DNA of 44,498 nt, taken from the NCBI GenBank assembly GCA_029239235.1, contig JAQZBD010000008.1:1-44498 (forward strand), written 5' to 3'. A model generated the notes under the pieces. That model was not told the origin of the DNA. It was given only the letters and a program-made list of their open reading frames with translations, and ran no database searches. A program made the position numbers and the translations under genes. This DNA comes from Herbinix sp. (GTDB taxonomy: Bacteria > Bacillota > Clostridia > Lachnospirales > Lachnospiraceae). Position 1 is the first letter of the stretch. The number at the start of each line of letters is the position of its first letter. Below are positions 1 through 44,498 of the stretch, one piece after another.

Positions 1-699
1 AAAGGATTACCGGTATTACCAAGTAATTACTTTTTAACAAATCTAAAGACAGTATTTAGCACAAACTTTGTTCAGGTATATGGGAATAGTATCTTTGTCT
101 CAGTTACTGCTACTTTGATTTGCTGTGCAACGTCTTCCTTAATCGGCTTTGCCTTGGCAAAATATAAATTTAAGGGAAAAAATGTTTTGTATGCTTTTGT
201 TTTAGCAACGATGATGATTCCAACACAGGTTGCATTAATTGGTTATGTATTAGAAATGAAAAGCTTTCATTTAGTTAACACGTTATGGCCTCTGATTTTT
301 GCATTTGCAGCATCCCCGTTTTGTGCTTTCTTTATGACTCAATTCATTAAAAGTTCAGTGCCGGATGAAATATTAGAAAGTGCAAGGATTGATGGTTGTT
401 CAGAACCTGGATTATTTGCAAAAATTATTCTTCCATTAATTAAACCGGGAATCACAACAGTCGCAATCTTAGTCTTTTTATGGTCCTGGAACAATTATTT
501 ATTACCGCTTGTCAGCGTAAATGATAATGCAAAATACACCATACCATTACTAATTTCTACACTTAGTTCTGAGTTTACTACTGACTTTGCAGCGCAAATG
601 ACTGCGGTAGGTTTTTCTATTATCCCTATTATCATCCTGTTTATCATTGGTTCCAGAACATTTATTGAAGGATTGACCGCAGGTGCGGTTAAAGGTTAG
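1..699 (+). CDS. Sugar ABC transporter permease, MalG/CUT1 family (5' end outside window)
   Basis: The reading frame is open from base 1, so the start lies upstream; 232 residues are visible. Four to five hydrophobic membrane segments can be seen. Between them is the cytoplasmic EAA loop (ESARIDGCSEPGLFAKIILP, nt ~376-435), the contact point for the ATPase subunit in binding-protein-dependent importers. The C-terminus GLTAGAVKG is typical of MalG-like CUT1 permeases. It would form half of the inner-membrane channel importing an oligosaccharide. The next genes are a galactoside phosphorylase and a GH2-type hydrolase, so the substrate is probably a galactose-containing glycan (inference from context). 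It is separated from them by a 187-bp palindromic element. Confidence 0.93.
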   Translation, partial: KGLPVLPSNYFLTNLKTVFSTNFVQVYGNSIFVSVTATLICCATSSLIGFALAKYKFKGKNVLYAFVLATMMIPTQVALIGYVLEMKSFHLVNTLWPLIFAFAASPFCAFFMTQFIKSSVPDEILESARIDGCSEPGLFAKIILPLIKPGITTVAILVFLWSWNNYLLPLVSVNDNAKYTIPLLISTLSSEFTTDFAAQMTAVGFSIIPIIILFIIGSRTFIEGLTAGAVKG

Positions 700-707
700 T
701 CATAGTA

Positions 708-894
708 ATTCGAGGGTCAAAAGTCAGGTTTACATATTGAGATGAATATGTATGCATATATATTCATCTGGACTTGCCTTACCATCTTGTGATTGCCGAG
801 TGCAGGCAATCGCAAGATGCCGGTCTGCGCCATCTGAATATATATACACACATATTCATCGCTTTAGTATAAGGATGACTTTTGACCCTCGAAT
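708..894. repeat. 187-bp nested palindromic element (MITE/REP-like)
   Basis: The outer arms at 708-726 and 876-894 are perfect 19-bp inverted repeats (attcgagggtcaaaagtca and its complement). Inside them a second imperfect pair, GATGAATATG..ATATATATTCA, is found near 751-777 and 832-860. At the centre is a 15-bp hairpin (783-797 with 805-819, one G-T pair). Almost the whole intergenic space between the permease and the phosphorylase gene can fold on itself. No coding frame is apparent. It could be a non-autonomous mobile palindrome or a transcript-processing hairpin; deciding needs copies elsewhere in the genome. Confidence 0.75.
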
Positions 895-933
895 CTAAAG
901 GTTAAACAAAGTAGAAGGAAAGAGGAGTATACA

Positions 934-3096
934 ATGGCAGAGAAAATAAAAAAAACCGGGGGCTTTACGTTACCGGGAGAAGCCGGGTTTGAAGAGTTGA
1001 CGTTAAGGATGGCTAAAAAGTGGGGGGCAGATGTTATTAGAGACAGTGATGGAACCGCCCTTTCTGATGAAATATTAAATGCCGGTTATGATATCTATTC
1101 CACCATATGTATTATTCGAGATCACAATGTATGGGCAAAGGAAAACCTGGATAAGTTACAACAAAGTTTTCTTATGACCCAGCCTAAAACTGCAGCCACC
1201 GAAACCATTACGTTTCATATCATGGACGATTTCTTTCAAGAGCAATTCCTGGTTAATGAGAGCCCGAAGTCATTAAAATACTGGCAAGTGTATGATAGAA
1301 CTACGAACAGGGAGATCCCTGGAGATCAGTGGCTTTTTCAGAAAGAAACCGGTGATGTGATTGTGACAGGAATTACACCCTGGCATACCTATACGGTAAG
1401 CTTTTTGGCTTATCGTGTCTGGGAAGAGATATCGATGTATAATCATACGACGAATGAGTGGGACAAAGAGCATTTAATGCAAATAGATCCTTATCATAAA
1501 GAAACTCAGGAATATTTGCTTCAATGGATGGAAAATTGGTGTGAGAATAATCCGGGTACAACGGTAGTACGCTTTACCTCCATGTTCTATAATTTTGTTT
1601 GGATCTGGGGGAGCAGTGAGAGAAGGCGTAACCTATTTACTGATTGGGGATCCTATGATTTTACAGTAAGTCCACTTGCTTTAGATGAATTTACGAAGGT
1701 ATATGGATATCAAATTACAGCGGAAGATTTCATAAATAAGGGTAACCATCATGTAACACATATGCCTGCTGATCAGCATAAAAGAGATTGGATGGAATTT
1801 GTGAATCAATTTGTTGTAGGCTTTGGAAAGCAACTAGTTGAGATTACCCATAAATATAATAAACTTGCTTATGTTTTTTATGATGATAGCTGGGTCGGAG
1901 TTGAGCCATATCATCAGAGATTTACTGAATTTGGCTTCGATGGAATCATTAAGGCTGTATTTTCCGGATATGAAGCCAGACTTGCTGCCGGAGTAGATGT
2001 TGCAACACACGAATTACGTTTACACCCATATTTATTCCCGGTTGGTCTGGGAGGAGAACCACAATTTATTGAAGGTGGAAACCCAACCTTAAAGGCAAAA
2101 GAGTTTTGGAATAGTATAAGACGTGCACTACTTAGACAAACTGTGGAACGCTTAGGCCTTGGAGGGTATCTGCATTTAGTAGAACCTTATCCGGATTTTT
2201 GTGATTACATAGAGAAAATTGCAGATGAATTTAGAGAGATTAAAGAATTTCACAAGGAAGGAAGTCCATATAACTTAGGACCTAAAGTAGCAGTTTTACA
2301 TTATTGGGGAAAACTGCGTCCCTGGACATTATCCGGACATTTTCACGAAAGCTATATGCATGATTTAATCCATATGAATGAGAGCTTATCCGGTTTACCT
2401 TTGGAGGTAGAATTTATAGATTTTGAAGCGATCAAAAAAGGAATACCAAAGGATATTAAGGTGATCATCAATGGTGGCTTAGCTGGAACTGCCTGGAGTG
2501 GAGCAGATGCCTGGAAAGATGAAGCAATCATAGAGAATCTAACGAAATGGGTATATGAAGGCGGAACTTTTATTGGTGTAAATGAACCCTCCGCAGTGGA
2601 AGGTTACGATACGTTCTTTCGAATGGCACATGTTTTAGGTATTGATAAGGATACCGGCTCAAAGGTAAACCATGGAAGATGGTCCTATGAGGTGGAAGCA
2701 ATTCCTGAATTACTTCCCGAAGATAGCAGGATTAAGGGAAAAGATCACCTCTATTTAACAGATGGTAATGCGAAGGTTCTAATGGAAGAGAACGGATTAC
2801 CGGTTATGACTGCGAATGACTTTGGAAAAGGAAAAGGAATTTACCTGGCTTCTTTCGAAGTGAATCTTCAAAATACGAGAATGTTACTGAATACGATTCT
2901 ATATGGTAGTGGCGAGAAGTTAGATCAAAATTATATCACAAATAATCCTTTGACTGAGTGCGCTTATTATCCAAGCAGCAATAAGCTTGTAGTTATTAAT
3001 AACTCTGAACTTGATCAGACAACTACAGTAAAAACACCGAAAAAAGATGTAGTAATTACAATAGAAGCATACGATACGAAGATGATTGATATATAA
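934..3096 (+). CDS. GH112 phosphorylase (galacto-N-biose/lacto-N-biose or galactosyl-rhamnose phosphorylase)
   Basis: 720 aa, the usual length for glycoside hydrolase family 112. These cytosolic enzymes reversibly phosphorolyse beta-galactosides to alpha-galactose 1-phosphate plus the acceptor sugar (GalNAc, GlcNAc or rhamnose). Family features are visible: the N-terminus GGFTLPGEAGFEELT, and a catalytic-acid region DDSWVGVEPY around residue 317 in the (beta/alpha)8 barrel. A domain with a flavodoxin-like look (residues ~450-600) and a small beta-domain follow. A GAGGAG ribosome site lies 7 nt before ATG. No signal peptide, as expected for an intracellular phosphorylase fed by the upstream ABC importer. 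Family is clear; which acceptor it uses cannot be decided by eye, though the clostridial galacto-N-biose enzymes are the likeliest match. Confidence 0.9.
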   Translation: MAEKIKKTGGFTLPGEAGFEELTLRMAKKWGADVIRDSDGTALSDEILNAGYDIYSTICIIRDHNVWAKENLDKLQQSFLMTQPKTAATETITFHIMDDFFQEQFLVNESPKSLKYWQVYDRTTNREIPGDQWLFQKETGDVIVTGITPWHTYTVSFLAYRVWEEISMYNHTTNEWDKEHLMQIDPYHKETQEYLLQWMENWCENNPGTTVVRFTSMFYNFVWIWGSSERRRNLFTDWGSYDFTVSPLALDEFTKVYGYQITAEDFINKGNHHVTHMPADQHKRDWMEFVNQFVVGFGKQLVEITHKYNKLAYVFYDDSWVGVEPYHQRFTEFGFDGIIKAVFSGYEARLAAGVDVATHELRLHPYLFPVGLGGEPQFIEGGNPTLKAKEFWNSIRRALLRQTVERLGLGGYLHLVEPYPDFCDYIEKIADEFREIKEFHKEGSPYNLGPKVAVLHYWGKLRPWTLSGHFHESYMHDLIHMNESLSGLPLEVEFIDFEAIKKGIPKDIKVIINGGLAGTAWSGADAWKDEAIIENLTKWVYEGGTFIGVNEPSAVEGYDTFFRMAHVLGIDKDTGSKVNHGRWSYEVEAIPELLPEDSRIKGKDHLYLTDGNAKVLMEENGLPVMTANDFGKGKGIYLASFEVNLQNTRMLLNTILYGSGEKLDQNYITNNPLTECAYYPSSNKLVVINNSELDQTTTVKTPKKDVVITIEAYDTKMIDI

Positions 3097-3124
3097 TGAG
3101 TTTTAAACTAAGAAAGATTTGTAG

Positions 3125-3237
3125 TGTGAATTATTGAAAACATTGAAAACATAATTCACAGCAGAAATTGAGAGCCGTAGGCCGAATGATTGCTAGTGTG
3201 AAAAATAAATTTTCACGCGTGAGTTTTTGCCTGCGGC
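3125..3237. repeat. Cluster of intergenic inverted repeats
   Basis: Three overlapping stem pairs fill the gap between the GH112 and GH2 genes. They are a perfect 10-bp pair 3125-3134/3151-3160, a 9-bp pair 3174-3182/3229-3237 with one G-T, and an inner 7-bp pair 3198-3204/3210-3216. There is no T-run, so this is not a classic terminator. It may shape or process an operon transcript, or be another genomic repeat. Confidence 0.5.
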
Positions 3238-3273
3238 CAAAGTTTGTAGGTTTCGGAAAGGCATGGTTTTTAC

Positions 3274-5982
3274 ATGAGAAAAAGTATGAGAATAGATTTA
3301 TCCGGAGCGTGGGAATTTGGATTTGAAAATGAAATGTTTTGCGACACCATCCATTTACCATCTTCTACGGAAGTTAGTGAATTAGGTGAAATTAAGGTAA
3401 ATAGAAATGAAACCTTACATCTTAGCAGAAAAAGGCCTTTTACAGGAGTATGCAGATACAAGCATACAATCGATATACCTGAACATTGGAGAGGTAAGCG
3501 TATTATTCTCTATTTGGAACGAACGAAATATACGAGAATTCTAGTGGATGGTGAATTGGTTTCACAATCCCATGAGACAATCATACCTCAAAGACATATT
3601 CTTTCCAAATACCTGACGTTAGGAAGCCATGAATTAATCATTGAAGTAGATAATCATCTTGAGAAATATGATGACTTTTCTGAAAGTCTGTATAGGGGAC
3701 ATCAATATACGGAAGATACGCAAACAAATTGGAATGGAATTCTTGGAGAGATCTACCTGGAAGCCGTAGAACCAATCTATATAGAATCGGTAGCTATTGA
3801 AAAAATAAAAGATGAATTGGCATTTCAAGTACTAGTAGAGATAGAAAACCAGGAAGATACATTTTCTACCCAAATAACACTAAGATACCAGAAGGATAAG
3901 GAATATAATAGTGCTAAAAGTATACCTCAAACAGCGGAATTGCAGCATGGAACCAATTACATCAACATCCATGTTAAGGACGAAGAACTGATCTTGTGGG
4001 ACGAGTTTCAATGTAATTTGTATCAGGTTCAGATTGTGATTGAAGGTAGCCAGGATCAAACTAGTTATGAAACAATCACTGGGTTTCGAGACATTACAAC
4101 AAGAGAGCATTCCATATTATTAAATAAGATGCCAATTTCACTAAGAGGTAACTTAGACTGTTGTATATATCCATTGACGGGATATGCTCCTATGAATACA
4201 TCAGAGTGGTCGAAAATTTACAGGCAGGCGAAGGAATATGGTATTAATCATATCAGATTTCATAGTTGGTGTCCCCCGGAAGCTGCCTTTGAAGCCGCAG
4301 ACCTGGAAGGTATCTATCTACAGGTAGAGTTATCATGCTTTGCGAATTCTTTCTGCGAAGATAAGAATCCTCTGTGTGATCATAAGCTCAATCAGTACCT
4401 AAAGGATCAATCGGTAAAGGTAATCAAAGAATATGGTAATCATCCATCCTTTCTAATCTTTGCAGTTGGTAATGAAATGCTTGGAGATATTAGTGCTTAT
4501 GATGGATTATTAAGTAATTTAAAGAAGCTTCGATCAGATAAGCTATATACACAAGGCTCTAATAATTTTTTGGAAGATCCTTTCTGTGGCAGCGAAGATG
4601 ATGTATGGATAACAATGAGAACCTCTAAGACAGACAATGTCAGAGCCTCATTTTCTCACGGAGATAAGCCCCTTGGACACTTACAGTTAAATCAGCCTTA
4701 CCAAACAAATTACGATTATAAGGCTGCGGTTAATGTATCAAAGATTCCTGTGATTGCTCATGAGGTAGGACAGTATCAAGCCTATCCTAACTTTGATGAA
4801 ATTGACAAATATCAAGGTGTTACAGAGTCAACAGCTTTAAAGATATTCTTAGATAGGGCGAAAGAAAATGGGTTAGAAAAACAGGCAAAAGAATTCTATC
4901 TTAATTCAGGAGCCTTAATGGTACAATGCTATAAAGAAGAGGTGGAAGCCTTACTAAGAACAGAGAATATGTCAGGATTCCAAATGCTTGGGCTGCAAGA
5001 TTTTCCCGGTCAGGGAACTGCTTTCATTGGTATATGGGATAGTTTCATGGATTCAAAGGGCTTCATTACTCCTTCCCAGTGGAGAGAATTTTGCGGGCCG
5101 CAAGTTATTCTATTAAAGCTGGAGAAAGGAATCTATACGTCAAAGGAGACAGTAAAAGGGCAAGTATGGATTTATAATTATGGGCAGAAGGATATCACCG
5201 GGGACAATCTAGAGGTAATCATATATCGTCATGTAATGAATGAGAAGGGGCAGACCTTCAGTTCATTAATGGAAAGACAAAAGACAGATGAAATTCTTGG
5301 TTCTGTTACAGTACCGAATGTTGTAGCGCCAAAGGGTCAATTAACCTATATCAAAGATATTCAAATTACTCCAAAGGAGAAGGACGAAGCAACGGCTGCC
5401 TACATCGAATTAGCCTGCGGCAACATAAAAAATCACTATCCAGTTTGGATTTATCCGGATGTTGAGGTATCAGATGATAATCATGCATTCCTATTTGATA
5501 CCTATTCAGAGAAAGTGGAAGAAGCTTTAAAGGAAGGCAGAACGGTTGGTCTATTTACTAGTGACCCGGAACAAAGTATTGAAGGTTTCTTTCCAACAGA
5601 CTTTTGGTGCTATCCAATGTTTGAAAAGGCTTGTATTGATAAGGGGGTAGACGTAGCTCCTGGCACCTTGGGGCTATTATGCCAAAAAGATCATAAGGCG
5701 CTTAAGTATTTCCCAACAGAAAGTTTCTCGAGCTGGCAATGGAGACGGATAATGAACCTTTCCAGACCAGTCATATTAGATCAGGAAGAGGTGAACTGCC
5801 AGCCAATCGTTCAAGTCATAGATAATTTTGATAGGAACCATAAACTAGGTCTTATCTTTGAGAAGAAGGTTTATAAAGGAAAGCTGGTAATATGCGCCAT
5901 GAATATCTTGGAACATCTTGATTTACCTGAAGTGAAACAATTATATTATAGTTTGACTCAATATATTGAAAATGAACAGTAG
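3274..5982 (+). CDS. Glycoside hydrolase family 2-like enzyme
   Basis: 902 aa without signal peptide. The N-terminus has the GH2 sugar-binding jelly-roll pattern (IDLSGAWEFGF; LYLERTKYTRILVDGE; TNWNGILGEIYLEA). An immunoglobulin-like segment follows, then a TIM barrel with VGNEM (Glu ~401, the acid/base) and IAHEVGQY (Glu ~497, expected nucleophile). The long C-terminal ~300 residues are beta-rich and not recognised. The family includes beta-galactosidases, glucuronidases and mannosidases; the galactose-centred neighbourhood suggests a galactoside but this is inference. The ATG at 3274 was chosen for GGAAAGG 12 nt upstream; an in-frame ATG at 3286 is an alternative. Likely cotranscribed with the GH112 gene. 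Confidence 0.82.
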   Translation: MRKSMRIDLSGAWEFGFENEMFCDTIHLPSSTEVSELGEIKVNRNETLHLSRKRPFTGVCRYKHTIDIPEHWRGKRIILYLERTKYTRILVDGELVSQSHETIIPQRHILSKYLTLGSHELIIEVDNHLEKYDDFSESLYRGHQYTEDTQTNWNGILGEIYLEAVEPIYIESVAIEKIKDELAFQVLVEIENQEDTFSTQITLRYQKDKEYNSAKSIPQTAELQHGTNYINIHVKDEELILWDEFQCNLYQVQIVIEGSQDQTSYETITGFRDITTREHSILLNKMPISLRGNLDCCIYPLTGYAPMNTSEWSKIYRQAKEYGINHIRFHSWCPPEAAFEAADLEGIYLQVELSCFANSFCEDKNPLCDHKLNQYLKDQSVKVIKEYGNHPSFLIFAVGNEMLGDISAYDGLLSNLKKLRSDKLYTQGSNNFLEDPFCGSEDDVWITMRTSKTDNVRASFSHGDKPLGHLQLNQPYQTNYDYKAAVNVSKIPVIAHEVGQYQAYPNFDEIDKYQGVTESTALKIFLDRAKENGLEKQAKEFYLNSGALMVQCYKEEVEALLRTENMSGFQMLGLQDFPGQGTAFIGIWDSFMDSKGFITPSQWREFCGPQVILLKLEKGIYTSKETVKGQVWIYNYGQKDITGDNLEVIIYRHVMNEKGQTFSSLMERQKTDEILGSVTVPNVVAPKGQLTYIKDIQITPKEKDEATAAYIELACGNIKNHYPVWIYPDVEVSDDNHAFLFDTYSEKVEEALKEGRTVGLFTSDPEQSIEGFFPTDFWCYPMFEKACIDKGVDVAPGTLGLLCQKDHKALKYFPTESFSSWQWRRIMNLSRPVILDQEEVNCQPIVQVIDNFDRNHKLGLIFEKKVYKGKLVICAMNILEHLDLPEVKQLYYSLTQYIENEQ

Positions 5983-6062
5983 GTATAAAGTAAAATATTG
6001 CGGCGCTAATTTCTTATTGTTTTAAAATTAATAGCTAGGATCTTGTTATGAAAAATTTTTAG

Positions 6063-6092
6063 TTGACAGACATATCCATCACATAATATAAT
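6063..6092 (+). promoter_or_regulatory. Housekeeping promoter of the split thiW leader
   Basis: TTGACA at 6063-6068, 18-bp spacer, TATAAT at 6087-6092: perfect consensus boxes. Transcription would begin near 6099 and run directly into the riboswitch aptamer. In the present arrangement the transcript enters prophage DNA and opposes the integrase gene rather than reaching thiW. Confidence 0.85.
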
Positions 6093-6106
6093 TAGTCAAA
6101 ATTAAT

Positions 6107-6172
6107 AGTGTCGGGAGCTTGTGAACAGGCTGAGAGGAAACTGAAGTTTCGACCGTACCTGATTTGGGTACA
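6107..6172 (+). promoter_or_regulatory. TPP riboswitch (THI element), 5' portion, interrupted by prophage
   Basis: The conserved order GTCGGGAGC - P3 hairpin - GGCTGAGA - variable hairpin GGAAACTGAAGTTTC - GACCG - TACCTGATTTGGGTA matches the pyrimidine-sensor half and the start of the pyrophosphate helix of the TPP aptamer. The canonical 3' portion (ATGCCAGCGTAGGGA-like) does not follow; the sequence passes straight into phage DNA. thiW, a normal target of this riboswitch, is found just past the other end of the prophage. Confidence 0.85.
6156..6172. repeat. attL core (17 bp)
   Basis: TACCTGATTTGGGTACA is repeated exactly at 44068-44084. Left of it is host riboswitch sequence; right of it begins the phage arm and integrase. 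Sequence identity ends on both sides of the 17 bp (G/T before, C/A after), which defines the crossover interval. Confidence 0.9.
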
Positions 6173-6176
6173 CCTA

Positions 6177-6246
6177 AATATCATAGAAAAACAGCCTATT
6201 ACAGAGATTTTGAAAAATGATTTTCTATGAGTTTTTCTATGATATT
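6177..6246. promoter_or_regulatory. Integrase arm-type sites, left end
   Basis: The motif TTTCTATGA occurs twice in tandem at 6222-6243, and a perfect 16-bp inverted copy relates 6177-6192 to 6231-6246. The same 22-bp tandem motif, 21/22 identical, recurs at 43945-43966 near attR. Paired repeats inside both ends of an element, next to the integrase gene, are what tyrosine-recombinase N-terminal domains bind. The right copy touches the integrase stop codon. Confidence 0.7.
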
Positions 6247-7363
6247 ATTTAGCTTGTTTGAATATCTTATCATTATACGTCCTAGATGTATTTTTATACA
6301 TTTCTTCATCTACATGTGAATAGTTGTCTAAAGTGGTTTTTACAGATGTATGACGCATCATCTCCGCTACTTGCTTTGGGTTAACTTTGTTCCGCATCAT
6401 ATTTGTTCCAAAGCTGTGACGTGAGTCATAAAGTCGTATCTTATTCAGTTTGTTATTTTCCATTATTCTGTAGAATCTTTTTCTGAGGTATGGAGGTGAC
6501 ATTGGACGCATATCGGGAAGTATACAATTAATAAAGCTTTCCTCTGGTAGAATTTGCTGATCCAAAGGAAGATGACTATTTATATCTCTATATAAAGCTT
6601 TTTGAGCAGCGTGCAATTTATTCAACTGGCTCATGACTCTGTGATCAATAAAGACAGGGTCATGAGCTTTATCATTCTTTAAATCTGTATATTCCCCGTG
6701 ATCATCTACGCCTAATGTAGGTATAAAGTAGTCATCAATCCAATCGCACCATCGGAGTCCACAAACTTCACCCGGACGCATACCAGTAGTAAACATAATA
6801 AGATAAGCGGTATATGATTCGCAGGATTTAGTTTCCCTGAGAGATAAAAAAAGATTTATAGACTTCTCGTTCCATGTTTTTTTCTTTTTTTTCTTTACAG
6901 TGGGCTTTTTTATCCCTATGCATGGATTTGTTCGAATTTGATGCAATGAAATAGCGAAATCAAATATCTGTTTTAATATATTCATTGCTTTGTTTACTGT
7001 AGCTGCTGATTTACCAATTTGCATCATGAAGTCGAATATATCTTGGCTATCTATATCCTTAGTTAGTTTTCCTTTAAAATAATCCTTGATATAAATGCGG
7101 TAGTAATTACTGTTTGTCCTAAATGTTGTTTTCGCCACCGTTATTTTTCTCATTTTTAACCACTTATCAGAAATTGAAGAAAACAATTCTTTGTCATATA
7201 CCTTATGATTAGATTTTATAACGTTAGCTTTCATTTCTAGTTCTATTAATTGCGCATCTTCTTTTTTATCAAATCCGTCAGACCAGTCATACTCCTGCTC
7301 ACCATCTTTTATTCCTAAATATACTGCAGCATACCACTTGTTGCCTTTTTTTTGAACAGACAT
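6245..7363 (-). CDS. int: Tyrosine recombinase integrase
   Basis: 372 aa. Residues 1-50 resemble the AP2-like arm-binding domain (KKGNKWYAAVYLGIKDGEQE). Residues ~60-150 form the SAM-like core-binding domain, and the rest is the catalytic domain. Catalytic residues visible: Arg196 (TGMRPGEVCGLRW), Arg315 in YDSRHSF (Tyr replaces the first His of HxxR, a common variant), His338 (MRHTS) and nucleophile Tyr348 (DNYSH). It catalyses integration and excision between the 17-bp cores. AAGGAGG precedes ATG. A Lys-rich patch at 157-162 links the core-binding and catalytic domains. It sits directly beside attL, facing it, as usual for an integrase. Confidence 0.96.
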   Translation of the reverse strand: MSVQKKGNKWYAAVYLGIKDGEQEYDWSDGFDKKEDAQLIELEMKANVIKSNHKVYDKELFSSISDKWLKMRKITVAKTTFRTNSNYYRIYIKDYFKGKLTKDIDSQDIFDFMMQIGKSAATVNKAMNILKQIFDFAISLHQIRTNPCIGIKKPTVKKKKKKTWNEKSINLFLSLRETKSCESYTAYLIMFTTGMRPGEVCGLRWCDWIDDYFIPTLGVDDHGEYTDLKNDKAHDPVFIDHRVMSQLNKLHAAQKALYRDINSHLPLDQQILPEESFINCILPDMRPMSPPYLRKRFYRIMENNKLNKIRLYDSRHSFGTNMMRNKVNPKQVAEMMRHTSVKTTLDNYSHVDEEMYKNTSRTYNDKIFKQAK

Positions 7364-7390
7364 TATTTTCCCTCCTTAAAAAAGTGTAAT

Positions 7391-7411
7391 AAAAAAGCAC
7401 CATTGCGGTGC
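7391..7411 (-). terminator. Terminator between repressor operon and integrase
   Basis: Read on the minus strand: GCACC-GCAAT-GGTGC followed by TTTTTT. It would end repressor-operon transcripts before int, so int is likely controlled separately or by read-through. Confidence 0.7.
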
Positions 7412-7464
7412 AATACATAGGACGATATATTTGCTTATATATCGCTGTATGCATCATAATGAAG

Positions 7465-7677
7465 TTATATGCCATGTCTTACAAGCTCAAGAGCGTCAAC
7501 ATCATCGCGCTCGATATCATTATGTTTGATGTGTTGTAATTCGTGATTATAGACCTTTACTTGTTGTTCGAAATTCAATTTTGCATTGATAAATATTGTA
7601 TGGGTTCCATCATCATTTCCGAGTACAAACCCTTTAACCCTGCATGGCATGTCCAAATAAACAACCTTAATTCCCAA
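7465..7677 (-). CDS. Small ImmA/IrrE-like HExxH protein
   Basis: 70 aa with a TTG start after AGAGGGGG. The N-terminal half (VVYLDMPCRVKGFVLGNDDG..IFINAKL) is a beta-hairpin pattern. The C-terminal half carries HELQHIKHND, the zinc-protease HExxH signature of ImmA/IrrE-type phage proteins, which in other elements cleave the repressor during induction. Much shorter than true ImmA (~150 aa), so protease activity is uncertain. It lies just downstream of the CI-like repressor in the same transcript. A related 52-aa protein without the HExxH half is encoded at 43679. Confidence 0.75.
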   Translation of the reverse strand: MGIKVVYLDMPCRVKGFVLGNDDGTHTIFINAKLNFEQQVKVYNHELQHIKHNDIERDDVDALELVRHGI

Positions 7678-7694
7678 TTAAATCCCCCTCTGGA

Positions 7695-8060
7695 CTATTG
7701 ACCTTCCTTTTTTAATTTTTGAACCATTGATATCACAAAATCTATATCGCTTGGCTCGAGTTTCCTAGACGCATCAAATAAAATACGTAATTTGTCATTA
7801 ACTTTTAGACTCTGCAATCTTTCTATTGTTTCATCATCTAAATAATATTTCTTTTCTTCGCTTTCCTCGCTTTCTCTACCCAATAAATAATCAATTGAAA
7901 CGCCAAAGTATTTAGCCAATTTTTCTAGCGTCTTAGGACTCGGCTTACTCGTTCCATTCTTCCATGCAGTGAATGTTGGCTGACCAATACCAGTCTCTTT
8001 TGATACCTTATAAGGAGTTATGTTGTGGATTGTCAATAGTTTTTCAAATATCTCATACAT
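7695..8060 (-). CDS. CI-like XRE-family repressor
   Basis: 121 aa. An N-terminal HTH_3 domain (residues ~8-60: ITPYKVSKETGIGQPTFTAW, GTSKPSPKTLEKLAKYFGVS) is followed by an acidic linker and a short helical C-terminal domain. There is no Ser-Lys LexA-type protease domain, so induction would rely on another factor such as the adjacent HExxH protein or the antirepressor. AAAGGTG precedes ATG. Transcribed divergently from the lytic operon; the intervening region holds two matching palindromic operators. Confidence 0.88.
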   Translation of the reverse strand: MYEIFEKLLTIHNITPYKVSKETGIGQPTFTAWKNGTSKPSPKTLEKLAKYFGVSIDYLLGRESEESEEKKYYLDDETIERLQSLKVNDKLRILFDASRKLEPSDIDFVISMVQKLKKEGQ

Positions 8061-8092
8061 TTTGTTTGTTCACCTTTCACAAATTTAAGCAT

Positions 8093-8110
8093 ACTTCATA
8101 AAAATGAACT
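8093..8110. promoter_or_regulatory. Repressor operator O1
   Basis: acttcat-aaaa-atgaact, a 7-4-7 palindrome with one mismatched outer pair. It lies between the repressor start and the -35 box of the rightward promoter. Confidence 0.72.
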
Positions 8111-8118
8111 AAAAGCTA

Positions 8119-8147
8119 TTGACTAATTCATACCTCAGTGGTATAGT
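8119..8147 (+). promoter_or_regulatory. Rightward early (lytic) promoter
   Basis: TTGACT (8119-8124), 17-bp spacer, TATAGT (8142-8147). O2 covers the expected start point and O1 lies upstream, so repressor bound at both would shut it. Confidence 0.8.
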
Positions 8148-8153
8148 TAAGAT

Positions 8154-8171
8154 ACTTCATAGAAATGAAGT
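8154..8171. promoter_or_regulatory. Repressor operator O2
   Basis: acttcat-agaa-atgaagt is a perfect 7-4-7 palindrome, same half-site as O1, centres 61 bp apart. It overlaps the +1 region of the rightward promoter. Confidence 0.78.
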
Positions 8172-8247
8172 AAACAAGCTAATATGATTCATTATTTGAT
8201 ATGCTTTATTATTATGAATTACTTTTCCTGACAAATGAAAGTATATC

Positions 8248-8265
8248 ATAATACTTAAGTATTAT
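8248..8265. promoter_or_regulatory. 18-bp perfect palindrome in the early leader
   Basis: ATAATACTTAAGTATTAT is its own reverse complement and lies in the leader between the rightward promoter and the Cro-like gene. It differs from the O1/O2 half-site, so it may be bound by another regulator (for example the Cro-like protein). Low-complexity A/T content leaves chance possible. Confidence 0.4.
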
Positions 8266-8321
8266 CAAGTAATAATTAAGAAAAATTAAGTAGGACATTG
8301 TACCTATTGGAAAGGAGCGTT

Positions 8322-8552
8322 TTGTTATTCACTAATTATGAGCGATTTGCCGAAGCGGCCAGCGAAAAGAATTTATCACCTTACAAAATATCAAAGGATA
8401 CCGGAGTATCACAAGCAACACTTAGCTACTGGAAGAACGGGCATGTAAATCCCAAACATAACACATTAACAATACTAGCAAAATACTTGAATATACCAGT
8501 GACTGAACTATACAACGAAATACAAGACAAGGAGGAGTCTGATGGAATATGA
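8322..8552 (+). CDS. Cro-like XRE-family regulator
   Basis: 76 aa from a TTG start at 8322, chosen because AAAGGAG at 8311-8317 lies just upstream; the upstream TTG at 8298 has no ribosome site. The HTH spans ~residues 15-60 (YKISKDTGVSQATLSYWKNG). First gene of the rightward operon, divergent from the repressor, and its recognition helix resembles that of the repressor, as expected for a CI/Cro pair. It overlaps the next gene by 11 nt. Confidence 0.85.
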   Translation: MLFTNYERFAEAASEKNLSPYKISKDTGVSQATLSYWKNGHVNPKHNTLTILAKYLNIPVTELYNEIQDKEESDGI

Positions 8553-8727
8553 ATATTATACTCTTAGTCAAGTGAGCGAAAGGTTCCAGGTATCCGAGGC
8601 AACGATCCGTAGAAGAATTAAAGAAGGCAAGATACCAAAAGCCCATTTTTGCGGAAGGATATTAGTTCCGGCGTGGTTTGTTAAGCAAGGTTCAACAGAA
8701 CCGGTACATAAATTAAAGGAGGATTGA
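8542..8727 (+). CDS. Excisionase-like / MerR-type HTH protein
   Basis: 61 aa with a winged-HTH pattern (YTLSQVSERFQVSEATIRRR, IKEGKIPKAHFCGRILVPAW) typical of the excisionase DNA-binding family. AAGGAGG lies 5 nt before ATG. It may be the directionality factor for the integrase or a small transcription regulator; position in the early operon fits either. No other Xis candidate is seen. Confidence 0.72.
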   Translation: MEYEYYTLSQVSERFQVSEATIRRRIKEGKIPKAHFCGRILVPAWFVKQGSTEPVHKLKED

Positions 8728-8728
8728 A

Positions 8729-8803
8729 TTGAGTAACTTAGTATCAGTTAAAGGAAAGGAGGATGCAGCAGGTGAAATTATTAGCAAACATGACACTAGA
8801 TGA
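8729..8803 (+). CDS. 24-residue leader-type peptide (tentative)
   Basis: A TTG start 6 nt after AAAGGAGG opens a 24-codon frame beginning MSNLVSVKGKEDAAGE. It ends inside the next gene and contains that gene's ribosome site. The start resembles the first residues of Rha-type proteins, so it may be a remnant or a translation-coupling leader. Confidence 0.35.
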   Translation: MSNLVSVKGKEDAAGEIISKHDTR

Positions 8804-9299
8804 ATTAAATAAAGAAATAGAAAGCCTGCAGAATGTACTTAACAGGATTTGCAAAAGAATCGAAGCGTTAAACGGTGAAAAAGATTATTCGGATGAAATT
8901 AGCAAATATTTTCACCTAGGTAAGGTGGGCTTCCGAAAAGATACAAAAAAGCAGAATAGAACAGTTGACAGGGCTGTTAATAGAGGGGTTGAAGCAACCA
9001 AACTTTATGAACTGAGAAATAGCACTGAAAACAGAATAAAAAATTTAAAAAGTGCTGTTACCTGTATTGAAAACAATGATATAACACTTACCAAATCCGA
9101 AATTATTTCTAAGAAAATAGATGAATTCAAAGACCTGGAATGGACGAGGGAAAATGGCGGTTATAGGTCTGGTGAATGGTTTGTTAAAAAAGTCGATGAT
9201 GTGGCTTTTGCATATAAAAATGGAAAGATGCTATTTTACAAAAAGACATTGAAAGAAGTCAAAAAACTGGTTGCCATTGCCGCAAATAAAGTTAAGTAA
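8772..9299 (+). CDS. Phage protein of unknown function, coiled coil
   Basis: 175 aa from GTG at 8772; AAAGGAGG at 8755-8762 directly abuts an ATG at 8763, which is too close, while the GTG sits 9 nt away. Residues ~5-45 and ~75-105 have heptad-rich helices (LDELNKEIESLQNVLNRICK). The C-terminal ~60 residues look like a small globular domain (EWTRENGGYRSGEWFVKKVD). Hydrophilic and cytosolic. No family recognised; neighbours are regulators, so an early regulatory or accessory role is possible. Confidence 0.72.
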   Translation: MKLLANMTLDELNKEIESLQNVLNRICKRIEALNGEKDYSDEISKYFHLGKVGFRKDTKKQNRTVDRAVNRGVEATKLYELRNSTENRIKNLKSAVTCIENNDITLTKSEIISKKIDEFKDLEWTRENGGYRSGEWFVKKVDDVAFAYKNGKMLFYKKTLKEVKKLVAIAANKVK

Positions 9300-9348
9300 G
9301 AAGATTATACCACAATATTACATATTATACCATAAAGGAGGATTTTAT

Positions 9349-10092
9349 TTGAATCAATTAGAACAGAAAACAATTATATCCGTAGAAGTTGCGGATATGG
9401 TCGGTAAAGACCACAAGGAATTATTAAGAGATATACGCAGGTATTCAGAGCAATTAGCCGGGAGCAATATTGCGCTGAGCGATTTCTTCACAGAGAGTAC
9501 CTACACAGATGCAAATAACCAAGATAGACCATGCTACCTTGTCACAAAGAAAGGATGCGAATTTATTGGTAATAAGCTTACCGGGGTTAAGGGGGCTGTA
9601 TTTACAGCAAAGTACATAAATAAGTTTAACGATATGGAGCATATTATTGCTGCTAACATCCAGAACTTATCCCCTGAACTTCAAATGTTCCAAAATATCT
9701 TTAATGCTGTAGCCCAACAGGAGCTAAGAAACAAGCAGATCGAGCAAAAAGTGGACAAGGCTATTGAAACAACTCAGGCAATTAAGGAAGCAGTAGGCGA
9801 GGTGTATGACGATTGGAGAGCTGACATTAAGCATAAGGTTTCTGCAATTCAGAAAGGTATTAACGAATCATATCAGGATACTTATAACCGGTTGTATTCC
9901 GAACTTGAAAAACGCGCTCATTGTGATCTGTCTGCCAGGGTAAGGAACGGAAGGGATCGCCTTATCGAAGCCGGAGTAACTAAGACAAAGGTTGAAGCAT
10001 TCGGCAGACTTGATGTAATAGAAGCTGATGCAAGGTTAAAAGAGATTTTCACAGCTATTATTAAAGAACATGCCGTTAAATATGTGGCTTAG
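9349..10092 (+). CDS. Rha-family antirepressor with ORF6C-like C-terminus
   Basis: 247 aa from TTG at 9349 (AAAGGAGG 6 nt upstream; the open frame extends further left without a ribosome site). The N-terminal Rha domain is clear: VEVADMVGKDHKELLRDIRR, then SDFFTESTYTDANNQDRPCY, LVTKKGCEFIGNKLTG and FTAKYINKFNDME. A coiled-coil stretch (~120-170) leads to an ORF6C-like C-terminal domain with many charged helices. Proteins of this build act as antirepressors or growth-interfering regulators. In this phage, whose repressor lacks a self-cleavage domain, it may help trigger induction (inference). Confidence 0.87.
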   Translation: MNQLEQKTIISVEVADMVGKDHKELLRDIRRYSEQLAGSNIALSDFFTESTYTDANNQDRPCYLVTKKGCEFIGNKLTGVKGAVFTAKYINKFNDMEHIIAANIQNLSPELQMFQNIFNAVAQQELRNKQIEQKVDKAIETTQAIKEAVGEVYDDWRADIKHKVSAIQKGINESYQDTYNRLYSELEKRAHCDLSARVRNGRDRLIEAGVTKTKVEAFGRLDVIEADARLKEIFTAIIKEHAVKYVA

Positions 10093-10131
10093 GATGCTAA
10101 TGCTCAATTAGTAATGTAAAGGAGGACAAGC

Positions 10132-10350
10132 GTGGATAAGGCATTAAAAATAATAGCTATAATCATTGGTTTGGTATCCGGTATGAGCGTTGTTTTAATA
10201 CCATTCTTATTCGATGGAGGAGTAATAAAAAACTTCATGGTAGCCGTAATATCATTGGGTTTATCAGCGTTGATATGTGTCATTTGTATATTAGGCTACT
10301 GGATTTTATGTGACCATGAGGACAATCTAGGATACATAAGGAGGCGGTAA
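10132..10350 (+). CDS. Small two-helix membrane protein
   Basis: 72 aa from GTG after AAAGGAGG. Two hydrophobic segments (~6-27 and ~34-60) are separated by a short GG-containing turn. The C-terminus is charged (DHEDNLGYIRRR). Early-operon membrane protein of unknown function; superinfection exclusion is one possibility but nothing shows it. Confidence 0.7.
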   Translation: MDKALKIIAIIIGLVSGMSVVLIPFLFDGGVIKNFMVAVISLGLSALICVICILGYWILCDHEDNLGYIRRR

Positions 10351-10352
10351 GT

Positions 10353-10529
10353 GTGTACGGTATTACACATCGGTATATGTTTTGTATTGAGTGCGGAAAC
10401 ATCATACAGGTTAGCTTACTTAAGACAACGCCAGATAATAAGTATAAATGTCAAGAATGTTCAAAAAAAGCTCGTAGAAGCGGCAACTTCAAACGAGCAG
10501 ATAGAAAAATAACTTTAAGTGCAATATAG
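10353..10529 (+). CDS. Small zinc-ribbon protein
   Basis: 58 aa from GTG at 10353, 8 nt after AAGGAGG. Contains CIECG and CQECS, two CxxC knuckles 22 residues apart, then a basic tail (KKARRSGNFKRADRK). A rubredoxin-like zinc ribbon that could bind nucleic acid. Starts 3 nt after the preceding stop codon. Confidence 0.68.
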   Translation: MYGITHRYMFCIECGNIIQVSLLKTTPDNKYKCQECSKKARRSGNFKRADRKITLSAI

Positions 10530-10550
10530 CACAGAATCGGAGGAATTGCA

Positions 10551-11099
10551 ATGGCAACTAAATATCAAATTAAAAAATTCTTAGAAATGAAAATGAATGA
10601 GGCTCTTGGAAAACTTAAAAGTGATTACGCAAAGGCTGCTGATGAATTAAAAGTGAACTTTACAATTAAGTTCGCTAAAATCATAAGCGAGTTAAATACG
10701 AATATAGGCCTTGCTGACGATTCGCTTCGAGAGCTAATCATAATAGCAAAGGAGAACGGTGACCAATGGGAATCAAAATATTATTCAGACCCCAAAACAT
10801 ATCTTTGCAAGGCCTCCAATGATTCAAGACCAAACAAAATCACCGAGTACTTCAAGATAAAAGAAGTGGAGTTATTAAAAATAAGATACGAAAAGATGTG
10901 CGATGAAACCTCAAGAGAGTATAAAAAGTTAATTGCTGTGTCTCAAACAATGTCAGCCAAGAGCGGAATTGAATACATAAAAAAACTTGGGTTTGACACA
11001 TCTAATCTTGAGGCTGTAGAGGAATCAACTGCACTCGTTACTGTAATTGATGCTAAAAAGCTTTTCATAGGATCGGAGGTTGATAAATGCTTAATGTAG
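10551..11099 (+). CDS. Hypothetical phage protein
   Basis: 182 aa, ATG after GGAGG. Highly helical and charged, with a coiled-coil look through residues ~1-60 and ~100-140. No transmembrane segment or metal motif. The last 13 nt overlap the next gene, showing translational coupling. Function not recognised; it lies before the recombination genes. Confidence 0.72.
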   Translation: MATKYQIKKFLEMKMNEALGKLKSDYAKAADELKVNFTIKFAKIISELNTNIGLADDSLRELIIIAKENGDQWESKYYSDPKTYLCKASNDSRPNKITEYFKIKEVELLKIRYEKMCDETSREYKKLIAVSQTMSAKSGIEYIKKLGFDTSNLEAVEESTALVTVIDAKKLFIGSEVDKCLM

Positions 11100-11272
11100 G
11101 CCAGAAAGTAAAAGCCACCGGAAAAAATATGGATGTGCCTAAAGGGACTCCCGGAGAAGTGATTGAAATGACACATGACAGTATTGTTCCTTATCGTATC
11201 AGATACACAATTATCAAAGAACATTTTGCCTATGATGGAGAGATCGAGGCTGTAGAAGAAGGGACTGATTAA
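11087..11272 (+). CDS. Small beta-barrel (SH3/KOW-like) protein
   Basis: 61 aa, ATG after GGAGG. The pattern LNVGQKVKATGKN..PKGTPGEVIEM resembles small SH3-like barrels (KOW or hypothetical phage 'DUF' barrels), followed by an acidic tail. Overlaps the preceding gene by 13 nt. Function unknown. Confidence 0.68.
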   Translation: MLNVGQKVKATGKNMDVPKGTPGEVIEMTHDSIVPYRIRYTIIKEHFAYDGEIEAVEEGTD

Positions 11273-11275
11273 TGC

Positions 11276-11398
11276 GTGTATCCTGACAATGAAAGTATAG
11301 GCCAATACATATTGAATGAACGTGATCGTTTAGGGAGGCTCAAAGAACGCTTTGAGCATGAAGAGAATATAGAATCGGAGGATTTAGAAGATGAATGA
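11276..11398 (+). CDS. Possible 40-aa phage protein
   Basis: GTG start, MYPDNESIGQYILNERDRLG then an acidic helix. It fills the gap between two genes and overlaps the next start codon (ATGAATGA). Ribosome site weak (AGAAGGG ~15 nt upstream). Reading-frame fit and acidic composition look real, but support is modest. Confidence 0.5.
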   Translation: MYPDNESIGQYILNERDRLGRLKERFEHEENIESEDLEDE

Positions 11399-12380
11399 AT
11401 TAGTAGTAAAGGTAAGCCAACAACTAGGTGTAATCACAAGCAATTTTGAAGAAATAAAGGCGGCAGCACAGAAGAAAGCCGACTCCTACAAAGGGATTAT
11501 AGTAACTGAGGATACTGTAAAAAATTCTAAGGCCGATATTGCAGACTTAAGATCGTATCAAAAAGATATCAATAGAGCCAGAATTGATTACAAGAAAAAT
11601 TTCTTGGTACCATATGACGAATTTGAAAAGCTTTGTAATGAGGTTGTAGGAATCCTTGAGGATGCAATTGCTCCTATGGATAAGCAGTGTAAAGAATTTG
11701 AGCTTAAGCAAAAAGAAGAGAAGAAGCAGAAAGCACTTGACTACTTCAACGAAAAAGCTGCAGGACACGAAGAACTAATTACATTCGATGAAATATACGT
11801 TTCTGAATGGACTAACTCAGCAACCTCTTTCAAAAGCATAAAATCTGATATCGACACTGCGATTGATAATCGTGTATCTGATATCGACACCATTAAGGCT
11901 ATGGGTAGTGAAATAGAGGATAAGGCTATAGCTACATACAAGGCATCAAAGAGACTTGCTGATGCTATCAAGGTAATCAATGATTACGAGAAGCAAAAAG
12001 CAGATATATTAGCTAAAGAAGAAGCAAGGCGCAAAGCTGATGAAGATAGAAAGGCTATTGAAGAGGCGAAGCGCAAGGCTGATGAAGACAGGAAGATAAG
12101 AGAAGAGGAAGTTGCTAAAACTGCAATATCACGGCAAGCCGAACCAATAAGTCCTCCACATGTATTTAGTAGCGCAGTTTCATACAGTGCACCTATTTCT
12201 AATTCTGGTTGTGGATTTGTTAATGCACCTGCACCGCTTACCAATAAGTCTGAGCAAGGTTTTGTAAATCAAACTAACACTAAGGTTGTGTATATTGTAA
12301 CTGGTACTAAAGAAGATTTTATACAGGTTGAAGCAATCCTAAAAAACCTGGGGATCTCTTATGAAAGGAAGGATGTTTGA
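11391..12380 (+). CDS. DUF1351 family protein
   Basis: 329 aa. Long helical N-terminal region (IADLRSYQKDINRARIDYKK), typical of DUF1351, which regularly precedes single-strand-annealing proteins in Firmicute phages. A repeated coiled coil follows at ~205-245 (KADEDRKAIEEAKRKADEDR). Then come a Ser/Pro/Asn-rich linker and a small alpha/beta C-terminal module (KVVYIVTGTKEDFIQVEAIL). The function is unproven; conserved pairing with ERF/RecT/Sak genes suggests a partner in phage recombination. GGAGG precedes ATG, and the stop codon overlaps the ERF start (TGATG). Confidence 0.88.
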   Translation: MNELVVKVSQQLGVITSNFEEIKAAAQKKADSYKGIIVTEDTVKNSKADIADLRSYQKDINRARIDYKKNFLVPYDEFEKLCNEVVGILEDAIAPMDKQCKEFELKQKEEKKQKALDYFNEKAAGHEELITFDEIYVSEWTNSATSFKSIKSDIDTAIDNRVSDIDTIKAMGSEIEDKAIATYKASKRLADAIKVINDYEKQKADILAKEEARRKADEDRKAIEEAKRKADEDRKIREEEVAKTAISRQAEPISPPHVFSSAVSYSAPISNSGCGFVNAPAPLTNKSEQGFVNQTNTKVVYIVTGTKEDFIQVEAILKNLGISYERKDV

Positions 12381-13024
12381 TGGCCGATATATACCAATCA
12401 GTTACCAAGGTTATGGCTGATATGGATGCTATAGGGAAAACCAAATTCAATCAGCAAGGGAATTTTAAATATCGTGGTATTGATGATGTAATGAATGCGC
12501 TGAATCCGGCTATGGTTAAAAATAAAATATTCGTGGTTCCCGAGGTATTGGAACAGACAAGAGAAGATCGGGTGACAAATAAAGGTGGAAATATTATCTA
12601 TAGCATTCTAAAAATTAAATACACTTTTTACGCGGAAGACGGTTCCCATATTGACTCGATTGTTATAGGAGAAGCATTTGACAGCGGAGACAAGGCAACT
12701 AACAAGGCTATGAGTGTAGCGTTTAAATATGCTTGCTTCCAAGTATTTTGCATCCCTACCGAGGAAATGAAAGACCCAGACGCTGATAAATACGAACTTG
12801 GTGACAAATCAGAAGATCAACACAAGAATGAAATGGAAGAGATAGCGAACCAAAAGATAAATGATATCAAGCTTAAAACCATCCACAAAGAGATGGAGCG
12901 TACCGGAATCACGGAAAAGACAATTTGCGGTGTATATAAAATTACTACCATTTCTGATATCACAGAAGGTATGTACCCGAATGTAATGGATACTTTCAAA
13001 AATACAAAATCAAAGGAGAACTGA
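12380..13024 (+). CDS. erf: ERF-family single-strand annealing recombinase
   Basis: 214 aa from ATG at 12380. The ERF core is visible: VMADMDAIGKTKFNQQGNFK, YRGIDDVMNALNPAMVKNKI, and further on FDSGDKATNKAMSVAFKYAC. ERF proteins anneal complementary single strands during phage recombination and genome circularisation. C-terminal ~70 residues are charged and variable. Located between DUF1351 and nuclease genes, the usual recombination cassette. A TTG at 12377 is an alternative start one codon earlier. Confidence 0.92.
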   Translation: MADIYQSVTKVMADMDAIGKTKFNQQGNFKYRGIDDVMNALNPAMVKNKIFVVPEVLEQTREDRVTNKGGNIIYSILKIKYTFYAEDGSHIDSIVIGEAFDSGDKATNKAMSVAFKYACFQVFCIPTEEMKDPDADKYELGDKSEDQHKNEMEEIANQKINDIKLKTIHKEMERTGITEKTICGVYKITTISDITEGMYPNVMDTFKNTKSKEN

Positions 13025-13025
13025 T

Positions 13026-13898
13026 ATGAACAGTAAAAATATAAAAAAGTCACTGAATGCAAAATTTGATAAATGGTTAGAGAGTATTGATGATAAAGAA
13101 GTTAAGAAAGTAATTAGAGCCAATACTATCATTTCCGGCGGTGCATTAGTTTCCCTTCTCACAGGTGCTGAGGTTCATGATTACGATGTCTATTTTAGAA
13201 CTAAGGAAGCTGTTAGGAAAGTATCAGAGTACTATGTCAAGAAATTCAATGAGACTCATTCTACACATGCGGAAGTAAGAGAGAAGCCAGATGGCAAGAT
13301 TGTTGTATTCATCCAGAGTAAAGGCGTAGAAAGTGAAGACGATGGACAGGACAATCCATTTACGGAAGAAGTTTTACCCGAAGAAGTGGATCAGAAAGAG
13401 GCGCCAGTTATCGAGAAGCCAAAATATAGACCAGTATATCTTACCAGTAATGCAATAACTCTTTCAGATAAGATTCAAATTGTTATTCGTTTCTGGGGAG
13501 AAGTTGAAGATATTCACAAGAATTATGACTTCGCTCATTGTACCTGCTCATGGAGTTCATGGAACGATGAATTGATGCTGCCACAGAAAGCCCTAGAATG
13601 CATCATAAACAAAGAATTGTATTACATAGGCAGCAAGTACCCTCTTTGCTCAATTATCCGCGCTAGGAAGTTTATAGAACGTGGATATACCATCAACGCC
13701 GGGCAGTATCTTAAGATGTGCCTGCAGCTAAATGAATTAAACCTTCATGATGTCGAAACGCTTAAGGATCAGTTGGTTGGAGTTGACAGTGCATATTTTA
13801 ACATGGCGATTAATGCCATGGAGCAGAAGCAACAAAGTGACCCCGAATGGAAGGTTGATAATTCATATCTCTTTGAAGTTATTAACCGTATCTTTTAG
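13026..13898 (+). CDS. Nucleotidyltransferase-fold phage protein
   Basis: 290 aa, AAAGGAG 7 nt before ATG. Residues 36-57 (TIISGGALVSLLTGAEVHDY then DVYF) give the GG..DxD signature of the polymerase-beta/nucleotidyltransferase superfamily, with Asp52 and Asp54 as metal ligands. An acidic low-complexity insert (~97-125) separates this from a conserved C-terminal part. Homologues of this pattern are found in clostridial phages, but substrate (tRNA, protein or nucleotide) is unknown. Co-located with recombination genes. Confidence 0.72.
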   Translation: MNSKNIKKSLNAKFDKWLESIDDKEVKKVIRANTIISGGALVSLLTGAEVHDYDVYFRTKEAVRKVSEYYVKKFNETHSTHAEVREKPDGKIVVFIQSKGVESEDDGQDNPFTEEVLPEEVDQKEAPVIEKPKYRPVYLTSNAITLSDKIQIVIRFWGEVEDIHKNYDFAHCTCSWSSWNDELMLPQKALECIINKELYYIGSKYPLCSIIRARKFIERGYTINAGQYLKMCLQLNELNLHDVETLKDQLVGVDSAYFNMAINAMEQKQQSDPEWKVDNSYLFEVINRIF

Positions 13899-13909
13899 AA
13901 GGTGATTAA

Positions 13910-14536
13910 TTGTACGAAGTAGCTAAAATAACAGCTTATAAGCTTACTGATAAAGGCACGGCCTTACAAATACATATTGATGGCGTAAACCTAAAGGATC
14001 CTATTTTAGAAAAGCATATTAATAGTTGTGGTATCTGGCTTGATGATGGACGAACCATTTCGGCAGAACAGCGAAAGAAAGCGTATGCAACCATAGCCGA
14101 TATAGCAAGGCATGTAGGAGACTATCCAGAATATCTGAAAGAAGAAATGAAGTTCAGGTATATAGCTCAATCAGGTGGAGAAAAATTCAGCCTTAGTGAT
14201 TGCTCAATGGATACTGCCAGAGGATACATAAATTATCTGATGGACTTTGCCTTAGAAAATGGCATCATCCTTGATGATCTCGGAATAAATCGGACGGATG
14301 ATATTAACCATTACCTGTATGCATGTATCAAAAATAAAAAGTGCGCAGTATGCGGTAGACATGGCGAGATACACCATTGGGATGCGATAGGCATGGGAAA
14401 TGATCGCACCGAGATAGATGATAGCTTAAAACGTAAAATATGCCTTTGTAGGGTGCATCATAGCGAGTGCCATACCATCGGGAACCCAGAATTTGAGAAG
14501 AAACACAAGGTATACGGAATTATTATAAATAACTAA
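13910..14536 (+). CDS. Putative HNHc nuclease (HNHc_6 family)
   Basis: 208 aa, TTG start after GAAGGTG. An N-terminal ~115-residue beta/alpha domain is followed by a zinc-bound HNH core. The core runs KKCAVCGRHGEIHHWDAIGM, then CLCRVHHSECHTIG and FEKKHKVYGI. The HNHc_6 group accompanies single-strand-annealing proteins in Firmicute phages and is thought to act in recombination or replication fork processing. Confidence 0.88.
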   Translation: MYEVAKITAYKLTDKGTALQIHIDGVNLKDPILEKHINSCGIWLDDGRTISAEQRKKAYATIADIARHVGDYPEYLKEEMKFRYIAQSGGEKFSLSDCSMDTARGYINYLMDFALENGIILDDLGINRTDDINHYLYACIKNKKCAVCGRHGEIHHWDAIGMGNDRTEIDDSLKRKICLCRVHHSECHTIGNPEFEKKHKVYGIIINN

Positions 14537-14636
14537 CTCTAACGAGCTTAGGTATAAATGTAATATGGATACGCCACAGCACACCGGAAAGGAATGTATA
14601 ACATATCACATTGTAACTTCCTTATCCATCTTTAAC

Positions 14637-14665
14637 CCCATGGTAGTTTCATCGGCTGCCATGGG
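14637..14665. other. Hairpin before the DUF1064 gene
   Basis: CCCATGG (14637-14643) and CCATGGG (14659-14665) can pair, 12 nt ahead of the next start codon and next to its ribosome site (GAGAAAGG). It could mask initiation. The ~140-nt gap it lies in shows no convincing gene. Confidence 0.4.
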
Positions 14666-14677
14666 AGAAAGGAAAAT

Positions 14678-15022
14678 ATGTCTTATAACAAATATAAAAA
14701 TGTAAAGGTTAATATAGACGGATTCAAGTTCGACTCAAAGGCTGAGTCCGAGAGATATCAAGAGCTTAAATTGCTCAATAAGGCTGGTTTAATTACTAAC
14801 TTGACCTTACAACCAAAATTCGAGTTACAATCCAAATTTAGGCACAATACAAAGGCTATATCAGCAATATGTTACATAGCAGACTTTTCGTATATCGACA
14901 AGGAATGCGAAAAAGTAATTGTAGAAGATGTTAAGGGTGTCGAAACAGATGTATTTAAAATCAAGAGAAAAATGTTTTTAAAACTTTATGGATCAACTCA
15001 TGATTTGCGGATTATAAGGTAG
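14678..15022 (+). CDS. DUF1064 nuclease-like protein
   Basis: 114 aa. The DUF1064 layout is clear: NKYKNVKVNIDGFKFDSKAE, then YIADFSYID and KVIVEDVKG with FKIKRKMF. The E..D..ExK-like spacing is that of a PD-(D/E)XK restriction-type nuclease fold, and the family sits in phage replication modules, possibly resolving branched DNA. Located immediately before the replication initiator. Confidence 0.85.
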   Translation: MSYNKYKNVKVNIDGFKFDSKAESERYQELKLLNKAGLITNLTLQPKFELQSKFRHNTKAISAICYIADFSYIDKECEKVIVEDVKGVETDVFKIKRKMFLKLYGSTHDLRIIR

Positions 15023-15030
15023 GTGATTAG

Positions 15031-15915
15031 ATGGCAGTATACAGGATGATTCATATTTCTTTTTGGCAGGATTCATTCGTACTCAATCTGACACCTGAGG
15101 AAAAGTATTTCTACATCTACTTAATGACAAATTCTAAGACTAATCAGATTGGTTGTTATGAGCTGCCAATGAAGATTATTGAAATGGAAACTGGATATGT
15201 TAAAGAAACAGTAGAAAAGCTTTTATCAAGGTTCCAAGATAATTATGGCAAAATAAAGTATTGCGGTAGTGAGTTGCTTCTACGTAATTGGCATAAGTAT
15301 TCCTGGAGCAAGTCCCCAAAGGTTTTTAGCTGCATGAAGAACGAGTACGAAAGCATTAAAAATCCAGAATTTAAGAGTTATATTGAAAGACTATTTATAG
15401 ACTATGGATACAGTAACGGTACATTATCGGAAGACTATGGGGAAAAAGAAAAAGAAAAAAAAGAAGAAGAAAAAGAAAAAGAATATAAAAAGAATAAGTC
15501 TGAACATGAGAAAAAATATTCAGACGGTTCCTTTGAAATGAAGTGCGTAAACTATTTAATATCTTCTATCAAAACCGAAATGCCAGGCGCTATTCTCCCT
15601 AGGGCAGATAAAGAGGTTGAAAAATGGTGTGACCACATTGAGAAGATGTTGAGATTAGATAAGCGACCTCAGGATGTTGTTTATAAGGTTTTGGAGTATG
15701 CGAGAACAGATAACTTCTGGAAAGCTAATATCCGAAGCACAAGCAAGCTCCGGGAGAAGTACGAAACGCTTTACTCGCAGATGGTTAACAAGAAATCACA
15801 ACAGCCTAAACCACAGCAAACTCAGCAGAATAAATTTAACAATCACGAGCGAAGGGAATATTCAGATCAAGCCATGAGTGAGATTGAAAAGAAGCTTTTA
15901 AACAAGAGTTTATAG
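15031..15915 (+). CDS. DnaD-like phage replication protein
   Basis: 294 aa. An N-terminal winged-helix region (RMIHISFWQDSFVLNLTPEE; TKTNQIGCYE-type) matches phage replisome organisers. A Lys/Glu tract (~138-165) leads to a C-terminal helical DnaD-like domain (~180-250) and a Gln/Asn-rich tail. Such proteins open the phage origin and recruit helicase. No DnaC-like loader follows, so host loader would be used. The purine-rich tract inside the gene (15440-15500) is a candidate origin. GGTGATTAG precedes ATG. Confidence 0.82.
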   Translation: MAVYRMIHISFWQDSFVLNLTPEEKYFYIYLMTNSKTNQIGCYELPMKIIEMETGYVKETVEKLLSRFQDNYGKIKYCGSELLLRNWHKYSWSKSPKVFSCMKNEYESIKNPEFKSYIERLFIDYGYSNGTLSEDYGEKEKEKKEEEKEKEYKKNKSEHEKKYSDGSFEMKCVNYLISSIKTEMPGAILPRADKEVEKWCDHIEKMLRLDKRPQDVVYKVLEYARTDNFWKANIRSTSKLREKYETLYSQMVNKKSQQPKPQQTQQNKFNNHERREYSDQAMSEIEKKLLNKSL

Positions 15916-15924
15916 GAGGTAATC

Positions 15925-16095
15925 ATGATAATAAAAGGCACCGCTGCAGAGCAAATATTACTTAAGCGGTCAATAAAGGCAAATGAATGCACCTCACTAT
16001 GTGAATATAAACCGCTGTGCAAGAAACCCAAAGACATGACATGCGGTGAATACGTTGTAAAAATGATTACATGGGAATTGGAGGAAGAAAAGTAA
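15925..16095 (+). CDS. Small Cys-containing phage protein
   Basis: 56 aa, ATG after TAGGAGG. Four Cys (NECTSLCEYKPLCKKPKDMT then C) could bind a metal. Coupled to both neighbours: it begins 9 nt after the replication gene and its stop overlaps the next start. Function unknown. Confidence 0.7.
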   Translation: MIIKGTAAEQILLKRSIKANECTSLCEYKPLCKKPKDMTCGEYVVKMITWELEEEK

Positions 16096-16415
16096 TGAAT
16101 ACATATACCGTAATAAAAGTACATCCAAACAATGGGAGAGAAACAATTGTAGGTACTAATTTAACATGCATGCAAGTTTCATCGATTATAAGCATCCCAG
16201 CCGGATTTGTGAATAAATACGCAAGGAATAAAACGAAAGCAAAGGGATTGTACAAAATCGTGGTTGATGGGGAGATCAGAGACGAGCTAGTTGACAAGTG
16301 GAATGAAATGCTTAGAGCTGCCAGAGAATTAGACAGAGGCGGACGGATTGTAACCGTAATGATAAAAGGCAAGCCACATAAGTATGTTAAGCCGAGAGAA
16401 AGGCAGGCGGTGTAA
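16095..16415 (+). CDS. Hypothetical basic phage protein
   Basis: 106 aa from ATG at 16095 (GGAGG in the preceding gene's end; an earlier in-frame ATG at 16071 lacks one). Mixed alpha/beta with a basic C-terminus (GKPHKYVKPRERQAV). Stop overlaps the methyltransferase start (TAATG). Function not recognised. Confidence 0.68.
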   Translation: MNTYTVIKVHPNNGRETIVGTNLTCMQVSSIISIPAGFVNKYARNKTKAKGLYKIVVDGEIRDELVDKWNEMLRAARELDRGGRIVTVMIKGKPHKYVKPRERQAV

Positions 16416-16873
16416 TGGACAAACTGATCCTAGATGCATGTTGTGGTAGCCGGATGTTCTGGTTTAACCGAAATCATCCAAATGCAATCTATATGGATAT
16501 TCGAAAACTGGAAGATACTCTTTGTGATAACCGAAAACTCATTGTTAACCCGGATATTGTAGCTGACTTTAGGTGCATGCCATTTAATGATTGTAGTTTC
16601 AAACTGGTTGTGTTTGACCCACCTCACCTCCTGCATGCCGGAGAAAAATCATGGTTGGCCAAGAAATACGGCAAGTTAGAGCCGACATGGGAAACTGATT
16701 TAAAAAAAGGTTTCGAAGAATGCATGAGAGTGCTTGAACCAGGTGGAACATTGATTTTTAAGTGGAACGAGGATCAAATAAAGCTTAAGCAGCTACTTGA
16801 TGTAATAGGACAGCAGCCGTTATTTGGTGATAGACGAAGCAAGACACATTGGTTAGTTTACATGAAAATTTAA
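16415..16873 (+). CDS. Small SAM-dependent methyltransferase
   Basis: 152 aa, a class I Rossmann methyltransferase. LILDACCGSRMFWFNRNHPN gives the SAM-binding motif I (DACCGSRMF). VVFDPPHLLHAG is motif IV with a DPPH catalytic motif, close to amino-methyltransferases (DPPY/DPPW). LEPGGTLIFKWNEDQIKL is the later strand. Probably methylates DNA bases or a small substrate. The target-recognition part is minimal, so specificity is unclear. Translationally coupled to the gene before it and followed by a second methyltransferase. Confidence 0.82.
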   Translation: MDKLILDACCGSRMFWFNRNHPNAIYMDIRKLEDTLCDNRKLIVNPDIVADFRCMPFNDCSFKLVVFDPPHLLHAGEKSWLAKKYGKLEPTWETDLKKGFEECMRVLEPGGTLIFKWNEDQIKLKQLLDVIGQQPLFGDRRSKTHWLVYMKI

Positions 16874-16935
16874 TAAACCAGAAAGGAGTAAGAGGTTTGC
16901 GGCCGCAATAAAGAGCTCTTTACTCCAATAGAAGA

Positions 16936-18354
16936 ATGATAAAGCTTTACATAGGTGGCTCTCCTTGCACTAAATGGAGCATAGCACAGACTAAAGATCG
17001 TGAAACTGAACCGTCCGGGATTGGATGGGAGCTATTTCAAAATTATGTAATAGGACTCAAGAAATATAAACCAGATTATTTCCTTTACGAGAATAATAAA
17101 TCAATGGCTCCGGCAATACGGGAGCAAATAACAAAAGAGTTAGGAGTTGAATCAAATCTAATTAATTCGTCTTTGGTATCCGCACAGAATAGACAACGGT
17201 TGTATTGGACTAATATTCCTGGTATTACACAGCCGGAGGATAGAGGGATATTGTTAAGAGATATTCTGGAGACTGGTGTTGCGTGGAGGGAAAAGAGCTA
17301 TACACTGGATGCGAATTATTACATGACTACCGGCACTTATGACCCAACAAGCCAACATTCGTATTCGAGGCATATGGCTGCCGAGCCTGTACAAGTACTG
17401 AATATTAACCCTAGCGGACATGGAATGAATGGGGCGGTAATGCAGATCAATGGGAAAAGTAGAACTTTAACCACTAACAAAGGTGAGGGACCCAAGATAA
17501 TGGAGCCAATACGGATTGGAGCAATTGAAAGTGGTGAACGCAGTAGAATGTCTGATAGTCAAGCAAATAGAGTATATTCACCGTTTGCAAAAAGTGTAAC
17601 TTTATTAGGACAAGGTGGTGGGGCAGGTGCTAAAACGGGACTATATGCAGTGCCAACCATGAGAGTAACAGAAGCTACAAATGCAGGTTTCACAGAAATA
17701 GAACCTATGGATTGTGTTGACCTTGCAATGGCAACCAGTAAGACCAGACGCGGGCGGAACATGAAAGATAAATCCAATTGTCTTACAACATCTCCTGACT
17801 TTTATCAGTACATGGGAACAATCGATAAACCGATTTACGAGGTAAAAGACGGATATATAACAATCAAAGATAAGCAATATCCTATAAAACTCCAAGATGG
17901 CTATTACATAATCCGAAAACTGACGGTTTTAGAATGTATGAGGTTACAGACGGTACCAGAATGGTATGTCTTCCCTGTATCGGATTCACAAGCCTATAAG
18001 ATGTTAGGTAATGGTTGGACGGTGGACGTAATAGCGCATCAGCTATCTTTCATTCCTGGAATACGCACCGAAGAAATCGAGGCCTTATCCATGTATGACG
18101 GTATGAGTTGCGGACACATAGCATTGGATGTACTTGGAGCCAATGTAATCCGGTATTATGCTACCGAAATTGATAAATACGCTATACAGACAGCAAAGCA
18201 TAATTACCCAATGATGGAGCATATCGGTGATGCATTCCAAGTCAGAGAGCCAAATTGGAGATTTACAGCAACAAACGGAAAATCATATGAGGCAGATGGA
18301 TGCATAGGGCAAATGACGGTGGAAGAATGGTTGTCAGCGGCAGTTAATGATTAA
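16936..18354 (+). CDS. Circularly permuted DNA cytosine-C5 methyltransferase
   Basis: 472 aa. All C5-methyltransferase motifs are present but rotated. Motif IV with the catalytic Cys11 (GGSPCTKWS) is at the very N-terminus. Motif VI ENN (52-54) and VIII QNRQRLYW (84-91) follow, then a long target-recognition region and IX/X (LTVLECMRLQTVPEWY; YKMLGNGW, ~330-360). Only then, at the C-terminus, come motif I (MYDGMSCGHIALDVLG, ~387), II (YYATEIDKYA) and III (HIGDA). In ordinary enzymes I-III come first. The permuted chain should still fold into the same domain and could methylate phage DNA against restriction. The start at 16936 has only a weak ribosome site; a strong GAAAGGAG lies 50 nt upstream. 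Confidence 0.88.
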   Translation: MIKLYIGGSPCTKWSIAQTKDRETEPSGIGWELFQNYVIGLKKYKPDYFLYENNKSMAPAIREQITKELGVESNLINSSLVSAQNRQRLYWTNIPGITQPEDRGILLRDILETGVAWREKSYTLDANYYMTTGTYDPTSQHSYSRHMAAEPVQVLNINPSGHGMNGAVMQINGKSRTLTTNKGEGPKIMEPIRIGAIESGERSRMSDSQANRVYSPFAKSVTLLGQGGGAGAKTGLYAVPTMRVTEATNAGFTEIEPMDCVDLAMATSKTRRGRNMKDKSNCLTTSPDFYQYMGTIDKPIYEVKDGYITIKDKQYPIKLQDGYYIIRKLTVLECMRLQTVPEWYVFPVSDSQAYKMLGNGWTVDVIAHQLSFIPGIRTEEIEALSMYDGMSCGHIALDVLGANVIRYYATEIDKYAIQTAKHNYPMMEHIGDAFQVREPNWRFTATNGKSYEADGCIGQMTVEEWLSAAVND

Positions 18355-18369
18355 GGAGGAATGATTTAT

Positions 18370-18762
18370 ATGGATGGAATAGTAAAATTGAAACTTATAC
18401 AGGCGTTCCCTGAAAGCTTCATAAATGATAGTGGAGAATTTATAGCCCATGAAAAAGCTAACGAGTATTTTATTTTAGACAACTGCAAAGATGAAGAAGA
18501 GGTTAAATGTAAGGTATTAGAAAGACTGTCAAGAGGGGCTTTTAAGACTGAGCCATTCGAAAGTATGCGAAAAAATGATGGCTTCCATCGGTTTATGCTT
18601 GATGGTATAAATGAATTCCTTGGGACAGCGTTTTCATCTGATAACATTGAAATCATATATACATACCTTGGCAATAATGTGAACCGTAAAAAGTGCCTTG
18701 AGTTTATAAGAAGCGGATACGATATGAATTTGTTAAAGAAAGGAGCTGTCAAGGATGAATGA
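18370..18762 (+). CDS. Hypothetical phage protein
   Basis: 130 aa from ATG at 18370, 10 nt after AAGGAGG; an ATG at 18361 is too near the ribosome site. Mostly helical with conserved-looking GFHRFMLDGINEFLGTAFS. No known family. It lies in the mid-operon accessory stretch and overlaps the next gene by 8 nt. Confidence 0.7.
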   Translation: MDGIVKLKLIQAFPESFINDSGEFIAHEKANEYFILDNCKDEEEVKCKVLERLSRGAFKTEPFESMRKNDGFHRFMLDGINEFLGTAFSSDNIEIIYTYLGNNVNRKKCLEFIRSGYDMNLLKKGAVKDE

Positions 18763-19048
18763 GATACAGGATACCATCAATGAACTACATCGAATGAAAA
18801 AACAGTTATTAGGTGCTCAGGGATGTTCCGTTATACACCAAGAAAAAAATCAATACAGTGCAGAGTGTCTCAGAAAGGCTATATATGCCATTAATAAGCA
18901 GGTACCGAAGAAGGTATATCATTTTTTAGATGCTGATAACTTTGAAACTACTTGTTGCGGAATAGATATTACAAATACGGATTATAATTTCTGCCCTAAT
19001 TGTGGTTGTGAATTGGGAGAAGTTGAAGAAGTGGAGGAACACCTATGA
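18755..19048 (+). CDS. Hypothetical protein with C-terminal zinc ribbon
   Basis: 97 aa. Helical N-terminus (NEIQDTINELHRMKKQLLGA) and a C-terminal metal knuckle: TTCCGIDITNTDYNFCPNCG (CCG and CPNCG). GGAG precedes ATG. Overlaps neighbours at both ends. Likely a nucleic-acid-associated accessory protein. Confidence 0.7.
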   Translation: MNEIQDTINELHRMKKQLLGAQGCSVIHQEKNQYSAECLRKAIYAINKQVPKKVYHFLDADNFETTCCGIDITNTDYNFCPNCGCELGEVEEVEEHL

Positions 19049-19212
19049 AAAGAACAGCAGCATATCCAGAACGCCGGAGTAATGGAGAACTAAGGTTGAA
19101 CAACCAGAAAACATATAACCAGTATGAGAAGAAACCAAGTAATGTTAAGCCAGTATATTTGGAGGATCATTACGGGATAAAGAAGGAGATTGGCAATGCA
19201 AAGGGAAATTAA
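19045..19212 (+). CDS. Small basic phage protein
   Basis: 55 aa, Lys/Arg/Asn-rich. Start codon overlaps the preceding stop (ATGA) and GTGGAGG lies 8 nt upstream. Its end contains the ribosome site and start of the YopX gene. Function unknown. Confidence 0.62.
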   Translation: MKRTAAYPERRSNGELRLNNQKTYNQYEKKPSNVKPVYLEDHYGIKKEIGNAKGN

Positions 19213-19606
19213 GTTTAGAGCATGGATAAAAGCAAATAAAAGAATGGAACTTTGTGTCGATGTTAATCCATTTTACATAGGCGATTGCGATAGGCTCCAC
19301 TGGAAGCATAATGAAGTTGAGTTAATGCAATATACCGGATTAAATGATAATTCAGATTGTCTGCCAAACGGTCAAGAGGACAAGGAAGTATTTGAAGGTG
19401 ATATTATATCCGTGGGTTACAAGGATAAGGCAATTAAGGCTTGTGTAAAGTTTGAAATGGGAATGTTTATTATGGTATCAGATGAATTTGAGGATGGGTA
19501 TATACCAATCTATGAAGTAGCTAATCAAGATAGGGATTATGGATGGATTGATGGAATAGTGATTGGCAATATCTACGAGAACCCGGAGCTGTTAGAAATC
19601 AAATAA
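19196..19606 (+). CDS. YopX family protein
   Basis: 136 aa from ATG at 19196 (AAGAAGGAG 8 nt upstream). The YopX layout is obvious: QREIKFRAWIKANKRM, LMQYTGLND, GQEDKEVFEGDIISVG and the C-terminal GIVIGNIYENPELLE. Named for a B. subtilis SPbeta protein, the family is widespread in Firmicute phages; it forms a beta-rich ring-like oligomer in crystal structures, with role unknown. Confidence 0.92.
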   Translation: MQREIKFRAWIKANKRMELCVDVNPFYIGDCDRLHWKHNEVELMQYTGLNDNSDCLPNGQEDKEVFEGDIISVGYKDKAIKACVKFEMGMFIMVSDEFEDGYIPIYEVANQDRDYGWIDGIVIGNIYENPELLEIK

Positions 19607-19780
19607 AATAACTGCCCCAACAATCGCCAAACCGCAAGGACAGTTATTTAGTATAGGTGGATAAGACCTATACAATAATGGTAATACATGGTAAGGCGAA
19701 TTGATACATGTAAATTATGGTAGAAAAACTAGGAATTGTAAACTAATAATTTAAGCTCTTTAGAGCAGAAAGAAGGTACC

Positions 19781-20170
19781 ATGGACTTACAAGAAGGTAA
19801 GTGGTCATACAACAGACCGCACGATGAATATTGGAATCGCGGTTTATTCGATACAAAGGAAGAAGCCGAAAAGGAAGCTATTGAGTACGGTAAGGAATGC
19901 GGAATTCCAATGGTAGAAGTAGGGGAATGCACTTTATTATCACTCCCCAATTATATAGATTCCGATGATATTCTTGAGAAGCTACAACAGCAATATTCCG
20001 ATGAAGCAGGAGGGGAATATGAAGATGATTTATATGATGATGTCAAAAAAGAGGATTTGGAGTGGTTGGAGGAACAAATAAGTAAGGTTATTGATGCTTT
20101 CCACGAAAGAGCAAAGGTTGAGTCAAATTGGTATACGGTATCAAATGTTTACGAAGTCAATGTGAACTAA
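19781..20170 (+). CDS. Hypothetical acidic phage protein
   Basis: 129 aa, ATG after AGAAAGAAGG. The N-terminus WSYNRPHDEYWNRGLFDTKE looks like a small beta domain common in phage 'DUF' proteins. The middle is very acidic (YEDDLYDDVKKEDLEW). Preceded by a 174-bp gap with only a weak 9-bp hairpin (AAATAACTG/CAGTTATTT, ~19606-19651). Function not recognised. Confidence 0.7.
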   Translation: MDLQEGKWSYNRPHDEYWNRGLFDTKEEAEKEAIEYGKECGIPMVEVGECTLLSLPNYIDSDDILEKLQQQYSDEAGGEYEDDLYDDVKKEDLEWLEEQISKVIDAFHERAKVESNWYTVSNVYEVNVN

Positions 20171-20234
20171 ACTTAATAAATTATCTGCTTATGAGGATAC
20201 CGGGTTAGAGCCGGAAGAAATTATAGGACTACAA

Positions 20235-20579
20235 ATGGATACTGAAATGGCTATTGCTGATCGCAATCATTGGAAAGCAGAAGCTATTAAGGCTATGGCA
20301 TGGTTAGGGGAAATGAAGATATTAGAATCACAAGGCATATATATTAAACTGCCATGTAAGGTTGGTGATACGATTTACGATATTTATGAATTTGTAGAAA
20401 ATCGGTGTTCTCCAGATATTACAGAATATAAAGCCAAAACAATAAAAATTGGAAAAGATTATCGCGGTATATGGTTCTGCATTGACAGTACGTATTTTAG
20501 ACCTGACGATATTGGCAAGACAGTATTTCTAGACAGAGAAGCAGCCGAAAAGGCACTGAAAGGCGGTGCAGCGGAATGA
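20235..20579 (+). CDS. Phage 'AYEDTG' protein, apparently 5'-truncated
   Basis: 114 aa from ATG at 20235, with a poor ribosome site. The frame is open back to 20166 and encodes LNKLSAYEDTGLEPEEIIGL, the hallmark N-terminal stretch of a common Firmicute phage family. However, no ATG, GTG or TTG lies in that stretch. The C-terminal half (LPCKVGDTIYDIYEF; GKTVFLDREAAEKAL) is typical. Either the original N-terminus was lost, or expression needs a frameshift from the preceding gene that ends at 20170. Function of the family is unknown. Confidence 0.6.
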   Translation: MDTEMAIADRNHWKAEAIKAMAWLGEMKILESQGIYIKLPCKVGDTIYDIYEFVENRCSPDITEYKAKTIKIGKDYRGIWFCIDSTYFRPDDIGKTVFLDREAAEKALKGGAAE

Positions 20580-20779
20580 AGTTAAATATATTACTATTCA
20601 TCTTCTTTGCAATAATACAAGTATTATATGGATATCTAGTTGGTGAACCATGGCTTGCCATTTGTGGAGTGATCATATTGGGGTTTATTAAAATTATGTT
20701 TTGCCTACAAGAAATAAAGGATGAAATTATAAAATCAATTGGCGAAATAGGCACAAAGAAAGACAAAGTCAAGGATTAA
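20576..20779 (+). CDS. Small two-helix membrane protein
   Basis: 67 aa with hydrophobic segments ~4-22 and ~27-44 and a basic C-terminal tail. Start overlaps the preceding stop (ATGA). Unknown function. Confidence 0.68.
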   Translation: MKLNILLFIFFAIIQVLYGYLVGEPWLAICGVIILGFIKIMFCLQEIKDEIIKSIGEIGTKKDKVKD

Positions 20780-20835
20780 TACTAAAACCAAATTACAATA
20801 GCTCTCAGGGCTAAATACAAGATCAAGGAGGATAC

Positions 20836-21168
20836 ATGAACGCAGTAGAGAAAGAAATAAGTGAGTTAGTAGAAAAAGAGCTTCTGACAGCAAATAAAAT
20901 GTTTCCTATGTTTGCATCAGATCATGAGGGATATTCGGTAATGCTTGAAGAATTAGAAGAATGCAAAGACGAAATAGAACTTATAGAAGCGCACCTAATT
21001 GGAATGTGGCGAATGATAAAGGCAAACGGCTTGCCGGAAGAAAACGCAGGAAGAATAAAAAACTACGCTGTAAATTTGGCAGTAGAAGCGATTCAGGTGG
21101 CTGCAATGGCTCAGAAGTTTATAGATAGCAGTAAACTCAGGGAGCACAAGAAGATAGGAGGGGATTGA
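20836..21168 (+). CDS. All-helical MazG-like phage protein
   Basis: 110 aa, ATG after AAGGAGG. Helical with FASDHEGYSVMLEELEECKD, an EExxE pattern reminiscent of all-alpha nucleotide pyrophosphohydrolases (MazG-like), and a second helix pair. The metal-binding second motif is not clear, so enzymatic activity is uncertain. Ends directly before the late regulator gene. Confidence 0.68.
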   Translation: MNAVEKEISELVEKELLTANKMFPMFASDHEGYSVMLEELEECKDEIELIEAHLIGMWRMIKANGLPEENAGRIKNYAVNLAVEAIQVAAMAQKFIDSSKLREHKKIGGD

Positions 21169-21618
21169 TTGACCAAGGATATATTATCGCAGTATATAGA
21201 CTTAAGGGAAGAAGCCAAAGACCTCAAGAAACGCATAGAACGCCTTGAGAGCGATATAAACCGCATTGAGGATGAAAAGTGTGTCTCTGACTCTGTAACC
21301 GGTGGGATGGGCGGAACCCAGCATTTCATGATACGTGGGTTCCCTTATCCGGAATACAGCAAGAAGAAAACAAAGCTCTATCTTAATAAGGATCAATTAG
21401 AAGCCGCTGAATCAGACATATTACAGATCGTAAACGCGGTAGAAGAATACATACAGTCCATAGAGGACAGCAGAATTCGGCGCATTATAAGATACAAATA
21501 TATCGATGATATGACATGGCCTCAGGTGGCTATGCATATTGGAGGTAAAAGGACAACCGATGAAAGTGTAAGAAAGGAATTTGAAAGGTTCATGCAGGCA
21601 AAGATAACCGTACATTGA
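21169..21618 (+). CDS. DUF1492 / sigma-like late transcription regulator
   Basis: 149 aa, TTG start after GGAGGGG. An N-terminal coiled coil (REEAKDLKKRIERLESDINR) precedes a loop with GGMGGTQHFMIRGFPYP. A C-terminal sigma-70 region-4-like HTH follows (IRRIIRYKYIDDMTWPQVAM, HIGGKRTTDESVRKEFERF). Family members end the early operon and sit before terminase, acting as activators of late genes. The putative late promoter at 22305 lies downstream. Confidence 0.85.
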   Translation: MTKDILSQYIDLREEAKDLKKRIERLESDINRIEDEKCVSDSVTGGMGGTQHFMIRGFPYPEYSKKKTKLYLNKDQLEAAESDILQIVNAVEEYIQSIEDSRIRRIIRYKYIDDMTWPQVAMHIGGKRTTDESVRKEFERFMQAKITVH

Positions 21619-21669
21619 AAACTGAATATTAGCTAGTAGAAAACAACTGAAAAATTTTCTAAATAACTA

Positions 21670-21727
21670 TTGACATACCACTCAATGAGTGATATTATAT
21701 AAATATAAAGAAACCACTCAATGAGTG
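21670..21727 (+). promoter_or_regulatory. Autoregulated promoter with two operators
   Basis: TTGACA (21670-21675), 17-bp spacer, TATTAT (21693-21698). The 13-bp palindrome CACTCAATGAGTG lies at 21679-21691, wholly inside the spacer, and again identically at 21715-21727 between the start point and the ribosome site. Spacing between copies is 36 bp. Bound protein would block polymerase at both places, pointing to self-repression by the following HTH protein. Confidence 0.82.
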
Positions 21728-21743
21728 ATAGGAGAACGAACAA

Positions 21744-22250
21744 ATGAAATTAAAAGATGCAAGAATTAAAGCCGGACTTACTCAGCAAGCAATGTCAGAT
21801 AAGTTCGAAATCCCAAAAAGGACAATAGAAAATTGGGAGGCTGAAACGAGAAAATGTCCTGTGTATGTTGAAAAATTATTATTAGAAAAATTGGAGGGAA
21901 TTATCATGATGAATGCAAAGGAAGTATTAAAAAGAGCGATTGAGATTAATGAGGCAACCGGGTTTCACAAATCTTTACCAGATCTTGAGGTTGGTGATAT
22001 AGTTAAGTTAAGTGATGTATGGGATGGAAATGGCGAAGAGCCTACCGAATCGTATTCTTATCTCTTAACCCATGACGGGGATGAATGGGGAAGCACAGGC
22101 GATATTTATATTAATTATGTATTCGAATTTTTAGATAATAGCATCGTTGATTTAATAAATAATCTGGATGCATATTCTGAGAATCATGATGAAGATATGA
22201 GTAAGATTGTTGATGCAGAAGTTAAAATAACTAACATAGATTTTTGTTAA
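21744..22250 (+). CDS. HTH regulator fused to an uncharacterised domain
   Basis: 168 aa. Residues 1-52 are a compact HTH (LKDARIKAGLTQQAMSDKFE, IPKRTIENWEAETRKCP) that in many phages is a complete ~60-aa protein. Here the frame continues into an acidic 114-residue domain (DLEVGDIVKLSDVWDGNGEE; YINYVFEFLDNSIVDLINNL) of unknown function. A GGAGGG site at 21893-21898 stands 7 nt before in-frame ATG codons 55-56. A separate C-terminal product could therefore also be made. The gene is a stand-alone unit with its own promoter, operators and terminator. Confidence 0.82.
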   Translation: MKLKDARIKAGLTQQAMSDKFEIPKRTIENWEAETRKCPVYVEKLLLEKLEGIIMMNAKEVLKRAIEINEATGFHKSLPDLEVGDIVKLSDVWDGNGEEPTESYSYLLTHDGDEWGSTGDIYINYVFEFLDNSIVDLINNLDAYSENHDEDMSKIVDAEVKITNIDFC

Positions 22251-22259
22251 ATGATAAAG

Positions 22260-22291
22260 ACTACTAGCTAATATTGGTTAGTAGTTTTTTA
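22260..22291 (+). terminator. Terminator of the HTH unit
   Basis: ACTACTA/TAGTAGT stem followed by TTTTTTA. It isolates the HTH gene from the late region. Confidence 0.82.
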
Positions 22292-22304
22292 TTTTAATTA
22301 TATT

Positions 22305-22337
22305 TGTCCGACATGTCCGCTTGAAGTGTGCTATAGT
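22305..22337 (+). promoter_or_regulatory. Candidate activator-dependent late promoter
   Basis: TGTCCG-aca-TGTCCG (22305-22319) is a tandem hexamer 12 bp before TATAGT (22332-22337), with no -35 box at the normal distance. Located after the DUF1492 regulator and before tRNA, packaging and head genes. The direct repeat could be the activator site (inference). Confidence 0.45.
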
Positions 22338-22438
22338 AATAGCATGGATAGATGTAATATAACAGATATAACAATTCTTTTTCATAACCTTACATACATA
22401 GGCTGCCATGTGCCTAACCTCCAAAACATGGCATACAT

Positions 22439-22513
22439 GGATACTTAGTTCAGCCTGGTTAGAGCGCGGAGCTCATAACTCCGAAATCAGGGGTTCGAAT
22501 CCCTTAGTATCCA
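22439..22513 (+). tRNA. tRNA with CAU anticodon (Met or Ile2)
   Basis: Full cloverleaf: 7-bp acceptor GGATACT/AGTATCC, D-arm GTTC-AGCCTGGTTA-GAGC, anticodon stem CGGAG/CTCCG with loop CTCATAA, 5-nt variable loop, and T-arm AGGGG-TTCGAAT-CCCTT. Discriminator A; CCA is not encoded. It lacks the initiator features (no three G-C pairs in the anticodon stem, and a paired position 1-72). It is therefore either elongator Met or, if lysidine-modified, Ile for AUA codons. It could supplement AUA decoding in the AT-rich phage. Confidence 0.92.
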
Positions 22514-22572
22514 TTAGCCGCCTTACATAGAATAGCATCTAATGGGCGGCAACTGTGTTATTCCTAATATCG

Positions 22573-22705
22573 GGATGCTTTATAGATTATCCACTTAAAG
22601 CATCCTCAGCAAAGTATAAGCCATAGGCGATAAAATACATTTAAAGACCTCCAAGAGCGGAGGCAAGGCACCGGAGGCATTGATCTCGTAACGGTGCCTT
22701 TTATA
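22573..22705 (+). ncRNA. Structured untranslated tract with terminator-like hairpin
   Basis: A 9-bp hairpin GGATGCTTT (22573-22581)/AAAGCATCC (22597-22605) is followed by a CCTCC/GGAGG hairpin (~22648-22663). A 9-bp hairpin AAGGCACCG/CGGTGCCTT (22665-22700) running into TTATATT ends the tract. No coding frame. A further pair GCCGCC/GGGCGGC follows the tRNA. Probably processing and attenuation signals around the RNA genes. Confidence 0.5.
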
Positions 22706-22722
22706 TTGCAATAAATTATTAT

Positions 22723-22846
22723 GTGTTGGTGGCGGAATAAGTAGACGCTATACGAAAACAGGCGGGTGAGAAGCTGGACAAATGGCAGTCGTTAGATTAT
22801 GTAGCCTGCATAATCATGTGAGGTGTGTAAATCCTCATCCAACACA
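22723..22846 (+). ncRNA. tRNA-like RNA with pseudoknot
   Basis: Perfect 7-bp acceptor GTGTTGG/CCAACAC plus discriminator A, and a Leu-type D-arm (TGGCGGAATAAGTAGACGC). A T-arm-like stem GTGAGG/CCTCAT carries an enlarged non-canonical loop (TGTGTAAAT instead of TTCRANT). There is no normal anticodon arm. Instead a 7-bp hairpin GATTATG-TAGCCTG-CATAATC (22795-22815) carries GCCTG in its loop, complementary to CAGGC at 22759-22763, forming a possible pseudoknot. Too long (124 nt) and lacking an anticodon loop for a decoding tRNA. Position: just before the HNH-terminase genes. Confidence 0.65.
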
Positions 22847-22905
22847 GTGGTGTGGCGTAAGCCGGGTAATGTATCGTCCGTGTAATTGGTCAGGAGGGAG
22901 GCTGG

Positions 22906-23331
22906 ATGATAAAGAAATGGAGGGATATGTTAAAGTCATGCACATACTGCAATAGAATACATGATAGTAAGCATATCTGCCAACAGAAGCAAACCGCTAT
23001 TAACAACAGGCAGCGCAGGTATAAAACGGATAGAGAGATAGACAAGTTCAGATCATCCGGTGCATGGAGACGTAAGAGGGAAGATATAAGGGAAAGAGAC
23101 AAATATCTATGTCAGATATGCATTAGGAATCTATATGGTACAACGCAGCAGTACACATATGATAATCAATCAGTACACCATGCTATACCATTGGATGAAG
23201 ACTTTGAAAAGAGATTGGACAATGACAACTTAATCACATCATGCGATAACCATCATGAGATGATGGAGAGCGGAGAGATACCAATGGATGTAGTACTTAA
23301 AATAATAGCTGAACAGGAGGCTAAGCAATGA
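22906..23331 (+). CDS. HNH endonuclease of the packaging module
   Basis: 141 aa, AGGAGG upstream of ATG. Two zinc knuckles are visible (CTYCNRIHDSKHIC; CQIC..). The HNH core is SVHHAIPLDEDFEKRLDNDN, then LITSCDNHHEMME. Located two genes upstream of small terminase, as in HK97-like cos phages, where such HNH proteins work with the terminase to cut cos ends. Start preceded by the tRNA-like RNA. Confidence 0.92.
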   Translation: MIKKWRDMLKSCTYCNRIHDSKHICQQKQTAINNRQRRYKTDREIDKFRSSGAWRRKREDIRERDKYLCQICIRNLYGTTQQYTYDNQSVHHAIPLDEDFEKRLDNDNLITSCDNHHEMMESGEIPMDVVLKIIAEQEAKQ

Positions 23332-23621
23332 TAGTTAGAAGTCAAGATGGTACCAGCTTAATACAGTGCAAGAATGTAATACTAGAAGGATGGAATAGAC
23401 CTGGTACCAGAACACGAATATCAGAGATATCAAGACGTGATAGAGACATTACACTTGGATGGTATTCAGACAGGACTCAAGCAACCAAGGTAATGAATGA
23501 GATAGAGGAATGTATAAAGATGGATAACAGAGTGCTGATTGATGCTGATGGTAATATCAAGAACATAAGCATAGAGACGGTATATGATATGCCATTAGAT
23601 GAAACATTATGCAAAAAATAA
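23328..23621 (+). CDS. Hypothetical phage protein
   Basis: 97 aa, start overlaps the HNH stop (ATGA) with AGGAGG inside that gene. The pattern RRDRDITLGWYSDRTQATKV, MNEIEECIKMDNR resembles small phage head-module proteins that average or bound residues, but no family is recognised. Confidence 0.68.
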   Translation: MIVRSQDGTSLIQCKNVILEGWNRPGTRTRISEISRRDRDITLGWYSDRTQATKVMNEIEECIKMDNRVLIDADGNIKNISIETVYDMPLDETLCKK

Positions 23622-23682
23622 TGCATATCATGTATAAGGCGTGAAATATCACGGCTTTGTACTAAATATACTGCATAAATAG

Positions 23683-23694
23683 CCCCCCCCGGGG
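23683..23694. other. GC-rich CCCCCCCCGGGG tract, candidate cos region
   Basis: A 12-bp pure G/C run in an otherwise AT-rich gap (23622-23787) between the HNH/hypothetical genes and small terminase. Cos phages with HNH plus TerS/TerL carry GC-rich cohesive ends in this position. The nick positions cannot be told by eye. Confidence 0.4.
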
Positions 23695-23787
23695 TGTTGA
23701 GGTTGAATTTTTGAAGCTTTAATACACCAACTGTGGATATCCGTGCATAAAATATTCCTTAAATAACTTTTGAAAGGAGGTTTGACG

Positions 23788-24354
23788 ATGTCTAGACCTA
23801 GTATGCCGTTATCGGTGATCGATGGAAACGGGAAAGCACACTTAACAAAATCGCAGAAGAAGCTTAGAAAACAAGGAGAAGAAGCCTTGGCTACCGGAGC
23901 AGCATTGAAAGAACGCTCCGAAGTAAAAAATAATCCAATAGCTCACAAAGAGTTCTTAAGGATCAGTAAATTACTCGAAAAAATAAATAAAAATGATGCT
24001 ATTTATGAGGTAATTATAAATAGATACTGCACAATGGTAGCTGAATGTTTTGATCTCGAAGAAAAAAGAGAAGCCAGTTATCAGATAATGTTAAAGCTGG
24101 ATGAAAACTTTAATAGTGAAATAGACAACACGCCAGAAAAAGAAAGAGCGCAATTGGTAAGATCATATGCAAGAGCACATGCGGATCTTATGAATAGTTT
24201 ATTGTGTTGCGACTCACAGGTACAATCTAAAAGAAAAATGCTTCTTGATATAGAAAAAGAGAACATCATGACAATTGCTGCAGCTTTACGATCTATACCA
24301 AAGAAAGACGCGCCAAAAGGACAATCGCTGGCTGACATTTTAAAGAATGGTTAG
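23788..24354 (+). CDS. terS: Terminase small subunit (P27-like)
   Basis: 188 aa from ATG at 23788 (AAAGGAGG 7 nt upstream). Starts SRPSMPLSVIDGNGKAHLTK, with the basic helical composition of P27-family small terminases, and ends SLADILKNG. It recognises the phage DNA packaging site. The coding end overlaps terL by 8 nt. Confidence 0.87.
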   Translation: MSRPSMPLSVIDGNGKAHLTKSQKKLRKQGEEALATGAALKERSEVKNNPIAHKEFLRISKLLEKINKNDAIYEVIINRYCTMVAECFDLEEKREASYQIMLKLDENFNSEIDNTPEKERAQLVRSYARAHADLMNSLLCCDSQVQSKRKMLLDIEKENIMTIAAALRSIPKKDAPKGQSLADILKNG

Positions 24355-26050
24355 TGAAAGTAAAGCTTATTTATATGCTAAATGGTGCATAGAACCTGGT
24401 AATAGAAAAGCTCCAAAATACGTAAAGAAGCAAGCAAAATCATGGGTTGATATAGTTGATGGGATTGATGAAGAGGCTTATATAGATGAAGCCACATACA
24501 TCAAGATAAGTAAGCTGTTAAAGATAATGGTGCATCCTGATTTACTCTGTCCGATGGATGATGGTATGGAGGATTATGCATGGTTGCTAATTGTAGCAAC
24601 ACTATGCACTAAATTAAAGAACAAAGAAAATAGAGACATTAGGTATTATATAACCGTATTGCTAGAAATAAGTCGTAAGAATTTTAAGACTTTCTATGCT
24701 GCGGTTATTTTTATATTGTTAATGCTAACTGATCCGCAGTTTAGTCGATTCTTCTCTGTGGCTCCTGATCTCAAGCTATCAAGCGAATTAAAGATAGCTA
24801 TTAAAAAGATAATTAAATCAAGTCCTATGTTGGTTGAAGATGATGTGTTCAAGGTTATGCGAAGTGAAATACGGTGCTTGCTGACAGATAGTGAATATAT
24901 TCCATTGGCTTATTCAGAGGATAAGATGGACGGTAAGCTCGCCAATGCATTCCTGGCAGATGAAGCCGGTGCAATGGACAGTTACCCAATTGAAGCCATG
25001 AGATCGTCACAAATCACCCTTTTTAATAAGCTTGGCATTATTATAAGCACACAATACCCAAATGATAATAATGCTATGATAGATGAAATAGATATTTCAA
25101 AAAAGACATTGGATGGGGTAAGAGATAGCAAAAGAAGATTCTCCTTGCTTTATGAGCCAGACGATGAATTTATGAGTAATGACCAATGGCAAACCGAGGA
25201 TTTAGTAATATATCAAAGCAATCCGGTAGCTGTAGCACATGACTACATATTCGATGCTATCAAAGAAATGCGTGATGATGCTATTGATTATGAGAATAAG
25301 AGAGAGAATTACCTTTGCAAGCACAATAACATTAAATATAAAGGTCTTGGTGTAGAGGGATATGTTGAAATAACCAAGGTAAGACAATGCAAACGTGTTA
25401 GAGATGATAAATGGTGGAAAGGTAGAAAAGTATGGATAGGCCTTGATTTATCGATATCAGATGACAATGTATCCGTTGACATGAAAACGTATGAAGGAAC
25501 CAATAAAGACGATGCAATCCTATACACTAAAACAATGGGATTCATTCCTAAAGGCAAAAAGAAACAAAAAAGCAAAAGAGAAGGAGTTGACTATGATCGA
25601 TTAATAAAACAGGGGGAATGTATTGAATGTGGTGATGAGGTAATTGACTATCTTGTAGTTGAAAACTATGTATTAAAATTAGAAGAAAATTATGGGGTAG
25701 AGGTTGTTCAAATTGGGTATGACCGATGGAACGCATTGAGTTCGGTTCAGAAGTTCGAAGCAGCCGGGTATGAATGCGTTGAAATAAAGCAACATTCTAG
25801 CGTGCTGCACTCACCTACAAAATGGCTCAAAGAAAAAATATTAAATAAGCAATATTTCTATGATGAAAACCTAATGTTAGAAATCAATTACCAGAATGCA
25901 CGATGTACCGAAGATACTAACAAAAATAAATACGTCAACAAAAAGAAGTCAGATGGTAAGGTTGACCAGGTTGTTGGCAATATAAATTCAACATACTTAA
26001 TTGAGCAAGAATTATTGCATGGCAATAATGGATTCGTGGCACAGTACTAG
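24347..26050 (+). CDS. terL: Terminase large subunit
   Basis: 567 aa. Packaging ATPase with an unusual Walker A (EISRKNFKTF, ~107-116, where GKT is normal) and Walker B FLADEAGAM (~202-210). The C-terminal RNase H-like nuclease starts at IGLDLSISDD (~363) with further acidic residues (VVENYVLKL; DQVVGN). Cuts concatemers and drives DNA into the prohead. Start lies inside terS without its own strong ribosome site, so it is translationally coupled. Confidence 0.94.
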   Translation: MVSESKAYLYAKWCIEPGNRKAPKYVKKQAKSWVDIVDGIDEEAYIDEATYIKISKLLKIMVHPDLLCPMDDGMEDYAWLLIVATLCTKLKNKENRDIRYYITVLLEISRKNFKTFYAAVIFILLMLTDPQFSRFFSVAPDLKLSSELKIAIKKIIKSSPMLVEDDVFKVMRSEIRCLLTDSEYIPLAYSEDKMDGKLANAFLADEAGAMDSYPIEAMRSSQITLFNKLGIIISTQYPNDNNAMIDEIDISKKTLDGVRDSKRRFSLLYEPDDEFMSNDQWQTEDLVIYQSNPVAVAHDYIFDAIKEMRDDAIDYENKRENYLCKHNNIKYKGLGVEGYVEITKVRQCKRVRDDKWWKGRKVWIGLDLSISDDNVSVDMKTYEGTNKDDAILYTKTMGFIPKGKKKQKSKREGVDYDRLIKQGECIECGDEVIDYLVVENYVLKLEENYGVEVVQIGYDRWNALSSVQKFEAAGYECVEIKQHSSVLHSPTKWLKEKILNKQYFYDENLMLEINYQNARCTEDTNKNKYVNKKKSDGKVDQVVGNINSTYLIEQELLHGNNGFVAQY

Positions 26051-26064
26051 AAAGGGGAGATATA

Positions 26065-27321
26065 TTGGGAATCATAACACAAAATGCTAATGTTTTAAAA
26101 GCAAGAGCAGAGCCGGAGGAAAGAGCTGATGGCATGGTTGAGTTTGAGAGTACTTTGCTCCAAGCTTTGATAGGTAAAACAACCATAACAAAGACTGAAG
26201 CACTCAGCATTCCTTCTGTACAAGGATGTATAAAGTTTGCTGCAGATACCGTTTCTATGCTGCCAATAAAATTATACCGGGATAATAACGGGAAAGTCGA
26301 AGAAATTAAGAATGATAGGCGCGTTAGGCTACTTAATGATGATCCAGGAGATACATTGGATTCTGTACAATTTTGGAGAGCATTGATTACGGATTATTAC
26401 CTCGGTAAAGGTGGATACGCATACATAAAACGTGATTTTGGAGGTTTCGAAAGTCTACATTATGTGGATGAAATCAATATATCTCAAATAAAGAACACTG
26501 ATCCTATTTTTAAAGACTATGACATTATGGTACAAGGTAAACCATACAAGCCTTATGAGTTCATAAAACTACTTAGGAACACAAAAGATGGATGCCGAGG
26601 AACGAGTATAGTAGAGGAAAATGCATTATTTCTAAGCGTAGTTTATAATTCTTTGATATTCGAAGAAAACCTTGTTAAAAAAGGCGGAAACAGAAAAGGA
26701 TTCCTCAAATCTGAAAACAAATTAGATGATCCGGCAATGACCTCACTAAGAGAGGCATACGCAAGGTTGTATAGTAACAACTCTGAGAATGTTGTTGTAT
26801 TGAATAAGGGCATAGAGTTTCAAGAAGCATCCAATTCATCGGTTGAAATGCAGTTGAATGAGAATAAAGACTCAAATTCAACCGAAGTGTGTAAAATATT
26901 CCTATTTCCACTTAATGTTATAACAGGCACAGCAACTGAAAAAGAGTATACAAATGCGTTCAAACTTGGTGTTATGCCATTGTTAAAAGTAGCTGAATGT
27001 GCGCTAAATCGTGACTTCCTGTTGGAATCCGAGAAAGACGAGTATTATTGGGCATTTGATACCAAGGAAATGCTAAAAGGCAGCATAAAAGAGCGTTACG
27101 AAGCATATGGCATTGCAATTGAAAGAGGATTCATGAAAATTGACGAGGCGCGGTATATGGAAGATAAAGAGCCTTTCGGGATTGATTGGATCAATGTAGG
27201 ACTTAATTCAGTGCTTTATAACACTAAAACTGGGGAGGTTTATACTCCGAATACTGATAAAGTTAATGATACGACAAAATTGAAAGGTGGTGAAGAAGAT
27301 GCAAGTGGAGATCAGGGCTGA
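26065..27321 (+). CDS. HK97-family portal protein
   Basis: 418 aa, TTG start after AAAGGGGAG. Portal signatures: TKTEALSIPSVQGCIKFAAD, TVSMLPIKLYRD, WRALITDYYLGKGGYAYIKR, later RGTSIVEENALFLSVVY and KIFLFPLNVITG. Forms the dodecameric ring at the packaging vertex. Overlaps the protease gene by 23 nt. Confidence 0.94.
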   Translation: MGIITQNANVLKARAEPEERADGMVEFESTLLQALIGKTTITKTEALSIPSVQGCIKFAADTVSMLPIKLYRDNNGKVEEIKNDRRVRLLNDDPGDTLDSVQFWRALITDYYLGKGGYAYIKRDFGGFESLHYVDEINISQIKNTDPIFKDYDIMVQGKPYKPYEFIKLLRNTKDGCRGTSIVEENALFLSVVYNSLIFEENLVKKGGNRKGFLKSENKLDDPAMTSLREAYARLYSNNSENVVVLNKGIEFQEASNSSVEMQLNENKDSNSTEVCKIFLFPLNVITGTATEKEYTNAFKLGVMPLLKVAECALNRDFLLESEKDEYYWAFDTKEMLKGSIKERYEAYGIAIERGFMKIDEARYMEDKEPFGIDWINVGLNSVLYNTKTGEVYTPNTDKVNDTTKLKGGEEDASGDQG

Positions 27322-27901
27322 TGGTGTGCACATTGAGGGATACGTTAACGTGCCAGGGAGGGAAAGCAAGCCTGTAATAACTTCGAAAGGCCAAAAGGTG
27401 ATAGAAGTTATTGAACCTAGAGCATTTCAAAGAGCAATAGACAAGTCAAGTAATATAAGTGCTACGCTGGATCATAACAAATCTAGAGTTCTAGCCCAAA
27501 CAAGTGATGGAACTCTTGAATTGAGAGAGGACAGCGTTGGTTTAAGGGCTAAGACCATTATCACAGATCCAGAAGTTGTAGAAGCAGCCAAACAGCGCAA
27601 GTTAAAAGGTTGGTCTTTCGGAATGACAAAGATCCTTGATAAAATCGAGGAAAGAGCCGGGGAATTGCCACTAAGAAAGGTTATGGATTTCTCTCTTGAC
27701 CATGTAACAATAGTGTTACATAAAAATCCGGCATATGCTGCAACATCCATAGAGATGCGTACTGACGATGAACCAGAAGAAATTGAAACAAGGGCAGATG
27801 ATTGTGAAATAAACTTCGCGGACATGGTTGGAACACCCAAGAAACAGGTAGATTTATTAAAATATCAAAATAGAATCAATAAATTAAAAGTCGGCAAGTA
27901 G
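27299..27901 (+). CDS. HK97 prohead protease (U35)
   Basis: 200 aa from ATG at 27299 (AAAGGTGG 7 nt upstream). IEGYVNVPGRESKPV and VIEPRAFQRAIDKSS mark the family. Expected catalytic His in ATLDHNKSRVLAQT and Ser in KGWSFGMTK. It matures the capsid by removing the delta domain of the capsid protein and is then self-degraded. Lies in the standard portal-protease-capsid order. Confidence 0.93.
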   Translation: MQVEIRADGVHIEGYVNVPGRESKPVITSKGQKVIEVIEPRAFQRAIDKSSNISATLDHNKSRVLAQTSDGTLELREDSVGLRAKTIITDPEVVEAAKQRKLKGWSFGMTKILDKIEERAGELPLRKVMDFSLDHVTIVLHKNPAYAATSIEMRTDDEPEEIETRADDCEINFADMVGTPKKQVDLLKYQNRINKLKVGK

Positions 27902-27936
27902 TCGGCTTATTTTAATGCAGAAAAGGAGATTTAGGC

Positions 27937-29109
27937 ATGAATTTAAAAAAGTTATACGAGAACAGAAATGCTAAAATTGCAGAAATGAAAGCTATCTTAT
28001 CTAAGATGGAAACAGAAGATAGGGCTGAGATGACAGCGGATGAAACTGCTGCATTTGATAAGGCTGAGGCAGAGGTGAGAGCATTAGAGGATACCATTGC
28101 AAGAGCTGAAAGAACAAGAGACATGCAGCTCAATGCTGTTTCAGATGATAAAAAAGAAGAACTCAGAGCGGAGGAGGTTGCAGCGGCGGAAGAAAGAGCC
28201 TTTGCAAACTTCATTAAAAAAGAAGCTGGAGCATTCGTTGAGGAAAGAGCTGGCGAACAGAATGTAACCATGGGTAACAATGGAGCGGTAATCCCTACCA
28301 CAATCGCAAATCGAATCATCAAAGCAGTTAAAGATCTTTGCCCTATCTTCGCTAAAGCTACCATGTACAATGTTAAAGGTACATTAAAGGTTCCGGTATG
28401 GGGATATGCAAATACTTCACATGATGTAACTGTTGGCTATCAGGCGGAGTTTACTGAGTTAACAGCCGATGCGGGTAGATTCACATCTATTGATCTTGGC
28501 GGATACTTAGCGGGTGCATTAACGCTTATTGGTAAGAGCGTGGCAAATAATGCGGCTGTTGATGTTGTTGCCTTTGTAATCAACTATATGGCAGAACAAA
28601 TCGCAATCTTCCTGGAAGGACAGTTATTAAATGGTACAGGATCCAGTGCTGCAACAGGTATATTAAGTACAACAAATACAATGAATGCAGGATCTGTTTC
28701 AGCAATCACGGCTGATAACTTAATTGATTTACAGGCTAAGGTTAAACAGGCATACCAAGGCGCGGCGTGCTGGACAATGAATCCAAATACTTTTGTAGCT
28801 ATTAAAAAGCTTAAAGACAGCACAGGTAGATATCTATTACAGGATGACATTACAGGGGAATTCCCTTACAGATTACTTGGAAAGCCGGTTTATATCTCTG
28901 ACAACATGCCCGTTATTGCTTCTGCAGCTAAAGCAGTACTTTACGGGGACTACACGGGCTTATCAGTTAACATGAGAGAAAACATTGAGATCCAGGTATT
29001 AACCGAGAAATATGTTACACAGCATGCCCTTGGTATCGTAGCATGGTTTGAGTTTGACTCTAAAGTAACTGATAACCAAAAAGTGGCAACCCTTGTAATG
29101 TCTGTCTAG
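27937..29109 (+). CDS. HK97-fold major capsid protein
   Basis: 390 aa. An N-terminal coiled-coil delta domain (~1-85; MTADETAAFDKAEAEVRALE) would be removed by the protease. The HK97 fold follows (GAVIPTTIANRIIKAV; LKVPVWGYA; LLQDDITGEFPYRLLGKPVY; VLYGDYTGLSVNMRENIEI). Strong AAAAGGAG before ATG, as expected for the most abundant product. A hairpin lies after the stop. Confidence 0.96.
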   Translation: MNLKKLYENRNAKIAEMKAILSKMETEDRAEMTADETAAFDKAEAEVRALEDTIARAERTRDMQLNAVSDDKKEELRAEEVAAAEERAFANFIKKEAGAFVEERAGEQNVTMGNNGAVIPTTIANRIIKAVKDLCPIFAKATMYNVKGTLKVPVWGYANTSHDVTVGYQAEFTELTADAGRFTSIDLGGYLAGALTLIGKSVANNAAVDVVAFVINYMAEQIAIFLEGQLLNGTGSSAATGILSTTNTMNAGSVSAITADNLIDLQAKVKQAYQGAACWTMNPNTFVAIKKLKDSTGRYLLQDDITGEFPYRLLGKPVYISDNMPVIASAAKAVLYGDYTGLSVNMRENIEIQVLTEKYVTQHALGIVAWFEFDSKVTDNQKVATLVMSV

Positions 29110-29117
29110 TATTAGAG

Positions 29118-29147
29118 AACTGGGGTTGATAAAATTCAGCCCCGGTT
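29118..29147 (+). terminator. Hairpin after the capsid gene
   Basis: AACTGGGGTTGA pairs with TCAGCCCCGGTT around a 6-nt loop, but no T-run follows. More likely a stabiliser or attenuator that lets capsid mRNA be more abundant than downstream genes. Confidence 0.55.
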
Positions 29148-29168
29148 GTAAGAAAGGCGGAAGAGTAT

Positions 29169-29477
29169 ATGAAGGTAAGCGAGATAACAGCAACTAATGT
29201 AGCCGGTTATCTAAAACTAGAAGCAGGAGAATATTCGACTACTGATATAACTCCAATTTTAACGGCAGCAAAGAATTTTATATCATCGTATACCGGAATA
29301 CCTATTACATCTACCGACACAACAGTAATAACCCTTGACAACTACGAGGATTTTTATATTGTCGTGATGGTTTTGTGTCAGGATATGTACGATAACCGTA
29401 GCTTATATGTTGATAAAAGTAATCTAAACAAGGTGGTTGATACAATCCTTGGTATGCACTGCATCAATCTGCTTTAG
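29169..29477 (+). CDS. Head-tail connector (HK97 gp6-like)
   Basis: 102 aa, ATG after AAAGGCGG. Begins with KVSEITATNVAGYLKLEAGE and PILTAAKNFISSYTG, matching the small helical connector that binds the portal (gp6/gp15-like). Fits its place directly after capsid. Confidence 0.87.
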   Translation: MKVSEITATNVAGYLKLEAGEYSTTDITPILTAAKNFISSYTGIPITSTDTTVITLDNYEDFYIVVMVLCQDMYDNRSLYVDKSNLNKVVDTILGMHCINLL

Positions 29478-29486
29478 GAGGTCTTT

Positions 29487-29819
29487 ATGAAAAAACATTT
29501 TAATCCAGGAGAACTTTCAAGCAGAATATCATTCCTTGAAAAGGTACCGGGTCAGGATGATTACGGTGATCCTATCGATGTATGGAATTTATTTAAAAGT
29601 GCATGGGCAAAGAAATTCGACTTAATTGGTACTGACTTTTACGCAGCCCAGACCTCGGATACAAAAATAGAGGTTAAATTTACATGCCGGTACACGAAAG
29701 GCATCACAAAGTATATGAGAGTGCAACACGGTAGCGATATTTATGAAATTGTTGGGGTGCCTATCGATGTAGATGATGAACATGCTCAATTATTAATCTA
29801 TTGCAAGGCGGTGCAGTAA
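29487..29819 (+). CDS. Head closure/stopper protein
   Basis: 110 aa, ATG after AGGAGG. PGELSSRISFLEKVPGQDDY, then WAKKFDLIGTDFYAAQ and KYMRVQHGSDIYEIVG fit the SPP1 gp16/HK97 gp7-type head-closure family. Beta-barrel expected. Stop codon overlaps next start (TAATG). Confidence 0.9.
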   Translation: MKKHFNPGELSSRISFLEKVPGQDDYGDPIDVWNLFKSAWAKKFDLIGTDFYAAQTSDTKIEVKFTCRYTKGITKYMRVQHGSDIYEIVGVPIDVDDEHAQLLIYCKAVQ

Positions 29820-30280
29820 TGAAAGCTACGTTTAAGGTTGAAGGAATGAACAAGCTTAAAAAAGACCTTGAAAAGCTTGGCAAGATACCTCAGAAGCATG
29901 TAGCAGCATCCGCTAGAAAGGGTATGAATATCGTTTTAAAGGAATCCAAGGCAAGCGCACCATATGATACAGGCCAGTTAAAGAAAGGTATTGTATTAAA
30001 AGGTGAACGATCAAGGTATAAAGGCAAAAAGGTATACAGAGTTGTATTTGACGACAAGATGAACGACGTATTCCAGAAGAAGAACAAAGAAGGGAAAGTC
30101 ATAGGATATTACCCAGTATCTCAGGAATACGGATTCTTCGCAAAGAACGGAAGATACATACCGGGATATCGATTTATACATGACAGCCTTACCGAAAACA
30201 CAATAAAAATATCCAGAGTGATGATTGATACAATGAAAACCAAAATAGATGCAGAGATCAAGAAAGCGAGGTTGAGGTGA
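29819..30280 (+). CDS. HK97 gp10-like tail completion/neck protein
   Basis: 153 aa from ATG at 29819; an in-frame TTG at 29801 is less likely. VEGMNKLKKDLEKLGKIPQK and KASAPYDTGQLKKGIVLKGE are gp10-family signatures. Links head and tail. Coupled to the previous and following genes by stop/start overlaps. Confidence 0.9.
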   Translation: MKATFKVEGMNKLKKDLEKLGKIPQKHVAASARKGMNIVLKESKASAPYDTGQLKKGIVLKGERSRYKGKKVYRVVFDDKMNDVFQKKNKEGKVIGYYPVSQEYGFFAKNGRYIPGYRFIHDSLTENTIKISRVMIDTMKTKIDAEIKKARLR

Positions 30281-30660
30281 TGGAAAAAGAACTACGGTAC
30301 GAACTAATACAACACATTCCTGAGCTTGCGAATTCCATATACCCAACAAACGCACCAGAAGGCTATACAAAACCTTATCTTGTTTACGCAAGGATTACAA
30401 CCAATAAGGTTAAAACTCTCGCAGGATACACTAATAAGCAAGCATTAAGTTATATGTTTAGCACCATGTCTGCTAAGTACGGGGACATGATCGCATTAAG
30501 AGATAAAGTAGAAACATTGCTGCTGTCTTTGTCTGGATCATATATAGGTGAGGGCGGCAGTATTTATGTTGAGGATTTAACTATTAACAATATCAGTGAG
30601 GTTTGGGAGCCAGAATTAAAGGTTAACCGAGGAATCATTGATTTCACTATTTATATTTAA
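30280..30660 (+). CDS. Tail terminator-like protein (DUF3168 type)
   Basis: 126 aa from ATG at 30280 overlapping the preceding stop. IQHIPELANSIYPTNAPEGY and KPYLVYARI are typical of the family that caps the tail at its head-proximal end. Position just before the tail tube gene fits. Confidence 0.83.
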   Translation: MEKELRYELIQHIPELANSIYPTNAPEGYTKPYLVYARITTNKVKTLAGYTNKQALSYMFSTMSAKYGDMIALRDKVETLLLSLSGSYIGEGGSIYVEDLTINNISEVWEPELKVNRGIIDFTIYI

Positions 30661-30676
30661 GAAAGGTGGTATTTGA

Positions 30677-31384
30677 ATGCCAGAAAGAGCACTAGGAACG
30701 AAGCTTTTAATTAATACTGCAGCAATTGCCGGGTTGACTTCGGTAAACGGTATTGCGCTAACAGCGGATACAATTGATAAAACAACCCTTTCAAGTACGG
30801 GAGGATATAGAGAATTTACCGGAGGATTTAAAGATGGTGGAGAGGTAACTGCATCCGGTTTCTTTGATCCGTCTGATACAACTGGACAGGTAGCATTGTA
30901 CAATGCATTTGAAGCAGGCGGAGCTATTCCGTTTTCAATTCTTTTTCCGTCACAAATGGGAGCATCATGGAATTTTAATGGCGTTGTTACTGGATTCTCC
31001 ACCGGGGCAGAGTTAGAGGACATGGTATCGTTTGAGGTTACAATTAAAGTAAGCGGAAAACCTACACTTAATTTTAGCTTAAGCTCCGGATTAACCGGAT
31101 TGGCTTTAACAGGAACTGGCGGAGCACTTACACCAACATTTGCAAACGGTACATATCTGTATGCGTTCAGCGGTGTCACAGCAACTTCTGTTACGGTTAC
31201 GGCAACAGCAGCCGGTCAGACGTTAAAATTATTTATCAACGGTGAGTATTCGCAGGATCTGACAAGCGGGGCAGCTTCAGCCGCTATCCCAATGTTGATT
31301 GGTTCTAAAAAATTAACCATTCTTGCGAATGAAGATGGCAAGACACAAAAGATGTACGAAGTAGTAGTTGTAAAAGTATCTTAA
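30677..31384 (+). CDS. Major tail (tube) protein with C-terminal cadherin-like domain
   Basis: 235 aa. N-terminal ~140 residues are the tube fold (PERALGTKLLINTAAIAGLT; TGGYREFTGGFKDGGEVTAS). The last ~85 residues (LTPTFANGTYLYAFSGVTAT.. KKLTILANEDGKTQKMYEVV) are a cadherin-like/Ig-like beta-sandwich. Such domains decorate siphovirus tails and may bind cell-surface sugars. AAAGGTGG precedes ATG. Confidence 0.9.
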   Translation: MPERALGTKLLINTAAIAGLTSVNGIALTADTIDKTTLSSTGGYREFTGGFKDGGEVTASGFFDPSDTTGQVALYNAFEAGGAIPFSILFPSQMGASWNFNGVVTGFSTGAELEDMVSFEVTIKVSGKPTLNFSLSSGLTGLALTGTGGALTPTFANGTYLYAFSGVTATSVTVTATAAGQTLKLFINGEYSQDLTSGAASAAIPMLIGSKKLTILANEDGKTQKMYEVVVVKVS

Positions 31385-31394
31385 TCAATCAATT

Positions 31395-31424
31395 AGGGAT
31401 GGGCTAAATGCCTGTCCCTTTTAA
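31395..31424 (+). terminator. Weak terminator after the tail tube gene
   Basis: AGGGA..GGC-taaat-GCC..TCCCT with an internal mismatch, followed by TTTTAATTT. Probably partial, lowering transcription after the abundant tube gene. Confidence 0.55.
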
Positions 31425-31441
31425 TTTATGGAGGAATATAA

Positions 31442-31795
31442 ATGGCAGATAAAAATGATGTAGTAATTTTAAATTTAGACAGACCAAGAATGGTTTGGTT
31501 TGGGCATAAAGCTTTAAAAACACTTTGTGCAATGACAGGTGCAACAATGAATACAATCGGCGCTCTTTTACAGACAGCCACCATGGAAGATATCGAAAAA
31601 GTTATGTACTGCGGATTACTTACCGATGCTTGCAGAAATAAAGAAGATCTGAAATTAGATGACATGGAAGAATTACTGGATTTGGTGCCTTTCTCAGAAA
31701 TAACAGATGCATTGAGCGCAGCAATGGAATCAAGTATGGGTGGCGGTGACGAAGAAAAAAACAATCAAGGGACTGTAAAGAAACCAAAGAAGTAA
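31442..31795 (+). CDS. Tail assembly chaperone (gpG-like)
   Basis: 117 aa, ATG after GGAGG. VVILNLDRPRMVWFGHKALK and a helical core resemble the G-type chaperone that coats the tape measure. The C-terminal coding end holds the slippery heptamer A-AAA-AAC at 31756-31762, where a fraction of ribosomes should shift to make the longer G-T product. Acidic C-terminus when read to its own stop. Confidence 0.88.
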   Translation: MADKNDVVILNLDRPRMVWFGHKALKTLCAMTGATMNTIGALLQTATMEDIEKVMYCGLLTDACRNKEDLKLDDMEELLDLVPFSEITDALSAAMESSMGGGDEEKNNQGTVKKPKK

Positions 31796-32151
31796 TTCCT
31801 TGGGATTGGGAGCAGTCCCTTAAAACTGCTTTTATGTTAGGGATTTCAATAAATGAATACGAGTATATGACACCCAGACAATTAAGCATAAGGGTTCAAG
31901 CCTACAAAGAAGTCAAGATGTTGGAAGCCGAAGAATATCAAGTTAAGCTTAAGAATTATTATGAGTTAGCAATAACACAGGCATGGTTAACGGCTAATTG
32001 GCAGAGGGCAAAGAAAATGCCTAATCTCGATAAGGTTTTAAAGACTAATAAGCCAAAACAAAAAGAAATGACAGATGAACAGATGCTTAACCAGATAAAA
32101 GCATTGAATGCCATGTTCGGAGGGGCGGTGAACAATAATGTCGGGCAGTAA
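31442..32151 (+). CDS. Tail assembly chaperone, -1 frameshift product (gpGT-like)
   Basis: The -1 frame is open from 31750 to 32151. Its early part KEVIPWDWEQSLKTAFMLGI lies before the first ATG of that frame (31834), which itself has no ribosome site. The conserved PWDW segment typical of T domains can therefore only be made by frameshifting at A-AAA-AAC (31756-31762). The predicted fusion is 236 aa: 107 codons in frame 0, then 129 in -1. The T part ends 14 nt inside the tape-measure gene, as usual. No stimulatory structure was searched beyond the sequence. Confidence 0.87.
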
Positions 32152-34645
32152 TTTTATAGTTCGTGGCGGTGCGGATTTTAGCAATCTTACAAAAGCTTTA
32201 ACGAAAACACAGACTCAATTCACTGGATTTCAAAGCTCTATATCCAAATCAATGAATCTAGTAAAAAACGCATTAGCAACAATAGCAGTTGGCAAGCTTA
32301 TTAAAGATAGTACGCAAGCGGCCATGTCCGTGCAAAGTTCTATTGACAATATAGGCAGAACAATGGGCGGAAGCGCGGAAATATTTAATAACTGGGCGCA
32401 GACTCAAGCGAAAGCTTTTGGCATGGCAAGGTCAGAAGCCTTTAAGTATGGAGCTACATACAGTAATTTAATAAGCGGATTTACTAAAGATACCGCAGAG
32501 ACCGAGAAATACACCGAACAGCTTTTAAAGGCTTCTGCAATTATTGCAAGCAAAACAGGCCGTACAGTTGAGGATGTTTCTGAGAGAATCAGATCAGGAT
32601 TATTAGGTAATACAGAAGCTATTGAGGATGTGGGTATATACGCGCAAGTTGCTATGTTAAAATCCACCGATGCCTTTAAAAAGATGGCTAATGGCAGAAC
32701 ATGGGATCAGCTTTCTTATTACGAGCAACAGCAGATACGTATAATGTCAGTACTCGAACAAGCCACTAAGAAATATGGTGATACACTTGCAGATACTACA
32801 GCAACAAGGCAGCAATTCTTTATTGCTACCCTTAAAAACATTCAATTGAATCTAGGGAATATAGTATTGCCGATATACAACGCTGTTCTCCCGGCGCTAA
32901 ATAGCCTTGCAAGTAAAGTAGAAAGCGTAACAAATACATTCGCACAGTTCATGGGGCTGTTGTTTGGCCAAGACATTACTACATACACCAAGGGAACCAA
33001 TACCCAAACAGAATCTATGAATGACCTCGCAGGTGCTACAGAAGCCGCAGGTAAAGCAGCAAAGAAATCCGCTATGAGTTTTGATGAATTGAACATAGTT
33101 AATAGTTCTAGCGGATCAGGTTCAAGCGGATCAGGTGGAACCGGAAATAGTGGGTCAAGTAGTGGAGCCAGTTCTGAGGAATCAAAAACCAAAGGATTTT
33201 CGAGAGCAATTGAAGATATGCTTACAGCCATTCAGCCGACAACTAAAGCATTGAAAGAACTATGGGATAACGGACTTTCTAAGCTGGGTAATTTCGTATG
33301 GACTGCATTAGGTGATTTCTATAAAGACTTCCTAGTGCCGGTTGGTAAGTGGACACTTGGAGTTGGATTCCCGGAGTTCTGCCGAATAACAAATGATATC
33401 TTATCTAAAATTGATTTTAAAGCACTAAATGAAGCTCTTGATAAACTATGGAAAGCTCTTTCGCCTTTTGCAATAAACGTAGGTGAGGGGTTACTCTGGT
33501 TTTATGAAAATGTACTAAATCCTTTGCTAGAAACAACAGTAAACGAGGTTGTTGTAGATTTCCTTGAGGCACTTGGAAGCGCAATAGAGGCCGTTAATAA
33601 GGCTGCTGATAAATTCAAGAATAATAAAGGGCTAACGTCAATAACCGATTTTCTTATAGAAATACAGAAGTCTAAGCTAACAAACATAGGTGACTTATTC
33701 GAAAACATAGGTGATGCTTTCGGGAATTTGGGAGATTTTATTGACAAACCCAATTGGTCATCTGCACTAGATTACATCAAAGAGATCGCATCTATTTCTC
33801 TTGATTTTACCGGGTTTTCATTCTTGAGTGATTTTATTGACAACTTCCCGAATGATTGGAAGAACTTCAAAAACAGCCTTAAGGGCATTAGTGTTGCATT
33901 TGATATAGTATTCGGTACATCACTTGAAGAAGTAAAGAAAAAGTTTAGTGAATTATCCGGGGCTTTCTTCGGTAAAACAGTTAAATTTGCAGTTGATATT
34001 GCGACCACAGCAGAAGAAATAAGAACTAAATATGCTAAGCTTGCAGGAGAGTTTGTTGGTAAAACAGTGAAATTCCTAGTATCTATAACACAAACCTCGG
34101 AAGAAATAAAGAATAAATATACTTCGCTTGCAAGTAAATTCGTCGGAAAAACAGTAAAGTTTGCCGTTAATATAGCCACAACCGCACAAGATATTTATAA
34201 ATCAGGTGTAGAGCTAATCAAGAACTTTATTAACGGCTTTAAATCACTATCATTGCCTAAGATTAAGCTTGATGTAAGTTATGATACAAGTGGTTTGCTG
34301 GGTAAGTTAGGGCAGGCCTTGGGCTTCTCTGGATTCCCTAAATTAAACCTTTCATTTTATAAAGACGGTGGATTCCCTTCTACTGGAGAAATGTTTATTG
34401 CCAACGAATCGGGACCCGAGCTAGTTGGTAGAATCGGTGGTTCATCAGCAGTAGTAAACCAAGACCAAATTGTGGAATCTGTAAGTATTGGTGTTGCTAA
34501 TGCCGTTGGAGCGGTACTGGGATCACAAAGAGGGAATACCGGTGATGTCATTTTACAAGTAGGTGAAGAAGAACTTGCAAGAGCCGTATTAAGGGGTATG
34601 CAAAGTCTAGGCCGCAGGATCAACCAACCATTTGAATTTGTATAG
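32138..34645 (+). CDS. Tail tape measure protein
   Basis: 835 aa, helical and Ala/Ser-rich, which sets tail length. Contains the conserved block MGGSAEIFNNWAQTQAKAFG and RTVEDVSERIRSGLLGNTEA. Also present are membrane-like segments and a Gly/Ser linker (~320-345: GSGSSGSGGTGNSGSSSG). A 29-residue unit (FGKTVKF..I..T.EEI..KY..LA) is repeated three times at ~611-697, exactly 87 bp apart. At 835 aa it predicts a tail of order 120 nm by the usual ~1.5 A per residue (inference). Start after GGGCGGTG. Confidence 0.93.
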   Translation: MSGSNFIVRGGADFSNLTKALTKTQTQFTGFQSSISKSMNLVKNALATIAVGKLIKDSTQAAMSVQSSIDNIGRTMGGSAEIFNNWAQTQAKAFGMARSEAFKYGATYSNLISGFTKDTAETEKYTEQLLKASAIIASKTGRTVEDVSERIRSGLLGNTEAIEDVGIYAQVAMLKSTDAFKKMANGRTWDQLSYYEQQQIRIMSVLEQATKKYGDTLADTTATRQQFFIATLKNIQLNLGNIVLPIYNAVLPALNSLASKVESVTNTFAQFMGLLFGQDITTYTKGTNTQTESMNDLAGATEAAGKAAKKSAMSFDELNIVNSSSGSGSSGSGGTGNSGSSSGASSEESKTKGFSRAIEDMLTAIQPTTKALKELWDNGLSKLGNFVWTALGDFYKDFLVPVGKWTLGVGFPEFCRITNDILSKIDFKALNEALDKLWKALSPFAINVGEGLLWFYENVLNPLLETTVNEVVVDFLEALGSAIEAVNKAADKFKNNKGLTSITDFLIEIQKSKLTNIGDLFENIGDAFGNLGDFIDKPNWSSALDYIKEIASISLDFTGFSFLSDFIDNFPNDWKNFKNSLKGISVAFDIVFGTSLEEVKKKFSELSGAFFGKTVKFAVDIATTAEEIRTKYAKLAGEFVGKTVKFLVSITQTSEEIKNKYTSLASKFVGKTVKFAVNIATTAQDIYKSGVELIKNFINGFKSLSLPKIKLDVSYDTSGLLGKLGQALGFSGFPKLNLSFYKDGGFPSTGEMFIANESGPELVGRIGGSSAVVNQDQIVESVSIGVANAVGAVLGSQRGNTGDVILQVGEEELARAVLRGMQSLGRRINQPFEFV

Positions 34646-34656
34646 GAGGATGAAAA

Positions 34657-35016
34657 GTGATATATGAAATAAATAATACACCGGTTAAGACCCCGTCCTC
34701 CTGTACATGGGGTCTTAATTACATATCTGTGGAGGATAGTGGTAGAACCCTTGATGGAGAAATGCATATTGACCCGGTCACAACTAAGAGAAAGCTTGAT
34801 AATGTAGCCTGGAACGGGCTGGATAATGTAGAAGCTGCAGCGATACTTCAACTGGTAAACCAGAAGAGGTTCATGACCGTTAAGTATGATGATGCATTAA
34901 CAAATACCGTACAGACAAGAACCTTTTACATTGGGGATCCAACAGCACAAACATATTCATGGAGAGTAGGGAACAAGATATTTAGTAGCCTTGCTTTCAA
35001 CTTCATAGAAAAGTAG
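34657..35016 (+). CDS. Distal tail / DUF6711-like protein
   Basis: 119 aa from GTG, 7 nt after AGGAGG. The pattern TWGLNYISVEDSGRTLDGEM and WNGLDNVEAAAILQLVN resembles small tail proteins following the tape measure. Predicted beta-rich tail-tip component; exact role inferred from position. Confidence 0.75.
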   Translation: MIYEINNTPVKTPSSCTWGLNYISVEDSGRTLDGEMHIDPVTTKRKLDNVAWNGLDNVEAAAILQLVNQKRFMTVKYDDALTNTVQTRTFYIGDPTAQTYSWRVGNKIFSSLAFNFIEK

Positions 35017-35023
35017 GTGTAGC

Positions 35024-37237
35024 ATGATAAACACTTCAAACGAATACAAGCAATACATAGGTGGTGATGATAGGAAGTTATATGCTAACGCCGAAATCAC
35101 TCTTGCTGACGGCACCATACTAGAGTTAGACAATTCTAAGATTATGGGATTGAAAATTGATGATGCAACCAGCCAAAGTGGAACTTTTACCATCGGGGCT
35201 GCAATCATTAACAAGCATACATTAATTATCAATAACATCTATGATGAATTTTCGAAATATGACTTTACTGGAGCTGTTATAAAACCGTCAACAGGGCTGC
35301 AATTATCATCATCGATTGAGCCTATACCAAAGGGAGTGTTTACAGCAGATGATCCAAGAGTAAAAAGCTCAATTATTACTTTGACCGCTCTAGATAACAT
35401 GAATAAGTTTGATACTCCGTTTTCGGATATTGTTCAAACTTTCCCATGTACTGCACAAGATTTATTAGATACGATCTGTACTCATTGTGGAGTTATATTG
35501 GCAACTTTAACCTTTGATAATTACAGTTATGTGATAAATGAAAGGCCGGAAGATGGCGCTACAACTTGTAGGGATATAATAGTATGGATTGCTCAAATAA
35601 GCGGTAATTATGCAAGGTGTAATACTTCCGGCGCGCTGGAATTAAAGTGGTATGACTATGAACCGTTTGAGTCTGAATCTAATGCCAACGGAGGATATTT
35701 CGATAGTGATACACCCTATTCGAGTGGTGATGATGTAAATGGTGGAACATTTGCATTCAATGATGGCGATTACTTGGATGGTGGAAACTTTGAATTACAA
35801 AATAGGTATCATCATATTTACTCGCTTACGAATAACCTTTCTCTTTCCACGGACGATGTTGTAATAACAGGCATACAAGTTTCCGACAGCACGGAAGAGG
35901 CAAATACGGTACTATTCGGGGAAACTGGATACGTAATAAGTATCAAAGGAAATAAACTGATTCAGAGCCAATCTGACGCTAATGCAGTGGCAAATTTTGT
36001 GGGTGCTAAGATCGTAGGTATGAGATTCAGACCGTGTTCATTTTCTTCCGTATCAGATCCATCAAGAGAAGCCGGTGACGTAGCATATCTTACTGATCGC
36101 AAGCAAAATACATATCAAATATTACTATCAAGCGTAAGCTTCAGTATTGGACAGTCTGATAAAATCACATGTGATGCAGAATCAGCGTCAAGAAACTCTT
36201 CCACAAGATATTCCGATGATGCAAAGGTAATTATTGAAGCAAGAAAGAATACGGAAAAGCAGCTAACATCATATGACATAGCAGTACAACAGCTTACATC
36301 ATTGATTGCAGGCGGATATGGATTATTTAAAAGTGAAGCAGATGACGGAAGTGGTGGTAAGATTTATTACATGCATGATAAACCAACCATGGAAGAATCT
36401 ACTGTTAGGTGGTTTACTACATCCGAAGGAATGCTTGAGCAAAACAAAGTTCTTGGAGTATGGGTGACTGTGAGTGGAACTGATAAACAAGGTAATGCGC
36501 TTTACAATACATTAACAGCTAGAAAGATATCTGCGGATATCGTTAGAACCGGTAAAATATATTCTGATGATGGAGCCACACTAATAGACATGGCCTTTGG
36601 TGTGGCCAATACGGATAATATCAGCTTTACCGATAATATTCAAAATGGATTCCCTTTGACAATGCCATTTAATATAGACGATACGGTATCTAAGATTACA
36701 AAAGTATTGCTGAAATTTACTCAGCAGAAATTTAGGACTTATTCGACTACAGCATCAAGCGGTGGAGGTTCCACGACAACAGCTTCAAGTGGTGGTGGAT
36801 CTACAACTACAAGTAGTAGCGAAGCGGTAGGCATCTCCGTTCTTTCTGTTCCCATCAATATAGGCGGAACAACTTCGGGAGCATCAAGCACAACTATGAG
36901 CCACTCGCATACATATGCAACTACGGTAGAACATTCACATCCTGTTAATATCCCTTCCCACAGCCACTCCGTAAGCGTTCCAAGCCATACGCACGGAGTA
37001 ACAACACCCGACCATACTCATACGCTAAACTTTGGTGTGCAGGAAACAGATATTACAAACAATGTTATTGATATATATGTCGACGGATTTCTAGCTGCAG
37101 TGTCAACTGATTTGCAAGGGGTTATTGACTTGACATCATACGTCACAACCGTTGGGTGGCATACAATAGAAATCAGAACGGCAGTTTTAAAGCGAGTATC
37201 GGCGCAAATTAATATTAAGTCATACATAAGGAGTTGA
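35024..37237 (+). CDS. Tail-tip/fibre protein with HxH repeats
   Basis: 737 aa. N-terminal half resembles a Tal-like tail baseplate protein (LTALDNMNKFDTPFSDIVQT, FPCTAQDLLDTICTHCGV). A tail-fibre-like part is followed by a Ser/Gly/Thr low-complexity repeat (ASSGGGSTT twice, nt ~36751-36820). Five HxH motifs then fall within ~45 residues (about 626-668: SHSH, EHSH, SHSH, SHTH, DHTH). In other phages such HxH pairs coordinate metal ions along trimeric needle-like shafts (for example T4 gp12). It is probably receptor-contacting. The C-terminal domain is beta-rich. Confidence 0.82.
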   Translation: MINTSNEYKQYIGGDDRKLYANAEITLADGTILELDNSKIMGLKIDDATSQSGTFTIGAAIINKHTLIINNIYDEFSKYDFTGAVIKPSTGLQLSSSIEPIPKGVFTADDPRVKSSIITLTALDNMNKFDTPFSDIVQTFPCTAQDLLDTICTHCGVILATLTFDNYSYVINERPEDGATTCRDIIVWIAQISGNYARCNTSGALELKWYDYEPFESESNANGGYFDSDTPYSSGDDVNGGTFAFNDGDYLDGGNFELQNRYHHIYSLTNNLSLSTDDVVITGIQVSDSTEEANTVLFGETGYVISIKGNKLIQSQSDANAVANFVGAKIVGMRFRPCSFSSVSDPSREAGDVAYLTDRKQNTYQILLSSVSFSIGQSDKITCDAESASRNSSTRYSDDAKVIIEARKNTEKQLTSYDIAVQQLTSLIAGGYGLFKSEADDGSGGKIYYMHDKPTMEESTVRWFTTSEGMLEQNKVLGVWVTVSGTDKQGNALYNTLTARKISADIVRTGKIYSDDGATLIDMAFGVANTDNISFTDNIQNGFPLTMPFNIDDTVSKITKVLLKFTQQKFRTYSTTASSGGGSTTTASSGGGSTTTSSSEAVGISVLSVPINIGGTTSGASSTTMSHSHTYATTVEHSHPVNIPSHSHSVSVPSHTHGVTTPDHTHTLNFGVQETDITNNVIDIYVDGFLAAVSTDLQGVIDLTSYVTTVGWHTIEIRTAVLKRVSAQINIKSYIRS

Positions 37238-37241
37238 TAGA

Positions 37242-38972
37242 ATGGCGGTTACGATAAGGAAAGGGAATCAGATTGATTTTGACCCAAACAAATTAGTTCC
37301 GGGGGAGTTGGGGTTGGTGCTTGATGCAGGAGAGTTGTATTTTTGTTATTCCGCCGGGAATACGAAGAAGTTAACAACCGCAGAAGATGTACAAGCACTC
37401 CTTGACAGCACGCCGGATGCATATGCTGCATTATTGCAGTGTATTGGTGATTTAAATAATAATCCAAGTGAATTGACTAATATTTTGAATAATATTTCAG
37501 CTTTGCAATCTGGTAAGTTAGATAAATCAGAATTTAATGATGCAATCGGAGATCGTTCGCAATTACCAACGCCAAATTCAGATTTGGTTTCTTCGGTTAT
37601 TGAAGTTAGTTCGCAGTTGGATTCAACATTGAACAATATTAATAGTAAATTTATCACTCGTCTAATGGATGGACAGGTTACAAAAATAAAACTTATCGGA
37701 GATAGTATAACTGATGGTAATGGCACAAGAAGTTATGCTTCCCCTTCTACATCGAATCCCGTCATATTTAATGATGGTGCTGGAAACATCTTTTATGAAC
37801 CAAACCAAACCAACAACGGATGGGCGCAAAAATTTAAAACATTTATCGCAGACGATTATTCATCTGTTCAATTTACTAATGCTGGTATTGGTGGAAAGTC
37901 GGCAAAATGGGCAAACACAAATAAAGCATATTGGGTGTCAGAAATAGAAGATGTTGTATTTGTTATGCTTGGAACTAACGACAGATGGGATTGCGCTACT
38001 CCGGCAGAGTTTAAAACAAATCTCATATCATTTTTAAATTACGTAAAGGCTAAGTGCAATCTAATGATTGTTATGACTGCCCCTCCGACTTTAAATGATA
38101 ACGACACAGGTACATATCATTTCGGAATGAAAGAAGTTGACAGAGTTATTACTGAGGTTTGCCAAGAAAGCCAGTATATACATATCAGCCACTACAGACA
38201 TCTTTTAGACTACGCTGAAAAAACTGGCAGTATAAGAACGCTTATCGAGAAAGATGGTTCGCATCCCAATGATGAAGGCTATGATGCCGTGTGGAAATCT
38301 ATACAACAGCGTTTAGGATTTACAAATGGTGTTACTAATTGGGAAAACGGTTCATTGTCTAATCCGATTATCGCAATACATGGAAACTCTTTTCCTTATT
38401 TGCAATCCACCACACCAATAACTGATTTTGTTAATGGTAAAGAAACAATCATTGAGACTTACGGTACATATACTGATATAATTAATTTTCCAGAGGGGGC
38501 AAGCGGAAGGTTAAGAACTATCAGAGGGTTAGCAAATGATTTGTACTCATACCAACTATTTGAACCAAGGGAAGTAAATAGCGTCTACAAAAGAACATGG
38601 AATTATGGTTCTTCTATCTGGAATGCATGGGAAAAAATATCGACAAGTAACCTTGGGACAATTTATTCAACAACTACTAAACTTGTAACTTCAGTATCAA
38701 GTGGAGCAAATACTAACGTGGCGTCTTTAAGTCTTCCGTCTGGCACGTATGTAGTAACTGGATCCATACGTTGGGATACTCCTGGATCAGATGACAGGTA
38801 CATTACAATCACTCAAGGTAGTGCCAGTCAAGTAAAGGGAGTTGAGTTTATGACAAATACTGCTATAGTAGAGTTGTCATCAACAACTACTATATATCTT
38901 GTTGGTACACAAACTTCTGGATCCAACTTAAACTTAAATAGTGTTGTGCTTAATGCTGTTAAGATAAAATAA
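37242..38972 (+). CDS. Tail protein with SGNH esterase domain
   Basis: 576 aa. An N-terminal tail-associated ~140 residues (KGNQIDFDPNKLVPGELGLV) is followed by an SGNH/GDSL hydrolase. Its motifs are IGDSITDG (Ser ~155), IGGKS, LGTND and DGSHPNDEG (catalytic Asp/His). A C-terminal fibre-like tail (~370-576; beta-strands, ending LNSVVLNAVKIK) follows. Likely deacetylates or de-esterifies host surface polysaccharide during adsorption. Starts 4 nt after the HxH protein gene. Confidence 0.87.
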   Translation: MAVTIRKGNQIDFDPNKLVPGELGLVLDAGELYFCYSAGNTKKLTTAEDVQALLDSTPDAYAALLQCIGDLNNNPSELTNILNNISALQSGKLDKSEFNDAIGDRSQLPTPNSDLVSSVIEVSSQLDSTLNNINSKFITRLMDGQVTKIKLIGDSITDGNGTRSYASPSTSNPVIFNDGAGNIFYEPNQTNNGWAQKFKTFIADDYSSVQFTNAGIGGKSAKWANTNKAYWVSEIEDVVFVMLGTNDRWDCATPAEFKTNLISFLNYVKAKCNLMIVMTAPPTLNDNDTGTYHFGMKEVDRVITEVCQESQYIHISHYRHLLDYAEKTGSIRTLIEKDGSHPNDEGYDAVWKSIQQRLGFTNGVTNWENGSLSNPIIAIHGNSFPYLQSTTPITDFVNGKETIIETYGTYTDIINFPEGASGRLRTIRGLANDLYSYQLFEPREVNSVYKRTWNYGSSIWNAWEKISTSNLGTIYSTTTKLVTSVSSGANTNVASLSLPSGTYVVTGSIRWDTPGSDDRYITITQGSASQVKGVEFMTNTAIVELSSTTTIYLVGTQTSGSNLNLNSVVLNAVKIK

Positions 38973-38988
38973 TCAGTTCAAATTATTC

Positions 38989-39024
38989 TTGACTTTTGAC
39001 GACCATTGTCTATAATTGACAATG
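38989..39024 (+). promoter_or_regulatory. Independent promoter with operator for the SGNH 'moron'
   Basis: TTGACT (38989-38994), 16-bp spacer, TATAAT (39011-39016). The -10 lies inside the inverted repeat CATTGTC-tataatt-GACAATG (39004-39024). A perfect palindrome straddling the -10 suggests repressor control. It lies in the gap after the tail genes. Confidence 0.75.
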
Positions 39025-39036
39025 AGGTGCGCACAA

Positions 39037-39966
39037 ATGAAAGTAAAAGAGTTTTTGCTGTGGATAACTATTATAGCCGTAATAGGCATAACATGCTGGG
39101 AAGTTTATCGATTTTTTCGAATAAGCGAACATTTTAACAAATTGTATCAAAAAGTAGAAGTTTTAGAGGTGGAATCAAAAACGGAAGCATCACCGGATCA
39201 AACAAAACTCACCGGGAAAACTATAGTAATGTTCGGAGATAGTATATACTATCCCATGACGGAAGGTAAAACAATACCACAAAACATCCAAGAGTTAACC
39301 GAAGCAAATGTATATGGAGTTGCGTTTGGTGGTTGTAGAATGTCTATTCATGATAAGTATTGGGATGCTTTTAGCATGTATAATATAGCGGATGCAATTG
39401 TCACAAATGATTTTACATTGCAAAATGAAGCGATAACCGAAATGGAAAAGGGAAATGTTAACGGAATGCCACTGGACTTTAAAAACACATTAGAATTAAT
39501 AAAGTCGATAGATTTTAACGATGTAGACTACATAACAATAGGGTATGGTACTAATGACTACACGGCTGGGAAAGCATTAGAAAATTCGTCTGATTACGAG
39601 GATGTTAATACTTACGCAGGTGCATTAAGACACTCATTGAAAACCATTATGGGTGCGTACCCACATCTTAAAATATTGATATTAACGCCGACATATCGCT
39701 TTTGGGATGTAGATGGTAAATATGATAAGGATAGCGATTCGCTGTATTTCAATGAACAGAAAGATACTCTTGATAAATTTGTTGATGAGGCAAAAATTAT
39801 CTCCAAGGAATTTAAGATTCCTGCACTGGACCTTTATAATGAACTAGGAATTAATCGATATAACAGACTTTATTATATTGACACCGCAGATGGAACACAT
39901 CATAACGAAAACGGTAAGGTGCGAATATCAGAAATAATAGCAAGCGCTTTACTAAGTCAATATTAG
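39037..39966 (+). CDS. Membrane-anchored SGNH/GDSL esterase (probable moron)
   Basis: 309 aa from ATG at 39037 (GAGGTGC 6 nt upstream); a frame continues left but without a ribosome site. Residues ~6-25 are a single membrane anchor; a coiled linker follows. Then the SGNH fold with all four blocks: VMFGDSI (Ser69), VAFGGCRMS, IGYGTNDY and DGTHHNENG. Placed outside the membrane it could de-acetylate cell-wall or surface glycans. It has its own promoter, operator and tandem terminators, so it may be made in the lysogen and alter the host surface, for example against superinfection (inference). Confidence 0.85.
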   Translation: MKVKEFLLWITIIAVIGITCWEVYRFFRISEHFNKLYQKVEVLEVESKTEASPDQTKLTGKTIVMFGDSIYYPMTEGKTIPQNIQELTEANVYGVAFGGCRMSIHDKYWDAFSMYNIADAIVTNDFTLQNEAITEMEKGNVNGMPLDFKNTLELIKSIDFNDVDYITIGYGTNDYTAGKALENSSDYEDVNTYAGALRHSLKTIMGAYPHLKILILTPTYRFWDVDGKYDKDSDSLYFNEQKDTLDKFVDEAKIISKEFKIPALDLYNELGINRYNRLYYIDTADGTHHNENGKVRISEIIASALLSQY

Positions 39967-40010
39967 TACACGATTGGTTTAAATTGCGAACTAAATAACT
40001 TTAAAACCAT

Positions 40011-40036
40011 GGAGCCTTCGGGCTCCTTATTTTATT
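40011..40036 (+). terminator. Terminator after the SGNH moron
   Basis: GGAGCC-TTCG-GGCTCC followed by TTATTTTATT. Confidence 0.85.
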
Positions 40037-40059
40037 AATGGAATCAAGATAGTAACCGG

Positions 40060-40080
40060 GAGCCAATAGGCTCTTTTTTA
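40060..40080 (+). terminator. Second tandem terminator before the holin
   Basis: GAGCC-AATA-GGCTC followed by TTTTTT. Together with the preceding hairpin it strongly insulates the moron from the lysis genes, which then need read-through or antitermination to be expressed. Confidence 0.82.
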
Positions 40081-40102
40081 TTACAGAAAGGAAAGATTGA
40101 TT

Positions 40103-40528
40103 ATGAAACATAATGCAATATTCGGAGTATTCGGACTAATTGGCAGTATCATAGCGCAGGCGCTTGGGGGGTGGGACTTAGCATTGCAGACTTTAATTAT
40201 CTTCATGGCGGTTGATTACATAACTGGGCTTGTTGTAGCCGGGGTGTTTAAGAAATCAACTAAAACAGAGAACGGAGCGTTAGAAAGCAGGGCAGGATTC
40301 AAGGGATTGTGTAAGAAATGCATGATCCTGCTCTATGTTCTTGTAGCTGCTCAGATAGATAAGCTTACTGGTACTGAGATTGTGCGTAATACGGTGGTTA
40401 TAGGATTCGCGGCGAACGAAGCAGTATCTATTTTAGAGAATGGAGGATTAATGGGGATTGATTATCCTAAGATATTAAAGAATGCCATTGATGTGCTGAA
40501 GAGTAAGGCGGAGGAGGAAACTAAATGA
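40103..40528 (+). CDS. Phage holin (Bhl/TcdE-type)
   Basis: 141 aa from ATG at 40103 (GAAAGGAAAG upstream; TTG at 40097 is an alternative). Three hydrophobic segments with the family blocks GVFGLIGSIIAQALGGWD, LIIFMAVDYITGLVVAG and AGFKGLCKKCMILLYVLVAA. Forms the membrane lesion releasing endolysin. Overlaps the endolysin start (ATGA). Confidence 0.93.
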   Translation: MKHNAIFGVFGLIGSIIAQALGGWDLALQTLIIFMAVDYITGLVVAGVFKKSTKTENGALESRAGFKGLCKKCMILLYVLVAAQIDKLTGTEIVRNTVVIGFAANEAVSILENGGLMGIDYPKILKNAIDVLKSKAEEETK

Positions 40529-41184
40529 GCAATGTTACGGTAAGCTGCAGAGATGCAACAGAATTAAATATATTAGTTCGGATCATGTTGGAGCTGGCTT
40601 TGGCTGATATCCGCAAGCAAGGGGTTAATCCTCTTGTAACGGAGACATACAGGCCTTTAGACAGGCAGCATTATTTATATTGCCAGGGACGCACGATAGC
40701 AGAGTGTACAACAAAAGGTATCGGCAGTGTATTTGCAAAGGCCTACAGCAATCCTAAAGCCGGTAAGGTCACCTGGACACTCGATAGCATACATATACAG
40801 CGTAAAGCCGTGGACGTGATTCCTCAACGGCTGGTGAAAGGTAAAATGACAGCTATCTATAACACCAAAGACCCTCAGACTCAGATTATCATCAAGACGA
40901 TGCAGAAATATGGCTTCGAGCCGGGAGCAAACTGGACAACTACGCCGGATAGTCCTCACTTCCAGGTTAAGGGAGATTTCTCCGCGGTATTCGATTCTAA
41001 GCATACCACTACCTATGTAACCAAGGCCATACAGTCAGCATTAGGGATTAAAGCAGATGGATTATGGGGTAACGGAACCATAGCGGCTGTTAATGCATTC
41101 CGATCAAGTAGAAAGTATAGTGATGTAACCAGTGGGTCTCTCGGTTCTACGGCTTTAAAGGCATTACTTGGTAAATTAGCTTGA
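40525..41184 (+). CDS. Endolysin: M15 L-Ala-D-Glu/D-Ala-type peptidase with PG-binding domain
   Basis: 219 aa. M15 (VanY/CwlK-like) zinc-peptidase signature: LDSIHIQRKAVDVIP (His90, Asp97) and DSPHFQVKGDF (His145). C-terminal ~165-219 resembles a peptidoglycan-binding_1 repeat (AIQSALGIKADGLWGNGTIA). No signal peptide, so it leaves the cell via the holin. ATG after GGAGGAGG. Confidence 0.9.
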   Translation: MSNVTVSCRDATELNILVRIMLELALADIRKQGVNPLVTETYRPLDRQHYLYCQGRTIAECTTKGIGSVFAKAYSNPKAGKVTWTLDSIHIQRKAVDVIPQRLVKGKMTAIYNTKDPQTQIIIKTMQKYGFEPGANWTTTPDSPHFQVKGDFSAVFDSKHTTTYVTKAIQSALGIKADGLWGNGTIAAVNAFRSSRKYSDVTSGSLGSTALKALLGKLA

Positions 41185-41234
41185 CCACAACAATATAAAG
41201 GCTCTCTGGCTTAAATACGAGGTCAGAGACATAA

Positions 41235-41266
41235 AAACACCCCTGTCATTTACGACCGGGGTGTTT
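41235..41266. terminator. Bidirectional terminator between lysis and accessory genes
   Basis: AAACACCCC/GGGGTGTTT stem flanked by A- and T-rich tracts, usable by endolysin mRNA and by the converging KilA-N gene. Confidence 0.78.
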
Positions 41267-41272
41267 GCTATA

Positions 41273-42100
41273 TTAGCTAAGTGTAAGATTTGCTTCTGAT
41301 CGTATTTCGACATATCCCATAACTTCGCGATAGTTCGGTAGAGATAAGAATTGATTGAGATATGGTAATGCCAGTGGATCTCTTTCTGCGAAATAAGCAT
41401 GAGATCTTTCTCGTAACCATTCTTCTACAAAGAAACGGCGTAATTCTCCAATCAGAACATTCGGGTATGCTCTAGCATTAACTATTCTTCCATCTTCGTA
41501 TTTATGTGGATATTTAGGATAACTATCTACTGGATATCCTAAGTCTCGCAAATGTTTCGAAAATGTCTTTCCGAGCGATATATCAGGAACCAGCCCAGAA
41601 GCAACCGTATACCCCAGAGCCTCAAGTGGTCCAATTAGAGACAATGTAACTTCGTTCAACATAGAGAAATATCCATACGGCACATTTGGCATATTTACAA
41701 GATACCGCTTTAGGTGGTAAGGCAATTGTGGCTGCTGCATATTGCCTGACATCCATTCGAATACCCATTTTGTCACCAATACAGCGAATTTTGGAGAAAG
41801 CCATTGGGCAAGATGGAGAGCAACTTGAGGATGAACCCAAGTGCCTTGCAATCGCCTATCACCACCCTTTACCGTTTGCACCAATTCCGATATGGGAATT
41901 CCCATATCGAAAGATAACTCTTGCAAAAAAGCATTAGTTGTAGCTAGTCTTCCGTAATCAGCTATTAGTTTTCCTGACGATTGGCACATCGCGGTAGCAT
42001 TTATGTATCCGTCCGTTATACGCTGAGATATGACATCATTATCAGCAAGTCTGTCAACGAAACCACCTTGAGGCTGAAATTGAAGTTGTAATTCGTTCAT
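41273..42100 (-). CDS. KilA-N domain protein
   Basis: 275 aa from ATG at 42100 (AAAGGAGG upstream; an upstream in-frame ATG at 42136 lacks one). The KilA-N domain is clear: LADNDVISQRITDGYINATA, then TTNAFLQELSFDMGIPISEL and GDRRLQGTWVHPQVALHLAQ, WLSPKFAVLVTKWVFEWMSG. The C-terminal ~140 residues are a second unrecognised domain with SLGKTFSKHLRDLGYPVDSY. KilA-N proteins bind DNA and often act as antirepressors, growth inhibitors or defence-related effectors. Transcribed against the lysis operon and probably expressed in the lysogen. Confidence 0.87.
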   Translation of the reverse strand: MNELQLQFQPQGGFVDRLADNDVISQRITDGYINATAMCQSSGKLIADYGRLATTNAFLQELSFDMGIPISELVQTVKGGDRRLQGTWVHPQVALHLAQWLSPKFAVLVTKWVFEWMSGNMQQPQLPYHLKRYLVNMPNVPYGYFSMLNEVTLSLIGPLEALGYTVASGLVPDISLGKTFSKHLRDLGYPVDSYPKYPHKYEDGRIVNARAYPNVLIGELRRFFVEEWLRERSHAYFAERDPLALPYLNQFLSLPNYREVMGYVEIRSEANLTLS

Positions 42101-42134
42101 AAAATCCTCCTTTGCTATAATTGAATTATTTTCC

Positions 42135-42140
42135 ATTATA
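42135..42140 (-). promoter_or_regulatory. Candidate -10 box of the KilA-N gene
   Basis: TATAAT on the minus strand, 35 bp before the chosen start codon. No good -35 at standard distance (best TTGTAG at a 20-bp spacing). Confidence 0.4.
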
Positions 42141-42272
42141 CCATCAATAGGAACAGTATTCTACAATAAATTACATATATAACATAAATTTAACACATAA
42201 AGTAAGCCATTGTCATAAAATCTAGGCTATCCAATCAATACCCATTGTGTTGTATTACGATGGAACCTAATC

Positions 42273-42461
42273 TTAATCCTCCGGCTGGCCATTCCGCTCT
42301 ATATAGCAACAAAACAGCACAGTGGATATACCAACATAGATTTCCTCTTTGCTATATTCTATTTCATGAATCTTATACGCTGTACCATCCAACTGCACAT
42401 ACTGAGGTCTAATTTCTCCGGCGACTGAAAATGCAGCTCTAACATGTATTGGTGTATTCAT
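42273..42461 (-). CDS. Small conserved phage protein
   Basis: 62 aa from ATG at 42461 after AGGAGG. Compact beta-rich pattern: NTPIHVRAAFSVAGEIRPQY and VQLDGTAYKIHEIEYSKEEI. Typical of small accessory proteins at the ends of clostridial prophages; function unknown. A longer in-frame upstream extension (towards ~42644) lacks a convincing start. Confidence 0.68.
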   Translation of the reverse strand: MNTPIHVRAAFSVAGEIRPQYVQLDGTAYKIHEIEYSKEEIYVGISTVLFCCYIERNGQPED

Positions 42462-42672
42462 AACCAACCTCCTAATATAGAAAACCCCATGCAGCAGCAC
42501 AGGGTTCCCGTCCGTTCTTCTAATATCTATTACATCCAATAATACCAACTGTCTCTCCAAGACTCCTTTATTATAACCTGTCTGGTATATTTTGTATACT
42601 TGGCATAAAGGAGATAAATTACAATAGTTGTGTACAAAGTGCATAAAAGCCTAAATCCATGTGGATAAAGGC

Positions 42673-42963
42673 TTATTTACGTTTTCTTATTAACAATTCT
42701 TTGTATTTCAATAATTCTAATATTTCATCGGTAGTTAATCCATTTACACTAATAACATCCTCACCCAGGAGCCAAGAAACAGGCACTTCTAATGTTTCCG
42801 CTATTTTATCCAATGAGTTTATCAACATATTGGTGTCACCATTCTCCATAGCTGATAGCCGAGGTTGGCTTATATCAGCTAATTCACATAGTGCCAGTTG
42901 TTTTATATTTTTTCTTTGCCGCGCACTGCGGATCCGTTGTCCAAATTCTTTACCGTCAATCAT
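42673..42963 (-). CDS. XRE-family regulator (accessory switch, leftward)
   Basis: 96 aa. HTH_3: FGQRIRSARQRKNIKQLALC, ELADISQPRLSAMENGDTNM, then a short C-terminal extension ending in KRK. Divergent from the XRE gene at 43093; the spacer has two matching operators. It could be a second regulatory switch or a self-contained regulator of the accessory genes. Confidence 0.87.
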   Translation of the reverse strand: MIDGKEFGQRIRSARQRKNIKQLALCELADISQPRLSAMENGDTNMLINSLDKIAETLEVPVSWLLGEDVISVNGLTTDEILELLKYKELLIRKRK

Positions 42964-43025
42964 GTTTGCACCCCTTAAGAAAATGTATCATATCAAATTT
43001 GGATGAACAACACAACCGATGCATA

Positions 43026-43056
43026 TACTAATAGTAAAAATATAATACTAAAAGTA
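43026..43056 (+). promoter_or_regulatory. Two phased operators flanking a -10 box
   Basis: TACTAATAGTA (43026-43036) and TACTAAAAGTA (43046-43056) are near-identical palindromes exactly 20 bp apart (about two helical turns). TATAAT at 43041-43046 falls between them, so bound dimers could occupy one face of the DNA around the rightward promoter. -35 element is poor. Confidence 0.68.
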
Positions 43057-43092
43057 CTGATATTTTATTCTGACGAAAAAGGAGATGATGCC

Positions 43093-43317
43093 ATGATACC
43101 AATCAATTTCGCACGACCAATAAGACACCAGCTAGGGCTTACTTTAGACGATCTTGCATCCATAGCAAAGGTATCTAAATCAACTCTAGGCAGAATAGAA
43201 AGAATGGAAGTAGACCCGAAATTGTCCGATGCAATTAAAATTTCCCATGGTCTTGGATTTAAATTAGAGCATGTATTTGATATAGACTATGAATCGTTAA
43301 CTTACATGGAGAAATAG
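43093..43317 (+). CDS. Small XRE-family regulator (accessory switch, rightward)
   Basis: 74 aa from ATG at 43093 (AAAGGAG 8 nt upstream; the longer frame back to 43003 lacks a ribosome site). HTH: NFARPIRHQLGLTLDDLASI, AKVSKSTLGRIERMEVDP. Regulator of the divergent operon or of itself, given the operators directly upstream. Confidence 0.8.
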   Translation: MIPINFARPIRHQLGLTLDDLASIAKVSKSTLGRIERMEVDPKLSDAIKISHGLGFKLEHVFDIDYESLTYMEK

Positions 43318-43386
43318 GTTTAAAATGCCAGAAATGGCACAGTTGTGAAATTTGTCCTATGTCTTTTCTTTGCCATAATTGTGTTA

Positions 43387-43520
43387 TATAATTGCCTTAA
43401 TGATAGTAGTTAATCAATAACTATCCCCTACCCCCACTAATTTACAGTTAATAAGCAGACACATGGCACTTATAGGGTGCTTAAAAAGATTGCTTATTAA
43501 CTGTAAATGGTGGGGCTTTT
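43387..43520 (+). ncRNA. Probable hairpin RNA with strong intrinsic terminator
   Basis: TATAAT at 43387-43392 stands before a TAGTTA/TAACTA hairpin (~43406-43422). Then comes a very long stem: TTTACAGTTAATAAGCA (43441-43457) perfectly complements 43491-43507. CCCCAC/GTGGGG extends it outside, and the interior holds GGCAC/GTGCT. CTTTTTAC follows. No coding frame is visible across this 360-bp gap. The structure could be a small RNA gene or simply a strong terminator. The -35 is weak (TTTTCT at 17 bp). Confidence 0.5.
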
Positions 43521-43678
43521 TACTAAAAAATTACATAATATGCGCATGAAATAGATATACGAAAGATAAACACAGGTGAAGTCTGTGCAAAATACAAAAG
43601 ATGATTGAATGGGAACAAGTGTTCTGATATAATTTGCTTAAGATAACTTATAACAATGAACGTATGGGGTAAAATAGC

Positions 43679-43837
43679 ATGAACGAAAAAATAATTTATA
43701 TGGATATGCCCGAAAGTATAACGGCTATATCAATCAAGAATGATGATTCTACTTACACTATAGTAATAAACACCAAGGCTAGATTATGCGGCGCGTATGA
43801 AGAAAAAATATCCGAGTTATTACGTGAAGGTCAATAA
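43679..43837 (+). CDS. Short protein resembling the first half of the HExxH protein
   Basis: 52 aa: MNEKIIYMDMPESITAISIK, NDDSTYTIVINTKARL, then a helix. It parallels the 70-aa protein at 7465 (VVYLDMPCRVKGFVLGNDDG, THTIFINAKLNF) through the beta-hairpin part, but replaces the HELQH zinc motif with YEEKISELL. Start preceded by TATGGGG rather than a strong ribosome site. Followed by a terminator, so it is a separate unit near attR. Possibly a dominant-negative or binding-only relative (inference). Confidence 0.62.
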   Translation: MNEKIIYMDMPESITAISIKNDDSTYTIVINTKARLCGAYEEKISELLREGQ

Positions 43838-43866
43838 TGGCTAGCTAAAATTCATATTAATTACAA

Positions 43867-43905
43867 ACCCTCCTCAAATTCCAAAGGCTCAGAGGAGGGT
43901 TTTTT
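43867..43905 (+). terminator. Terminator at the right end of the prophage
   Basis: ACCCTCCTC/GAGGAGGGT stem followed by TTTTTT. It blocks phage transcription from running on into host thiW. Confidence 0.87.
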
Positions 43906-43944
43906 ATGTTATTTAATTACTATATTTATAAATATGCATATCTG

Positions 43945-43966
43945 TTTCTATGAGTATTTCTATGAT
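43945..43966. promoter_or_regulatory. Integrase arm-type site, right end
   Basis: TTTCTATGAGTATTTCTATGAT, 21/22 identical to 6222-6243, located ~100 bp inside attR; the left copy is ~50 bp inside attL. Confidence 0.68.
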
Positions 43967-44015
43967 GTTTAGTTGAATTATCATAATATCACAAAATTGC
44001 ATATGAATAAAAGTC

Positions 44016-44044
44016 TTGATTTTACAGTGCTTGCGTGATATTGT
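44016..44044 (+). promoter_or_regulatory. Possible phage-borne promoter reading into thiW
   Basis: TTGATT (44016-44021), 17-bp spacer, TATTGT (44039-44044). Lies in phage DNA between the right terminator and attR. It could replace the lost host promoter of thiW in the lysogen; both boxes match consensus only 4/6. Confidence 0.35.
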
Positions 44045-44067
44045 TCATATATGAAAATAGTGAAACT

Positions 44068-44084
44068 TACCTGATTTGGGTACA
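44068..44084. repeat. attR core (17 bp)
   Basis: Exact copy of the attL core TACCTGATTTGGGTACA. Phage DNA lies to the left, host leader of thiW to the right. Confidence 0.9.
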
Positions 44085-44097
44085 AACTAATTATTAA

Positions 44098-44139
44098 GGC
44101 CTATTCACAAAGCGAATATATTCGCTTCTGGAATAGGTC
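44098..44139 (+). promoter_or_regulatory. Leader hairpin before thiW
   Basis: CCTATTC (44100-44106)/GAATAGG (44131-44137) encloses the palindrome AGCGAATATATTCGCT (44111-44126). Long stem, no T-run. It may be the expression platform of the split riboswitch, or an unrelated leader hairpin. Confidence 0.5.
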
Positions 44140-44168
44140 ATCAAAAAGTGAAAGGCACGGGTATAATT

Positions 44169-44498
44169 ATGTCAGTAAAAAAATTATCATTAGCAGGTAT
44201 TTTAGTAGCCATTGGAGTGATATGCTCAACGTTTTACATTCCAATCGGTGTATCAAAGGTATTTCCCATACAACATTTTATTAATGTGCTTGCCGGAATA
44301 CTTCTTGGACCAGTGTATGCAGTTGGTATGGCGTTTGTTACCTCCTTCCTGCGTAACCTTCTGGGTACAGGAAGCTTACTTGCGTTTCCGGGGAGCATGT
44401 GCGGGGCTTTGCTCTGCGGCTTGTTATATCGATATACCCATAAAGTCGGCTTTGCATTTTTCGGTGAGGTAATTGGCACGGGTATCCTTGGTGCGATG
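44169..44498 (+). CDS. thiW: ThiW-like membrane protein (3' end outside window)
   Basis: First 110 residues visible. Start VKKLSLAGILVAIGVICSTF and FPIQHFINVLAGILLGPVYA fit ThiW, the membrane substrate-binding (S) component proposed for thiazole uptake with an ECF-type energising module. The gene is usually under a TPP riboswitch. ATG at 44169 has only a weak AAAGG 14 nt upstream. It now stands 85 bp after attR, cut off from its promoter at 6063. Confidence 0.9.
   Translation, partial: MSVKKLSLAGILVAIGVICSTFYIPIGVSKVFPIQHFINVLAGILLGPVYAVGMAFVTSFLRNLLGTGSLLAFPGSMCGALLCGLLYRYTHKVGFAFFGEVIGTGILGAM

Follow-up and report, generated by a model that had tools for sequence, protein, structure and literature searches.

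A siphovirus prophage within the thiW-thiC TPP riboswitch of Herbinix sp. and an apparently missing 3' half of the aptamer

The analyzed stretch of Herbinix sp. DNA (44,498 nucleotides, hereafter the window) contains a siphovirus-type prophage of 37.9 kb bounded by two 17-bp copies of TACCTGATTTGGGTACA. A promoter and the 5' part of a TPP aptamer are located at attL, and the 5' part of thiW lies behind attR (Table 1). The element combines a direct-repeat core with an adjacent integrase gene, whose end is 72 bp away from the left core, and phage structural genes; judged by its PHROGs content, the prophage looks complete. The core repeat is exact, and the next longest repeat common to the two flanks is 11 bp (400 and 350 bases compared). 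The first 15 core bases occur at two sites only in the 4.97-Mb draft assembly, attL and attR. The core has the layout TACC-TGATTTG-GGTA, with short inverted arms flanking 7 bp, as would be expected of a tyrosine recombinase, and the paired copies of TTTCTATGA at both phage ends are probably integrase arm-type sites. The assembly contains no attP contig and no empty-site contig.

Table 1. Features of the thiW locus and the prophage (positions are those of the window).
Feature	Position	Strand	Evidence
Native promoter of the thi riboswitch leader	6063..6092	+	TTGACA-18-TATAAT, 12/12 consensus, sigma-70-type; promoter region of G023 aligns
TPP aptamer, 5' part, up to GGGTA, cut by the prophage	6101..6170	+	RF00059, 25.1 bits; 83-93% identity to intact riboswitches of the same genus (n = 7)
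Prophage, core to core (unit 37,912 bp)	6156..44084		PHROGs: integrase, repressors, anti-repressor, terminase, portal, capsid, tape measure, endolysin
attL core, 17 bp	6156..6172	+	Exact direct repeat of 44068-44084
TTTCTATGA twice, 12 bp apart, phage side of attL	6222..6243	+	Repeat of 43945-43966; putative arm-type sites
Tyrosine integrase gene	6245..7363	-	phrog_1, E 1.2e-58; Pfam Phage_integrase and Arm-DNA-bind_4
Hairpin resembling a terminator, with a T run behind it, ahead of attR	43865..43902	+	Predicted fold; not listed by the consensus terminator scan
TTTCTATGA twice, 12 bp apart, phage side of attR	43945..43966	+	Repeat of 6222-6243; putative arm-type sites
attR core, 17 bp	44068..44084	+	Exact direct repeat of 6156-6172
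Leader repeat copy, 5'-truncated, replacing riboswitch 3' half and terminator	44083..44171	+	Ends at the thiW ATG; at least 77 first bases matched at nine other places
thiW, 5' part	44169..44498	+	TIGR02359, 130.8 bits (cut-off 84.35); PF09512; window ends inside thiW

The integrase has no relatives at E 1e-60 among 396 other genomes of the family, which are a sample of a larger group. Viral contigs yielded one relative at 26%, genome contigs yielded two, at 26% and 23%, and all 314 matches to phage records fell below 60% identity. The exact 17-mer core is also present in six viral contigs. Since their surroundings appear unrelated by eye and none of the six has an RF00059 match at gathering, these matches were taken as chance, and the idea that other phages share this attachment core was dropped. 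The prophage also carries a tRNA-Met (CAT) gene (22438-22514) and encodes on the minus strand a KilA-N protein (41273-42136; phrog_6287, E 3.4e-51; Pfam KilA-N) that resembles the BstA abortive-infection family and has no NCBIfam match.

A perfect promoter and a recognizable 5' TPP aptamer had been described at attL in the first-pass annotation, and both descriptions held up, the aptamer with a score below gathering: the RF00059 alignment covers positions 6101-6187, and the gathering score is 54.3 bits. The conserved 5' half with CUGAGA is present at attL, as seen in this alignment and in the identity to seven intact relatives. The conserved 3' half (UAAUnCC..CGUAGGGA) is absent at attL, at attR and in the joined flanks, and a search of the assembly that allowed up to two mismatches located it nowhere. 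The whole window contains no RF00059 match at gathering, and the attR side (43950-44300) gave no match up to E = 10. The core had been placed inside the conserved P4 sequence; it does cover J3-2, P4 and L5 of the aptamer, but its final CA is not riboswitch sequence, and all seven intact relatives examined have GGRTAATGCC at this core-end position. One intact TPP riboswitch is present elsewhere in the same genome (contig C94, 66.7 bits), where it precedes a membrane protein gene, thiamin transporter-like by eye, and not thiW; no independent intact riboswitch, which would have counted against the first-pass proposal, was found upstream of thiW.

The intact form of the locus was found in relatives (98 genomes searched, 33 of them from the same genus). 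In seven same-genus genomes, a riboswitch shares 83-93% identity with the sequence ending at 6170 and scores 57.1-60.6 bits, above RF00059 gathering. All seven riboswitches continue into GGRTAATGCCAACGTAGGGAAT and then, by eye, into a terminator-like hairpin. They are followed by thiW and thiC in five genomes (G004, G006, G012, G023 and G029), where the thiW ATG lies 108-272 bases past the core position, and by thiC alone in two (G002 and G003); thiC in relatives was identified by eye. Neither flank has a strong match in the remaining 26 genomes of the genus; in G001, a different part of the query is weakly matched. The place of the riboswitch is thus upstream of thiW, an arrangement that exists without a prophage in the same genus. 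These results support the proposal that the prophage occupies an attachment site in the TPP aptamer of the thi operon and separates thiW from its promoter and 5' aptamer. The exact empty site of this species is in no prophage-free relative among the 34 genomes of the genus, and the empty site used here is a reconstruction. In an order-level relative (G076, contig C17, locus L025, about 1480-1760), two tandem TPP-like aptamers were seen by eye, the first of which looks degenerate at its 3' end.

As the first-pass annotation had it, thiW lies close behind attR, with its ATG 84 bases past the core. The gene runs on into contig C102 through a 99-bp overlap with contig C6, and the next gene is thiC (NF009895, 594.2 bits). 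The interval between the core and the ATG is filled by a copy of a leader repeat, whose full copies read approximately AAGTTTGAAAGAAAGTCACTTTCAAACTATTTATTAAGGCCTATTCAC..GAATAGGTCATCAAAAAGTGAAAGGCACGGGTRTAnnnATG; the thiW copy is without about 22 first bases of these. The repeat is multicopy, has inverted repeats and ends at gene starts (44083-44171; loci L054-L082 and L087-L116). The upstream part is present in 37 distinct copies, of which 31 have an ATG exactly three bases past GGGTRTA, and 25 of 34 leader-repeat ATGs start a frame of 60 amino acids or more. Matches in relatives number at least 40 in G023, four in G029, one in G015 and none in G031. A role as a ligand-specific riboswitch is not favored, because the genes that follow the repeat share no common theme by eye (24 places of 31 matches) and no Rfam match at gathering was found in six loci with full copies. 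The repeat looks like a mobile leader with a ribosome-binding region.

Transcription of thiW from a phage promoter was considered and rejected: the consensus scan lists no plus-strand promoter between 43800 and 44300, and a weaker promoter-like site recognized by eye (TTGATT-17-TATTGT, 44016-44044) is below the scan threshold. The predicted hairpin ahead of attR may mark the end of phage transcription. Small plus-strand frames near attR include 43003-43317, which is HTH-like by eye, and one of about 52 codons starting at 43680, upstream of the hairpin.

The first-pass annotation had further proposed that excision restores thiamin control, the prophage acting as a regulatory switch. This part was not supported. 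When scored with an nhmmer profile of the seven genus riboswitches, the intact G023 riboswitch, itself a member of the profile and used as the yardstick, reached 107.6 bits (positions 2-102), compared with 73.1 bits for attL (2-74), 72.1 bits for the joined flanks (2-73) and 6.5 bits for attR. Joining the flanks therefore brings no gain in the aptamer match, and excision should leave the riboswitch broken.

In the best explanation, a temperate siphovirus integrated by means of its own tyrosine integrase at the 17-bp core within the thiW-thiC TPP riboswitch. The sequence shows that the insertion separates thiW-thiC from the native promoter and the 5' aptamer, and on the thiW side the remainder of the aptamer and the terminator appear to be gone, the leader repeat filling the gap from core to ATG, as far as the sequence, a draft assembly at this junction, can tell. 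With the 3' half and terminator lost at thiW, the lysogen and the excised chromosome alike should be without a TPP-responsive thiW-thiC leader. In the lysogen, expression of thiW-thiC would have to start in sequence on the attR side or further downstream and would probably be unresponsive to TPP, and the leader of the excised chromosome would consist of the promoter, half an aptamer and the leader repeat, with no TPP-controlled terminator. We give this reading as a whole, including a deletion that probably came first and a pattern that recurs in other bacteria, a probability of roughly 80%.

The deletion probably preceded integration, since the junction sits right at the core's edge. In the reverse order, integration would have disrupted a riboswitch that was still whole, and a terminator that had become useless would have been lost later in the lysogen, freeing thiW expression; this is the less probable course, at something like one chance in four. 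A leftover terminator without the 5' half would be expected to repress thiW, so that its loss could be favored by selection, and the terminator of G023 holds TTGGGTACA; recombination between this sequence and TTTGGGTA in the core would make a later deletion by short homology possible. However, such a deletion must start at the core edge and bring in CA, the two bases found directly after the core on the phage side as well.

Two further explanations are improbable. The genome is a draft of 4.97 Mb in 345 contigs, in which the attR junction enters a repeat, misjoins are possible and contig C6 ends within thiW. The leader repeat, which is multicopy and also opens contig C150, could have misled the contig to a wrong neighbor, the true attR keeping the 3' half before thiW. 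We regard such an artifact as quite unlikely: the riboswitch 3' half turned up nowhere in the assembly at up to two mismatches, the 99-bp overlap of C6 and C102 suggests an assembly word of at least 99 bp, longer than the 89-base truncated copy, and a thi riboswitch at attL with thiW at attR is what a single insertion predicts. A reversible switch, in which excision puts a working riboswitch back in front of thiW and thereby brings thiamin control back, is slightly less probable still. It would suit an attachment site within the aptamer and a complete-looking prophage, and has a precedent in B. subtilis, where excision of SPbeta restores spsM (PMC4191935). However, the piece of riboswitch needed on the thiW side is missing there, its place being taken by the leader repeat copy, and was not found elsewhere in the assembly; the joined flanks score like attL alone, so that on sequence grounds no functional unit is restored.

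Insertions into TPP aptamers were also found at thiM of E. coli. A search of IMG/VR for the TPP aptamer 3' half gave nine stretches; three are riboswitches above gathering, and the other six start with the thiM leader and the aptamer 3' half, continue into element DNA and in no case reach gathering. The 5'-half pattern matched 116 viral stretches, and the three that also have the 3'-half pattern (L137, L174 and L206) were examined. The E. coli thiM regions looked at were those of the element-bearing UMNF18, 2014-01-7375, Al Ain and PI12, together with CPww7. UMNF18 and the isolate 2014-01-7375 carry an integrase-bearing element between thiM and rcnR, with flanking repeats of 14 and 15 bp within the aptamer. 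Their thiM regions have no RF00059 match at gathering, compared with 71.2 bits in K-12. The UMNF18 element has capsid (TIGR01554), portal and terminase genes and no annotated tail genes, and that of 2014-01-7375 has no annotated capsid gene; we take both to resemble capsid-forming PICIs. A similar capsid-bearing element is found beside thiM in the O157 strain Al Ain, where the region covered ends inside the integrase. In CPww7, a TPP riboswitch is annotated at thiM, and an integrase gene lies between it and rcnR.

The island in E. coli PI12 is a different one, with 48-bp repeats, and supplies a 5' half of its own. It has a complete TPP riboswitch at each end (L250, 3439-3535 and 14985-15079): the one next to thiM, rebuilt from island sequence, reaches 73.6 bits, and the outer one 60.2 bits. 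Among 5426 E. coli genomes, an 85-base aptamer query was matched over at least 80% in one place in 5299, partially in 74 and not at all in 53. These counts represent megablast coverage, with 5646 places in 5373 genomes, 273 beyond one per genome. A query spanning the element-aptamer junction was matched over at least 80% in 75 of the 5426. The integrases of the window, UMNF18 and PI12 all have a Phage_integrase domain and show no significant BLASTP similarity to one another (E 0.027 or worse).

The usual descriptions place attachment sites in tRNA, tmRNA or coding genes, or call them 'intergenic'. Full-text literature searches, with subscription papers mostly outside their range and therefore weak as evidence of absence, returned no paper reporting that a phage or island attaches within a riboswitch. 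The earlier characterization of this site as unusual fits the searchable literature, but other elements do likewise at E. coli thiM. The window is an ordinary case of site-specific integration into a target that is unusual yet repeatedly used. We consider it somewhat more probable than its opposite that TPP aptamers form a recurring class of attachment sites like tRNA genes, used by unrelated integrases in distant bacteria, with some elements rebuilding the sensor and others not, so that TPP control is either kept or removed. Some 'intergenic' attachment sites may be conserved regulatory RNAs; if so, lysogeny and island carriage would alter vitamin regulation predictably, and riboswitch rebuilding by an element would be a testable trait. 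The window also illustrates site decay, in which the other half of a split aptamer can vanish permanently.

The closest parallels to the window are the elements of UMNF18 and 2014-01-7375, in which a tyrosine-integrase element likewise splits the TPP aptamer of a thiamin gene between core repeats of 14-15 bp and does not rebuild it. They differ from the window in that the 3' half is kept beside thiM and their core lies just 5' of the window's core, and the UMNF18 integrase is unrelated to that of the window by BLASTP. The PI12 island is also an integrase-bearing insertion in a TPP aptamer, with 48-bp repeats; in contrast to the prophage, it carries a replacement 5' half and leaves the thiM-side riboswitch complete. 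Integration into tRNA and tmRNA genes (PMC12884075) is similar in that attB is a conserved RNA-coding sequence, whereas the target in the window is a regulatory aptamer that is not reconstituted. SPbeta in spsM of B. subtilis (PMC4191935) is another prophage interrupting a functional unit of its host; its excision makes the gene whole again, whereas the unit in the window would stay broken.
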